A stretch of 64,000 nucleotides of DNA from Prototheca cutis (taxonomy: Eukaryota > Chlorophyta > Trebouxiophyceae > Chlorellales > Chlorellaceae): assembly GCA_002897115.2 (NCBI GenBank), contig BCIH01000006.1, positions 486,634 to 550,633 on the forward strand, given 5' to 3'. Under the pieces are notes generated by a model. It did not search any database. It was not told the origin of the DNA and saw only the letters and a program-made list of their open reading frames with translations. A program made the position numbers and the translations under genes. Each line of letters begins with the position of its first letter. Within the stretch, counting starts at the first letter, position 1. Positions 1 to 64,000 of this stretch are shown in pieces.

Positions 1-386
1 AATAGTTGACCAAGCTAAGACAGATACCGTGACCCCACCGCCTCGCAACCAAGCATGCCTTCCTAAAGGGCACGACGGCCATACTGCTTCAAACATCGAC
101 AGGTCCCGCATCACCTAACCAGCATTGCCTTTGTGCGCTCGCCCCCACCGCCCACGCTGCATGACCATGCCCAATAATCCTGGCAGTATAGTTTTTCTTT
201 GACAAGTGATGTAACAGTATACCATTATCACAGGGAGCTTGCTTAAATGATGTCAGCAGGGCCTCTGGCAAGGGGTATTGAGCGGAAGAGACCATGCGTC
301 CATGGGGTGATGGACGTGGGACTTGAAGGCACTTGTCACAGCCATCCCTTGCAACGGAGCGGCAGCCTGCCATCCATTGCATATGC
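1..386. other. Intergenic sequence downstream of the ARF-GEF
   Basis: This is the 3' flank of the ARF-GEF gene, which is transcribed leftward and stops at 387. I see no coding exon, tRNA or repeat here; the open frames present on either strand have no recognisable protein similarity. Confidence 0.5.
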
Positions 387-3300
387 TCAGCTCTGCTTGC
401 AGCCGTTAGATGCTTGTTCGGCCTCATCAGCCTCATTACCCTCGCCTTGCACCGGGGACGAGCCCTCTGGCGCGGCGGCGGTGTCGACATTGTCTGCTGG
501 CAACTCTGCTGCTGCATGCAGGGCAGCGGCGGCGGCTGCTTCATCCGCGGCATCTTGTTGGGGAGGTGCGGCTTGAGCATCTGGCCTCGGATCCGCCTCG
601 GCTCCCTCCACTGCCTCTTTGGCAGGTGATGCCGGCTGCTTCCCTGCTGGGGCATCGCCATCACCAACAACTTTTCCGGGGGAGCCTGCCGGACTGCCTG
701 GCACCGCCGACTGCAGGCCTGCGGCCACCAGGAGCCCCGGGTTGAGGCCCGAGGAGATGGCATGCACGCGGCTCCACGTCAGCTCCCACAGGTTCTGCCC
801 TCTCGCATCACGCCAGTCTGGCACAAGCACGTTGCTCGTGGCCAGGACCAGCAGCATGTTTTTCACGTTTTCCGGCACCGAGTCCCTCACGCCCTCGTCC
901 GGCACCGACATGCACGCCTGTCGAGGGTGTTGTGTGTAGTTAGTGGTTGGCATTGGAGTGTGGACAATCATATAATTTAAACATTTCACAGCGCATCGAC
1001 AAGCAGACGTACTTTTCGCATTGAGAAACCAAACACCGAGTCCGCGACGTATTCCACCAGCGATCCCTTCCCCCCCACAGAAAAAACTCTGCTACTACCC
1101 ACCGTAAGGTCTGACAGCGCACGAGACCAGAGCGCGTAAAACCCGGGATCTTCGCGGACAATGTCGATGGCTGCCAGGAGGGCCTTGACGGTCATGCCCG
1201 CGGCGAGGCGCAGCGTGTGTGCCGTGCCCTGCGGCGCGCGCTTGGCGGCGGCGGCGGCCTGTGCAGCTTCGAGGCACGGCAGCACGCAGTCGCCCAGCAC
1301 GCCGACCCAGGGTCCAGGGGCACGGATGACGCCGGGCGCGGCCAGCAATGCACGTTGCAGGGCACGGACGCCCGCGTCACGCAGCGCAGCTGTGCCGTCG
1401 CGAGCGGGGCCCGCGGCTACCACCTCCACCGCCCCACACCACAGCGCAGTCACCACTTGAACCTGGTCCCGTCCCGCAGCCGGCAGTGCACCTGTTTTTT
1501 TTGTCGTGTGGGAGATGGGAGAATGCACCCGCAACTTTTTCTTGTTCTGAGAATTGCTTTCCAATCGAAACATCCCAGAGAAATGCAAACATCTCTTTCC
1601 ACCCCCCCCCCCCCCACACACACAAATGAAAAAGACACACAATCGTACCGTGCTTGGCGGCCGCGTCTTCGCCGTACCCCAGGAGCCACAGGAGCAAGAG
1701 TTCGGCCATTTCGAGAAATTGCAGCGCAAGCTCGGCCGACTGCGCGCGGTATCGCTCGACGTAGTGCATGCAGGTATCGAACAGCGGCGCAAAGCTGGCT
1801 GTGGACAGCACGCGGGGGTCGTGCACTGCCCCGGACAGCGCCGCAAAGGCCGTCGGGGCGGCCTCGGGCCTGAGCGAAGTCAGGCGCAGCACCGCGCAGA
1901 CGGTGCGCCACTCGGCTTCCCCGCGAATGTGCGCACCCGCGCCACGGATGAGCCCTGCGACGCCCGCGGCGATGCGGTCTGCCAGGTCCCATGCCGCGGC
2001 CGGGGGCAGGCCCACCACCAGGCTCAGCGACCGCAGCAGCATACCCGCGGAGTCTTCGCGGTACGGGAGCAGCCGCTCGCAGACGCGGAGCAGGCCCAGC
2101 ACGGCACGAGCGGCCAGCGGGTTGGGTTCGCCGCTGGCCCCGGCGGCCGCGGCCAGCACCTCGTGCACGAGCGGCCAGATGAGGGTGACACGATCGCGGT
2201 TGCGAAGCGTCACCGTGACTAGCAGCTCAAGGCACAGCTCGGCGCCCGCGGTGGGTTCGTCTGCCGCCAGAAGACGGGCTGGGTCGCCGCCGCCCCAGGC
2301 CAGCGCTTGCAACAGCTCGACCAGTGAGTCGGGCTGCAGGAATTTCGTGTCTGCCACCAGTTCCGGCAGACCCGCCGACGCAACGGCCTCGCGAGCCGCG
2401 GCAAAGGCCCGCTCCGCGGCCGCGCCACCCGCGGCATTGCCCGAATCGATGGAAATCAGCGACCCCAGCGCGCGGCTGAGCAGCGAACCCCCCCCACCGC
2501 CGCTCTGCGAGCCTGAAAGAGCGCCCGACGACCCACCGGCGCCGGCGGCACCGCCCGCGCCACCTCCTGCGGCCCAGGCCGCCGCCGCCGCAGCAGGGTC
2601 GGAGATGGGCAGCCGCGCGCGTGCGGCGGCCGTGTCGTCGGCGTCGGCCGCCAGAATACCTGGCGGAAGCAGGCCCGTGCGGTGCAGCCGCAGCAGGGCC
2701 GCGGTCAGCGCCCGCCACCCCGGCCCACGCAGCGCATCGCCGTAAGCCCCGGCCGTCTCGGCCAGTGCCGCCAGCGCCCGGGGCCCCCGCCCCGCAAACA
2801 GCCAGGCCGACACGCTGCGTGCGCTGGGGTGCAGCCCGCCCGTCGTCCCTGCCATCGCTGCAACGACTGCGTCCAGCGCTTCGGGCACGCCACAGGCCGC
2901 CGCGTGCCGGGCCGCCATGCGCAGCACGTCCAGCGCCGCGCTGCAGGCGTGCCGCGTCGCGGGATTCACTGCAGAGCCAGGAACCCCCCCGGCAGCGGCC
3001 AGCGCAGCGGTCGAGCCGCCGCTGGCCGCCGGGTCCTCGGACAGCACAGCGCTGGCCGCCGCCAGCGCGGGGCTCCACAGCAGCCCAAACACGTCCGAGA
3101 CCAGTTCTCGCGACGCACTGGTTGCCGGCCCTGGTGCGATGGTGGTGGAGACATCTGTCGCAACAGGACCACTGCCATTGGCACCATCCAATGCCAATCC
3201 GCCGGCAGCAGTCGCCACCGTCATCCTCGCCTCGGCCGGAGTCAGGACCAGCGCCCCCACACAACTCCCCGCCCCGGCGTCAACGGCACTGACGGCTTGG

Positions 3301-6282
3301 CCGGCGAGCTTTGTCCAGAAGACTGACGGTAAATCGTCGGCCGATCCGGCATCGGCGGTGATGCTCAGCCTGTCATTGGCAATGGCCGAGTAGAGGTGCT
3401 CCAACAAAGCCGCGGGCACGGGCGTGCCGTCATTGGTGGCGTCGTTGATGCGCTTGAACGACTCGAGCGTCATCCGTGGCGCGCGGTCCGTGCGCTGCTT
3501 GTGGAGGTCGGTGTTCAGCATGATCACCGAGAATGCCAAGACATACGCCGCGTCGGCCGAGCGCAGCCCCGAATCCGGACACGCGGTGTGGTATGCGCGG
3601 CCAAAGGCCTCCATGATCCTGTCAATCTTCTGCCCCTCTCCCGGCAGGCGGAACGCGTCCAAAAACAACCGCAGTGCGACGTCAAATGCTAGGCCCGTGA
3701 AATCAAACGTCGACACGTACGCCGCACGGACCACGCCACCAAACTCATCGCGCTCCCCCAGTGCCTCGCCAACCGCGCCTTCGTTCAGGCCCGGGCACGC
3801 ACGGAGGAAGCGTGCCAGCGTCCCGGCATCCAGGGCCGCGGGCAGCAGGTGCGAAGACTGCGCATATCGCAGACCCTGCTTCACGTCGCGATTGTAGTGC
3901 TCCGCCGTCGTTGCAAGGAGTGCCTTGAGCCGGCGCTCCGCGCGAGCTGCCTCTGCCGCTGGAATCGGTGGCAGGGAGTTGGGGGACGGTGCCGGTGATG
4001 GGGTAGTTTTTCCTGCGACGACGACACCCTCGCCTGTAGATTCCGTCAATCCACCGTCTCCGGTGCCACCAGGACCAACCCCATCAGCGGCCAGCTCGAA
4101 AAAGTGGTGGACGGGGGGGGCCGCACCAGCGGCCAGCGGCGTCCAGATGTCCACGTACGTGCGTGGCGCCGGCAGCGGTACGAGTGGCTTGAGGGCACTA
4201 TCCCTGTCGCCGTCGTCGTCCGCGTCATCGGCATCTCCGTCCCCGGGCAAAACAACGTCGACGTCGTCGAGTCCGGCCAGCAGCGCCAGCAATCCATCGA
4301 GGGCCAGCGCGCGGGCATCCGCCGCGAATCCATCTGCACCGCCATCGCCATTCTCATCATCATCACTGGGCTGTGCGGCTTTGGAAAGCAGGGCGCAGAG
4401 CTCGGAGAGCAGGTCGGCACGCCCAACGCGGCAGTCGCACGACACAAAGGCGCGTGCGGCAAACCCCGGCTGGCGACAGAGATCGACGACACACTCGAGC
4501 GCGGCCCGCTGCCGCGCCCCGCCGCCGCCGCGCTTGCCTTCGGCCATGGGCAACAGCAGCAGGCGCAGCAGGGCTTCGACCGCGGGCGCCGCAGGCGGGC
4601 CCAACCGCGCATGCAGCGCCAGCACCAGCGAACCCAGCGCCGCCAAGCGCGCAGGCGGGACCCCAGGGGACGATCCAGCCTCGAATGCCGCGCGGGGGAG
4701 TTCGGCCGCCAACAACGCTGTGCAGTCGGGCTGGGACAGCAGCGCGGGCCCTGCCGCGTCCAGCGCCAGGGTCACCAGCCGCAGGCCCTGCGTCGGCAGG
4801 TCGGGGGCACCTGGAGGGGGCGGTGCCGCGCCGCGCCGCGGGGACACCAGCGACACGAGAAAGGCCAGGATCTCCCGGATTGCGGGCGCGCCGTACGGAG
4901 GCGGGCCCGCGGACTGGGTATCCGACGGAGCCCGGGGCGAGACGCCTGGCGCGGGCGATGCCCCGGGCCCGGCAGAGCCGTTGCCATCGGCGCCGATGAC
5001 TTCCCCGGGCTGAAGGCTGACGATGCCGTGATGGGCCAGCGGTGCTTGTGCCTCAGTCGCTGGTGGGAGAGCCCCGCTCGCCGGCTCTCGACTATCGTGG
5101 TTGTCATCGGTGGCAGCAGCGGTGGCGGCAGTGACGGCGGCGCCATTGTCTCGTCTTCCAGCACTGCCACTCTCCACCTGACCATCACCCTGTGGCTCGG
5201 CGGCCTCAGCGCCCCGGCTGCGCACGGGGCTGTCCAGCGGCAGCATCGGTTCGTCCTCGACCCGAAGATGCGCGGCAGCTGGGGTCTGCTGTGCATTGGG
5301 GATCCCGGGCGCCGCTGCAGCACTGACCGCCGGCGCATCACCAACTCCTGATTTCAAAGGCCTCACAGCGTCCCCCGGCAGCCTGCCAAAGACGGCGGTG
5401 ACCATGGCCGCGAGCGTGTCAGCCGAGGCGTGTGCCAGGACCTCTGATGTCGGCCTGCCCTTTTCTGTTTGGTAGTGCCCGATGCGGTACGCGGCCTGCA
5501 CCGCGCTCAGCAGTGCCTCGTGCGTCAGCGCCACGCCCCACCACCCTGCCACTAGCTCGGCCAGAACCTGAAGGATCTGGAACAGGACCCGCTCGTCGGC
5601 GCCAGGCAGCGTCGCTTCGAACTTGCACGACGTCACCGCGTCGCACAGGGCAACCGCGCACTCGGCTGCGCCAGATGAAAATGCGGCCAGGAAGCCGGCG
5701 CGCAGCAGCCGGTGCAGGGCGCCCAGCGCCGCGCCCGTCGCGGGGCCTCCAGTCTCAGGGGCGCGGATGATCTCGAACAACGGCGACAACAGTGCCGTGG
5801 GCGGGACATCACCGGGGCCTGTAGGTGGTGTGCATGGGTGTGCCTGTTATGTGCTTTGCAGGCGGGTGAGGGAAGCGGCGTTGCCGGCACAGGACNCCCC
5901 GCCGCACCACGGGCACCCTACCGAACAAATGCACAGCCCCATTACTACATGAATGGCATTCACGCCCACGTAACCATATCACCGATCAAACAACAACATT
6001 CCCTGTCAGCACACGCTTGGCTCCTGCAGGTGCACACAGCGCTGTCCCCTGGTGCTGCAGGCCCCACACCTCAGACCCCCCACAGCAGCGTCAACGCTGT
6101 GGCACCCAGCGCACCCACGCACCCTTCCATGCAAAGACACTGCGGCGGACTTGCTGCAGCTCCTCCACGAGGGTGTCTGAGACGTCGTCATCCTGCGGAT
6201 TGGCGCCGGACCGTGGGGCCCCGGGCCTCAGATCGCCGTCCGAGGCGTTTTGGCGACAGCAGTCCCCATTCCCACGAGCCAT
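387..6282 (-). CDS. GNOM/GBF1-type ARF guanine nucleotide exchange factor
   Basis: Large ARF-GEF that would load GTP onto ARF GTPases at Golgi/endosomal membranes. Four exons, 6282-6123, 5818-1649, 1491-1103 and 917-387, joined by GT-AG introns, total 5250 nt (1749 aa). The N-terminal part has the DCB/HUS features of GNOM (a VEELQQVRRSVFAW block split by intron 1). The Sec7 domain lies in the middle of exon 2 and carries the FRLPGEGQKIDRIMEAF motif with the catalytic Glu finger and the VIMLNTDLH block. The C-terminus matches GNOM (DSVPENVKNMLLVLATSNVL, then NLWELTW). A low-complexity acidic/Ala tail ends the protein. Length is above plant GNOM (about 1450 aa) because of Ala/Gly/Pro-rich insertions. 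Family assignment is firm; GNOM versus GNL subtype is not. Confidence 0.93.
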
Positions 6283-7036
6283 GATGCTATTTGCAGTTCA
6301 ATCCCGTACTCACTGCATATCTCGTTGACACGGCCGCCCAGCTCCTGAGGCAGGCGAGGACTGTTGCTAGCTCCTCGTTGAGAACCAGGGCCAGCTCCCT
6401 AATGTCCGTCATCTGGCCCGTACTCGCTGGCACTGGGTCACCCCATCTATCCGAGGCTCATCACGGTGATTGGGATTGGGAGACGAATGGGCCCGTCATG
6501 TGGATGGGGCTGCCTGTTCTGCCGCGCAGGACCATGCCGGGGGAGTGCTGCAAATTTGGCGATCACCAGAATTCTGAAAGCCCGCAAAAGGCTGGAGCAT
6601 GGGTTTTGCCCAGCATGTTTTGACCCGTACCGGGCTCCACGGATTCCCCACTGTTCCTTCAAACGTACAAATATTCATGGCATCATTGATCGACCATTGC
6701 TGCGCGACGTTTCATCCATGCCCATGGCCGCAGCAGCAGGCTGCCGTGGTGCTTACCTGAGGCCTCTGGACCTGTACCCTTCCCACCCCTTGGCCATGAC
6801 CTGCAACCAAATGCAGTTGCTCGCTTCCACCTGTACATTGCTCAATGTCGTGTTCATGCACACAAGGTACCGAGGGGCTCCACTGCAATCAACCAATCTC
6901 CCCTTGCTATTATCTAGCAACGATCATGGTTCTGCCGGGGCGAGGCGCAAGCGGGTCTGTTACACTGGATCATGCACGGTGCACAGTTCCGAGCTGTATT
7001 GCCCGGCACTGGTCCCGACATCGCATCGGCGAGCAA
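6283..7036. other. Intergenic region between IF1 and the ARF-GEF
   Basis: About 750 bp upstream of the ARF-GEF start (6282) and downstream of the IF1 stop (7037); both genes run leftward. It should contain the IF1 3' UTR and the ARF-GEF promoter. I see no further exon and no repeat. Confidence 0.5.
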
Positions 7037-7950
7037 TCAGTGCGTCTCCTTCCACGCCAGGATGGCGGCCTTCTCGGCGGGGGTCAGCTTGGCGCCGACA
7101 ATGTCCTGCAAGTCCGGCGGGTGTGTCCATTTCAGCGACGCGTGCAGGTGATTTCCAACGAAAGCATGCACACCCGGTGTCCACAGCCCTCACACCCAGC
7201 CAACACAGCCCATCGCCCAGACAAATCGGCCCTGCATGCCAACAGACCTCCAGGGCCTTCTGCTTTGCGTCCTGGGCGGCCTTGGCGGCCGCGGGATCAG
7301 CCTGTGTTGAGAAGCATACGTTGGGGCAAGAGAATGGCAATGGGTTAAAGGTCGGGGGGGGCATTCAATGCTACAACAATGCTTTGACCTTGCCAACCGA
7401 GGCCTTACATCTGCCGCGGACTTGGCCACCTTGGCCAGCAGCTTGCGGAGCAGCTTCTCCTCCTCCTGCAGCAAAGGCAACAGGAAAGGGGAAATCAGGC
7501 ACCAGCCCTTCTGGGCCCTTTGTGGGGGACAGAAAGCATCAGGCGGAGCGATCTCCAGCAGGTGTGGCCCCGGTGCCTGTCGGGCACCAGCGGCGTCAGC
7601 CTGGTCCAACCTTGCGGAAGTAGATGCTCTGCATCGGGGCGTGCGCGAAGCGAGGAGTGAGAGCCGGGACGGATGCAGCTGCCATGGCAAAAAGCAATAA
7701 TCCCATCACAGGCAGTGTCCAACGCCTATGCGACCGCACCTCCTCGGCAGCCTCCCGGTCGTTGTAGCCTGCGTGTGGGGGCCAGGGACGAGACGGCTGA
7801 TGAGTCACCGTCCTGTGTTCCGGCACCCATCGCCCATACCCGCACGCCAAACCTACCCTTCATGCCCTCGATAGCATATGTGCGGCGCCCAACAGCGGCG
7901 CAGACGCGGGGAGCAAGGGAGGTGGATCGCTTCAGAGTGGTGCTCAACAT
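7037..7950 (-). CDS. IF1: Mitochondrial F1Fo-ATPase inhibitor IF1
   Basis: Small inhibitor that binds F1 when the proton gradient collapses and blocks ATP hydrolysis in the mitochondrial matrix. Six exons: 7950-7857, 7768-7740, 7628-7611, 7465-7409, 7301-7248, 7105-7037; total 321 nt (106 aa). Residues 1-25 are rich in Arg/Ser/Thr and lack acids, as a mitochondrial presequence. The core reads NDREAAEESIYFRKEEEKLL, matching the IF1 inhibitory helix (compare AAEN-Y-KK-EQEKL in plant IF1), followed by a Lys/Ala-rich coiled coil. The C-terminal 40 residues, ending AILAWKETH, extend beyond the usual plant protein. Exon 3 is only 18 nt and encodes SIYFRK, the centre of the inhibitory motif. All introns GT-AG with consistent phase. 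It is divergent from Miro, 310 bp away. Confidence 0.82.
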
Positions 7951-8260
7951 GGCTGCGACGCGCAGGAGAAAGAGTCCCGGGTTTGCCCTCGCGGATTCCT
8001 ATAAAATTACAACTATTGTGGTAGTGCAGAACCGTGGCCTGGGTTTGAGTCCCAGGGCCTGGGAGCTGCTCATGGGCCGGGCCCCCGGCCCCCCCGGCGC
8101 GATGGCCACTGGGGCTCCGCTTTCCACCCACGTCAGGCTGGACCCTTTGGCGTCATCCCCGGCCCGCACCCCGCTGCGGCCCGCGAAGCCAATGCCTGCC
8201 AGGCCGTTTGGAGTCTTTTTGACCTAGTTACCNGCGGGATCAGGAAGTGGGGTTGCCAAA
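7951..8260. promoter_or_regulatory. Divergent promoter region between IF1 and Miro
   Basis: 310 bp separate the two start codons, which face away from each other, so both promoters must lie here or inside 5' UTRs. An AT-rich stretch with a TATA-like TATAAAAT occurs at about 8000 on the plus strand, unusual in this GC-rich sequence. Whether it is a functional TATA box is inference. Confidence 0.4.
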
Positions 8261-10171
8261 ATGGCAGGGAAGGATGCCACGGTGCGCATCGTGGTGGTGG
8301 GCGACCCCGGCGTGGGCAAGACGAGCCTCATCTCCTCGGCTGCCACGGAGACCTTCCCGGACAACCCCCCACCCGTGCTNCCGCCCGCTCTGCTCCCTCC
8401 CGAGACCATCCCCGAGGGCGTGCCGGTCGTGATTACGGACACGAGCTCGCGGCCCGAGGATCGCCCCGCCCTGGAAGCGGCCGTGCGGGAGGCCTCGGTG
8501 GTGGTGCTCTGCTTCGCCATGGACCGCCTGGGCACCATGGCCCGCATCTCCCGCCACTGGATGCCGGAGCTGAAACGCCTGACGGGCGGGACCAGCGTGC
8601 CCGTGCTCCTGGTGGGCTGCAAGGAGGACCTGCGCCCCGTGGACGGCGCGGTGCAGCAGGCCATCCTCCACATCATGCGCTCCAACCCCTCCATNGAGAC
8701 GTGCCTGGAGTGCTCGGCCAAGAAGCTGTACTACGTCGGCGAGGTCTTCTATCTCGCCCTCCGCGCCGTTCTCCAACCCCTGGAGCCGCTGTACGACAGT
8801 GAACGTCACGAACTCCGGCCTCGGTGCCGCCGGGCCCTCAAGCGCATTTTCCGCTCCTGTGACAAGGACGGCGACGGCATTCTCAGCGACGAGGAGCTCA
8901 ACGCCTTCCAGGTGCACTGCTTTGAAGCGCCTCTGCAGAGCGAGGAGCTCGCCGGCGTCAAGCACGTCATCACCGAGAAGCTGCCCACGGCGAGTGTCTT
9001 GCTTGTGGTTATGTGCTGTTGTTGGGGGGGGTGGCACGCGAGGTTTGCGGTGTGTAAGGGTTGTCTCGTACTCACTCACTTGCACAAGACTTACCGCCGC
9101 CACCATCATCCAACCACTCCACCGCAGGGCNTCCAGAACAATGGCTTGACGCTGGAGGGCTTCACGGCGTTGCATGCGCTGTTTGTGGAGCGGCGGCGGC
9201 TGGAGACGACATGGGCGGTGCTGCGGCGGTACGGCTACGGCAACGACTTGACGCTGTCGCCCGAGGTGCTGAGCGCCGTGGATTTGTCCCCTGGGCCCGA
9301 CCAGGTGCTGGAGCTGACGCCCGCGGGCCGCGCTTTCTTCGCCGCGGCATTCGAGCGTGCCGACCATGACATGGACGGTGTGCTGTCTGTTCGGGAGGAG
9401 GAGGACCTGTTCTCCACGTCCCCTGGATCGCCCTGGGCGTCGCCCGCGTACGAAGGCGTGTTTGTCGAGACGAGCAAGAAAGGGCTGCTGACGCTGTCTG
9501 GGTTCCTGTGCAAGTGGGCGTATACCACTGCCGTCGACCCGGCGACCACGCTGGCCTACGCGGTGTACCTGGGCCTGGAGGACCCACGCGATGCGGCCGA
9601 TTTTTTCACGACGGCCCGGCCGCGGCGCCCCGCGCGCCGTGGGGACGCAGCCAAACGCGGCGCCCTGCGCTGCTTTCTGTTCTCCCCGGACGGCCTCGAC
9701 GCGGGCACCCTGCTCGAGGGGCTCGTGGCGCAGGCCCGTCCTGCACACGGCGCGCCGGCCGTGCCCATCACCGCCGCCGTTGCGCCCGTGCCGTTGCCCG
9801 GCGGCGATGTCGTCGAGGCCGAGAGTGGTGCTGCGGTGGCGTCCGGATCTGGTGCCGACTCTGGCGATAGCTCTGCCGCCGCCACATCCACCCCGGCTGG
9901 GGCCCCGGCAGTCACGCTGATGGTGCGGCCGTTTGCCGAGGAGCAGGGGGCGGTGCTGCTGGACTCGCCGGCCGCGAGGCCCGAGCTTGGCCGGGCCGAC
10001 GTCGCGGCCTTTGCCTTTGACGCGAGGTCTCGCGACAGCTTTGCCGCGGCTGTGGAGCGCATGCTTCAGGTCGCAGCCCTGGCAGAAGACACCCTGCCCT
10101 GCGTCCTCATCGCCCTGCACGACACCAGCATGGAGCCGGCACGTGTTTTTTTCCTCTCCTCTTTTTTTTTT

Positions 10172-10202
<31 letters not shown>

Positions 10203-10776
10203 GGGGGAGATGCCTGCTGTCTAGGTTTACATCGCGGTATTTTTGTGCCCCTGAAAAATGCCCTGCTCAAATCACAACACCCGACGACCCTCCTATTCTG
10301 TTCAGGAGCTGGCAGCAGAGGTGGGCGAAACGTGCAGCCGGCTGTGCGTGGCGCCACCAGTGTCAGCGTCCGGGCAGCTTCCAGGGCCGCAGCTGTACCG
10401 CTCGATCGTGGCGGCCGCGATCGGCGGCGATCTCACCATCCCCCTCACACCCAGTCTCCAGGTGAGGAAGGGTGTAGTGACTGATCTGTCTCTGTTTGAT
10501 GATTTGTGGGGTTGAGGAATGGGGGTGGGTGGGGTTGAGGTGCTTGGCAACACAGCACTCGCATTGGGACGCTGCACCTCAGGCACCAATACCAATCAGG
10601 CTCGATCCACAAAACGACGACAGGCCAAACGGCGGCGGTGGCGGATAATCCGGCGTGCTGCGTGGTGCGGCGCGGGTGGCATTGCCGCGACCCTAGCGGG
10701 CTTTGTTGCATGGCGGGTCTACCACGGCCAGCCTATCCTGGGCGGCACCAAGTCCAGCACGGCAAAGGCGCAATAA
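8261..10776 (+). CDS. MIRO: Miro (mitochondrial Rho) GTPase
   Basis: Outer-membrane GTPase that couples mitochondria to motility and ER contacts. Exons 8261-8989, 9128-10138, 10306-10461 and 10600-10776 give 2073 nt (690 aa). The N-terminal GTPase shows a P-loop GDPGVGKTS, DTSS in place of DTxG (normal for Miro) and SAKK. Two EF hands follow: DKDGDGILSDEEL, and DHDMDGVLSVREE before the second GTPase. The ELM/hidden EF region (NNGLTLEGFTALHALF) is typical. The C-terminal GTPase is degenerate: its P-loop region reads FSPDGLDAGTLLEGL with no GK[ST]. The C-terminus has a basic stretch and one membrane helix (AGGIAATLAGFVAW) with a short tail, as in tail-anchored Miro. Introns 1 and 2 begin with GC. 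Intron 2 holds a T20-G26 tract. Confidence 0.93.
10162..10207 (+). repeat. T20-G26 homopolymer tract in Miro intron 2
   Basis: About 20 T (10162-10181) run directly into about 26 G (10182-10207), just after the intron 2 donor. Length is likely unreliable because such tracts are prone to sequencing error. Confidence 0.8.
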
Positions 10777-11164
10777 TACCCGCGTCGCAGGTTGCTTGCT
10801 TTTCCGTCTGTGCCGTGCTTTCTCAGGCGCCCAGCTGGCGGCTCTGTTTCCGCTGCTCTGCTCCCGGTGATGTAGACAACAGCGAATGAGCAAAAGAGGT
10901 GGTGTGGGGGCCTCCGTTCCAGCACCACCCTGGCAGCCTTGGGTGTTCGGTCACCGACTGGTGTGTTTTCTTACAGCACCACAAGTCCACTACGCATGCA
11001 TGAAGAAGCAGCGATAGATAGATTGATTGAGAAACAGGGTTGCGAGGCAGGCACAAGAGCAATAATTGGGCGCTGGCAGTTCTTGCGGGAAGAGCCGCAG
11101 GCGGAGCATCGGGCACTCGGGACTGTGCCCCTNCCCCCCCTTTCCTTGCCCAAGAGAACCCAGC
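10777..11164. other. Convergent 3' intergenic region, Miro / TRRAP
   Basis: Both flanking genes end here. A TGTAA motif on the minus strand (plus positions 10971-10975), the polyadenylation signal common in green algae, lies about 190 nt past the TRRAP stop. No other feature seen. Confidence 0.4.
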
Positions 11165-14100
11165 TCAGAGCCAGGGTTGCCAGGTTGGCTCCATGCGGCA
11201 GAGGTTTGCCGGGCTCGTGGCGACTTCTACCAGCGCCCGCATGCCGGCCTGGGGGTTGCCCTGCGCCACGACTGCCGGTCCTGGGCCGATGCCGGCGACG
11301 CGGGTGGTGGCCGCGGCAATGTTGAGCTCGACGCACGTCGCCAGTTGTTCCGGCCGGAAACTGGAGGCCAGCGCGGCGATGGACCGTGTGCCCGACCGCC
11401 GGGCGGCCCATGCCAGGATATCGTCCCGCAGGAACAGCGCCAGCATTGCCGGCAGCGGCGCGTCTGTGGCTTGAAGGGCCTGCGCTGCCGCGACGGCGGC
11501 TGCAACGAGAAGCCCTTCGCGGCCGTGCACGCCCATGAAGGCTGTCATGTTGCGTGTCAGCCTGAACGGCACGGCCTCGTGGCCCGCATCCAGCTGGAAA
11601 CGAGGATCGTACGCGGCGGCCAGCTCTGCCTGGGACAAACGACCAGTCGCCCGCGACACAAGGACCTTGCCCGGGCTGCGTCCTGCGAGAAGCAGCAGGT
11701 GGCACGCCAGCGCTGCCAGCGCGGCTGACTGCGCAAACTGCTTCTTCACCACCCACGTCAGCTTGGGATCCACCATCGTCTTGTGCATGTGCTGGCTCAG
11801 AATGTTCTCGGTCACCAGCCGCGACGTCACCTCCTCGTACGCCGACAGCCGCACCGCCGGGTCTGTACTAATCCCGGCCGCAGAGCAGCACCGCGCCTTG
11901 AATGCCATGATCGGATCGTCGGCCTCCCTTCCGTACCTGCAGTAGAAACCGGAGTGACGTTTGCTTGTTTGGCNGTTGGCGGTCGGTTGCCATTCCCAAC
12001 AATTCCCCCCCAAATCCCCCCAAAACAGCCAACACAAGCCAACCTGGCACAGTGGTTTTCGTAGACATCGATGAGTGAGAGGTTTGTAGGGTCGTCGGCG
12101 ACGACCCGAACGCCCGGATGGACGGCCAGGGCGGCGGGGGCGGAAAACTGCAGGCTGCGCCACCGGGCCTGCGGGTGCGCGAGGAGCAACTGGTTGGCGC
12201 CGCGAAGGAAAGCCAGGACTCGCTCCTCCGCGCCCGCGACCGACTGCTGCGCGGCGGCCACGAGGAAAGCACGGGGCATCCCGTCCGAGCCGTGCAGCAC
12301 GATGCGACGGTACGACGCGGCGTTGCGGCGCACAACCTCGACACTCGCCGCAATGCGCTCGATGTAAACGGGGTCGGGGGAGTCGGGTCCCGGGGCCGAT
12401 TGCCCCGGCATCTCGATGTCCTCGAGAGCGAGCTCCAGCAGCAAGGGCGCCTCCGTCTCCAGTTTCAGGAACCGCGGGTACATGTCCTCGATCACGCTTT
12501 CCAGCATCACGCGCCAGCCCTTGAGCCGCTCCGTCAGGGCGCCCAGCGTGGCAGGCGCCCCGGGGGATGTAGGGTCCAGGTCACGTGAAAACTGCAGCTG
12601 GTATGCCCCTGTACGCCCCGGGGCACTGCCACCAGCACCTGATGCACTGTCGCGACCTGAGCACGCGCGGCACACGCCGACCAGCTCGCGCTTGAACGCC
12701 TCGGGGACAGGGGCGTCGGCCGGCAGACCCGTCTTATAGGTGCGCTGCGTCAGCGTGTGGATCACGGCCAGCAGGCGCTCGTCGGTGCGCGTGGACAGCC
12801 GAGCCGTCAGCTCCTGCATCAGCACCTCCAGGCCCTGCAGAGGCACCGCAAACTTGCGCTTGAGCACCTCCATCACCTCCTTGATCGCCTCGTATGCTAT
12901 TACTTCCATCGGCTTTTCGATCGCCGGCGAAGTAGCCGTGGTGGCGGCGAGGGTCGGGGCGGCGGCAGCCGGGGCGGCACCTGGTGTTGAGCCAGCCTCG
13001 GCCGCTCCATCTGCCGGAGGCGGCGTGCCCGAGCCTGGCTGACCAGTGCTAGGCGCGGCCTCTCCACCGCCGCCGCTGGACGGCGCGGCCGACACGCTTT
13101 CCTCCTGCTGGTCTCCACCGACAGCTTCGCTGGCCCCGGCCGTGGCACTGGAAGCCTCGGCGCCCCGGCTGGCCCTGCCGGCGCCGCCCTGAGAGGCAGT
13201 GTCCGGCGTCGTCGCTGCCACGGTGCTGGCCGCCTGCGACGATTGTTCCTGCAGCTGTTGTTGGGCCGCGGGCTGCTGAGCAGCCACCGACTGCTGCGCG
13301 CCAGAAGCGGCACCACCGGCTGGCGTACTGCCAGCCTTGGCTTGGGCGGCTTTCATGGCCTGGACGGCCTTGACGGCGGCTTCCTTGAGGGAAGCCATGG
13401 CGGGTCGCAGGCTCCAGTACAGCTGCTGCGGGTACGCCGCGGCAGCGTATGCCAGCAGCTTGCGTGCCGCGCCGACTTCGGGCCGCTGCAGCCCCGTGAG
13501 CAGCTGCGGCACCCAGGGCAGCCAGACCCAGGGCGGCAGGTCGGGCGCGGCAGCCGCCAGCACTCGGCCCACGACCTCGGCACCCCGCGGCGCCAGCGCC
13601 AGCAGGTGCAGCAGCCGCGGGGCCAGCGACCGCGCCTCCAGGCCGCCGAGCCGGATAGCCTGGACGTAGCACGTCGCCGCGTGCTCCAGCCATGGACCTG
13701 CATCGGCACCACCGCCACTGCTCGCGGCGGCAGCGTGTCGGGCGTCGCAGAACCTGGCCCAGGACGCCCAGCCGTCGGGGCACAGCGTCCACAGGGTGAG
13801 GGCCTGGGAGAACTGGACGTGGGCGGCGTCGGTTTCGTCCATGGCTGCGAGGAGTCGCGCACGGAGGACGAGCATTTCTGCCTGGTGCTGCGGCTGGAAG
13901 TAGTCGAGGTTGGTGCCATTGAGCAGGGCCAGGCCCTGGGCCAGCGTCTCGGGACGCATGAGGCAGGCGCGGGCCTGTTCGCGGACCTTGACGAACGCCT
14001 CCTGGACCTCCATGGCCGTGAAGCCGTACATGGTGTTGATGATGGAGCAGCAGGCGTCCGGATGACCCTGCAGCCGGGCCACCATGCCCAGTCGGTTTAC

Positions 14101-17100
14101 GCTCCAGGCCTTGTCGCGGTAGCCCATCTGGTGCAGGTTGGCCGCAATGGCCTGCGGGCTGCCGGCCAGCTGCGCGATGGCCGTGTCGTGAATCTGGTTG
14201 CGCCAGCTCAGCAGGTCCGACCACCAGCGCAGCGGTTCCCAGTCATTGGGAGTGCGCAGCTTCCACGTCTCGCACACGTCCTTGAGCTCCTGGAAACCCT
14301 GGCCGGGCCCGCCCTTGTGCACAAACTCCAGCATCACACGCCACGACTCGGGCAACTCCACCGCACGCTGGAAGAGCTGGAGCACCGGCGCCAGGGCCCA
14401 GGGCGAACCCTCGGGCATGGCCCACCATCGCTGGATGGCGTGAGCCAGCGCAGCCTTGCACAGGCGCTCGACGTCCTGAGCCGGCTCCGTCAGCGCCACC
14501 TGGGCGCGCACCAGCGCAAGCTCGGGACCCTCCTCTGCCTGGGCACGCGGCAACACCGCCCCGCGAAGCTGCGTCCAGTCGTGCAGGTGCGCCAAAGCAT
14601 CCAAACCCAGCGTGGCGTTGTCCACCAGCTTGGCATATTCCGCCACGGAATCCCACTGGTTGAGCTCGGCTGCCATAGACAGATACGCACGTTGCCACAG
14701 CACCATTTCAGATTTGGTCGCGCCGGGGACGCCGCCACGCGCACCACGTGCCGCCAGGTCCAGCAACGCGTCCTGCGCCTGGGTCAAAAACCCGTGAGCC
14801 TGAAGCGCAAGCGCAGTCCGCGTCTCGTCGGCCGCGGCGCGGCGCTCCCACAGCCCGGCGACCATGTCCTCCTCGCCCACCGTTGCGTACAACTCGCACA
14901 CGGCGTCAAAGCACCGCATATCCCCCGGGAACAGGGTGACGTGCGATTCCAGCATGCTGATGGCCGTCTGCCAGGCATGGAAGTGCCGGCCCATGTACTT
15001 GATCATCTCCGCGGGGATCTTGGGCTGCGGCTGCGACATGGAAATGCCTTCCAACAACGTCTGACCCACCGTCGGCCGCGCGCCGCTCTGCCGCGTATGG
15101 TGCTCGCGGGAAAGCAACTGGATGATAGGCTTGGCCAGTGCCGTCTGCTGCTCCTTGCCCAGACTCGTCCAGACAATCGGGAACAGCAGGCCCCACAGGT
15201 GGCACGCTGCCGCGGGGACACCCTGCACCAGCTCACACAAACAGTCCACCTGGGGCATTGATTTGGCGGGAGTTGCTTGGGGTCTGACATGGCTTGGGTG
15301 AGACACAGACGCAGACACACACAGGACGGTCAGGACAGCAGACCGCACCATGTCAACCCCCTCCCCCCGGTGGCTCACAGAGCGTCAAGCGCCCCAACAG
15401 AAGAAAACAAAATACTCATGCATCACCATAAAATGCACCAAGCACACCAGTGTTTCGGAGCGTGTCGAGCCTTGTTCCACCAAAAAGGCCAGGTGCTCAC
15501 GTAGCTTGCCCGCCAACTCGGGCGGCAGCGCCACGTCGGCCACGGGCGCTGCCCGTGGCCGAGGGGGCCCACTCCGCGTCGGCGAGGCCGTGGTTGGTGG
15601 GGCATCCTCGGGAGCCCGGGTGGCCTGGACGGCAGGCTTTGGACCCGCCGCGCCAGATGTGCCCGGCGTTTGCTCGGCCTTGGGCGTCCGAGGCTCAGCT
15701 GTCACTGCAGTGCCGCCTTCTGTAGCGGGCATCGCACCTGGGGTCCCGGCCTGGTGCTCTTGTTCCTGGCCCGCAGCCGGCAGCGATGCACCAGCCAGTG
15801 CTGCACCCGCGGTGACCTGAGGCTGCGCCGGCGGGGGCCGTGGCACCGAGGGCGGCGCGGCGGCCGGCTGCGGACCGCCTGAGGTCAGAGCCAGTGCGCC
15901 GGGGTCGAGCAGGCCAGGCACATGGGCCGAGTTGTACGCCATGGTGATGGGATCGGCCTTGTGCGCACAGTCGAAGAGCAGCGACACGCCGTGCTTGAGC
16001 CAGTAGGTGTGCGCCAAGAAATCCCAGTCCTGGACTTGGATGACGTAACGCAGCCGCTCGAACAAGTCTGACGGCACTCGGTCCGCATACAGCCGGAAGA
16101 ACTGCACGTGTGTTGGGGAGGAGGGGTGTTAAACTTCAGAGGGACGGATGTCGTCGGTCTCCTGGGTTTTTCGCTCTCTTCCTTCACCAAGATGAAGCAC
16201 ACCTTTTGGCGGGTCTCGGGATCGGTCGCCTGCAAGCCACAGCAGAANGTGCGTTCGACACGCAAGAANAGCTCCAGTCCAAAGTCCGCGTCCTGCGCAG
16301 GATCGAATTATTTGTGTGGGTTGCGTGGGTGGTGGCCAGTCGATGAACAGAAACTGGCCGGCTGCCAAGCGAGCTTTCCCTTTCTGGCACCCTGTCTTTG
16401 GTCTAATAATACGGCTCCCCCCCCCCCATCCTTCCCAAAACACACGCACACAGCCTTCTACAACGGCCAGCAAAAATGGAGCAAAAACAGCACCAAAGAC
16501 GTGCCTTTTTGTCTGTAATGACACTGTACAGCAGCCCCAGGAACTTCTTGTCCCATAGTGGCTTGAGGTTTGCTGGGATAGCATGCAGCCGGTCCATCTG
16601 TAGCATTGATGAGTGGGTTTGTGGAAAGGGATTGATAGACGCTGGACTTGTCGCAGGTGAGGCCAAATTGGTTTGCAGCTTTCTACAGCAGTCACATCGT
16701 CCACCTCCATGCAGCGCCGCATGCCTTTCCTTTCAGGCTCTGGCCTGCAGCGCAAGCCGCTCACACGAGCAAAAGCTCCCATCCCGCTCTCAACACCCCA
16801 CAACCAGAGTCTCACCTGTGCGAGTCGCTGAAGGAACACCAGCGGCTCCTTGCTGGTGAGCTGCGGCTGTTGCGGCGGCTCGCCCGGCCGCGCATCCTCT
16901 GGCTTTGGCAGCAGCCACCCTTCCATCAGGTTGATCACCGCGAAGATGATGCTCGCCGCGGTCTGGCAGTTCCGCACCGATGGCCCTGCATAGCGTTGGA
17001 GCCCACGGTCCGTTGCCGTCTCGTTTGCAGTTTCAAATGAGCGGGCAGCAAACGATCTGGATCAAGTCGGCCAATCAACCACTGCGCCTTGGACTCAACC

Positions 17101-20100
17101 GCGTGCCTCCTCTCTCGAGCAACAACAAAGCACTCATCGAAACCCAGCCCAGTGCTAGAAGCGCCCCCCCCCCCCCCCAGCAATAGGCCCGCACCGGTGA
17201 TGAGCATGACAAGCGTGGACAGGAAATGCTTGCGGTGATCTGGCGACAGCACCAGTGCTGATGGCAGGGCCACTGCAGTAAAAAGGAGTTGGGACAGGTG
17301 TGAGTGGAAATGATGTCAACACAGAACTGCTGCTGCTGAACTGTGGACCGGTTCTTGCCGCAGATAGGGGAGTCCCCCATCATTCTCTCGGCCTCTCTCG
17401 AAACTGCATTTGACTATAGCACTACCGGCTGTTGGTCCTCCCCTTCCAAAAGACATACACAAAAAGACCCAGTAACCCTCAACCGTACCTTGCAGGGCGT
17501 GCCACATGAACCAGGCGCCAGTCCCGTACTCGGACTCTGTGGGCTCCTCCCTGCAGAGTGCATGGGTGAGGAGCTGGTTCTTCATCAATGCCATGCCTCA
17601 CCAATCAAGCAACCACACTGCCTTCGAGCTGTGTGCCCCATTTCGAGATTGGGGCCAACGCGGGGCCCTGAGGATGCAATGCAATGATCCTAAAACCCTA
17701 AAACCCTCCGTACGTGGCGGGGGTGACGGTGCCACCGAGAATGCCGGCAGCTGGCTGCTGGTTGTGTTCGCGGGCCACCCTATGCATCGCTCTCAGGAGG
17801 GGCCCGATGAGCACTTGCATGGAGCCCGGCCGTGCGGCGGCGGCGGCCTCCATGACCGCCAGGCAGTTGCATCCGTAGTAGAGGAGCTCGGGCCCCAGGG
17901 TCTGGGCCGGGTCCGCCAGCGCCGCCAGATAGCGGTTGAGCGCCTCGTGGGCTCGGGCCAAGACCTTGAGGCCCAGCTGCCCGGCAGCTTCCTGCGGCGC
18001 GCGCCCCGGGGGAAACTCGGCGACCAGGCTGCGCATGCAGCCGCCCAGCAGGCGGGCGGGTTTGGGGGATGTCCGGCACGCCAGCGCCGGGTCAAACATC
18101 ATGACCAGCTGGCTGGCCGCGCAACCAACAAAGTTTGCTGGCTGACAAGCCAGGAAGCAGTCGGCAATGGCCAGACCTGCCAGCAGGACTGGCGCCGCCT
18201 CGGGCGGGGACGCGGCACTGCCCCCGCCCGCCGCCGCATGCACCGCCGCGTTGTGCGCTTGCAAGCTGCCGGATAACACCTTTTCAAAGTAGCCCAGCTT
18301 GAGCGTCATCGGCCGGTGAAACGCCGCTGTCAATGGTGATATCNTTGGTGGGGTGGGATGGGTGGCGTGGGTTCAGGGCTGGACGACGAGTTTCAGAAAG
18401 AGAAGAAGATGCTGCACTCCATGACATTTGCATCCCCCCCTCAAACCAGACCATGCAGACCGCCACCACTCAATGTACCTGCATCGCGGATAATCTCCAG
18501 GCAGTGCTCATGCAAGCGCCGGAAACCTGCCTCATCGCGCTCCCTCCCCTCAACGCCAGTGCTGCAATGAGGGGGTGTTTGTCGACTCGCATCGCACAGG
18601 ATCCCAAGCTCCATGCCATGGAGTGGGAATGGGGTGCGCATTATCCAAACACGCCATGCAGTTCATTGCTTGCCACCCCGACAACACACACACCTGACAA
18701 ACGCCAGCCGAAGTAAAAAGTTGATCAAGACCTCGTCAGCGCCGGGGAGCAGCCGACCGTACTTTCTTGCCCGCGCCGCCGCCTCGGCTGCCGGGCTGGG
18801 CCCGGAAGCAGGGGCCCCAGCGGCAGATCCGGCACCAGCTTGTGCCACGGAACTCTCGCCGCCGCCGGCCACCGTGAAGCTTGTCCCCGCCGCGCCTGAT
18901 TGGGGCCCCGCGGCATCACCATCGTCGGGCGAGGCATCGCCTTGCCCCTGCTGCGCCTCCTGCCCCTCCGCAGCACGCTCCTCCTGTGCTGCACGGGCGT
19001 CCCACGCAAACAGCACCGCCGCCATGTCGGCCGCCAGAACCCGCGCCTCCCATGTCGCACTGGTCGGCAGGCCCAGCTTGGAGGCATTGTGCACCATNGC
19101 ACTCATGAACAGCGCCCTGCATATTTTTGGGTGTTGAAAGGGCGCTTGCTGACAAAGGAGGAGATTGCGTTTGAGTGGGATGGACAAAGGTGGGTGTGAA
19201 CCCGGTGACAAAGCCGCCGCACAATCATTCCCTCACACCTGCTGGCGTAAAAACGTTCTTGGTTCCGGACGATCAGCCCAAAGATGTGGATGAGGGTGGG
19301 CTGGATATGGCCGTCCTCGGCCAGGACCCTGCGGAGGTACCGCACGTATGCTGGCGGCTGCATCGCCGCCGACAGCGTCGGTGGCTTGGCTGCAGCACCC
19401 CCCGAGCCTGAACCCACGGTACCGCCCGACCCCGAACCCGCGGCACTGTCGCTGCGCTCCTTATCGGCCTTGTCTTCGTCCCCGGTGGCGGCGGTGGAGC
19501 CGACAGCGGCCGCCGTCGCGGCAGGCTCGGTCGGCAAGGCCTTGAACACGGGGAGCAGCGTATCCAGCGCCTGGCGCACCACCTCCCGCGCCGCGCTTTC
19601 TTGCTGTGTCATGCGCGCCAGCGCCACATACACCTGGAGCACGATCTTCTCGGGTGTCGGAAACACTCGGAGGAAGTGCGCCAGGAACAGGAAGGCATAG
19701 GGTTTTGCGACGCTGTCGTATTTCAGTGTCCACCAGCCAAAGTGGATCATCTCCTTGCGGTGGCCCTGGAAGAGGGTGTGTGCCCGCTCGACCAACAACG
19801 CAGCCAAAACCACGAGCTCCTTGTGGAGTTGCTCCCCCGGCCGGCAGTCGTCGGCCGTCTGGAAGACGTGGGACACCAACGAGCTCGCCAGTTCCTGGGT
19901 CAGCACCTCGCTGCCCTGAGTCTCCAGCGTCCAGCGCAGCATGGGGTTGATCAGGTGGCGCAGCAGCGCCAGGTGGTCCTCGGGCCGGAGTGACCCGCCC
20001 CGGTACACTTCCACCCATGCCGCCAGAATCTGCGTGTGTGTGGGTTTTGTTTCGTATGGGTTGGCTGTTGCTAACGGCTGTGTTCCGGCTGCAATGTTGA

Positions 20101-23100
20101 TGTCGCGATGACAAAAGGGAGTCTCCAATCACACACAACCCAGTCCTCCCAACAGCCTCCACCTACAGAGCACAAAAGGAAACCTCCTGCAGCACTGTCT
20201 TCCACAACAGCCACCTCTCACCTCGCGCTTTTCGCTCACGGAAAACTCCTCGGCGACCCGACGGGACATGTAGTCCTTGAGGAAGGTGAAGTCCACCGCT
20301 GCACATCGTTTTCCGGGGTCAATGGAAGATCAGCCAACGTCCAGCAGCGTTTTGGACGAGTTTGCAAGAACAAGGACTGAAGACAACGCCCAGTGCCCAG
20401 CCCCTCATGACCGTCACCGCTCCCGAGTCCGACACACACCCCACGCACTCGTCTTGGCATTGAAGATCGGCACGACCTCGAACAGCACGTCAAATTTGTC
20501 GTGGTGGCGGTCCAGGTAGGACAGCAGGCACTTGATGATGCGCCGGCTTTCCCGGAGCTGTGACCTGCTGGCGGTCGCCTCGGCATCGAGCCTGCCGTGA
20601 TCGAGGCAATGTGGTGGTTGGAATCACATGGAGTGGAAGGTTGGTCGGCCTTGTTCTTGTGCTAAGGCTGGCAGGAGGTAAGACAACACTCCCTGCACAA
20701 AAGACCACTCAATAACAGCAACCATCCCTCTTCCCCAGTCAACCTTCCAGTCAACCAACAAGCATACCTGTTCTGTCGACCCTGGGACTTCCAGCGCCAG
20801 AGCAGCGCCTCAAACAGCTGCTCCGGCAGCCAGTCTGGCCGCAGCTTGGACACGGCCCTGACCAGGTGCACCGCATTCAACGACGCCGCAGTGAGCGTCT
20901 CCTCTGACGGCGCAGGCGCCAGGGAGGTTGAAGTCCCCGGAGCTTGCGTGACGATCGCAGCATCTCCGCCCTCCTCCACCACGTCCATCGCCTCTGGGAC
21001 TCCGTCCTGCATTGCAGTGGCAGCGTTGTCCGATGCCACTGAGGCAGGCGTGGCCTCGCCGGCCGGCTTGCCTGCCGTGCCTGACGTATCGCCCACTTCC
21101 ATAGCCATGCTGTCGTTGGCACCGGCGGTGTTGGCACCATCATTCCCAGCATCCGCGCCACCCTCAACCTTTGTGACATCCCTCCCATGGCCATCCGGCA
21201 GGGCGAGGAGTTCCGCCAACCTCCCCTCCGATTCGGCGACGCGATCCAGCAGCGGCTGGCCCAAACTTGAGCGGATGATATCCAAAAACCGGGAAAAGTA
21301 CTCGTCGTTGGCCAGCCGCGCACCACCGTCGAGGAAGTATCCTACCGCACGGGCCGGGTACCTGTTCAAGAACCGGGTAAGCGGCGCGCGGTAGGGCGAG
21401 GCGAGCTTGGCAGCTCGTGGGGGTCCCGGCATGCGGGGCAGCACCTCCTCCAGCGCGATGGTCAGTACCACGATCCCCGGGCGGTCGCCCTGGGACTCGA
21501 GGAACCGCGCCGCAGCGGGGGGGAGGCGGTGGAACACGTCCAGCATCGCGGATGCCAAGTCAGCTTCTGTGCCTGGTTCACAGGTCGGCGCCGACCCGGG
21601 CGCTGCACCGCCCGCCAGCCACTGTTCCGCATCGGCAAAGCGGTGGAGGTGCTCGGCCAGCTTGTCTCCCAGGGTCACATTGAATTGCCCCGGCAGCACG
21701 TCCAGAAGGCGGTGCAGGTGCGCCAACAGGGTCACTGTCAGCCGGGGGTACAGCGCCAGGTCCGTAAGCACGGGCCGCAGCGCTTCTTGGCGCACCGCCC
21801 GCGACAGCGCGCCGTGCGCCACCGCCGCACGCACGCCCCGCTCCGCCAGGGCCGCGGCTGCGGGGGAAGACGAGCCCAGCTCCGCAACCAAAACCCGCAG
21901 AGCGCGCTCCCTGAGCCGTGGCAGCGGCGTCCGCACCTCGCCGGTCGGCGTGCGCTGCACGGCATCCGGGGCGGTTGCCGTTCGGAACGCCGCCCAGTCC
22001 ACCGCCGCCACAAGTGCCTCCAGGCAGGCGAGCCTGAGACGGCTCAGCGCCTCGGGCCGCGGCGGAGCACCACGCACCACGACGCCCGCAGCCAACTTTG
22101 CGGCCTCCGTCTCCAGCACCGNGCAGGCATCGGCCAAAAAGCCAGCCAACTCGGGCGTCAACGGCACCCTGCTCGGGCAGTGCGTGATGACAAACGCGAT
22201 GCTCTGCGCGTACGAAGCTTGCGGCCCCGGGGCACGCAGCGGGAGCAGCCGGCGGTCCGCGATGCCGGCCAGACGGTCCATCATCGACCCCAGCAGCGCG
22301 CCGACGCTGGAGCCTTGCACGCGTGCCAGCAGCGCGAGTGCCGCCGAAGCCGACTCCCGAACGGCGTCGTTAGCCTTGGAACTCACAAGTTCCCGCGTCA
22401 CACACTCCGTCAGCGCCTTGATCAGTGCCCGGCGCTCGGGGTTTGTGCTGGGTTCGCCCTGTGTGCCGTCGTTGTTGTTGCCGTCATCCTCTACGCCGTG
22501 GGCCTCCTCTCCCATGGCATCATCGTCGCCGGTGACACCATCGGCCTTTAGCTCATCCTCCTTATCCTCATTGCCACCGTCATTCTCCTCAGCGGCATCC
22601 GCCGTGTCCACCATGGCGTCGGACACCTCCACAGTCGCCGCTTCAGCGGCAGTCTTCTCGTCGGCATCGTTTTCCCTTCCGTCGCTGACACTGTCTACAC
22701 CANCCCCCCTTCCACCGTTCCCTCCCTCACCATCCTCAGGCAGGTCAAGGCAGCAGCGGAGCGTGGCATCCAGGGCCCCGGCAATCTCGAGGCGCTGTTC
22801 GCGTGCATGGGGTGGCAGTGTGCGCAGCACCGCCAGCAGGGCTCGGGACACTGGGACGGCCGGCCGGCGCAGAGCCGCCGCCGGCATGCGGGCCACCAGC
22901 AGTTTGATCCCGGCCGCACCGCCCAGACGAGCGGGCCAGGCCTCGCCGTAGCAGCAGTGCACTGCCCGCATCAGCAAGTCGAGCGCCACGTTGATGTACC
23001 GCGGCAACGTGGAAGGAGCTCCAGGGGACGCTGGGGTCCCTTTGGTGTCGGGGGTGCTGGCCGCCGGCTTGGAGTCGCCGCCAGCAGCATCGCCCCCATG

Positions 23101-24551
23101 ACTGCGGAGTTCTTCCTGCACGCGACCAATCTCGAGCAATGTGTCCAGGAACATGCCCGCGCACTCCAGCACCGCCGCCCTTTCTTCCTCGCTCGGCAGT
23201 GACAGACCCTGCATGCAGGGGGGGGGAGGGGGGGGGTGTCGGCGGAAAGGGGGAGGTGACCATCGCACCTCCCCACAGACAGAGCATATACATAGACAAA
23301 ACAAAACCCAGCAATAACAATAGTCATACCTTTTCGAGGGCGTCGAGGAAGATGTGGGGGTGCAGGTGTAGGAGCCCCGCGACCATGGCCGGCACGCCAC
23401 CGAGCGCAGCGTAGCGCTGGCACCTCGAGGATGGCGGCGTCGGGGGCGGGGTCTGCGTGCCCCATCCCGCGGCAAAGAGCAGGGCAAAGTGCCGCGTGAC
23501 GGCCAGGGCAAACGAGTGTGCTTCGTCGTGCAGCTCGTCCGCGGCAGCCGAGGCGGAGAGCGTGGCGACGAGCATCGACTCGAGCATCTGGCGCTCGGCG
23601 CGGTGCTGGCGCTTGGTCTTGACGCCCAGCTCCTGCGGCCAGTGGAAGTCGGCTGGGACGGCCGGAGGCTCGGCCCCGGTGACAAACAGTGCGCCCTGGA
23701 GCCGGTGCATGGCGGCCGATGGGTCGGTGCGCAGGTCGCCCGGCAAGCGCAGTCTGACCAGCGTCGAAAGGCACAGGTGCAGTAGGCGCAGGCAGTGCCG
23801 CCGCAGGTGCGGGTCGCCGCTCCGCAGACCTTCCGTTGCATAATGCATGGACCTGTCCAGTGGCACCAGGAAGCTGGTGTGCTGCTGAAAGGCCAGGATC
23901 ACACGCAGGCCGTATTCAGGGATGGGTTTGAAGGGCACGTCGGCGGGCTCCAACAGCCAGCGCCGCGCCCGGCCGCCCATCTTGCCCAGCACCTCGGCCG
24001 CGCGCGCGCCATGCGGCGCGGGCGGCGGTCGTACCCGTGCCCAGAGTGCGCGCTGCAGCGGTCGCGACACCCCGGCCATGGACTTTTCCATGAATTCCGG
24101 GTTGAAAGAGTCCACCCAGACATCCAGAGTGCGGAGCGCGACGCCCGCAGCACGGTCCCCGCCCCGCAGCGCGACCACCAGCGCCGACAACAGGCGTGGC
24201 ATGGCCGGGATCAAGTGCTCGAGCCGCGCGGGGACCAGCAAGCTCAGCTCCGCGGCCACTTCCTCGTCGGCAGCAGATGCAGGGCCTTGCATGATGCCCA
24301 GCACCAAGTCCACCAGCCTAGCATGCAGGCCCGAACTACCAAACGCCGCCTGGATCTTCAGGAACTTGCCCTCCGCCAACGCCCCAAACATCGCCCGTAG
24401 CACCCGCAGGTAACCCTGTCNGAGTTGGCATGCGGAATTGCCGTGCTGGTTAGAAGGTCTTCCGTTTGTTCAAGGAATCCGTTTGCCTGTTTGCCTTCTC
24501 ACCACCACTGGCACCGCAGCAACACCAACACTCCTCCCTCCATCAGATCAA

Positions 24552-24639
<88 letters not shown>

Positions 24640-27600
24640 GCGGCAGCAGGCCCGACGACGGTGAGCTTGTCGTGGATCTTTTCGGCGGCGGCAATGATGG
24701 CCGGGAGCGTGGCATCTTCCACACCCGCACCCGCGGGGACGGCCAGCTGCGGGGGCTTGGCCGCACCCGCGGCATGGATCCGGGGCATGGCCCTGAAACA
24801 CAGCTCAAACAGCTCGATGGTGAGGGCACCATCAGCACTGTCGGGGTCTTGCACCGTATCCAGTTTTTCCGCCACCAGGTACTGCATCAGTATCGTGACC
24901 ATGTGGCGGTTGACCTTGCTCCGGGCCGCCTGCTCACTCTCCACCAGGTGCTTGAGCACTGGCATGTACCAACGGTCGCCCCGGACCGTGTCAAAGAGCA
25001 GGCCTATGCAGGGCGCCAGCACGTCACAGAAATCGCGGGCGTCCTGCAGCACCGTGAACACGTCGGCCAGCTGTTCCCGGGGGTCCAGCCCTGCGCTGGG
25101 TGCGGGCCACGACTGGTACAGCGCCAGCGCAGCAAGCCCGTGCCGCAGGCACCGCGCCACCGTCCGCACGTCCCCCGCATCAAAGGCCCAGGGACGCACG
25201 GGGAAAGATAGCGGTGCGGGGAGCCCGCGGTTGCTGTGGAAAGCGACCAGCGTATACAGCACGCTCTTCAAACAGCTCAGCACGGTTTGCAGCAGAGCCC
25301 TGCAGAATGATGTTTAGAGGGTGGCTGCTGGGCAATGCATTGTTTGTGCATGTCTCTTGGGATCAAGGGACGTCGTTCTGGGTACATGGCAGAGAAGCCT
25401 GGCGGCCACGCGAAGCCCAGCCTCCCCCAAAACACATGCCTAAAGTCCTGGACATCCTTGTCCTTGACGGCAGGGCTCGGGCCCGTGGACGACGTAACCA
25501 TCAGCTTGAACGCATGCTGTGAATGTCATTGAGAGAGGGAGGGACGGAGGTCATGGAAGAGTTCTTATCAATGGCAGTTCTTCCCTTCAAGGGACAGCTG
25601 GCTACACTACTACCAACACTCCGCAGTTGCACAAACAAATCAAAAGAAAACGCAGCTGACATCACTGGCTCACCTCACGCAGGTTTTCGAAATCGGACTC
25701 AACCTTGGCATCCCCCTCGGCCAGCGTCTCGGCAGCATCCGTCGCAGTCAGGTCTTCCTCGGTCTCCATGGGCTCGGCCCCAGAATCGGGCTTGACGCCG
25801 TCGGCCTCTTCGACCAAAGGCTTGCCGGCAGTGTCGGCAGTTTCCTCCACTTCCATGGGCTCGGGCTTGGGCATGGCCTCCGCCTCAGCAGATCCCTCGG
25901 TTCCCGGCTCTGCCTTGATCCCCCCGGCAGCCTGCTCGGTGGCTGAGCCCGCTCCAGGGACTGCCTCCTCCGCCTTGACTTCCGCCGCAGTGGCGCCGTT
26001 GGCGGCGGCCGAGCCCTCGGCCGCCGAAGCCTGGTGCTCCAGCGCCGCCCGTCGCTGAGCCAGCGCGGTCTTGGCGTCGATGATCGCGCGTGCGCTGCGT
26101 GCTCCCTCCCCCACCTCTGCTGCCTTGTCTGCCTGCCTCTTCAGCATCTCCTCCGCCAGCCTGTTTGTGGGTTTCGGGGGGGGGGAGTTGTTGTTGTTGT
26201 TGTTGCTCGTCTCGGTGCATTCTCCCACATACCAAACCCCCACGCGTGGAAATACCGTCCTTGTGGCGAATCCTTGCCATCGGCAGGCAGTCCCTATGTT
26301 GGAAGTGCTTCCAACCCTGCACCCATTCACCGCCACTCCCCTCGCCAACATACACACAATCACCCCGCTTGCTTGCTCCAAAAAACCAGCACCAATTGAC
26401 AAACTCACACTCGGTAGCGGGCAACTTGGGCGGCGAGGGCGGCGAGTTTCCCGACAAAGCACCCCAGGATTTGACCCAGGAGCGCGCGGCATCGCTCGCA
26501 GGTGGCCGGGTCGGCGGCTCGACGCTGGAACACGGCCTCGATCAGGTTGTACAGCAGTCGCAGCGACGTGCTTTGCAGCGCGGCGGGCGCGGTGCAGTCG
26601 GCCGCGGACCGCGCAAACAGGCGCACAACGGTGCCCAGCTGGTCCATGGAAAGGTCGGCCTTGACGCTGGCCACCAGCTCGGCCAGCGTCGAGCAGGCCA
26701 GCGGCCGGACGGCTTCTGCAGCCGCACGGGACCGGCCCAGCAGGACGTCTTCGTCCAGCACCGTGTCCAGGTACGGCAGCAGACCCGGGCGCAGCGGCGT
26801 AGCCAGCGCGTTGCGCAGGGCCACCATCAGCTCGCGCCGCAGCGGCACGCCGTCGGGCAGCGAGCCCAGCACGCGGACAAGCGCGCCGCAGACAGCGTCG
26901 CGGTGCGCCATCAGTGCCGACTGCAGGTTGGCGGGGCGCGCCATCACAGTCAGAAAGGCCAGCATCTTGATCTGCGCCATGCGCAGCTCAGCCACGACGG
27001 GGGCAAGGCCCGGGGGCAGCGGCGTGCCGGGCCCCGGGCCGGCCACCGACGCGGCCGCCACCATCAGCGGCACCAGCGGCGGCGCGTGCTGCTGCATGCG
27101 CTTGGGGTAGCACTGCAGCAAGAAGACAACAAACACCGCGACTTCGGCCGCGAGTTTGAACGAACCTCGTGCAGGGATGACAGGCAGCGGGTCGGCCGCC
27201 GCCGCAGGGAAAGGTTCGCCCACACGGGCGGGGAGCCGCGCCGCAATCACGCGCTCGTACGTGACGGGGAGCTCTTCGTACAACTGCCGCAGCCACTCGA
27301 AAAACGGTGCGGTCTGGTCCTCCAGCATCAACTTGTACGCCTTGTGCACCTCAAACAGCACACGCTGCGCGACCATGCCATTGGTCTCGTTATCCTGGGC
27401 CAGGATGGTGTGGCAGATTCCCAGCAGCTCCGGCACTGCCGATTTAGGCAGCTCCGTGACCGCCAGGCGACCAAGCAGGTCGACCGCGGCCGTCCGCATG
27501 CGGGGCCCCGGATCGGCCAGTGGAGCAGCCAGATTGGAGGGATGCTCTGCCAGCACCGACACCAGAGCGGGGAATACGGCACGGATGACGAGGCCGGCTG

Positions 27601-27991
27601 CTGGCGTGTTGAGACTGGCCTCCACCCGCTCCCGCACCGTCGTCGTCAGCACCTCCACCCGCTTCTCGATGGCTGCCGGGATAATTTTTTAAGGGGGGGA
27701 GGGGGAGTGCTTTCAGGGAAAGAGAGGAAGGTGCGAAAAACAACCAGACGTGTGTGCAGGGACATGGGAGCCCGGCCCCCCATGCACTCCAGGCTGATCC
27801 CAGCCACCTCCCGAAGACTACCCACTCCATTGCTCACGATTATCGATGTTTGTGACCTCCAGGATGCCCAGCTCATGTTGCAGAGCCACCCGCTTCCTGC
27901 GCTCCTCCTCCATCTCGGGAGTGAGCTCGGGCTGGGAGGGAGCAGCCGCAGAGGCCTGAGCTGGCCGGTTCTCGTGGCCCAGCATGCCCAT
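11165..27991 (-). CDS. TRA1: TRRAP/Tra1 PIKK-family pseudokinase scaffold
   Basis: Scaffold of SAGA and NuA4 histone acetyltransferase complexes that receives transcription activators. I trace 21 exons from the ATG at 27991 (MGMLGHENRP) to the stop at 11165, about 4490 aa; yeast and human proteins are 3744-3859, and the excess is acidic/Ala-Gly low complexity (near 22500-22700, 25700-26000, 12950-13300). Matches along the length include the N-terminal HEAT region (QRVLFEVHKAYKLMLEDQTA), the FAT region (LWDKKFLGLLY; IQVQDWDFLAHTYWLKHG) and the kinase-like region (PVPFRLT equivalent AVPFRLTRNMTAF). The FATC end reads NLCRMEPTWQPWL, against human NLCRMDPAWHPWL. No catalytic HRD or DFG equivalents, as expected for a pseudokinase. 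Introns are GT-AG except two with GC donors (starting 25439 and 16504). Confidence 0.95.
17689..17707. repeat. Two telomere-like CCCTAAAA units inside a TRRAP intron
   Basis: Reads CCTAAAACCCTAAAACCCT, i.e. just over two units of the Chlamydomonas-type telomere repeat TTTTAGGG, immediately after the 5' splice site at 17713. Two units can arise by chance. Confidence 0.5.
24555..24638. repeat. (AC)42 microsatellite at a TRRAP splice donor
   Basis: About 42 AC units on the plus strand, (GT)n on the transcribed sense. The array begins a few bases after the exon that ends near 24647, so the intron opens with GTGTGT and the 5' splice site is part of the repeat boundary. The exon on the other side starts near 24419 with the frame kept (phase 0). 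Confidence 0.9.
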
Positions 27992-28461
27992 GGCGCGCGG
28001 GAGCCCTCTCACACTCGATCTATGGTGTGTGAATCAATTAGACAGCAAGGAGGGGAGCCACGGCTCAGCATGCTCCAGGACTTGCGCGCGCGGGCGTGCC
28101 ACCCGGGCGGGCTGTCGTCCAGCTCCTGCTTCCAGCCCCTTGGCCCCTCTGGAGGGCAAATGGCGTCGATAAAAAACGACCCCTTTAATCAACAATAATT
28201 TTCCAACGCTATGGTGGGACAGCAGGGCCTCGTGGTGGTATGTCGCAGTGGCAATGCACCCCGGCAAGACAAATATGGATGGATGGGGGTGGTGGGGATT
28301 CGAAAGACCTCCTCCCCAGCGCATTGACAGGAGGTAGATGAATCAACCAAGGACGGTGTCACTCGTGCATTGCAATCACTAACTTGATCAATAGCGTGCA
28401 TATTTTGCACGCATACAGTAATCGTTTCTGTCAGGTGTAAGGGGAATCGGTGGCGCGGGGC
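27992..28461. promoter_or_regulatory. Divergent promoter region, TRRAP / CB5LP
   Basis: 470 bp between two outward-facing start codons. No TATA box that I would defend, no coding exon. The region is comparatively AT-rich at 28140-28430. Confidence 0.4.
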
Positions 28462-29175
28462 ATGCCAGCGGCCGAGGAGAGGGTGCCCACATGGGTGCTG
28501 CTGGCCGTCGTGCTGGTCGGCGGCATCCTCCTGGCCTTGATCCGCGTGGCATTTGGCACCAAGCCCAAATCAAGGAAAAGTGCGTCCGTCTTGGAGTCGT
28601 GAGGGTGGGGTCATGCGTGCTTGCAGGTCATGCTGTGATGGTGGGTGGGGTGGCCGGGAGTGGCCGTGCTCGGCCTAGGAGGAAGGACTGATGTCTTGCT
28701 GCCAGCACACCCCCCCCCAAATTCTGCACCCACCCACTGTTTAAGCGGTGCATCAACTACCCAAAAATGTCATTGATCGCGCTCTGATCGCATGCCGTGG
28801 CCCTTGAGATGACAAGACCCCCCCCAGCACGCAGGAGCCGGGCGGCGCCAGGCGCAGCCCGCGGCGACCAAGCCGGCGGCGCGGCAACTCCGGGGCTACA
28901 CCGCGGCAGAGGTGGCACGGCACGCATCGGAAAAGGACCTGTGGCTCATCATCCGCGACCGCACAACGGGGCGGGCCAATGTCTACGACGTGACCGAGTA
29001 CATCGAGGAGCACCCGGGCGGCGACGCCATCTTCACGCATGCCGGCGGCGACGCAACCGAGGGCTTCCACGGGCCCCAGCACCCAGCCACCGTGCACGAT
29101 CTCGTCCGTGAATACCTCATCGGCCACCTGGTCGAGGACGGCCAGCTGGCCGCCACCAGGGACAAGGATGCTTGA
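28462..29175 (+). CDS. CB5LP: Membrane-anchored cytochrome b5-like protein (CB5LP type)
   Basis: Haem electron carrier with an N-terminal rather than C-terminal membrane anchor, the layout of plant CB5LP. Two exons, 28462-28579 and 28835-29175, joined by a GT-AG intron in phase 1, 152 aa. Residues about 10-30 form one hydrophobic helix (WVLLAVVLVGGILLALI) followed by a Lys/Arg stretch. The cytochrome b5 domain starts at GYTAAEVARH and has the haem-ligand motif EEHPGGDA and a second His in GPQHPATV, close to CB5LP of land plants. In CB5LP the family role is linked to electron transfer for membrane-bound hydroxylases or desaturases; the partner here cannot be read from sequence. It converges on STRAP. 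Confidence 0.85.
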
Positions 29176-29200
29176 GGAGCCCCGGGCAGGTGGTGTGAGG

Positions 29201-29253
29201 GGGGGGATCCGTGACGTGGGTTATGGCGCTTACCCACATCACGGATTCCCCCC
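29201..29253. repeat. Near-perfect inverted repeat (hairpin) between convergent genes
   Basis: Arms GGGGGGATCCGTGACGTGGG and CCCACATCACGGATTCCCCC flank a loop of about 12 nt (TTATGGCGCTTA). Arms are about 21 bp with one substitution and one single-base bulge. It lies 25 nt after the CB5LP stop and 195 nt past the STRAP stop, so it would be transcribed in either 3' UTR. Function unknown. Confidence 0.85.
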
Positions 29254-29447
29254 AAACACACACACACACACTTTCCAACAACTCTGCTGTAGAATTGACA
29301 TCCTGAGCGTGTGTACAGACAAAGAGCACTGAAGCAGGATCGCAGGACACAAGCAAAAATCCATCTGGGAAGAAGCACAATCAACCCCGACGACTTGTGC
29401 TAGTTCTTTGAAAGCGGGAGCCGAACCCACCATGTTTCTGGGCAACT

Positions 29448-30731
29448 TTAGGTGGCGCCGACGAGTGGGGCCTCGACCGCGTCAGCGGTGTGGGGCGCAA
29501 AGCCTGCGGTGGCTGGACCGTCGCCAGCAGCATCCCCACCGGGTTCCTGCGTGCGCCAGATGCGGATGGTGCCGTCCTCGGACCCCGTAGCATACGTGCC
29601 ACAGTCGGGCGCAAAGCGCACGCAGTGCACGGGTCCGTGGTGCCCGCGCCCCGCCTCCACCTCCTCGCCGCTGGCCTCATCCAGGACATGGACCCACATG
29701 TCGGAGCCACCTGCCACGAGCCTGCGCCGCCTCGGGGCCAGCGCCGCACACTCGACCTCGTACCCCTGCGGCGTCAGGCGACGCAGCACCTCAAAGCTCG
29801 TGCCGTCGCGCACCACGACTTGTGTGCCGTCGGCCGTCACCACCTCGCCGCTGCCCCAGGCGACGTCGATGCTGGTCACGGGGCCCGAGCTGTCCAGCGT
29901 GCGCACCACAGACAGCGTCCGCGCGTCCACCACCGCCAGGCCAGGCGTGTCGGAAAAGGAGACCAGCAGCGCGCGGTTGTCGTGCGCCCACCGTGCGCCT
30001 GAAACCTTGCTCGCCAGCTGCGCCACCTCGGGCGCGGCCTCGGGCCGCGTCAAGTCAAACATTCGCAGCAGCTTCTCGGGGCCTGCGGGGCAGTGCATTG
30101 ATGTATGGTTTCCTCATTGGCACCTGTCACTGTCTCTGTACTCATGCATCGTAGTTACGTATAAAAGCAGCGAGCATGTGACACCAAATCCCCTTTCACT
30201 CCTCCCCTTGACACACCCAAACGCACCGCCCGTGACCAGCTTGGCCTCCTGCTGGCCCGTGGAAAAGGCCACCGTGCGCACGATGTGCTTGTGGGGAAAG
30301 GAGTAGAGTTCGGCACCCGTCACCGCGTTCCAGATGCGGGCAGTGAAGTCGGCCGACCCCGTGGCCGCGATGTAGGCGGTGTCATTCAGCACAGCAGACC
30401 AGACAGCACCCTTGTGCCCGTGGAAGGTGCCGATCCAATCCCCCGTCTCGCCATTGCGCAGCTGAGGGGAACCGTCCTTGCTCGCCGAGATCAGAAAGTA
30501 GCCATCGGGGGTGACAGGGCTGCGTCATGCGAGCGGGGTGGGTGGGGAGGTGGGCATGAGAATGATCTGGATGCCGCCCGGGGGTGCAGTCATGGGCCGG
30601 CTGTCGGGCATCACCCGCAGCGCGATCCCATCATGGCATCGCGTGTAATGCTACCTGAAGTTCAGGTCGACGATGGGACGGGTGTGGCCATGGCACACCA
30701 GCGGCGTCTGGCTCTTGTTCAGGGGTGCCAT
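29448..30731 (-). CDS. STRAP: STRAP-like WD40 repeat protein
   Basis: WD40 protein related to serine-threonine kinase receptor-associated protein/UNRIP, which in animals also binds the SMN complex. Exons 30731-30655, 30519-30227 and 30082-29448 sum to 1005 nt (334 aa), the usual family length. Diagnostic blocks: PLVCHGHTRPIVDLNFS, TPDGYFLISASKDG, TGDWIGTFHGHKGAVWSAVL, ADFTARIWNAVTG, HKHIVRTVAF, GPEKLLRMFDL and HHGPVHCVRFAPDCG with TGSEDGTIRIW. Both introns are GT-AG with matching phase. It could in principle be confused with eIF3i, but the TGDWIGTF block is STRAP-specific. Confidence 0.9.
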
Positions 30732-31502
30732 CGCTCTCAGGGCTCGTCGCCACCAGCCCGCACAGCAATGCGCCCGTTAGCCGATGGCAATGGCCAAGCA
30801 GTTGGCACCCGCCATCGACATCCGTTGTGCGTGGGGGACAGGGTTTGTGACCCTTTTTCATGGTCCATGGAGGCGCAAGGTGACGGGTTGCCAGGGCAAC
30901 CCCCCCGACCCGGCGGGAGAGCGCGCCCCTCCCGTGATCAGGAGCCCCTTTCTGGAGCGCCCTCCGGGCCCTCTGGCCCATTGCTGGGCTGAGACCATGT
31001 GGAATCCAAGTACTGCTTACACCAACTTATTGCAGTCTTCAACCTGCCAGTAAGCACGATGTTGTCGCAGGGCGGGGCAATGTGTGGACCGTTTTGGGCA
31101 CCTTTGTGCAAGGGGGTGTGGCCGCCGGCATCCGCCCAAAGGTGGCACACTGCTGCACCCACACCCTCGTGCCTAGTCCACGCACACATGTAGGGAACAC
31201 TCGAGCAAAACAGAGGATCACGAGGCAGAATCTTGGCAAAGACAGCATGGAGCAGTGTTGTTGTGTGCAGGAGGTACTCGTAGCAGAGGAAAAGGACACT
31301 GCCGTCCATAAAAAGCGGACGGGGATGGTGCAGAGATGGTACATATATGATCGTGATGGAACCGACGGGGGATGATACCATGTTCATCCCCAAACAATTT
31401 TTGACGACGGTTCTTATGCTGTCCCTTTCGCCTCCCCCTCCCAGGCCGATGATCCACGGCCCAGGAGGGAGGGAGGGAGGCACTCTTAAGTTTTGTCGCC
31501 CC
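30732..31502. other. Intergenic region between bZIP 3' end and STRAP promoter
   Basis: About 770 bp upstream of STRAP. Both flanking genes run leftward. No exon with recognisable similarity, no tRNA, no repeat. Confidence 0.5.
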
Positions 31503-34224
31503 TCAGAGGGAGCGCGCACGGCGCAGGGTGGACGGCGTCCCTCCCGTGCCCGTGCCTGTGCCCGCAGGCGCACCGCGCACCTCGGCCACCACGTTGGCAG
31601 CGGCCGCGAGGACTTGCTCGCGCAGCTCGCGGTTGGCGGCTTGGAGCGCAGCGACTTTCGCCTCGAGTGCCTGGGTGTACTCTTGGCGCCGGGCGCGCGA
31701 CCGCGCGGCGCTCTCGCGGTTCTTGATGGCGCGCTTGGTCGCGCGGGAGTCGGGAGACTCGGCCGCCGACGCCGACGCCAGCCGCGCCGCGATCGGGCCA
31801 GCTGCCGCCGCGGCCGACGGCGTGGTCATCGCAAGCATGGGACCGAGATGCGAAGGGCCCGCGTTGGTCCCATACTGCCGGCTGGGCAGCGCTGCATCCA
31901 ACTTGGGCAACGTGACAGCGGGTGACGGTGGCCCGTGGGGGNNAGCTGTGATTGTCGACGGCGCCGCAAGACCACCACCGCCAAGCTGCCCTCCAGCAGC
32001 CCCGCCGGCGACAGGTGACGGNGGCTGCGGCGGTTCCGCAACGGAGACGCCAGCACTGCGTGCGACTGATGGCGCGGGGGAGTGTGACCTCGAGGGCACC
32101 GCGCCACCGACATTCATGTCATCCACGCGGCGAACTTGGGTGGCACGNCTTGGCAGGTCATCGGAGCTTCCCTCCGACCGCCGGACGTGGCCAACGGCGC
32201 CGGCCGCGGCGGCGCGTGCCTCCTCGGCCTCACGACGCTTTTGCTTGCGCGCCGCGCGNGCCGCCGCGGCTGCGGCCGACCGCTCCGCACCCGACACCGC
32301 TGCGTCTCCAGAGGCGCCCGCCGCATGCCCTCCAAGCGGCGCCGCTGCGCCAGGGGCCGACGACACAAAGGGTGAGACGCTGGGCCCGGACACAGACCGC
32401 ACCATGCCGCTGTCCGCTGGCGNGTGGTGGTGGTGCCCTGCGCCTGGGCCACCAGCAGCGCCGTGTGCACTGGGACCCGTCGGGTAGGTGCCCGGGCCGG
32501 CGTGNGGCACGCCCTGCATGGGGCCCAGGTTGACCTTGCGATAGCCCGTCAGCCCTGCAGCGCCGCCGCCGCCACCGTCACCGGCATGCCCGTGGTCGTA
32601 CGTGGCGGNCACGTTTTCGTACGGCGTGGGTCGTAGCCCGCCGTGGTGCGCCACGTGCTGCTGCAGTTGTCGTGATGGCTGCTGCTGGCGCTGCGCGGCA
32701 GCGGCGGCGGCGGCGGCCACCGCAAGTGCCCGCGCCCCGGGATCAATCCCCGCGCCACCCTGTAGCGCCCCCAAGCCCAAGCCGGAGGGACCGAGCCCCG
32801 CAGCGTGTGCCGAGCCTTGCCCCGGGGCCTGACTCTCCTCCATCTCCCGTAGCAGCTGCGCCGCTGTGGCTGCCCACCGCGCCACGGTGTCGGGCGCCGT
32901 GGCAAGGTCGACGCCAAACAGCACCCCCGGCCCTCCGGACTCAGCAGGTGCCGGGCCCCCAGGCCGCGGCACCGTGGCACCAAACCCGGCTGTGCGGTGG
33001 TGGGGGAGCTCTGTCACGCCTCCCGGTTGTGCAAAGGGATCGGGTGGGGGGATGGTAGCCGCTTGCTGTTGTTGCTGCATGTTCGGGGTGCCGTGCCGCG
33101 GCCGCGCCGCCTGCATGGTTGTCCGGCCGTCCTCGCCCCCATGGCCCGTCGGCGGCGCGCTGGTCTCTGCCGCTGCCATGACACCCAGCAGGCCGGGCCC
33201 CGTGGCCGATCCGGCCAGGCGTGCAGGAGGTTCGATGCTCCCTGCCGCCGAGGCCAGGCCCATGCGACTTGCGCGGGGCGGCGGAGGGTCGAGGCTGTTT
33301 GGGTTGCTGGCCCCAGGCGGCAGCATGGACAAAGAGTCGCGGCTGGAGGCCAGCAGCGACGACGTCCATTGCGACGAGGGAGGCAGCAGGCTCGACATGT
33401 CGGGCAGCAGCTGCGCTGCCTGATCCAGAATCTGTGTCCAGGGGTGGGGGGGGACAGCTGTGTTCGCTTGGGCGGCGTCAATCGACCAAAAGACAAATGC
33501 AGCAGGAGTACTGACCGTGTCTGCACTTGGGAATACCGACAAAGGAGCTCAGGAAAAAATCCACCAACGACACACACTTGCCTCGGATAGGCGAAGCTCG
33601 GACCCCTCCCCCTCCAGCCGCTGCCCTATGCTGTTCATGATTTGCTCCGATATCTCATGAGAGAATTGGGTCCTGTGTACAAGGGGAGACCGTGGGGATT
33701 GGGAATGGGCCGGCTGCCGCGTTGGGCCGGCGGTGCTGATGGGTTCCTAACCTATGGGGCCCCTCCCCTCTGCCGTCTCAATTCCCGATTTTGGCAAGCG
33801 GGATGTGGTGATCTGCCCAGAAGCCAGCGCCCCACATTGCTCGGACGGGGAGCCCGGAGGCATGTCTAGACTACTGGCATGACCCGCCGCGGCAAGATCG
33901 TGTCAGGAGCTTCTCACCCCGGTATGGCAATCTTCTGGAGCGCTTCGACGGCGATGCCCAGCGAGTTGACCGAGCTGCGCAATTCGGAAGCGGACGTGGT
34001 GCCCAGCTGGGAGCCCTCAGAGCTCGCCGCAGTCACCAGCGTTTGCAGGAACTTACTCTGCGCGTGTTGTGGTCACATGCATGCTGAAATTGTGATGAAT
34101 CGGGGCACGCAGTGGACGTTTGAGGCACACAAACCCCCGCGGAACGCACCAGTTCCAGATGCAAACTGCTGTCGAGCTGGGCGCTCGACTGAGCCCCATA
34201 TGAGGGGTCCGGATTGAGCTCCAT
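31503..34224 (-). CDS. bZIP transcription factor, ABI5/ABF-like basic region
   Basis: DNA-binding regulator. Exons 34224-34150, 34057-33918, 33672-33582 and 33431-31503 sum to 2235 nt (744 aa). The C-terminal basic region KNRESAARSRARRQEYTQAL is nearly identical to plant group A (ABF/ABI5) bZIPs, which bind ACGT cores, followed by a short zipper (EAKVAALQAANRELREQV). The rest is Ala/Gly/Pro/Gln-rich with His runs, probably disordered. An N-terminal segment (KFLQTLVTAASSEG to VEALQKIA) is predicted helical. Intron 3 uses a GC donor with perfect consensus (GAG/GCAAGT). Eight single-base Ns fall inside the coding sequence (31942-32609), so the local residue calls there are uncertain. Targets unknown. 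Confidence 0.85.
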
Positions 34225-34480
34225 TGAAGCTGTTGGGACGCCTGGGGAGCTAGTAGGTGCACGTTTGGGGTCCGGTCTGTGCGCGAGTACCGGGCCATAC
34301 ACGTGGCATTGGCGGGGACCTGGTTCGTCCTGGCGGGAAGGAGGGCAGGCCGTCGGGACGCATGCCAGGTGGCGGGCCCGCGCGTGCGCGAGCGGCACAA
34401 AGTGCCACGACACCCCCTCAGCCTGCCAGCTGGCCCCTCTTCGGACCCGCGCCGGTTCTTACACGCGTTCAGACACATTT

Positions 34481-36774
34481 TCACGTCGCCACATTCGACA
34501 CGGCCTGCACCCACTCGGATGCTGGAATGTATGAGATGCTCAGCGCGGCCCCACTCCCAGTCTCCAACGCAATTTTTGCCCGCTCTGCCGCAGCGGCATC
34601 CACCAGCTGCAGCAGCACTGCACCCTCCAGCTGCGGCCATACTGCTGGGCCCTTGTCGTCCCGCGGCGCTTCGTCGTCGCCAGGGCCCGCACCCTCCGCC
34701 TGCGGCTCAGCCACGGGCTCGCCGTCAGCATGCAGGTGTGGCTCCGGTGCCTCGCCGGCAAGTGCTGCGTCGGCCGGCGACTCTGCGGAGATCGTCGTCG
34801 CTGCGGCCGCAGTCGTGTCTGGCACTTGACCACCAGCGGAAACTTCAGGGGCCGCCACGGCTGTGCCTTTTGCAGGGTCTCCGGTCTCAGGTTCAGCAGG
34901 CACAGGCGGCCCAAACATGACCTGGAGCACTGTGCCCACTGCCGGCTCTGCCGCCGCCCGAACACGCTCCACGGCCTGTGAGAGTTTGAGGGCTGGATGT
35001 TTCAGATGTGAGGTCAACAAGCACAATAGCATGGTCGGATACAAAAGGGATGCAGCAAGTCTCGACTGCCGCCTCAGAGAATCCTGACAGGAAATGAGGG
35101 AAGGGCCGTTCCGTCCCTTTGACCCAGGAACTCCCCGGTCACAACCACCCAGAACAACGAACCCCACCCACCTTGGCCTTGGCGTCGTCGCTGCCGTCGG
35201 CGGCAGCTTCGTGCACCACACCGCCGCGCACGGCCAGAAACGCGGTCGCGCCATTTGCATTCTTCCCTTCCTCCTCTTCCTCGGCCTGGAACCGAGCAAG
35301 GGCGGCGGCGGCGGCGCGCGTGGCGGCGGCGGCGCCTGCCGGGTCGACGTACCCCGCGGGCCTGCCGACCGACAGCGTCGTTCCCATCAACGACACGGCG
35401 CCATTGAGGGCCAGCGCGGCCGTGGCCAGTTCCGGCGTGCGGAGCTCGACGAAGCCATAGCGCCCTTCGGCGTGGACGTGGGCCGAGGTGACGGCGCCCA
35501 CGCCTGGCGGCAGTGCGGCCGGAAACGCGGCCGCCATCGTGGAATCAAACAGCTGCTTGAGCATGTCGGCCGTCACCGCTCCCGCGGCCAAGTTGCCTAT
35601 GTACAGCTGCACGTTTTCGCGGCGCGTCCGGCCCGCGGCCTGCACGGCCGACATGGCCTGCTGCGCCAGAACCGCCCGCCGGGCCGAGCGCTGCTGCTCC
35701 CGGACCTGGCGTGCCAGCTCCGCAGGGTCGGCCGACCGAGCTGCCGTGCTGCGCAGCTTTTCAAACGGGTCCACAAACGACTTTGTCGGGTCCGGCGGGC
35801 CACGGCCCGTCCGCCGAGGACGGTAGCCGTAGTCATCCGACGACGAGCTCCGGGCCCGCCGACCGCGGTAACGACGCCGACGATAGCTGTCCTCACTGGG
35901 GCTGCGGCGCCGCCGGCGGCGACTCTCATCGTCGCTGGGGCTCCTTCGCCGCCGGCGATCGGGCGACCGCGAGTCCCGGCGCCGCCGACTCTCGTACCGA
36001 TCACTGGATCTGCATTGTGGAAATGGATGAGGTGAGGCACGTGTCATGTCAGCAGTGGAAACCCAGCACACTCACCTTTGCAGAACACAGCATGGGCCAA
36101 AACCAATCGGCAACCGCCATCTCACCTGTCCCTGTGGGACGACCGCAATTTCTTCTTGCGGTCGCGGCTGCTAGACCTTCGCCTGGAGCGCCGGTCAGAC
36201 TCGGGGCTCCTTGATGACCTGCATGGTGGGGGGAGTCACGTGGGGCAATGAGTTCCATAGAGACCACGCCGCATCCGTCGGTCTGGGCAGCGCCATAGTC
36301 CGAGGGTCGGTGAGCACATTATGGATTTTGCCGCCAGGCTCCTGCTGGGCATGAGCCCCGCCACCTGCACCCAGCACACTGGTGCCCAGGATCCGTCAGC
36401 CCAGAAGGTTCAGCATGCGGGATAGTGCCCCCACAGTGCAGCGAACTACCACCGTAGCAATAATGGCGTGCCATACCCCTCCGATCTCTGACTGCATGCC
36501 CCCGTGGTTCTCCGCACCTCCGACGCCTGTCATCATCGCGGCTGGACCGGTGCCTCCTGCGGCTCCTGGAGCTGGAACGCCTCCGCTCCGACCTGTCGCT
36601 GGGGCCTTCCCCCCGTCGACCGTCACGCTCGTCCTTGCTCCGAGAAGGCGAAAGTTGCCGCCGCTCGTCCATGTCCCTGGATCCGTCTCGCTTTCTGGTC
36701 TCCCGCGAGGGTGGATCCCCGGCCTGATCCGGCTTCGGAGACCCAGGGGCCTCAACCACCTCCTGGGTGGCCAT
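34481..36774 (-). CDS. U2AF65-like RS-domain splicing protein
   Basis: Probable pre-mRNA splicing factor, nuclear. Exons 36774-36518, 36218-36126, 36009-35172 and 34975-34481 sum to 1683 nt (560 aa), start MATQEVVEAP. The N-terminal 200 residues are an Arg/Ser-rich domain spread over three exons. One RRM follows, with RNP-2 LYIGNLAAG and RNP-1 YGFVELR, ending in SVGRPAGYVDP, which resembles the RRM1 end of U2AF large subunit (LKIRRPHDYQP). The second RRM of canonical U2AF65 is not visible; the C-terminal part is acidic/Ala-rich and ends in a segment (AVLLQLVDAAAAERAKIAL) that could be a degenerate UHM. It may be a divergent U2AF large subunit or another SR-family protein. Confidence 0.72.
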
Positions 36775-37125
36775 CACCCCTGCGGGGAGAGCTCCTGTGA
36801 GAGAGCCCACTCCTTCAAAGACGAGCTTCCAATACTCAATCAATCAATTAAACATCGTGTATAAATGTGGAGTGCAGGCTGCTGAACTAGGAGGTCTGAT
36901 TGGGGAATGCGGCAACTGGATTGGATCCGAGGTCACGGAAATCCCGATTGGAGGCACGTGCTANAGGACCACACTGGTAGGTTGGCCCACCCTTAATTGG
37001 ACAGGCAGCACGAGCAACGGACAAAGAGGAAATCGTCAGGCACGTGACGCTGCATACATCTGTGTAAATGGGTCAGAATGTCAGGTGCGGCAAGGATTTT
37101 TTGTGGACAGAAGCCCTCAGGGCCC
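36775..37125. other. Intergenic region, SAS-6 3' end / U2AF-like promoter
   Basis: 350 bp between two leftward genes. AT-richer near 36830-36870. No exon or RNA gene seen. Confidence 0.45.
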
Positions 37126-40100
37126 TCAGGACGACCCGAGCGGGACGGGGACGGCGTTCGTGACGGGATCAGGGTCCAACCGGCGCCCAGGGGGCAGCGA
37201 TCTGCCTCTTGCCAGTCCCCGGCGTGACGCAATGAGCTGCTGGAAGCTGCGCTGTTGCGCAGCCTTAGATGTCTGTTTTGAAATTTGCAAGGACGCATCC
37301 AGCGCTTCCAGTTCCGGCTTTGTTGCCGAGCTCACTGATGCTTGCCGGCCGACCTCGCCGTTTTCCGTGGCTCTTTCCGCACACTCACCGCGACCGGTCT
37401 TGGCGAGTTGCTCCTTGGCTGGATCTGGCGAGAGCGACCTCGTGGGTGGGCAGGTCACCCGGCCAGCCAGGCGGGACAACTGTCCCGCGGGCCCGTCCAC
37501 TGGCTGCTGCTGCTGCGTGGATGGCGCAGTGACGACAGTCCCTCCAATTGTGCTCCCAGAGTTACCCCCTTGCTCCTTGCGCCGCTGCATGTCTGCAAGC
37601 CACTGCCGCCACGACTGCTGCTCGGGCGTGGAGGCGGTGCTNCCTGTGGCACGGCGAGCGCCTGTTCGGCCGGCATCCCCCTGGGGGACCGGCGCCATCA
37701 CTTGCTCGCTGAGAACATCCGTCGCTGTCCTGGGGTCGATGGGCACGGCACCTCCGCTCCAATTTCGTGAGGCCCCGTCTTCCAGTAGATTTTGCCGGGT
37801 CAGCTGCCAGTGGGCAAGCGAGGGCGCACGCATTGACAGTTTCTTGAACAGTTGGGAGAGCAGGGCTCGGAACATGCAGTCTTCACACGATGACCACCGC
37901 CGGTGCACTGCCTGATAGAAGTTGACAAACTTCACGCTGCCTGTCCTCCTCTCCCACCCATCGCAACGCCAGCTGACCACAGCAAAACACCTACCTGAGA
38001 ATTTTGCCATCGGACCATCTTGTCGCTCTGTTCCAGCCGGGCCTGCGCCGACGCCAGGCTGAACCGGGCCATCCTGAGCTCCGCTTCCATTTTGACTGCA
38101 GCATCACGGAGTGGGGCCCCAGGTTGCAGAGTGAGGCAACGGTTGATCAGGGCCCCAGCTGCAGGGACAACTGGGCCACCGGTGCAAATCACGTTGGCTC
38201 ACGATGACAAACGGTTGCTAGGCACACCACCAGGGAAAATNAGATAAGAAACCCACCTGCATTGTCGTTCGCAGCTGCACCTGCGATGTCTGCAGCGGTC
38301 TTGTCTGCTGCCGCCTGCATGGCCTTGGCCCTCACTGCTGCCAGCTCCGCCTCCTGGGCCTTGACCGTGGCCCTCAGTCTGGCCGCGGTTTCCTCCAGCG
38401 TGAGGTGATATGCCTGCAGAGGTTTCCGCTACCATGCTTCTCGGCTCTGGTCACATGCGCTGAAAACGCCAGGCATGGGGCCCCACCAACGTTGCAGGAC
38501 CAGTGCACTGTACCTTGGCCTCCTGTAGGGCCTGCTCCGCCTGCTGAAGTCTGGCAAGTGTGGCTGTGAAGGAGGCGGCGTCGGCCTCTTTGGCCGCCCT
38601 GCCCAGCTGGCTCTCCGCTTGTGCCTTGCTCAGCTCATCCTGTAGGGTCGGTGGGACAGCTGTAGGCTGGTGTGGGACAAACAGCCTTCGGGTGCTCATT
38701 CTTCTCTGCTGTCCGGAGACGTGTGAGGTAGTGGCGACAGCAATGGCATGCCGACCCCACGACTAGACGCACCTGGAGTCTGTCGGCGCGGGCAGCGTGC
38801 GCAGCGGTTTCTGCAGCGGAGCGGTGCAGTTGTTCTTCCAGGGCTGCTACTCGCGCTTCAGCGGCAGCGATTTTCGCCCCACCGGCGGCCACCTGCGCCG
38901 CCAGGGCGCTGGCTTGGCTGCCAAACCGCGCCGCCTCCTCCCGCGCGGCCGCCGCGGCGCCCTCAGCGCACCCCAGCCGGTGTCGCAGCTCGGCCACCGT
39001 GCCCTCCAGCTTGAGCTTCTCCTCTGCCAGCTCGGCCTGCAAAGCCGATAGACTCTCGGCTCGGGCCTCTGCCAGGCGCAGTGCCGTGGAGTGTGCCCTG
39101 GCCAGCTCCTCGCGCTCCCTGAGGGAGNTTGTGTGAAGAATATGTGTTGAAGGCTGTGTGAGGCTGCGCACGTGTACAGGAGGTGTGTCTGCCTGACGGA
39201 TGTGTTGTGGGGCCTTCCCCTGTATCATGATGACCTTGCGGCCTGGAAACTCATCATCAAAAACAACCACAAGAAAAGCACATGGGCGCCGCTCAAATTT
39301 CCAAGCCCTGGACTCCTCTCCGAGACAAACCCAGCATCCTCCTATATCTACCTTCCCGGCACGTACCTCTGCTGCTGCTGGCTGGCCGCACGGAGCAGGT
39401 GCTCTTGAGCTTCTGCTGCTGATGCCTGGAGGGACCTGACCTGGTCCTCATGCGCGGCTGCGGCTGCGGTAGCGGTTTCCCCGGCTTTGATGGCTGCCTG
39501 TCGTGCTTGCCGTGCCTCCTCCCCGGCTGTGGCCACAGCGGCCAGCGCAGCTGCCAGTTCACGTGACAGTTCCGCTGCTCGGGCCCGCTCCTCTGCCAGG
39601 CGCTGCGTCACGAACCGAGCAACCGCTGCATCGGAAGCTGCTGCCAGCGGCAGCACCACGTGGGCCACCCGCCCCAGCTCGTTGCGCTCGGTGATGTGCA
39701 GGCGCGTGCTGGGGGCAGTGTCCAACAAGACCTCAAACCTGCACAGGACATGGAGGTAGGTTGCCACGCAGACTGGGAGGTTTGCATGCATGCCCTTGGT
39801 ACCGATCCCTAACCAACAGCATGCCTGGCCCCAGTTCTAGAAGCCAGGTTCTCGAACCCAAGGCTGTGGCTGGATATATCCGGAATTGNTGGCAGGGACT
39901 GCTTCGTGATCAGACTGGTGTTTTGACTGCATGATGTTTCGGCAAAAGCATCCTCCCAAAACAACTGGCTGCCCGCACCTGGGTTCGGGATCGCTCGAGC
40001 ATTCCACGGATCGGTTCAGCAAGCCAATGAGTTTCTGCCCAAAATTGGCATGATCAACAAGGATGCCATGTGCTTCCCGCAGCTCGTGAAACTCCTGCTG

Positions 40101-40509
40101 CCCGCACTCAAAGACGTAGAGCACCAGGGCGTCTGTGGGGCTCGCCACGCACACGCGCAAAGTCTGCGCTGGGCATTGAGGGGGGCTTCCTAGCATGACA
40201 TGTGTAGATGTAATCAGTCAAACACGCATACACCTGTGATGCCGCCGGGCTTGGTGGCCTCGACGTCCCGCAGCAGATCGTGCCATCCCGGACTAGTCCT
40301 GCAAGGCAACGCAAACTCCACGCCGATCGTCACACCTTTTCCATGCCCACGACCCGTCGAACGTCGGAAAAGAGTCGAATTTCCATGGTACGAGGCACTC
40401 TATCTTCACAATCGGTCCTGACATGTAGCCGCATCTGCTTGTTGAAGAGGAGGCTCGGTGCCGGCACGTCCGCCGAGGGGAACGCATGGACGGGACTGCA
40501 CGCCGCCAT
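37126..40509 (-). CDS. SAS6: Centriole cartwheel protein SAS-6
   Basis: Builds the nine-fold cartwheel that templates centrioles/basal bodies. About nine exons: 40509-~40365, ~40307-40215, 40163-39979, 39741-39366, 39128-38774, 38639-38514, 38413-38262, 38164-37995, ~37918-37126. The N-terminal head domain shows LLFNKQMRLHVRTD, VLYVFECGQQEFHELREAHG, GILVDHANFGQKLIGLLNRS and FEVLLDTAPSTRLHITERNE, the SAS-6 order. A long coiled coil follows (about residues 190-480), then a disordered Gln/Pro/Ser-rich tail. Between exons 1 and 2 the frame only joins with a 50-nt intron using a GC donor (GTGG/GCATGG), so this junction is uncertain and may hide a sequence error. The last junction was chosen to keep the 260-aa tail in frame. 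Confidence 0.82.
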
Positions 40510-41516
40510 GGCCAGGTCATGTACGCACGGTTACACACGGCATCCTATAAATTAGGTTCCGAGGTGGCTACTGGAGCTTTTCCACTCGGTTCAACGCCTG
40601 GGCGCCGCGAGCATCCGGGGTTGCTAAAATTTTTGCACAGTTCGGTCAACACTTCAGTCAACAGTCGCGGCGCCCCAAAAGGAGTGAGGGCAGCTTCGCA
40701 ATGAATTCCCGTCTCAGCCTTCCGGTCCTCCCGTGCCCCACCCCCCCTTGTCCCGCACCACAAGGATACTTATTCGATATCCATACAATAGTGCATGAAC
40801 AGTATCCCGCCAGAGCTGAGCATACTTGCGGGCAATCACTCATCGAAGTTCGCCTGGGGCGCACCCGCGGAGGTCGTGCCTTCTAGGCGGAGCGTTCAGG
40901 TCCTCACAGTGCTTTTTAACCTCAGAAATAAATGAGGTAGATGTTCTTATATGATGTATTGCACAATTTGATGCTGCATGTGTGCAATTGTTTAGTTTCC
41001 GGGAAGGCCGCCTCTGGCCGCCCTAGTCCGCGACGGCGGAGGTTGCCAAGGGCTGAACTGGGCCGCACCCATTCTGACCCTCTGAACAGGAGCTTTCTGG
41101 GGAGGGGGATTCCACAAGACAGCCTCCCAACCACGCCTATGTACATATTAAATGGTGACTAGTCAGGGTGAGGGAAGTAATGAACAGTCAATGGCTTGTT
41201 GGCAGCTCAGTCCGNGAGCCAGCTTCCAGGTCCACCCCGTTGACAGTGAACGGGCCACTGTTTGGGCCTCCACTGTCGCACCGCATGACCCCATGCTCTA
41301 TATGGATGCACCCTCAGCTGGTCTGACATGGTGCAGAGTTGCCATGCGGAAGCGGGTGAACCACCCAGGACCTGGACCCGGGCTGGCAACTCCCAATGAC
41401 GGCGAAGATTCCGGCCAAGTTCAGGCGGTGCTACCACGTGGGGCACCCCGTAAGTGTCTGATTAAGTTCTGAAGTCCATATCGGTCAAGTGGGCGTGGGC
41501 ATTTACATTGTGAGTT

Positions 41517-41604
<88 letters not shown>

Positions 41605-41749
41605 TCATCGTGACGATCCCCTCTGCCTCCACCCCAAAAAGGTGCGCTCCAGGTCTCTCTTTCGGGCTTCTTCCCATGGGTTGGCCAGCGTTAAAGGTCC
41701 CGCTCCGAGACAGCACCACAAATGAAATGGATAGTAACTGTTGGCAAGT
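40510..41749. other. Intergenic region with long poly-C tract
   Basis: About 1.2 kb upstream of SAS-6 and downstream of POP5. Apart from the C83 tract I see no exon, RNA gene or transposon signature. Confidence 0.5.
41519..41601 (+). repeat. Poly-C tract of 83 nt
   Basis: Uninterrupted C from 41519 to 41601. It lies 150 bp past the POP5 stop. Any open frame through it (poly-Pro/poly-Gly) is an artefact. Confidence 0.9.
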
Positions 41750-42659
41750 TCAAATGTCAAGCGTGGCAAGCTTTTCCTGTGCAGATTCCATGAGGTTCAG
41801 CTGGGCGGGGCTCAGCTGCCGACCGGTCTCCAGGGCTTGCACTGCTTTGCTGGTGAATTCCCGGCACACCTGGACTGCCCCCGTCAGCTCCAGCAACCGC
41901 ACGCTCACTGCACGGCTCTGGATCTCCGTGACGCTGGATATCGAAGCCCATACCTGCGTGCACAGGAGGGATTTTAGGAGAGGCCTTGGGTGGGATGGGC
42001 GGCTGCCATGCACTGCACCAGCCGCCACACGTGGGGCCCGCAAGCAGAAAGAATCCCGCCGCAGTTGCGAGGTCCTGGTGCAGCGGTTTTCCTAGCACTG
42101 ATGCTCCAACCTACCTTGCGATGGTCGTCCCGTGAGCACCGAACAACGCACAAGCCAACCACGGGGTTGTAGTATTTGACTGCAGAGGGGCGTAGGAGAT
42201 CCACCAGTTCGATGCCGGATGCTGCTCTGCCAGGCGGGGGAAGCAAGGTGCAGTGCAATGCAAAGCATGCAGATGACTGCAAAAGGCGTTGGTTTAATTC
42301 TCAAACAACTACTTCAATGGCACCCAGCCATGCGCATTTGAAAGGGACCGTCCCACCTTGGAGGGATGCCTGGACAGCACTGAGACCGTGCTGCCCGAAC
42401 AGACTCTGCACAGCGTTCCGGAAGGCATTCAGCAACACGAGTTCATCTGCAGCATGATATGGACTGTACATGAAAATCACGTTGTCAACTCCTGCTTACA
42501 GGCATCGCTTCCCGGAGACAAATAATTCCACGCTTGGGTGCACCGTGCATGCGTGCGCCGGTCACATGCATGCACCTACAACTAACCTGTGCTCTCATCG
42601 ACTCTGCGATCCTTCCAGTACAATTCAAAAATCATGTAGCGGTTTTTGAAGCGGACCAT
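41750..42659 (-). CDS. POP5: RNase P/MRP protein subunit POP5
   Basis: Protein subunit of nuclear RNase P and RNase MRP, needed for tRNA 5' maturation and rRNA processing. Exons 42659-42587, 42446-42357, 42224-42115 and 41953-41750 sum to 477 nt (158 aa, normal family size). The start MVRFKNRYMIFELYW is the hallmark POP5 N-terminus (MVRFK-RY). The middle YYNPVVGLCVVRCSRDDHRK followed by VWASISSVTEIQ matches the family block YLN-TGI-LLRC--D-----VW-AL. All introns GT-AG with matching phase. Confidence 0.9.
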
Positions 42660-43472
42660 GGCTCCGCGACTGGCACGTGCACAGCCTGCCACCCAGTGGC
42701 TCTATGATGTTTCAAGCCCCAGGGCCGAGACCATTACCAGTCAACACTGCATGGGCCTCGTAATTTCTCTGCATGCGGCTCGTAATCAACACCATATCAA
42801 GGCAATACACTGTATGGATATTCACGTGTGCCTGTAGCTAGCTGTAGCACCGGAAGAAGCAAGAATGGCTGTGCCCCAAGACATTTCAGGGCGCGCTACA
42901 CGGATAGCCGGGAATGCCACGATACCCGCAAATACCTTCCAGGCCCTCCCGCGCAGCACCCCCTCGTACGACCGCGCGAAAATATTTATTCCGCACCAAA
43001 AGATCAGTCTGAGAACAGGGCGGGGCCAAGAAGGAGCGCGTTCGTGAGCAACCGCCCTTCAACGTTCGGGGCTGCGCAGCTGCGGAGGCTGGGCCCGCCA
43101 AACCGCGCGTGTAGGCCCTTGCAACGCCTGTTAACTCCAGAAATCGAGATAATGAAAGGATTTCGGCGATTGGGGGTGCAAATGGGAGTTGTAACTCTGC
43201 GGTTAAGTCGGTTCTGGTTCGGCGGCCCTTGGCGTTTGAACGCGCCGGCAGCATGCACCTTGGGGTTGGCAAGGGCCGGGGTCATACACTGTTTGGGCCC
43301 AGAGCAGGTGCTGTGTGGGCTCATTCCATAAGAAAATCTTGTCTTACACCTCCATACCATCATTCAATTGCCCATTGTTGTCAGATCAAGGGGAGTACTG
43401 TATATACAAAGACAGGTCAATCTAGGGATCAGGTTCAAGTTGAGCAATGGTCAACGGCATGGCCACCATGTT
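42660..43472. other. Intergenic region upstream of POP5
   Basis: About 810 bp. It must hold the POP5 promoter. I found no recognisable exon, tRNA or repeat. Confidence 0.45.
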
Positions 43473-44972
43473 CTAAGCCTCTGCAGCTGCGCCTGGCCTC
43501 CCTGCGGTCCTCTGCCTGCACTTCTGGTGATTGCGTTCCCGCCGCCCGTTCTTCCGCTTCTTGGATCCAGAGCCTGAGTTGGGAGGCATTTCAACCCAGA
43601 ATCCTTCTTCTTCTAGCTGTGCCGCATGCTTGTCGATGGTTGCCGGAGACCATGTGCTTACCCATCTTTGAGTGAGTGAATCGAAGAAGGTCATCCTTTG
43701 CTGCATGTGGGTCCTCCAGCATATAGCACCGCACCAGGCCGTCGATGACAGGGTCTTCCAGGGAGTGGCGAGCGGGCGGGGTTGAAGGGCCAGCATCATT
43801 CCCACTTGGGGGTGCCGCGCTCGGGGTCAGCGAGACCAGATGGCTGTCCACAGCAGCCTGCTGGGATCCGGCACCGTGGATGTCTCGTGGCGAATCCCGC
43901 TCAGCATAGCGGGGATTGGGCCGGCGCTGCCGGCTCCTGGCTCAGATCGGGCCATTCGTCCACGTGCTGGGCTCTGTCATCAGGCTGAGCAGCTGTGGTG
44001 GCTGGTGGTGGTTGATGTCCACAGTCCAAACACCTTCTAATCCTCCTGCGTTGAAGATGACCACGGGAACGGATAGTGCAGCCACTGCATCGGACTGGTC
44101 GACGCGCCGGCTGTTGCAGGGACGGGGAGAGCTCCCCGGTCGGCACCGGGCCGGCCCCCCGTGACGCACTGCCGCCGCACAAGGACGACCTCGAAAGGCT
44201 GCACCGGCGGCTGTCCTGGGACGTGCACGCCGGGGGTTGCATTGAGGTGGCCGAGCACGTGCAAGAGGCATGCCTTCACGATGCGGCGGGGGTCGGAAGA
44301 GAAGACACTCACCCAGGTGGTGCGCCGGCATCAAGCGCAACGACAGGTGCTCCAGGCCGGGGGACGTGGCGTCCCGCAGTCGACGGTGGCCCATCCAGCA
44401 GCAGCAATGCGTGCAACCCAAACAGCAGCACCGCCCGGTCGTCCCCACGTGGGCGGCTGTCATCCTTCCAAAATAGAAGCAGATACTGCGATGCAGGGCC
44501 GGGAGGGAGGCGTCGGCAAGCAGCGGTGAGGCACGACCAGAACGAAACCGGTGGAATCACATGGATGGAGGGACACAGTTCGTCTCAGTGCTGCACACGA
44601 TTTTCAAAGCCATCCTAGATGCGAGGCTGCTCCAGATTGGATTGTGTGCCCGGCTTCTATCTCTCCCACAAACACACACATACCTCGGGGAGAAAAGGGG
44701 TCCTGGTCGTGGCGCGCAGGCAGCGGTGCCTGCAGTGCCGGGATATTGTTGGCGAGCTCTAGGCCGGCACCCCCGACATTCGCCGGGCCATTGCGGGCGA
44801 TGCACTCTTCCTGCTCCTCTTCGAGGTTTATGGGATCGGCGTCCGCGGTCTGGGAGAGACTGGGACGGGCATCAAACCCTAGCCTTGAACCACCGCAGCC
44901 AGGCGAGACGGCATTCCGACGTCTCTTGGACGGTTTGCGGCGGCGGAAACCGTATGTAATGAATCCGTGCAT
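43473..44972 (-). CDS. Unrecognised probable coding locus (exon structure uncertain)
   Basis: I do not recognise this locus. Candidate exons on the minus strand: 44972 to about 44692 (MHGFITYGFRRRKPSKRRR, basic then acidic, ending before a GTATGT donor); about 44530-44307 (starts YLLLFWKDDSRPRGDD after a good acceptor, ends at a GTGAGT donor); about 44205 to 43943 (contains VVIFNAGGLEGVWTVDINHH); and 43880 to 43473 (HSLEDPVIDGLVRCYMLEDP, then Lys/Arg-rich C-terminus). The phases do not all join, so these may be two genes, a decayed gene or transposon cargo. The last part has two competing readings: a GTAAGC donor after SKMG, or a frame shift into SPATIDKHAAQLEEEGFWVE, which looks like a coding helix. 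Confidence 0.3.
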
Positions 44973-45055
44973 TGAATGTGCCTGCGAAATGCGGGTCTGG
45001 TAGCCAGAATATGCATCGTGCTCGGTTGCACGGTCCTCGAACGGGCTCCTAGCGC

Positions 45056-48000
45056 ATGGCCAGCGTCCAATGCGATAGATCCGGGTATCAGATGGCGTCG
45101 CCCGACCAGCGTCGTGCGAGATACATGACAGAACAATCTCCTGTTTCATTGTATACTATGGTGACGCGCAAAAGAAAGCGTCCAAGGGAGGAAGGCGGAG
45201 GGTGCGGGGCCGACTGCGGGTGTGCGAGTGCACGCCCCGCCTCAGCAGCTGCCGTGGCTGCAGCCGCTCGTGCTGCAGGTGGCGGTGGTGAAGGCCCAGG
45301 CGCTGGAGGTTCCAACGATGTCGGCGGCGCAAGCCCGGGTTCCGACGGTGTCGGCGGCGCGAGCCCGGGCCCGGACAGCGGCCCTGCCGACGGCGGCCCG
45401 GGCGAGGGCGGCCAACCAGGGCCCTCGTCGCCGCCCGAGGAGCCCTGCAACCCCCCTGACACGGTCGAGGAGGAAAGCGCGGACGGCAAGCACTTCACCA
45501 TCAAGTGTCCGCTGGCGCACCACCTGCGGGCGAACGTGTGCTCCGCGATCCTGGCTATCCTCAGCTGGAACGTGAAGTTTTGGACGGGGCACATGCGCTT
45601 GGTGTCCCTGGTCGCCCTCGAATATGTGCTGCGGAAGCTCGAAGTCGGCGAGGTGCCGGCGCAGCTGACCAAAGAAGAGTTCAGGAAGGCACTGAGCTAC
45701 CTGTGCGGGCGGAACCACTACGGCGACGAGGGGCCAGACAACGTGAATGTGGCGGGCGAGTTGGCCNAGTTCATTGNGAAGCANTATCGCTCGCGNGTGA
45801 GGCCGGCGGNGCATCAGNGGCGGCAATGNGATCTCCAGGCAGCACAGCTCTACCAGGCGTACANGAGGCACCTCAACACGCACAAGCGGTCGTCGGCACT
45901 GGGCCTGCCGGCTGCAAGCCTGGAAGCATGCGGGATGGGCGAAGGCGACGCGAGGGACATTGCGGAGCGCACGTGGAACGACCTCGTGTCTGGCATCAGA
46001 CGCAAAGGCCGCGAGACGGACGACCAGGCCCGGCGTCGCGGCCAGCTCATCGCCGGGATCGCTCCCCGGGCGCTGGAGAAGGCACTCGTTCAAGCTGCCG
46101 AGAAGTTTGGTCCTGGCTGGGAAGATGTTTTCGCTGACTTGGTTCCCGTCATCCGCCGCTGCGGCGCAGATGTGCCGTCGCTTGGAACCGTTCAAACGTC
46201 GCCCGACATGGATGCTTCCCAGGTGTGTGTGGCTCAGATGGCCACGTGGCGCTCCGGCCTGTACGAGCTTGTTCTGCCACTGCACGCATTATGGCTTTGG
46301 CCGATGGGATGCAGTCTTTGTACCGGGCTCAGCACAGGCCATTCCCGCCCTCAGACCATTCCATCGCCGCCGTCCCGTGCCTGCAGGTCGGCGCCGAGCC
46401 AGAAGCACTCCAAATGGTGCCCAAGATGGTTGTGCCTAACGTGGCCCGCGCCGAGGTGCGGTGTCGTGGAGCCCATCAGGCCGTGCTTGGGTTTGCGGGC
46501 ATGGCTGGCGCGTGGGCAAGGCGTGATCGATGGGGTCCCCGGGGGGGGGCCATTCGCAGCGCAGAAGTGTGCCCCGCCCTTGGCATTCCAGCGCACGGCG
46601 ACCCTGCCGCACAGCGTCAGCACGATCGCCGTCTCACCCCCGCGCGACTGCTGCTTGACGCCCACTGTTTCCACCCGCAGGCCGGCCCTGACCAGCGTGA
46701 AAGTGCCAGACAAGGTGCCCAGCAGGCAACCTCAGCGAGGTCTGGCCGGAGGAGGATCGGGGAGTGGCAGGGGAACGGCCGCTTGCGCTGGCCGGCGGGC
46801 GAGGTGGAACGGGCCATGCCGCCCCGGCTCGACATGCTGTCGGCCCGCGATCCGGACGGCGTGGTGCACCTGGCATACGAGCTGCTGGCGATCTTCAAGC
46901 GTTGCGGCGACGAAGGCCGGCCTGTGCAGCTGCCCAAGGCCGACTGGTGCGCGATCATCCGCCCGATCGCCAGAGCCCTCATGTGGATCAGTACCGAAGC
47001 GGACAAGCTGCGCCTCCTGGCCACGGCTTCGGAGTTCATGTGGCGGACGAGGCGGTGGAAGCAGACGTTCACCGTGCTGCCCATATGCCGCGCATCGGCG
47101 CGGCACATCATCCTGGACACGCAGGCCCTGTGGCTTCTCTGCCAGCAAGCGGGTACCGAGGTCGGCACGCGGGATGCCTTTGTGGCAGGGGGCCCGGAAA
47201 GCTGGCGGGGACTGTTCGACTTTCCCAGCACGTGGTTCGCGTCGGACCGATGCGGCCGGGCCCGCAGGCGCAAGAGGGTTGTGGGGGATGCTACGACCGA
47301 CGGCGTGGCACTGAGCTTGGCCTTGGAGCGCGGGGGGAGCGGCAGCGACGGGGAACAAGGCGGCCGCGTTCCCTGGCACGTCGCCAAGAAGGCCCGGAGG
47401 CGGGCCGCCGCGAAGGAGGCCAAGCAGGCCTCGTGGGATGCCAAGCAGGCCGCGAAGAAAGCCCAGGCGGCCACGAAGAAGGACAAGGAGGTGGTGGACA
47501 AGGCGCATGCGAAGAAGGTGCTGGGCGGCGGCGGCTGCTCGCTGGGCATCGACCCCGGCCGCAAGGTCATCCTGACCTGCAACTACGGCGACGGGAAGGG
47601 CGACACCGTGTGTGTGACTACAAAGGAGTACCGCCACAATGCGCACTTCAACAAGAACCGCGACGGCCACCTGAGGCTTCTGCGCGAGAACAAGGACCTG
47701 TGGGACGTCGTGGGGAACGTGCCGTGGCTGGCGACTGGCCGCGCGCAGGACGTGTGCGACCACATCGACTACATGTTCCAACCGTTTGATGGCGAGCGCA
47801 CGCGTTTCGACGCCCTGCTCGACGTCACCTGCAGCTACAAATGGAGGAAGGGCGCGTTTGNTGTGTACATGATGAGGTANANGGCCATGGACAAATCCAT
47901 CAAGGATGTCNTTGCCTGCACAGGGCACCAGCCCAGCAGGCTTGTCGTGTTCATGGGCAATGCCAGCTTCAGGCACAACTCGCCCGGCCATCCTCCGAGC

Positions 48001-48099
48001 CTGGGGTGGCGCCGCTGGGCCAAGCGCATGCGGGAGGCGCACGGACTGCTGGTGATAGAGGTCGACGAGTTCCGCACGTCGCAGGCGCGCACTGTGTGT

Positions 48100-48144
<45 letters not shown>

Positions 48145-48153
48145 CGGTGGGGG

Positions 48154-48203
<50 letters not shown>

Positions 48204-48657
48204 GGTGCACGTGTGGGGGTGTCTTGTCGGTGCCGGGTTGGATGGGTGTGGGCAGTGGGACGGGCGAGCAGGTGCCTGGGGAGGTTGGAGCGGGCTGGTG
48301 CACGTACGCACACAGTGTCGACGGACTGCTGGTCACACCGATCCCAAACGCGCAACACCGCAGATTTGTTCGGCGTGCAAGGCGCATGCGCGCTTGGTGG
48401 GATGCAGCACCGCCCGGAACAAGTACGCCATCCTCAAGTGCCACAGTTGTGGCGTGGTGTGGAACCGCGACGTCAATGCCGCGCGGAACATCCGCCACCT
48501 GGGCGAGAGGCTGGTCCTGACCGGCGAAAGACCGCCGCCTTTTGATCGCAAAAGCAAGCTCACCCCCCTTGCATGTTCCCCTCCCGGGCGTTCCACCTTG
48601 TATGATTTTATCACCAAGATACTCCGCTGGCTCTGGCCTGCGGAACAGCACCATTGA
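45056..48657 (+). CDS. Fanzor: eukaryotic TnpB-like RNA-guided nuclease
   Basis: Homologue of the transposon nuclease TnpB. Exons 45056-46222, 46387-48084 and 48364-48657 keep frame (1052 aa); an extra in-frame 222-nt intron (46459-46680) is possible and would give 978 aa. A basic nuclear-localisation-like motif TRKRKRPREE lies at about residue 37; later ATGs at 45092, 45125 and 45161 are alternative starts. The C-terminal half is RuvC: motif I SLGIDPGRK (catalytic Asp near 47550), then VVFMGNASF where TnpB has its Glu, then IEVDEFRTSQ, a zinc finger ICSACK ... LKCHSCG, and motif III VWNRDVNAARN with the last Asp. A Lys/Ala coiled coil precedes RuvC. Intron 2 starts at GCGCGC or nine bases later at GTGTGT; only the former puts TSQ next to ICSAC as in TnpB. 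Twelve Ns lie in the coding sequence, one possibly a stop (47878-47880). Confidence 0.88.
48100..48202 (+). repeat. Poly-G tract in Fanzor intron 2
   Basis: About 100 nt of almost pure G, broken only near 48145-48155 (CGGTGGGGGCG). It sits between the TSQ and zinc-finger exons, so it must be intronic if the nuclease is intact. Confidence 0.85.
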
Positions 48658-48903
48658 ACACGTGCTGTGAGGCCAGTTTGTTTCTGGATTACCCTCGCGG
48701 ATCTCTTGTGGGGTGCGCGTTCCAGGTTCTCTGGGATCGTACCCCACCCCGAGGCAGTCTGTTGCCGGATTTTTCAAAACGTCGGGGCCATTCCCCCTCG
48801 AGCGGGACCCCGCCAGCACTTGGACGGCCTTTGCGTCGATCCCAGGAACATCGAGGGGGGAATTGTGTAGATCGTGACGTTCTCTCCCTATTCATGCTGC
48901 GAG

Positions 48904-51157
48904 ATGGACGTGGGATGCGCCGATGACGTCGCTGCGGCGGAGAGCCGGAGCCTCATGCACCAGTTTGTCCTGGACAAGAGCCGAGCCTGGCTCGAGGCCT
49001 ACCTCCACCTCCACCTTCCTTCGGACGTACCCATCGACGCACTTTTAGCCAACTGTCTGCTCCTGTGAGTGATTATTTTATGGGTGACACGTGTGCATGC
49101 GGATGCCCACGGGCATGACATGACTGCTGCACTGGGTTGAAGCTGGGGCATGCATTGTGCTAGCTTCAAGTCACGTGTACCCTTGCCTGGCTTATCACCA
49201 CATGCCTCCTGAAACGTGCGATGTGATAGAAATCTGGACATTTCTCACCAACCTGTAGGGGTCTTGTCGCCCGCCGCGTCCAAGGTGGTGCAAGACATGC
49301 TCAGCCGAGCGGGGCTGAGCTTGTCGCGGCTCGGCCGGTGCGGCAGGTCCTGGAGGATCTGCACGCCTTCCACACCGTGTGTCAACAACAGAGCGTGGAC
49401 TCCAGCTCCAGATTCTCAATGGCAGATCTGCAAGAGGGCAGGGCAGGGAGCGCAGTGGCCAGTTGCCTCTGGGACCTCTCCGTCAATCTTCGTCGACGCG
49501 GAGAAGCTGAGGTCTGTCAGTCCTTTTCCGGTGTTGCGAATTCCGACCCCGGAAGTGCTTCATGTTGGATGGGGTGGTAGCACGTCGGGGAGTAGGTGTG
49601 CATGTGTGCACATGGCGCCGGGCCGGGCCTGGGGCTTTGAAGCTGGTGTGTGGAGAACATGGGAGTGCGCAGTCAATTCTTGTCGAGCTCCCTCTGCATC
49701 ATCGCCGTGAATTCGCACATGCTAAAACACCACAGACCGACGTGCCCGAGTTTGCTTCTAAGGAGGGTTTGCGGGCGCTCAAGCGGGGAATGCGACGGCT
49801 GGCTGAATCGCTCATGGTTTGTGCCCAGCTGATTCCTGTTGGGGGCTCTGGGGAGCAGGGCGTAATGGAGAGGGTGAACATCTGTGCAATGACAGACGGC
49901 GCACTGATGGACGCCCATCCTTGTGTTCGATCAGTACGCCAACGGGCTTTCTTTCCCCTGCTTTCTCTGCGACAGGCACGCTTTGAGACGGGTGATTCGC
50001 CGCTGAAACGGCCGGGTCCTCTGCAGGTGCCGTCCACGCTGGCATTCAGCCTTCATTCGGGAAGTCCCCGCTGCACCACGGCTTCCTGTTCCCCCGGGCA
50101 GCCGTGGAGTGCCCGGTCCCTGGACGGCAATTCCTGGCTGCAGTCCATGAAGTGGGGCACGCATCGCGGGGGGGCAGATGACGAGCAGTGCATCCGAGCC
50201 GGCGAGCTGTTGGGAAGCTGCCAGGAAGCCGCCGGTGCTTCTGGGACACAACCTGCCATTCCCGCCCGGGAAGAGGAGGAGCCCGCTGCGGCTGTTCCCA
50301 TGGCCACAAACAGTGGTGCGGAATCGATCGGCGTGCCAGCCTCTGGCGACCCACATGACGACCGGTCGGCGGCGGCGCTTGACGTCGTGGCGTGCCATGC
50401 ACCCAGAAATTGTGCACCCAGCAGCGATACCTGCCGTGAAGCCGTGTCTACCAAGGAGCCTCTGGAGGGTGCAGCGAGCATCCGGCCATCGGAGTCACCA
50501 ATGTTCCAGCCCAGCGATGATCCATACACACTTGAGCACGCTCTACGTCACTCGGACCAGCACGACTCGTTGCTTCTGGAGATTCTGTCGCCCAACAGGC
50601 CGCGACACTCGGCGCTGATGCGCGCCGTCATGCAGCCAGCGTCGTACAGCGAACGTGATTTGTTGAATGGAGGCAGTGCGGCCAGTGACACCAGAGCGTT
50701 GGCGGTGGAGGCGGGTGCGCCGGAGACTGCGCCGGCCACACCGCCCCAAAACGCCATGACAGCCAGTCCACAGCATCAGGCATCGGGGCGGCAGCCCTCC
50801 GCCGCGGCCGACACCGCCCGAGCCATGGAGGCTGCGACAAAGCAGAACAGGAGCGCGACCATTCACTACCGCTGTGGTACTGCGGGGCCATCCTCGCCAG
50901 GCAATGCTGGCAAGCCCACGCTGTTTGCCTGGGCGGTGAGGGGCGCACTGCTGGCAGCCGGTGCTGCAGCAACTCTGGTGCTCTTGCAAAATGGCAGCGT
51001 CGTGCTTTCTTCCCCGCTCTGGCCTGGGCGGGCCTCGCTGCGCCTACGCCGACGAGAAGACGGGCCCAACGGTCGACAGTCTGCAGGCACTGGCTCGGGC
51101 TGGGACAGCCCTGGTGCCATCCTCCACGGCTCGGGAAGCCAAGGCCCCTGGCAATGA
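48904..51157 (+). CDS. Calponin-homology domain protein with C-terminal membrane segment
   Basis: Not assignable to a named family. Exons 48904-49064, 49259-49511, 49736-49816 and 49976-51157 (1677 nt, 558 aa) join with GT-AG introns and matching phase. Residues about 15-135 read as a calponin-homology fold: KSRAWLEAYLHLHLP, ANCLLLGLVARRV, then VLEDLHAFHTVCQQQSVD and FSMADLQEGRAGSAVASCLW, the order seen in the second half of CH domains that bind actin or microtubules. A long Ser/Pro/Ala-rich region follows. Near the C-terminus one hydrophobic helix (TLFAWAVRGALLAAGAAATL) could anchor it, after which the tail is Arg-rich; a final spliced exon at about 51087-51200 is an alternative end. A CH domain plus a terminal membrane helix would suit a cytoskeleton-membrane linker; this is inference. 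Confidence 0.55.
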
Positions 51158-51888
51158 TGAAAGGATGCCGAGGTGCCTGGCCGACGGCGTTCCATCCTGA
51201 CCCCCTACGCACGTGCATTACAAGCTCAACATGTTGCCATTGCCCCCGTGACAGTGCCAGTGAATGGCGTGAAAAAACTTCATGATCCGGCAACAACAGT
51301 ACCTGTGCAGTGATTTGAATACGACCTTGTTGGAAGACCTCCAAAATCGGCCACCTTCAATCCCCGGTATCCTCGACCCTTTGCCCCCCCACCACCACTG
51401 CCCTACCCTGCTACAAAACACCTCTTTCCGTGGCACTGCCGACAGGACAAGAAGTTACGTTGGGTGCGCCAGAGCCCGGCTGTCGGGGCGATGGCTCAGT
51501 CAGAGGGGGTCCAAGTTGATCGATCAAGGACGGTGCGGGGCAGGAGGCCTGCCCAGCACGATGTGCGGACAAAGCAACAAAGTTCAGAAAAGCATCCTTT
51601 GGNGCATTCCTATCTCATTCAATGGTAAGACAACAGAGACATACACACACGCGCACGCGCGTACAAAAAAAGAAACGCAACTCCTGCAGTGCAGGGAGGG
51701 GCGCGGAGAGGTGCGAGAACCTCGCGCTGCCATTCAGCAATGTTTTCCTCAGGCCGATGGCCATTCTTTGGATGTGGCCAAGGGTCGGGCATTGCATTTG
51801 CCACGCGGATTGCATGGCAACTGCGACAAGGTCAGCGGCATGGAAACTGCCGTGACTTGCATCCCATAACCACCACTGCCACACCAGC
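51158..51888. other. Convergent 3' intergenic region, CH protein / kinase
   Basis: About 730 bp where two genes end. A short CA/CG-alternating stretch at 51640-51662. No exon or RNA gene recognised. Confidence 0.45.
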
Positions 51889-53344
51889 TCAGGCGGCGAG
51901 GTTGCCCTCTTTCACGGCGGTGTCATGATCGAGCACGGCTTCATCCTTGAGGTTGATGTGCTGAAGCTCCTCGCCGTCCCGGCCTGCGATGGTGGCGGCG
52001 TCGACCATGGCCTGGAGGGCCTTGGCGCGATTGTTCACGGCCTCCTCGTTCTCCTTGCGGGCCCGCATCTGGGCCTCGATCTCGGCCTGGGAGACCTGCA
52101 GCCGGTCGAGGACGGCGGCGTACTTGGCGGGCAGGGACTTCAGGTACCAGGGGTGCTTCTTGATCTGCTCCAGCGTGATGCGCTTCTTGGCGTCGATGGT
52201 GAAGATGCGGTTNAGCAGGTCCTTGCACTCCGGGCTCAGCTTCTTGATGGCCGCCTCCATGTGCGGCACCTCGTTCCACCGCTTGCTGACTTGCTGCAGC
52301 CAGACCTCCATGTGCGCCTCGGAGGTGTTGGGGTCGGGGTGCTCGGTGTGGTCAAAGGGGAACGAGCCCAGCAGCATGACGAGCAGCAGGATGCCCGAGG
52401 CCCAGACGTCGACGCTGCGCCCATCATAGCCCAGCTTGCCGTTCTTCGAGTTGATGAGTTCGGGGCTCATGTATACGGGCGTGCCAATCTGCGTGAACAT
52501 GTTGGCCTCCTCAGACCACGTCTTGGCAAAGCCAAAGTCGCAAATCTTGATAATGGGGGGGTCGCTCTTGTCCAGCAGCGTGTTGTCAAGCTTGAGGTCG
52601 CGGTGCGCCACGTTGTGTGCGTGACAGTAAGANACCGCCGACAAAAACTGCTTGAAAAAGTAGCGTGCCTCGTCCTCTGACAGGAACAGGCCTGCGGCCT
52701 GAGCCTTTTGCCACTTGTCGGCCACGTACGACGTCAGAGACCCGCCCTCCGCGCACTCCATCACCAGGCAAAGGTAACTGGGCGTGAGGATGGCCTCGTA
52801 TGCCTTGATCACATTGGCGTGCCCGAAACCAAGCTCCGCTTGGATCTGCGTGCGAGATTTTCGTGGTGGAAAAGGGGCGGGGTAAACAATTGCGAACAAT
52901 TGCTCTGCTGGAGATGAGAGCAGCAAGCACAGCAGTCGCAGAAGTCCTTGCCTCAGCCCCGGCAGGCACCCACATCCAGCCCTTGCTCATTCGCCCGACG
53001 CACTCATCACCCACCTGGAACTCTCGAACGATGTTCTGCACGAGAACCTTGGGCAGGGGCCTCTTGATGAACTTGATGGCGACGTCCTCCCCCGTGTCCG
53101 TGTTTTTGAAGAGCCAGGTGTCGCCGGTGCCGCCACGGCCTGCGCGGTGAGCAGAAACCCAAGCCGATCAGTACTAAAATGGGGCCAAGCACCCGCTCGC
53201 ATCCCAGGGATCCAACAGTGCCTCACCTAGGTGCTTTATCTTCTTGTAGTTGGGCCCGACAAAGAGGGTGTCCTTCGCGCTCCGCGAGTTCACGGTCACG
53301 CCCGATCCCTCAACGGTACGCGGTGTGCTTGCGCCACACCCCAT
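51889..53344 (-). CDS. SnRK2-like Ser/Thr protein kinase with N-myristoylation signal
   Basis: Protein kinase of the SnRK2/OST1 branch, which in land plants responds to osmotic stress and ABA. Exons 53344-53227, 53139-53015 and 52845-51889 sum to 1200 nt (399 aa). The start MGCGASTP fits the N-myristoylation rule (Gly2, Ser6) with a Cys3 for palmitoylation. Kinase motifs: GRGGTGDTW loop, VAIKFI (ATP Lys), HRDLKLDNTLLD catalytic loop, DFGFAK, GTPVYMSPEL activation segment end, DVWASGILLLVML. After the kinase domain (about residue 290) comes KYAAVLDRLQVSQAEIEAQM and an acidic/coiled tail instead of the SnRK2 SnRK2-box/ABA-box. Close to SnRK2 by HRDLKL-NTLLD and KICDFG, but it could be a sister algal group. 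Two Ns in coding sequence (52213, 52632). Confidence 0.88.
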
Positions 53345-53831
53345 TGTGGCCTGCGGAGACTATGTCTGGCCTATCGCCGGTTCCGCCAACCACGATCGGG
53401 AGGGGGTTACGCAAAACCTGGGGATGCCCTCCGGGCAATGTGTCCTCGCACCAACCGGGCCTGCCCTGATCTACTCGAGAGTGCTGAGTATAGAGTAATG
53501 GAAATGTGCAAATTACATTTGCAAGTTCACGGGGCCCAGCGGATCCGAATGAGGCGCGCACGAGAAGTGTCCGATACCCCGGAGGATCTGCGCGCCCCCC
53601 GGAAGGGGCGTCCGAGCGACCGGGCCAGGGGCGTGATCGTTACCGGTCTCCTGTTACGAGTGAAGCTATATTTTCCACAGTGCCGTTCCCTCTTTGCATC
53701 GGATAGATTTGATCCAAGTGCATCATGTTGATGTCACCACAGCACTGGTTGCATCAAGAAAAGAGAGGGCTGGCAATTTGGCGCCGCGTGTGGCACCAAT
53801 GGGAACCTCGGAGAGTCCCCCTGGAACTAGG
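53345..53831. other. Intergenic region, kinase promoter / cardiolipin synthase 3' end
   Basis: About 490 bp between two leftward genes. No exon with recognisable similarity. Confidence 0.45.
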
Positions 53832-55444
53832 TCAGGCTGGTTTGGCAGGCTTGCGTGCCGTAGCGGCCGCCGCTCCCGCTGCAGCTGCTGCCGTGGTGCC
53901 GCCTGGTGGGAAAAAGACCTTTATGTAAGCGGCCGCCGACCAGATGGTCGTCCCTGCGGTGACGGCTCCCAGCCCCCACAGCAGCTCACCGTCGGGCCAC
54001 CCCGTTGCTGCCTGAACCGCGCAACCGCCCAGCAGCAGCAGCTGGAACACGGTGTTGAGCTTGGAAATCATGAGCGGCTGCATGGGCTTGGCTGCATCGC
54101 CACCCGTGCCGCCCAGGCGGAAAAACTCGGCGACGCCGGGCCACCGCCAGCCCAGCGCCCGCGCCCGTAGGGCAAAGCCGCCAAGCACTAGCAGTACGTC
54201 CCGGCCCACAATAATAACTGCCAGAGGCAGCGGCAGCGCACCCTGCGAGGTTGGGTTTTAAGGGGAAACTCAGTGTGTCTTGTTTGTTGAAAGGGTGTGA
54301 TGCGGGCGAGAGGCAGCAGACCCCACTCCCCAAATGGGATTTGTCGATGGGCAACTGAATCATGGTGCAGACCATAATAAAGGGGAAAAAAAGGGACAGC
54401 GGCACATACCGTCTTCATCAGGGCCAGCGTGACGCTGCCGATGAGGACCTTGTCAGCCACCGGGTCCAGATACGACCCCAGAACCGANTGCTGGTTCAAC
54501 TTCCGAGCAGCCAAACCATCCAGCCAGTCTGACGCTGCGGCAAGGCCAATGGCCGGCCCCACGATGCCCCACTGTGTAGGTGATGCAGAGAGGGGGTACT
54601 GGGTGGCTCGTGCATGCAGGTGGTGGGGGTGAGGGGTATGGACGGTCCTTGCATGGGGGTGTTCTCCCCCCAACCCCAGCCGGAGAACACAATATCAGCA
54701 GCATCCTTTGTTCCCAAGTGTTGAAGCCGGCAGACCCGCCACAGGAGCGTGCCTGTCCCTGAAGGATCCAGTAGCCGATGACGGGGCCCGACACCAGCCG
54801 ACCCATGGACAGGGCGTTGGGCACGTTGATGACCTCCTGTCTAGTCCATCCTGCTGCCTTGAGCGCCTGGCAGCAAGTGTGGTTTCAGCAGGGGGTGATG
54901 AGCATGACGACAGCTTCACAGGCCATCTGAGACGGGGCCCACAAAGCAACGAAGTCGGCCCCGGGGATGACGCTCACCCTGTGCAATGCATCAGCCCCCC
55001 TCGCACAGCCGAGGGAAAGCTCGATGATACCCAACCAATTCCCTCCTCCAACAAAACCCTCACCGCTCCCAGACTGCCAGTCGCAGTCATGCTCGTCTGC
55101 TTCGGCCGCGAACCCTGTTCTATGGCAAACGCTCCGGTGCGCCTGGGGTTCTCGGGCGCCTGGAACAGTTGGACCGATGCAACAGGCACGCCGCCGCTGG
55201 GTCGCCGGGTGGGCCGCCACTTGTTCTGCTTGGGTCTGGCCGGGGTGCTCACTGGGAGATGGCCAGCCTTGATCGAGTACTCGGCTCTAAGAAGGCATGG
55301 CACGGTGCAGTGCGCATCAGGTTGAGGCCAGGTCGGGGGGGGGGATGTGGAGACGGCGGTGCATGCCCCCAGGGCCACCCTTCCATGGCTCCAGGCTGCA
55401 GCAGGAATGCCCTGCCGTCGGGAGAGCCACAGTGCTGCATGCAT
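53832..55444 (-). CDS. CLS: Cardiolipin synthase (CDP-alcohol phosphatidyltransferase type)
   Basis: Joins CDP-diacylglycerol with phosphatidylglycerol to make cardiolipin in the mitochondrial inner membrane. Exons 55444-55064, 54866-54753, 54571-54410 and 54242-53832 sum to 1068 nt (355 aa). The CDP-alcohol phosphotransferase signature is complete: DWLDGLAAR, then GSYLDPVADK with both Asp. Further eukaryotic CLS blocks: NVPNALSMGRLVSGPVIGY, VGRDVLLVLGGF and MQPLMISKLNTVFQLLLLGG (family: KPT-ISK-NT--Q). Several hydrophobic helices. The N-terminal 100 residues are Arg/Ala-rich and acid-poor, a likely mitochondrial presequence; an upstream in-frame ATG at 55468 is less likely because it adds a Glu. 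Intron 2 has a GC donor (CAG/GCACGC), forced by phase. PGP synthase is the alternative, but the ISK-NT block favours CLS. Confidence 0.88.
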
Positions 55445-56367
55445 CGTCGATGCTATATGTTCAAACAATGCAGTGGAGGTAGACTCGTCTGCGCAGGGGA
55501 ACGGCCGGCAACGTGCAGATCAGTTCCGACGCCGACAGAACCTCAGGCTAAGCCCCTGGGAGACACGCAGCAGCCCATGTTCCGGTCACCCGCCCCGCGG
55601 CTGCCAAACATTCTATTTATACGCTTTTCTGCAAGTATATATGTCCGTCTGTGTTTGATAACCCTCGACATTTTGGGGCTGTGGAGAACTTGCTCGCTTC
55701 GGGACAGGTGCGGCACTCAATTGGAGCACGTACCGTGCAGTGCGGGGCAAAAACGATGCAACCAACTCGGCTGGCAACAGCGCCAGGTATCCCTGGCGGT
55801 CTTGGGAAGAACTGACCGAAACTTTTCACACTCTGCGAGGCAATAGGAGGGTGGACCACCTCAATGATGGACCACCTCTTTCCCCTTCCCGGGGGAGGGA
55901 AGGAGCTCGGGGGTTCCCACCCCCAGTTGGGAAGGCTATAACCCCCCAGGATGGATGGATGGATGTTCGTCAGCACTGCGGTGCTGGAAGCGCTGAGGCC
56001 GCTGGCTGGTCTTCCACAGGTGCTCCACGATGTGCCTCATGTTCAGACACGCCATCAAGTCTCTGTTCCAGAGACGATGCTCGCCTTTCGGGGCCGGCAC
56101 TCCTCGTTGGTGCAGCGCAGCAGCCCGTGGCACACCACCGTGGGCGTCTGCTCTCTGCACGACCTGTCCTGCTATCAGAAGGAACCCAACCCATCCTCTG
56201 AGCGATGTGGCCAGGGAATGCAGGGGCAAACAGGCAATTTGTTTGGGAGACATGCCCTTGCTGTGCAGGTGTCGACGAATCTCAGAAAGGTTTCATCATT
56301 TTTGCCCTGCACTGTACAGGGGCTTGCAGTGCAAGGAGGCAAGGGAATTGATTGCCATATACAGGCA
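55445..56367. other. Intergenic region upstream of cardiolipin synthase
   Basis: About 920 bp with no recognisable exon. A short (GGAT)n-like run lies at 55950-55965. Open frames here on both strands look non-coding. Confidence 0.4.
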
Positions 56368-56988
56368 TCATTCTGTGCTTGGCACCTGGTCATCCTCGTC
56401 GACGAACCGTATTTCTTCAATCAAGTTGGCCTCGTCTCGAAGCTTGTGCCAGGCCTTGCATCCGCTGCACTGTGCGATGACGAGACCCTTGTGCCAGGCC
56501 AGAGGGTTCACGGCTCGACGCGTCGTCTCGGCTGCATTTGGGGGGGGGGGCGCTAGACAGAGTAAAGATGGGAATAGAACGGCGTCGTGCCTGGCAGGCT
56601 GGGTAGGCAGACTGCCTGCAGATGGGGCCCGGGAACCTGGTCAGGTCCACTCCTTTCCTGTCTCACCGCATTTGTCACACTTGAAGGTGGCCAGAAGCGT
56701 TCGCCTGGGGTGAGCTTTCGCTTCTGCCAGAATCTGATCGTCAGGGAGGATGCGGGGCTGGGCCTGGCTCGAGCCAAGGCTGCTGTTCCCCATGGATTGA
56801 AGGGGGCGGCCAGTGTGCCCGCGCCAGGGGTTCTGCCTAGCCCTCATCCACGCTCCAGGAACACGGCGTTGCATCGATACTGGCCATGGGCTTGAGCACG
56901 CCCTGAACACGTGGCTTGGGGCCCTGCATGGTGCCAGGTGCGCCGTCCTGTTCATCAGGCCTGCTGAGGGCCCCATGCCAGTCGCCAT
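56368..56988 (-). CDS. DNL-type zinc-finger protein (Zim17/HEP family)
   Basis: Hsp70-escorting zinc-finger protein of mitochondria or plastids; the family keeps organellar Hsp70 soluble. Exons 56988-56667 and 56531-56368 sum to 486 nt (161 aa), one GT-AG intron in phase 1. The two zinc knuckles are FKCDKC and AQCSGC, spaced as in Zim17, with NPLAWHKGLVIAQC between them (family: ------Y--G-V---C) and the end of the domain reading WHKLRDEANLIEEIRF, where the classic DNL triplet is altered to DEANL. The N-terminal 85 residues are rich in Arg, Ser, Pro and Met and short of acids, consistent with an organelle transit peptide; which organelle cannot be told. Confidence 0.8.
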
Positions 56989-57843
56989 GCAGGCACGGCC
57001 GCTTGAGTAAAGCAATGCGCGTCGCGTATCGAGCCCTGGATACACTCGGTCTGTTACTAATGGATCGAACGTGATAATTCACAGTCTTTCACTACAAAGC
57101 CCAGCGAGAAAAGAGTGTGTTGTTTTCAGATCACTTTGCAGTCTATCGGCGAAGATATTCGCGAAATCGCCTTCGTGGGGTTGTTGGGTCGGACATTCCA
57201 TTCCGTCGGCATGCAATCTCTCCCGGCCATATCATCATGCAAACAGGACCCCACCCCCACGCATCACCAAATGACCGATGAGCAGAGCGGTCAACCGACC
57301 GCAGGCCCACGTTCCTGACAGCCGACATCAAACGGGTGTGTCCAGCACTACAGCGGCGTATCACGCAGCACAGAGCTCAAAATGATAGCAAGCTAGCAAG
57401 GACATGCACTGGGGCCGTGTTGGCGGGGTGCCGCCGCGGCCGCATCAGACGCTGTTTGGCAATGCTTTAGAGGTCATAGGAGCGGGACTGGGCCCCAGCA
57501 CAATGGCCACGAGACGACAAATCAGAGATTGTTTTAATATCATCAAGTACATGAGCAGGCCGTCGCGCTCCACAAAGGGCCGGGATGGGATGCCCTGCTA
57601 CAGCAACAAAACCAAAATTGAGCATCCTCCCACAGTCAGCTAGGTAGGCCTAGCCCTGGGGGGGGTTGCATTGAACGCTTGAGCAAGGTGCCGCCCTGGC
57701 AAAAGGCGGCAAGTCCGTGTCGAGCCTCATCGGTAGGCTAGGGCCCGTGTTTCATGCCCCATCAGGAGGGTCCCGAGTGACAGTGCAACCCCCTGATGGA
57801 CGGGGGGGGGCTTGCATTGTGGAAAGCCCACTGGAGGGGCTGT
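56989..57843. other. Intergenic region, BRUTUS 3' end / DNL promoter
   Basis: About 850 bp. The stretch 57640-57790 has many short self-complementary GC blocks, but I could not match it to a known RNA gene. No exon seen. Confidence 0.4.
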
Positions 57844-60800
57844 TCACATGACTCGGGCATTGTAGCCACGGCAGGCCTCGCAGCGATGGTATACAAAGTG
57901 GAAGGGCACCTCTGACCGCGCGCCGCAGTCGTTGCAGAGGATGGTCTGCCGGCGCGTAGCGTACTCCTTCGGCAACTGCTCGGCTTCCAGGAGTCGGTCA
58001 AGCATGCGCCAGTACGACTCCAGGTTGCCCAGGCTCTTGAAGCACAGCGGACATGTGTAGGAATAGCGGGTGTAGGCGGCAAAGCAGTGCGAGTGCATCA
58101 AGTGCCCGCAAGGCAACTCCTGCAGTTTTGCGGGGAGCGATGGACGGTTGAATTGTTCACTGTTGAAATCATTGATGGGGTGTTTGTTGGGAGGACGAGG
58201 GTGGGTGAGTGCACCGGAAGACAAGCCGCATTCCCAACCTTCACGGGGCATTTAAACCACCCCCCCTGCCCACCGAAACACACTTCCGCACCTTGACGGG
58301 AAACTTGCTCTCAAACAGCATGTCGGAGCAGACGGGGCAGTCCCGTTTCAGGCTCTGCTCTTTGCACTTGTGCTTGTTGAACAGCTCCAGGCTCATGCAG
58401 GCATTGCACGACATGCAGTGAAAAGAGTCGATGCCCGGGCCCTTGCCCTGTAGTGCTTGTCCGGTTGGGTGGTGGTTGCGGGTTAAGACACGGGTTTGAT
58501 CAAGCCATCAGCGCAGAACTGGTGACGCAGCAGGATTCTGGCAAACACCGGGTGTCCAAAAGAACAAATGGCAGCCAATGATGCGGGGTTTGGGGAGGGA
58601 GGAGGACAGTCATGCGGTTCTCTACCTAGGTAGCCTAACCCCCCGCGAGCAGCCATCCAACGCCGCCATCCTGACTTCTCCCTCTCTCCAACAACCAGCA
58701 CACACGCGCACACNCGCGCACACCTGGCGGCAAAAGTTGCAAAAGGGGCAGTGGTAGATGTCCTTGTCCGGGTCATCGTCAAACAGATGGCACACCTTGC
58801 AGTAATACCGCGCCAGCACGGTACCGCAGCCCGAGCACGACCCTGCGTGGTGGATGATTTGCACAATGATACCATGTTTGAAAGAAATCTCTTGTTTCCC
58901 TCCAACAAAACAAAACAGGCCCGCAAAACCCCTCCTTTGGCAACTCACCGGCCACAGGTTGGCGCAGGCCGCACTCCATGCACACCATCTCGCGCACGGC
59001 GTACCGGTCGAGCGTGTGGTCGCAGGCCTCGTCGTGACAGAATCGACAGACAAACGCGCGGTCACAACAGGGCGCAACCAGGCATGCCTTGCGGCGGTAG
59101 TGCTTGCAGCCCAGCAGTCCTCTACGCGCGTCGTGGTAATGCCGTGGCAGTGGTGTCGCTGGAGCAGAGGTACGTGGAGAAGGCGGAGCTGCTGTCGGCG
59201 GTTCTGCGGCCGTTCTGTCCGCGGGTGCCACCCGCGGAGTGGTTCCGGTGGCAGCACCGGCTTTGTCTGTCTGCTGCACGTTACCAGCAGCAGTAGCCGG
59301 TGGATTCATGACGGTCACACCACCATCGCTGGACGTCGCAGAAGNCGTGCCTGAGGGCGCTTGCGCAGCAAGCCGTTGCTGCTGACTGACGATGTACTTG
59401 CTGGCCATGATGTGCTGGATGAGGTACGCCTTGCGCTGCGGCTCCAGCCCCGCATCGGCTGAGACGCGCCGCACCGCGGCCTCCAACTGCTTCTGGTTCA
59501 TGCGGAAGATGTCGCCCCAGCCGGGCGTGTACGTCGACGTGTCGGCGCATGCCGCCCCGGCTTCTGCCGCACGCTGAGGAAACAGGCCTTGTGCCGACAG
59601 GTATGCCGCCACCTCTGCCANCGTGTCCCGTGCCTCCGCCGCCTGGACCCCGCCGGGGCTGGCGCCGTCGATCGGCGATGCAGCGCCGTCTGCCCTCGCG
59701 GTACTGCGTGTTTGCTGTGGCTGTTGTCCTGCTGCTGTCGTGCTCGTGGCAATGGCATCCGCGCCGTTGTCCGCACTGTTGCTGCCATCGACACCGGCAC
59801 CACCGCTCCCACTCGCCGCCCCTTTCGCAGCCGCGGCCGCCCGGGCAGCGGCGGCGCGTGCCGAGGGCGTCTCGGCGAGTTCGCCGCCCAGCGCTGTTCC
59901 CAGCCANGCGTCAAAGGCGGTGGAGGAGGCGGCGGAGCGGATGCTGCCCATCATGGCTTCTTCCTCTTCGGGAGTCATGGCTTGCCGCACCCAGGACAGC
60001 AGGGAAGTTAGAACGTCGGCCCCCGACCGCCCGATGATCAGGCCTACCAGGTGCTCCTGCTCCTTCCGTGAAAAGTGTTCTGCAAACAGCGGCCACAGCT
60101 CTTCCTCCTCCGCGCGGATGTGCGTCTCCAACGAACCACGAACGCCCGAGTACAGCCGTGCCAACTCGTTCAGTTTTGTGGATCGATCCGCTAATGCCGT
60201 CGTCGCCAGCACCACATCCAGACGCTGTAGTAGTAGACATGAGGGTGGGGCAGGGGGGCATGAGGGGCTGGCATGGAGACGGCAGGTGAAATGTGTCGTC
60301 GACAGGCATCCAAAAACCCTCAAAATCCGCTGCGCACCGCACTGCAGAGGGCAAACTGCTGTTCTTCCTGTTCGTGGTCGAGGGTATAGGCCTTGCTGAC
60401 GTTGCGCAGCACTTTCTTGCTTTCCAGCGCGGGAAACACGACTTCGTCCTCGGACAGGGAGTGTGCGTGGTAGATGCCGCGCAGGAACTGGAACCGCGCG
60501 GACAGCTGTCGCATGCATTCGGCTGTGTCCTGGAGGCTGCTGGCCGCATGCAGCGTCGCCTGGCACGCGGCGATCGTGCGCTCCAGCTCCGCGAGCTCCT
60601 TGCGCAGCGCGTTGTGAAACTGAAAGATGTGGTCGATGGGGGAGGGGCCCTGGTCGGGTTCGGGGCACCTCCCCGTGCAGCAGGGCGTCGCCCCTGCGCC
60701 CTGCGCACAGTTGTCTCGACAGCCGGTCGACCCACAGGTTTCCCGGCACGTCCGGATGCGCTTGGGCGGGTTTAGAGCCATTGTTTGGGTCTTGGTATCA

Positions 60801-63437
60801 GGGCTTGCGTCCGCATCACCGCCGCACCCGCCATGCAGAGCACAGCAGGAGGCTGACGTCGGCGAGGCGTCACGCTTGCTGCCAGCCGAGTGTCGTCCTT
60901 TGGCCGCTGTCATCGCCGCTGCCGGCTCCCCGAACAATGACGATCCGGCGCATGGCAACTCGGTGCCCGGCCACGCTTCCGCCTCCATGCTGTCTGCACT
61001 ACCCGGCCCAGGACGGAGCATGGGCAGGCAGGTGATGAGCGAGTACTTTGTCGGGTCGCTGGCCGGGTGAAGGTTGTCGGAGGTGTCTTCGGAAGTGTCG
61101 GAAGATTTTGGATTCTGGGTGACGCTCTCGCAATTACTGCGAGCACTATCTCCACCATCCGCACGCCGCTGCTGCTGCACTGCTCCATCGCCAGAACCCC
61201 CCGCATGCTTCACGGTTGCAGCAGCATCGGCCAAGCCGCGGCGCGCCCAGCGGCGGAGGAGGTCCAGCACGGGGGCCTGGTGCGGGTCGGTCCCTGCACC
61301 GGCCGCGATGTCGTCCAGCCAGGCTGCCGCGGCTGCAGGCGGCAGCTCCGCCGCGATCCAGGGCATCACGCGCTCCAGCAAGCGCAGCGGCATCGCGCTT
61401 AGCATGGCCCACAGCAGCCGGCGCTGCGTGGGGTAGTCTGCCATCCGCTGAACCTCGGCCAGCGCCCCCTGCTCCTCGGCACGCATGTGCGCCTGCATCC
61501 CCGTGCACAGCGACCGCGCTGCTGCCGCCAGGTCTGCCAGGGCGCCGCGGCGGTGCGATGCGCGACGCCGCGTGCGGGCCCGCACCTCGGCCAGCATGCG
61601 CTGCAGCTCCTCAAACCGCCCATTCTCTTCCTTGTGCTCGTGTGTCGATGGTCTGGGTGACCCCGCCCGGTGGCGGGAGCAAGCGCCCTGCAGCTGCTCA
61701 TCGTAATGGCTTGTGTGCAGGTCGTCAGGCGGCCGCTCCTCACCTGATTGCTGCTCCGCGGGCCCAGCGTCGCCATCACTACCACTCCTCCTCGACGCCA
61801 CCGCCCGAAGGACTGCCAGGGCGGGAAACACGACCTCGTCCTCGCTGGCTGAATGAAAAGCGCAGACGGCACGGATGAAACGGTGGCGCTCCGCCAGAGA
61901 TGCCAGCGCGCCGGGGTCCGGGTCGCCCTGCCCCGCCAGGGCCTCGGCCGCGGCCGCAAACCCCTCCATGGCTGCCCGAATAGCGCGGTGAATGTAGACC
62001 ACGGCATGCAACGGCGCCCGCGCAGGTTGATCCCCGATAGCAACGGAGGGGACTGCTGTGCCGGGTGGCGGATTTCCAGCCACATTCTCGTCTGCACCTT
62101 GTCTCCTGCTACTCATCACCACTCCTCCACAGTTCCGGTCAATCCCGGCATCGCCACAAGGCCCAACAGGCACGGGGCACAGAAGTTCGCCGTTGAGGAC
62201 CATGCAGTCGCAGGCATCGGCGGCCGTCTGGGCGTCGGCGGCGCGCTTCGCGGCGTCTCGCCGCATGGCCTCGGCACCACCCTCAAGCCATGCCAGCAGC
62301 ACCGCCCGCAGCGACGCGTCGGTCACGCAGCCGGCCAGTGCTGCGGCCAGGGCGCCACGCTCAGCGCGGGGGGCGCAGGGCTCTAGCCAGGCCAGCACTG
62401 CAGGCGCGGCCGACAGCGGGATGCAGCACATGAACTGTGCCACGAGCGCGGCCTGCTCACATGGGGTCAGGTGCTCCTGCAGCAAGGGCAGCAACTGTGC
62501 CTCCTCCTTGGAAAAATGCTTGGCCACCGTCGTCTGGATGCGCCATCCCAGCTGACTGCGGTGTTTTTTTCCAAGTTGGGTGGGGATCGTTGGTCGGTTG
62601 ATGGGGTGACGCAGGTGCCGTGCAGGGAGCTCGGTTCAGGACGCATTGATCTGGGCCAGTATACTCGTTCTCCGGGGCTCAGCAGCACTGGCGGAGTCAT
62701 CCAATGGTCATGTAAACGCAAACCCCCTGCGCCCCCAAACCTCTCGCGCCTCATGGCCTGGAGATCTTCACGGCTGGGCGCGGGCAGCTTGTGCTGGATC
62801 AGCTGCAGCATCTCGTCCAGGATCACCTCCTGCAAGCATTTGCGCATGTGCTTGGGTTTGTGTGTGGGTGCGGGTGATCAGCCATGCCGCCGGGCAAGCA
62901 GTGCCATCATCAGAGGCTCCGACACACAATGCCAAAACAGGCAGCAGTGGGTGGGCCCTGTCCCTATTTCAAAGCTGCCCTCTCCCCTTTGTACCTCGTC
63001 CTCGTGCTCCACGGTGTAGGATCGCGTGACGTTGGCCACCTTGGCTTCCAGGGCCGGGTAGATGACCTGCGGCGTGATCGGTCCAAAGGAAGGATCGCCT
63101 TCGTGCAGGCAAGTGTATCGTCCCCAGTCACTCGAGGCCCCTGCCCGCCTAGAATGACTCGCCCCGCAAGCATGAGACACTCACGCACCTCGTCCTCTGC
63201 ACTGCTGTGGTACTTGTACACATTCTTGAGGAAGGCGTACCGCCTGAGCACCTCCGGCCAATCCCCCCGGGACCCGTCGCACAGCTCGCCCAAATGGGCG
63301 GTCAGCGAGCTCAGCTCTCGGCGAATGGCCTCATGGAGGTAGGTGTAAAGGAAATGAATGGGTGCGAAAGCCTCGGCCGGCTGGGCTGGAGCTGTGGCCA
63401 GCACCTGTCGGGTCAAGGCCGTCTCCAGGGCTGCCAT
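57844..63437 (-). CDS. BTS: BRUTUS-like hemerythrin E3 ubiquitin ligase (iron sensor)
   Basis: Iron-binding E3 ligase that in plants degrades iron-deficiency transcription factors. Eight exons: 63437-63189, 63066-62995, 62829-62741, 62555-60338, 60224-58949, 58842-58724, 58447-58292, 58119-57844; 4455 nt, 1484 aa (Arabidopsis BTS 1254). Three or more hemerythrin-type helical repeats: IHFLYTYLHEAIRREL with YKYHSSAEDE, then HAVVYIHRAIRAAMEGF with CAFHSASEDEVVFPAL, then HIFQFHNALRKELAELE with YHAHSLSEDEVVFPAL; each H---E motif fits iron ligation. Next a CHY zinc finger (GCKHYRRKACLVAPCC, CDHTLDRYAVREMVCMECG), a CTCHY finger (YYCKVCHLFDDDPDKDIYHC), a RING (CPVCSDMLFES ... LPCGHLMHSHCF ... CPLC) and a zinc ribbon. 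All introns GT-AG. Confidence 0.96.
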
Positions 63438-63936
63438 CCTTCTTCGTTATGAGTAAGGGTAGCGTAACATCATGCTAGTCCCGATCTAAGCCATTCAATA
63501 CGCCCTGGGATCAAAAAATGGGAGTAATCATGGAGGGCACACGACAATGGTGGCACGCGACGGCGTACGCACAATGTTACCCCGACTTACGCCGGTGGGC
63601 AACACCGATGGGAAGACGCGAAGGGGGCCGACGCCGGCACGGCAGGCAGCGTTTTGACGAGAGTGACATAATCATAGGCGCCGCAGGCAGGTCCAATCGC
63701 CCAAATAAGCTGATAATCAACATCTCAGCAACATTTTTCCATTTTTTGGGTGCTTTGCAGGAACCTTACCTTTGACTGCCCGTGTTGCCTTGTCCGGCGC
63801 AGGGTACCAGGAAGCAAAGGCAACATCGCGGATATAGCTAGAAGCGTGTTGGGGCAGAGTTGGGGTTCCATAGCACGCATCGATATCGGAGGCGATCTAG
63901 GATTGTTGCTAAATATGCTCTGTCGGCGAGAACGGG

Positions 63937-64000
<64 letters not shown>
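63438..64000. other. BRUTUS upstream region and terminal poly-C
   Basis: About 500 bp of promoter/5' UTR sequence, AT-richer near 63690-63750 and 63890-63920, then C from 63941 to the end of the window. No exon recognised. Confidence 0.45.
63941..64000 (+). repeat. Poly-C tract running off the window end
   Basis: At least 60 uninterrupted C, true length unknown. It may mark the end of an assembled piece. Confidence 0.85.

Follow-up and report, generated by a model that had tools for sequence, protein, structure and literature searches.

The window analyzed here, a 64,000-nucleotide stretch of the Prototheca cutis genome, was found to carry on its plus strand a Fanzor gene that resides within a transposable element of about 5.84 kb. 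The original prediction had described positions 45056-48657 as the unit and had read it as a single locus; alignment limits common to related copies placed the unit at about 42909-48749 instead, and the element proved to be multicopy, with 102 matches to a right-end pattern (at most 2 mismatches) in the 19.9-Mb genome (23 contigs) vs 2 for the reversed control. The locus is thus a copy of a DNA-level transposon family, and the sole protein recognized in the longest members of this family is a homologue of the Fanzor1 type. The features of the window copy were as follows.

42909-48749, plus strand: whole transposable element (about 5.84 kb), delimited by the alignment limits common to copies
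42909-42945, plus strand: left end, variable between copies, with a short ACGATTCC-like core that, in some copies, runs in the opposite orientation to the right end
42946-45157, no strand assigned: left half with long open frames, none shown to be conserved as protein (dN/dS, stops, translations, periodicity, and Pfam)
44425-44438, plus strand: left arm of a 14-bp direct repeat, at the left breakpoint of the commonest deletion; 0-1 differences in the 8 aligned long copies having this stretch
45158-46222, plus strand: Fanzor exon 1, an open frame with a basic N terminus (MVTRKRKRPREE); dN/dS 0.44-0.49 in the parts tested
46223-46386, plus strand: intron 1 (GT...AG), where copies differ by a 4-bp indel and by changes in clusters
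46387-46462, plus strand: Fanzor exon 2, 3′ limit approximate; the frame continues, homology is weak, and dN/dS is about 1.1 on 75 nt
46463-46681, plus strand: putative intron 2 (donor approximate, acceptor GCAG at 46681), based on copies that differ by indels of 1, 2, and 8 nt, a dN/dS of 0.92 with stops in 46490-46680, and the phase of exon 3
46682-48084, plus strand: Fanzor exon 3, from RuvC-I to DEFRTSQ, based on homologue alignment and profile; dN/dS 0.32 (47503-48084) and 0.64 (46684-47500)
48085-48363, plus strand: intron 3 (GC-AG), containing a poly-G expansion at about 48098-48202, based on copy and homologue alignments
48364-48657, plus strand: Fanzor exon 4, with the zinc ribbon, RuvC-III, and the stop codon (48655-48657); PF07282 at 30.1 bits; dN/dS 0.52
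48404-48417, plus strand: right arm of the 14-bp direct repeat, at the right breakpoint of the commonest deletion; the aligned long copies show 0-2 differences
48658-48711, plus strand: 3′ untranslated hairpin 1, a candidate guide-RNA scaffold by its fold, in which CTGTGAGG pairs with CCTCGCGG
48712-48749, plus strand: terminal hairpin GTGGGGT...ACCCCAC, reaching the right end, based on fold z-score and pairing across copies

The Fanzor gene at this locus is real. Its identity as a Fanzor homologue, as originally proposed, was borne out by (i) a PF07282 match; (ii) a full catalytic triad in the order D-E-D; and (iii) a profile match to Fanzor1. The profile search suggested in the original prediction detected PF07282 in exon 4 at 30.1 bits, above its cut-off of 26.3; exon 3 alone matched neither a Fanzor nor a TnpB family in Pfam or NCBIfam, and nothing in PDB at E-values up to 1. 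In an alignment of 10 proteins (the window protein and nine database homologues), three active-site residues were invariant: D in DPG, E in DEFRTS, and D in NRD. When these ten proteins were searched as a profile, the Fanzor1 of Spizellomyces (8gkh) was matched at an E-value of 3.8e-39, followed by those of Parasitella (2.5e-33) and Guillardia (5.6e-31) and by the TnpB-like L79 (2.2e-9); when the C-terminal 295 residues were searched as a single sequence against PDB, L79, IS605 OrfB entries, and the Parasitella Fanzor1 were about equal (2e-4 to 3.5e-4). By profile only, the window protein thus appears nearer to Fanzor1 than to Fanzor2 or TnpB, an assignment that draws on a profile including nine other proteins; the single-sequence search does not separate the groups. 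The Fanzor1 motif defined in PMC3627910, D-X(125-275)-[TS][TS]-x-x-[C4 zinc finger]-X(5-50)-RD, was found in the spliced protein (D 670, TS 845-846, the zinc cysteines, and RD 882-883). Among database proteins, the best match to the C-terminal query had 36% identity over 82% of its length (at least 25 matches among 777 candidates) and that to the longer query 28% over 74% (at least 9 matches, 8000 candidates scored), with shorter matches reaching 40%. A viral origin was considered and rejected: 103 stretches in viral contigs fit a short pattern, and none was confirmed as a relative. A functional nuclease at this locus, now or in the past, is plausible.

The catalytic motifs that had been read directly from the DNA were all located in the gene model, with RuvC-I as GIDPG in exon 3 (D codon 47551-47553), RuvC-III as WNRDVNAARNI in exon 4 (D codon 48469-48471), and the C4 zinc ribbon between them, also in exon 4, where PF07282 exceeded its cut-off; the acidic E of the active site lies within VIEVDEFRTSQ (codon 48067-48069). 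The TSQ-x-C junction was likewise confirmed, as removal of 48085-48363 yields DEFRTSQ-ICSACK with the usual TS-x-C spacing restored, and this spliced junction resembles that of a homologue (P0004, DEFRTSQLCSRCH). Three introns were inferred instead of the two first reported (46223-46386, one ending at 46681, and 48085-48363), giving a spliced protein of about 944 residues from exons 45158-46222, 46387 to about 46462 (where exon 2 ends is a guess), 46682-48084, and 48364-48657. This protein has a long N terminus of low complexity. The poly-G expansion of intron 3, about 102 nt in length, was wholly absent in seven of the eight other aligned copies, with the eighth having about 11 nt.

Comparison of the copies delimited the element. 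Most copy alignments were found to end at 48748-48752 on the right and at 42909-42982 on the left, and divergence among 17 shortened copies climbed to 0.7-0.8 from 48750 onward. The right end was sharper than the left, with some left ends shortened or carrying extra bases; right-end exceptions included two loci that end at 48705-48706 (L037 and L047) and a second type, seen in some copies, which departs after 48673 and has extra sequence able to pair (by eye). A further right-end pattern (at most 1 mismatch) was detected 68 times vs 5 in the control, at least 97 genomic PF07282 matches were obtained from the 150 candidates scored out of 181, and DNA searches with the window element revealed many copies (40 of 108 and 40 of 115 candidates scored), whose identity to the window copy ranged from about 77 to 97%. 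About 10 copies retain extensive portions of the gene: the window copy, C6:1370767, C5:1138950, C12:580613, C8:787280, C6:1236836, C1:532436, C3:1015150, C2:2202410 (5′-truncated), and C4:878400 (with a run of N mid-copy). The exons of the window copy are open, and the other aligned long copies are either gapped in the assembly or damaged by deletions, frame-shifting indels, or a duplication. Coding neighbors had been placed about 85 bp and 245 bp from the gene; the right one lies outside the element, and the left one falls inside it, where no conserved frame was found.

Signs of purifying selection were observed on the Fanzor exons. The dN/dS ratio over exons 45461-48654 was 0.52 and was lowest, at 0.32, in the RuvC part (47503-48084), vs 0.76-0.92 in the introns (8 aligned copies in each case) and wrong-frame values of 0.92 and 1.75 for exon 1 and 0.91-0.97 for exon 3, where ratios are derived from 21-28 copy pairs that are not independent of one another. 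No in-frame stop was detected in the aligned codons of seven of eight copies, with indels left out of the count. The window copy was found to have 8 silent and 13 replacing private substitutions (ratio 0.49), and it was not outstanding in this respect, as the ratio of replacing to silent private changes was 0.33-0.64 in the 8 other copies.

Many copies of the family are internal deletions that keep both ends. Among 20 loci picked for examination because their matches began at 48404-48410, 17 aligned to 44438 and resumed at 48404-48406, that is, at the two arms of the 14-bp direct repeat, and two of these 17 (L033 and L047) displayed further internal loss; of the other three, two stopped at 44403 and 44362 and one (L037) represents another deletion. 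A second class of deletion joins 43227 to 47806 at four loci, with a near-match of roughly 10 bases at the junction in all three loci inspected, and a third form is very short (L101).

The left half of the element was examined for a second gene. A protein on its minus strand was rejected based on stops in every tested frame across the long copies, a pooled dN/dS of 0.6-1.0, the lack of clear three-base periodicity, and the lack of a Pfam match. Periodicity was also not clear in the left half of 17 shortened copies, and no Pfam domain was found in the left-half frames tried. Long frames of this strand have a protein-like look, and several shortened copies are open across one segment (about 43540-43800); a protein was rejected for this segment as well, yet may exist there. 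No transposase was recognized in the element by Pfam or by frame-wise dN/dS. Genome-wide, no MULE domain was found (control matches in 3 of 14) and no Helitron N domain was found in a search that had no positive control; the hAT, Helitron, and KDZ searches were uninformative, as no control matched. Two candidate autonomous partners were discarded, with the apparent 8.4 kb of C4:878400 having a run of N as its middle and C2:1959900 holding only the last 27 bp or so of the right end. The frames beside this right-end fragment are presumably pherophorin-like. Thirteen other candidate-partner loci, examined by alignment only, revealed no transposase. Because no transposase was found for an autonomous member, assignment of the element to the class II TIR transposons was withheld.

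Traces of transposition were found in the flanks. Seven of 49 copies were set aside because their right flank was without the terminal motif, and in the 42 others an exact repeat of at least 7 bases was shared by the two flanks of the same copy in 22 cases, vs 4.1% of 1722 mismatched left-right pairs; for repeats of at least 9 bases, the values were 9 of 42 and 0.1%, and the longest repeats were 11 bases. The family thus shows target-site duplications. Some own-flank matches look like chance (e.g., C7:925095), 20 of the 42 flanks were without a 7-base repeat, and no target-site duplication was detectable for the window copy. In an earlier flank step, 4 of 20 flank pairs were without an end match and one right end was without a left end. 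Inverted similarity of the two ends was weak in a shuffle test, and the repeats are thus not claimed as clear: the mean z was 1.02 for the inverted orientation and 0.17 for the direct-orientation control (42 copies), and the 5% level was reached by 6 of 42 copies, not including the window copy. A G followed the C run at the start of the right flank in 27 of 42 copies, a signal too weak, relative to the approximately 46% expected from base composition, to be taken as a target motif, and inspection of the insertion sites by eye revealed no T-rich target. We infer that the family moves as DNA, because introns are retained in its copies.

The last 95 nt of the element fold as two hairpins, with a z of -5.24 in the window copy and a mean of -3.65 in the first 24 right ends with the terminal motif (weakest -0.29; above -1 in 3 of 24). 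The sequence CTGTGAGGC was identical in 43 of 43 rows, which had been selected by CTGTGAGG. In the terminal hairpin 95.3% of cells were paired across these 43 rows, and both sides had changed at 5 of 14 pairs, a count equaled in 0 of 500 shuffles; when the five pairs were recounted, three were traced to a badly aligned row (L041) and one to an insertion row (L090), leaving one clean both-side change (L038). The shortened copies keep the hairpins, and right-end windows are conserved in them; the left part holds equally conserved windows, the best conserved window was near the 1% permutation null, and exceptional right-end conservation among the gene-less copies was not found. A search of Rfam returned a single sub-threshold match (E-value 0.63). 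In Fanzor1 RNAs the guide is described as 3′-terminal, and RNA-guided cutting by Fanzor1 was shown by Saito 2023 (both PMC10432273). Folding of the terminal hairpin need not mean RNA, as this hairpin is also the end of the element.

These results are probably best explained by a DNA-level Fanzor1 transposon family that is moved by a transposase in trans and retained with the help of a right-end guide RNA, with gene-less copies arising by deletion, an account in which our confidence is good and would be higher were the inverted repeats not weak. A transposase encoded elsewhere would recognize the ends and move the element. The 3′ end of the Fanzor gene, together with the two hairpins, would be transcribed into a guide RNA whose guide portion is read from host DNA just past the right end. 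The resulting ribonucleoprotein would cut the matching element-free site, and repair would then copy the element back and thereby favor retention. Deletions from one short direct repeat to another, probably made as breaks are repaired, would give rise to the gene-less copies, which would be moved in trans.

Several alternatives were weighed against this account. Domestication, in which the host kept a single Fanzor gene for a cellular function, had been suggested by the introns and by the close neighbors. The introns are no sign of it, since they recur at the same positions in the other aligned copies having those stretches, and the argument from neighbors fell with the finding that the left neighbor is element DNA and that the element is multicopy with target-site duplications. 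The open exons of the window copy amid damaged or gapped long copies and its private ratio of 0.49 agree with domestication, but other copies fall in the same ratio range, the element ends are still present, and about 100 related right ends exist, and we consider it highly improbable. This example argues for counting copies before an intron-bearing Fanzor gene is read as domesticated. All copies may be relics of which nothing works today. The span of identities (about 77 to 97%), the 20 of 42 flanks without a 7-base repeat, and the damage and gaps in long copies are consistent with this, whereas the low dN/dS in the RuvC part and the seven of eight copies without an in-frame stop in aligned codons (indels left out) speak against it; decay of the whole family is a real possibility that we nonetheless hold to be the less probable state.

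Two further alternatives concern how the element moves and what its right end does. The element may be a Helitron2-type rolling-circle transposon like CRe-1, CRe-2, and CRe-3, which would insert by one end, undergo internal deletion, and leave target-site duplications of varying length. According to PMC3627910, these three elements are internally deleted but intact at the 3′ end, with duplications of about 7-19 bp, and in the present family the sharper right end, the left ends that are sometimes shortened or extended, and the flank repeats of up to 11 bases would fit; the weakness of the inverted repeats also fits and raised our estimate for this alternative. However, many left ends lie near one point, no T-rich target was seen by eye, and no Helitron N domain was found (in the search without a positive control), and a rolling-circle origin is rated as rather unlikely. 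Alternatively, the right-end hairpins may be a DNA end for transposition only, with no guide-RNA scaffold. That the last hairpin is the end of the element and that right-end conservation is unexceptional among gene-less copies are consistent with this reading, and it gained weight when the recount left just one clean compensatory change. Against it, the first hairpin (48658-48711) sits inside the end, and the folded stretch from stop codon to end is the expected place of Fanzor guide RNAs; a purely DNA role is conceivable, if not our preferred reading.

The transposon account with a right-end guide can be extended to the gene-less copies, which might be guide-only elements, each keeping the hairpins and the Fanzor 3′ end and printing a guide from its own, different flank and being retained in trans by the few Fanzor-coding copies. 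We regard this extension as doubtful, all the more so after the covariation recount left one clean change. If it were true, a handful of coding copies would serve up to about 100 guides, and every insertion of the family would be defended or restored at once, so that RNA-guided retention would operate as a system distributed over the copies within the nucleus of a eukaryote. How a Fanzor benefits its transposon is an unsettled question in the field. With a compact 20-Mb genome and about 100 copies, of which few are coding and many have the same right end, P. cutis allows one to ask (i) whether insertions are better retained through the action of Fanzor with its guide; and (ii) whether gene-less copies use Fanzor in trans, with each copy predicting its own guide.

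With regard to the host, the light-harvesting domain PF00504 was not found in the genome (control matches in 1 of 14 genomes), and the host may therefore not be photosynthetic. Placement of the Fanzor in a green-algal lineage is supported by a neighboring GNOM-like ARF-GEF, encoded on the minus strand of the window (1380-5846), whose best named match was from Auxenochlorella protothecoides (82% over 64% of a 221-residue region) and whose next was from Chlorella sorokiniana (65%).

Fanzor-bearing transposons with deleted copies are a kind already known. Bao and Jurka (2013; PMC3627910) documented many transposons that carry Fanzor1, among them green-algal copies with deletions, as well as Fanzor1 elements reported to be without a transposase and with 9-bp duplications, and a Fanzor1-only non-autonomous element is described in an insect virus (PMC10711439). 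A published anatomy of the present family was not found in the titles and abstracts searched, a scope that covered few subscription journals. Among the closest known systems are CRe-1, CRe-2, and CRe-3 of Chlamydomonas reinhardtii, where Fanzor1 is carried in Helitron2 (PMC3627910): these are likewise green-algal and intron-bearing, with many internally deleted copies, intact 3′ ends, and target-site duplications of variable length. In contrast to the window family, they are reported to have the ends common to verified Helitrons and to insert after TTTT (PMC3627910), while here no T-rich target was seen and no Helitron was found (by a search without a positive control). The fungal MuDR-like elements ROr-4, PBl-3, and MCi-4 also encode Fanzor1 and are described as having no transposase, with duplications of similar length (9 bp in their case); their inverted repeats match confirmed MuDR elements (PMC3627910), whereas the window family has weak inverted repeats and no MULE domain was found. 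CMe-1A of Cyanidioschyzon merolae is an algal family of about 150 copies that are about 80% identical to their consensus, still encodes Fanzor1, has a shorter relative, and is reported without inverted repeats; it differs in that the short relative matches only its 5′ part and in that, according to the same source, duplications could not be determined for it (PMC3627910). In a near relative of the host, the most abundant repeat of the Auxenochlorella genome is reported to encode a Fanzor, a likeness by description only, and is described there as uncharacterized (PMC12633428; journal version PMC12636532). At the protein level, the solved Fanzor1 structures of Spizellomyces, Guillardia, and Parasitella (PDB 8gkh, 9cer, and 9cf0) share with the window protein the catalytic D-E-D order and long profile matches, and differ from it in that the window protein has a long low-complexity N terminus.

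The host genes recognized by Pfam in the window are as follows.

1380-5846, Sec7 ARF-GEF
8228-10462, Ras/EF-hand (Miro-like)
11830-15384, FAT/Tra1
31506-33548, bZIP
60323-62635, hemerythrin

The light-harvesting domain PF00504 was not found in a whole-genome search for which the control matched in 1 of 14 genomes, an absence that would fit a non-photosynthetic host.

Within the left half of the Fanzor element, on the minus strand of the window copy, a segment at about 43540-43800 reads like protein and includes the basic stretch KKRK; it was open in several of the shortened copies, but the frame shifted. In the window copy, intron 3 of the Fanzor gene is expanded by about 102 nt of poly-G (48098-48202). 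Poly-G or poly-C tracts were also observed, among the loci retrieved, at family loci L031, L036, L042, and L106.

At L042 (C2:2196500-2206499), a stretch of 6 kb contained two family members in the same orientation, one shortened and the other with the 3′ half of the Fanzor gene. The derivative at L101 (C14:374575) was very short; in it, element positions 42920-42959 were followed almost immediately by 48565-48748. At C2:1959900 (L097 and L111), the element was represented solely by the final ~27 bp of its right end, and this remnant was adjoined by proline-rich reading frames which we take to be pherophorin-like.
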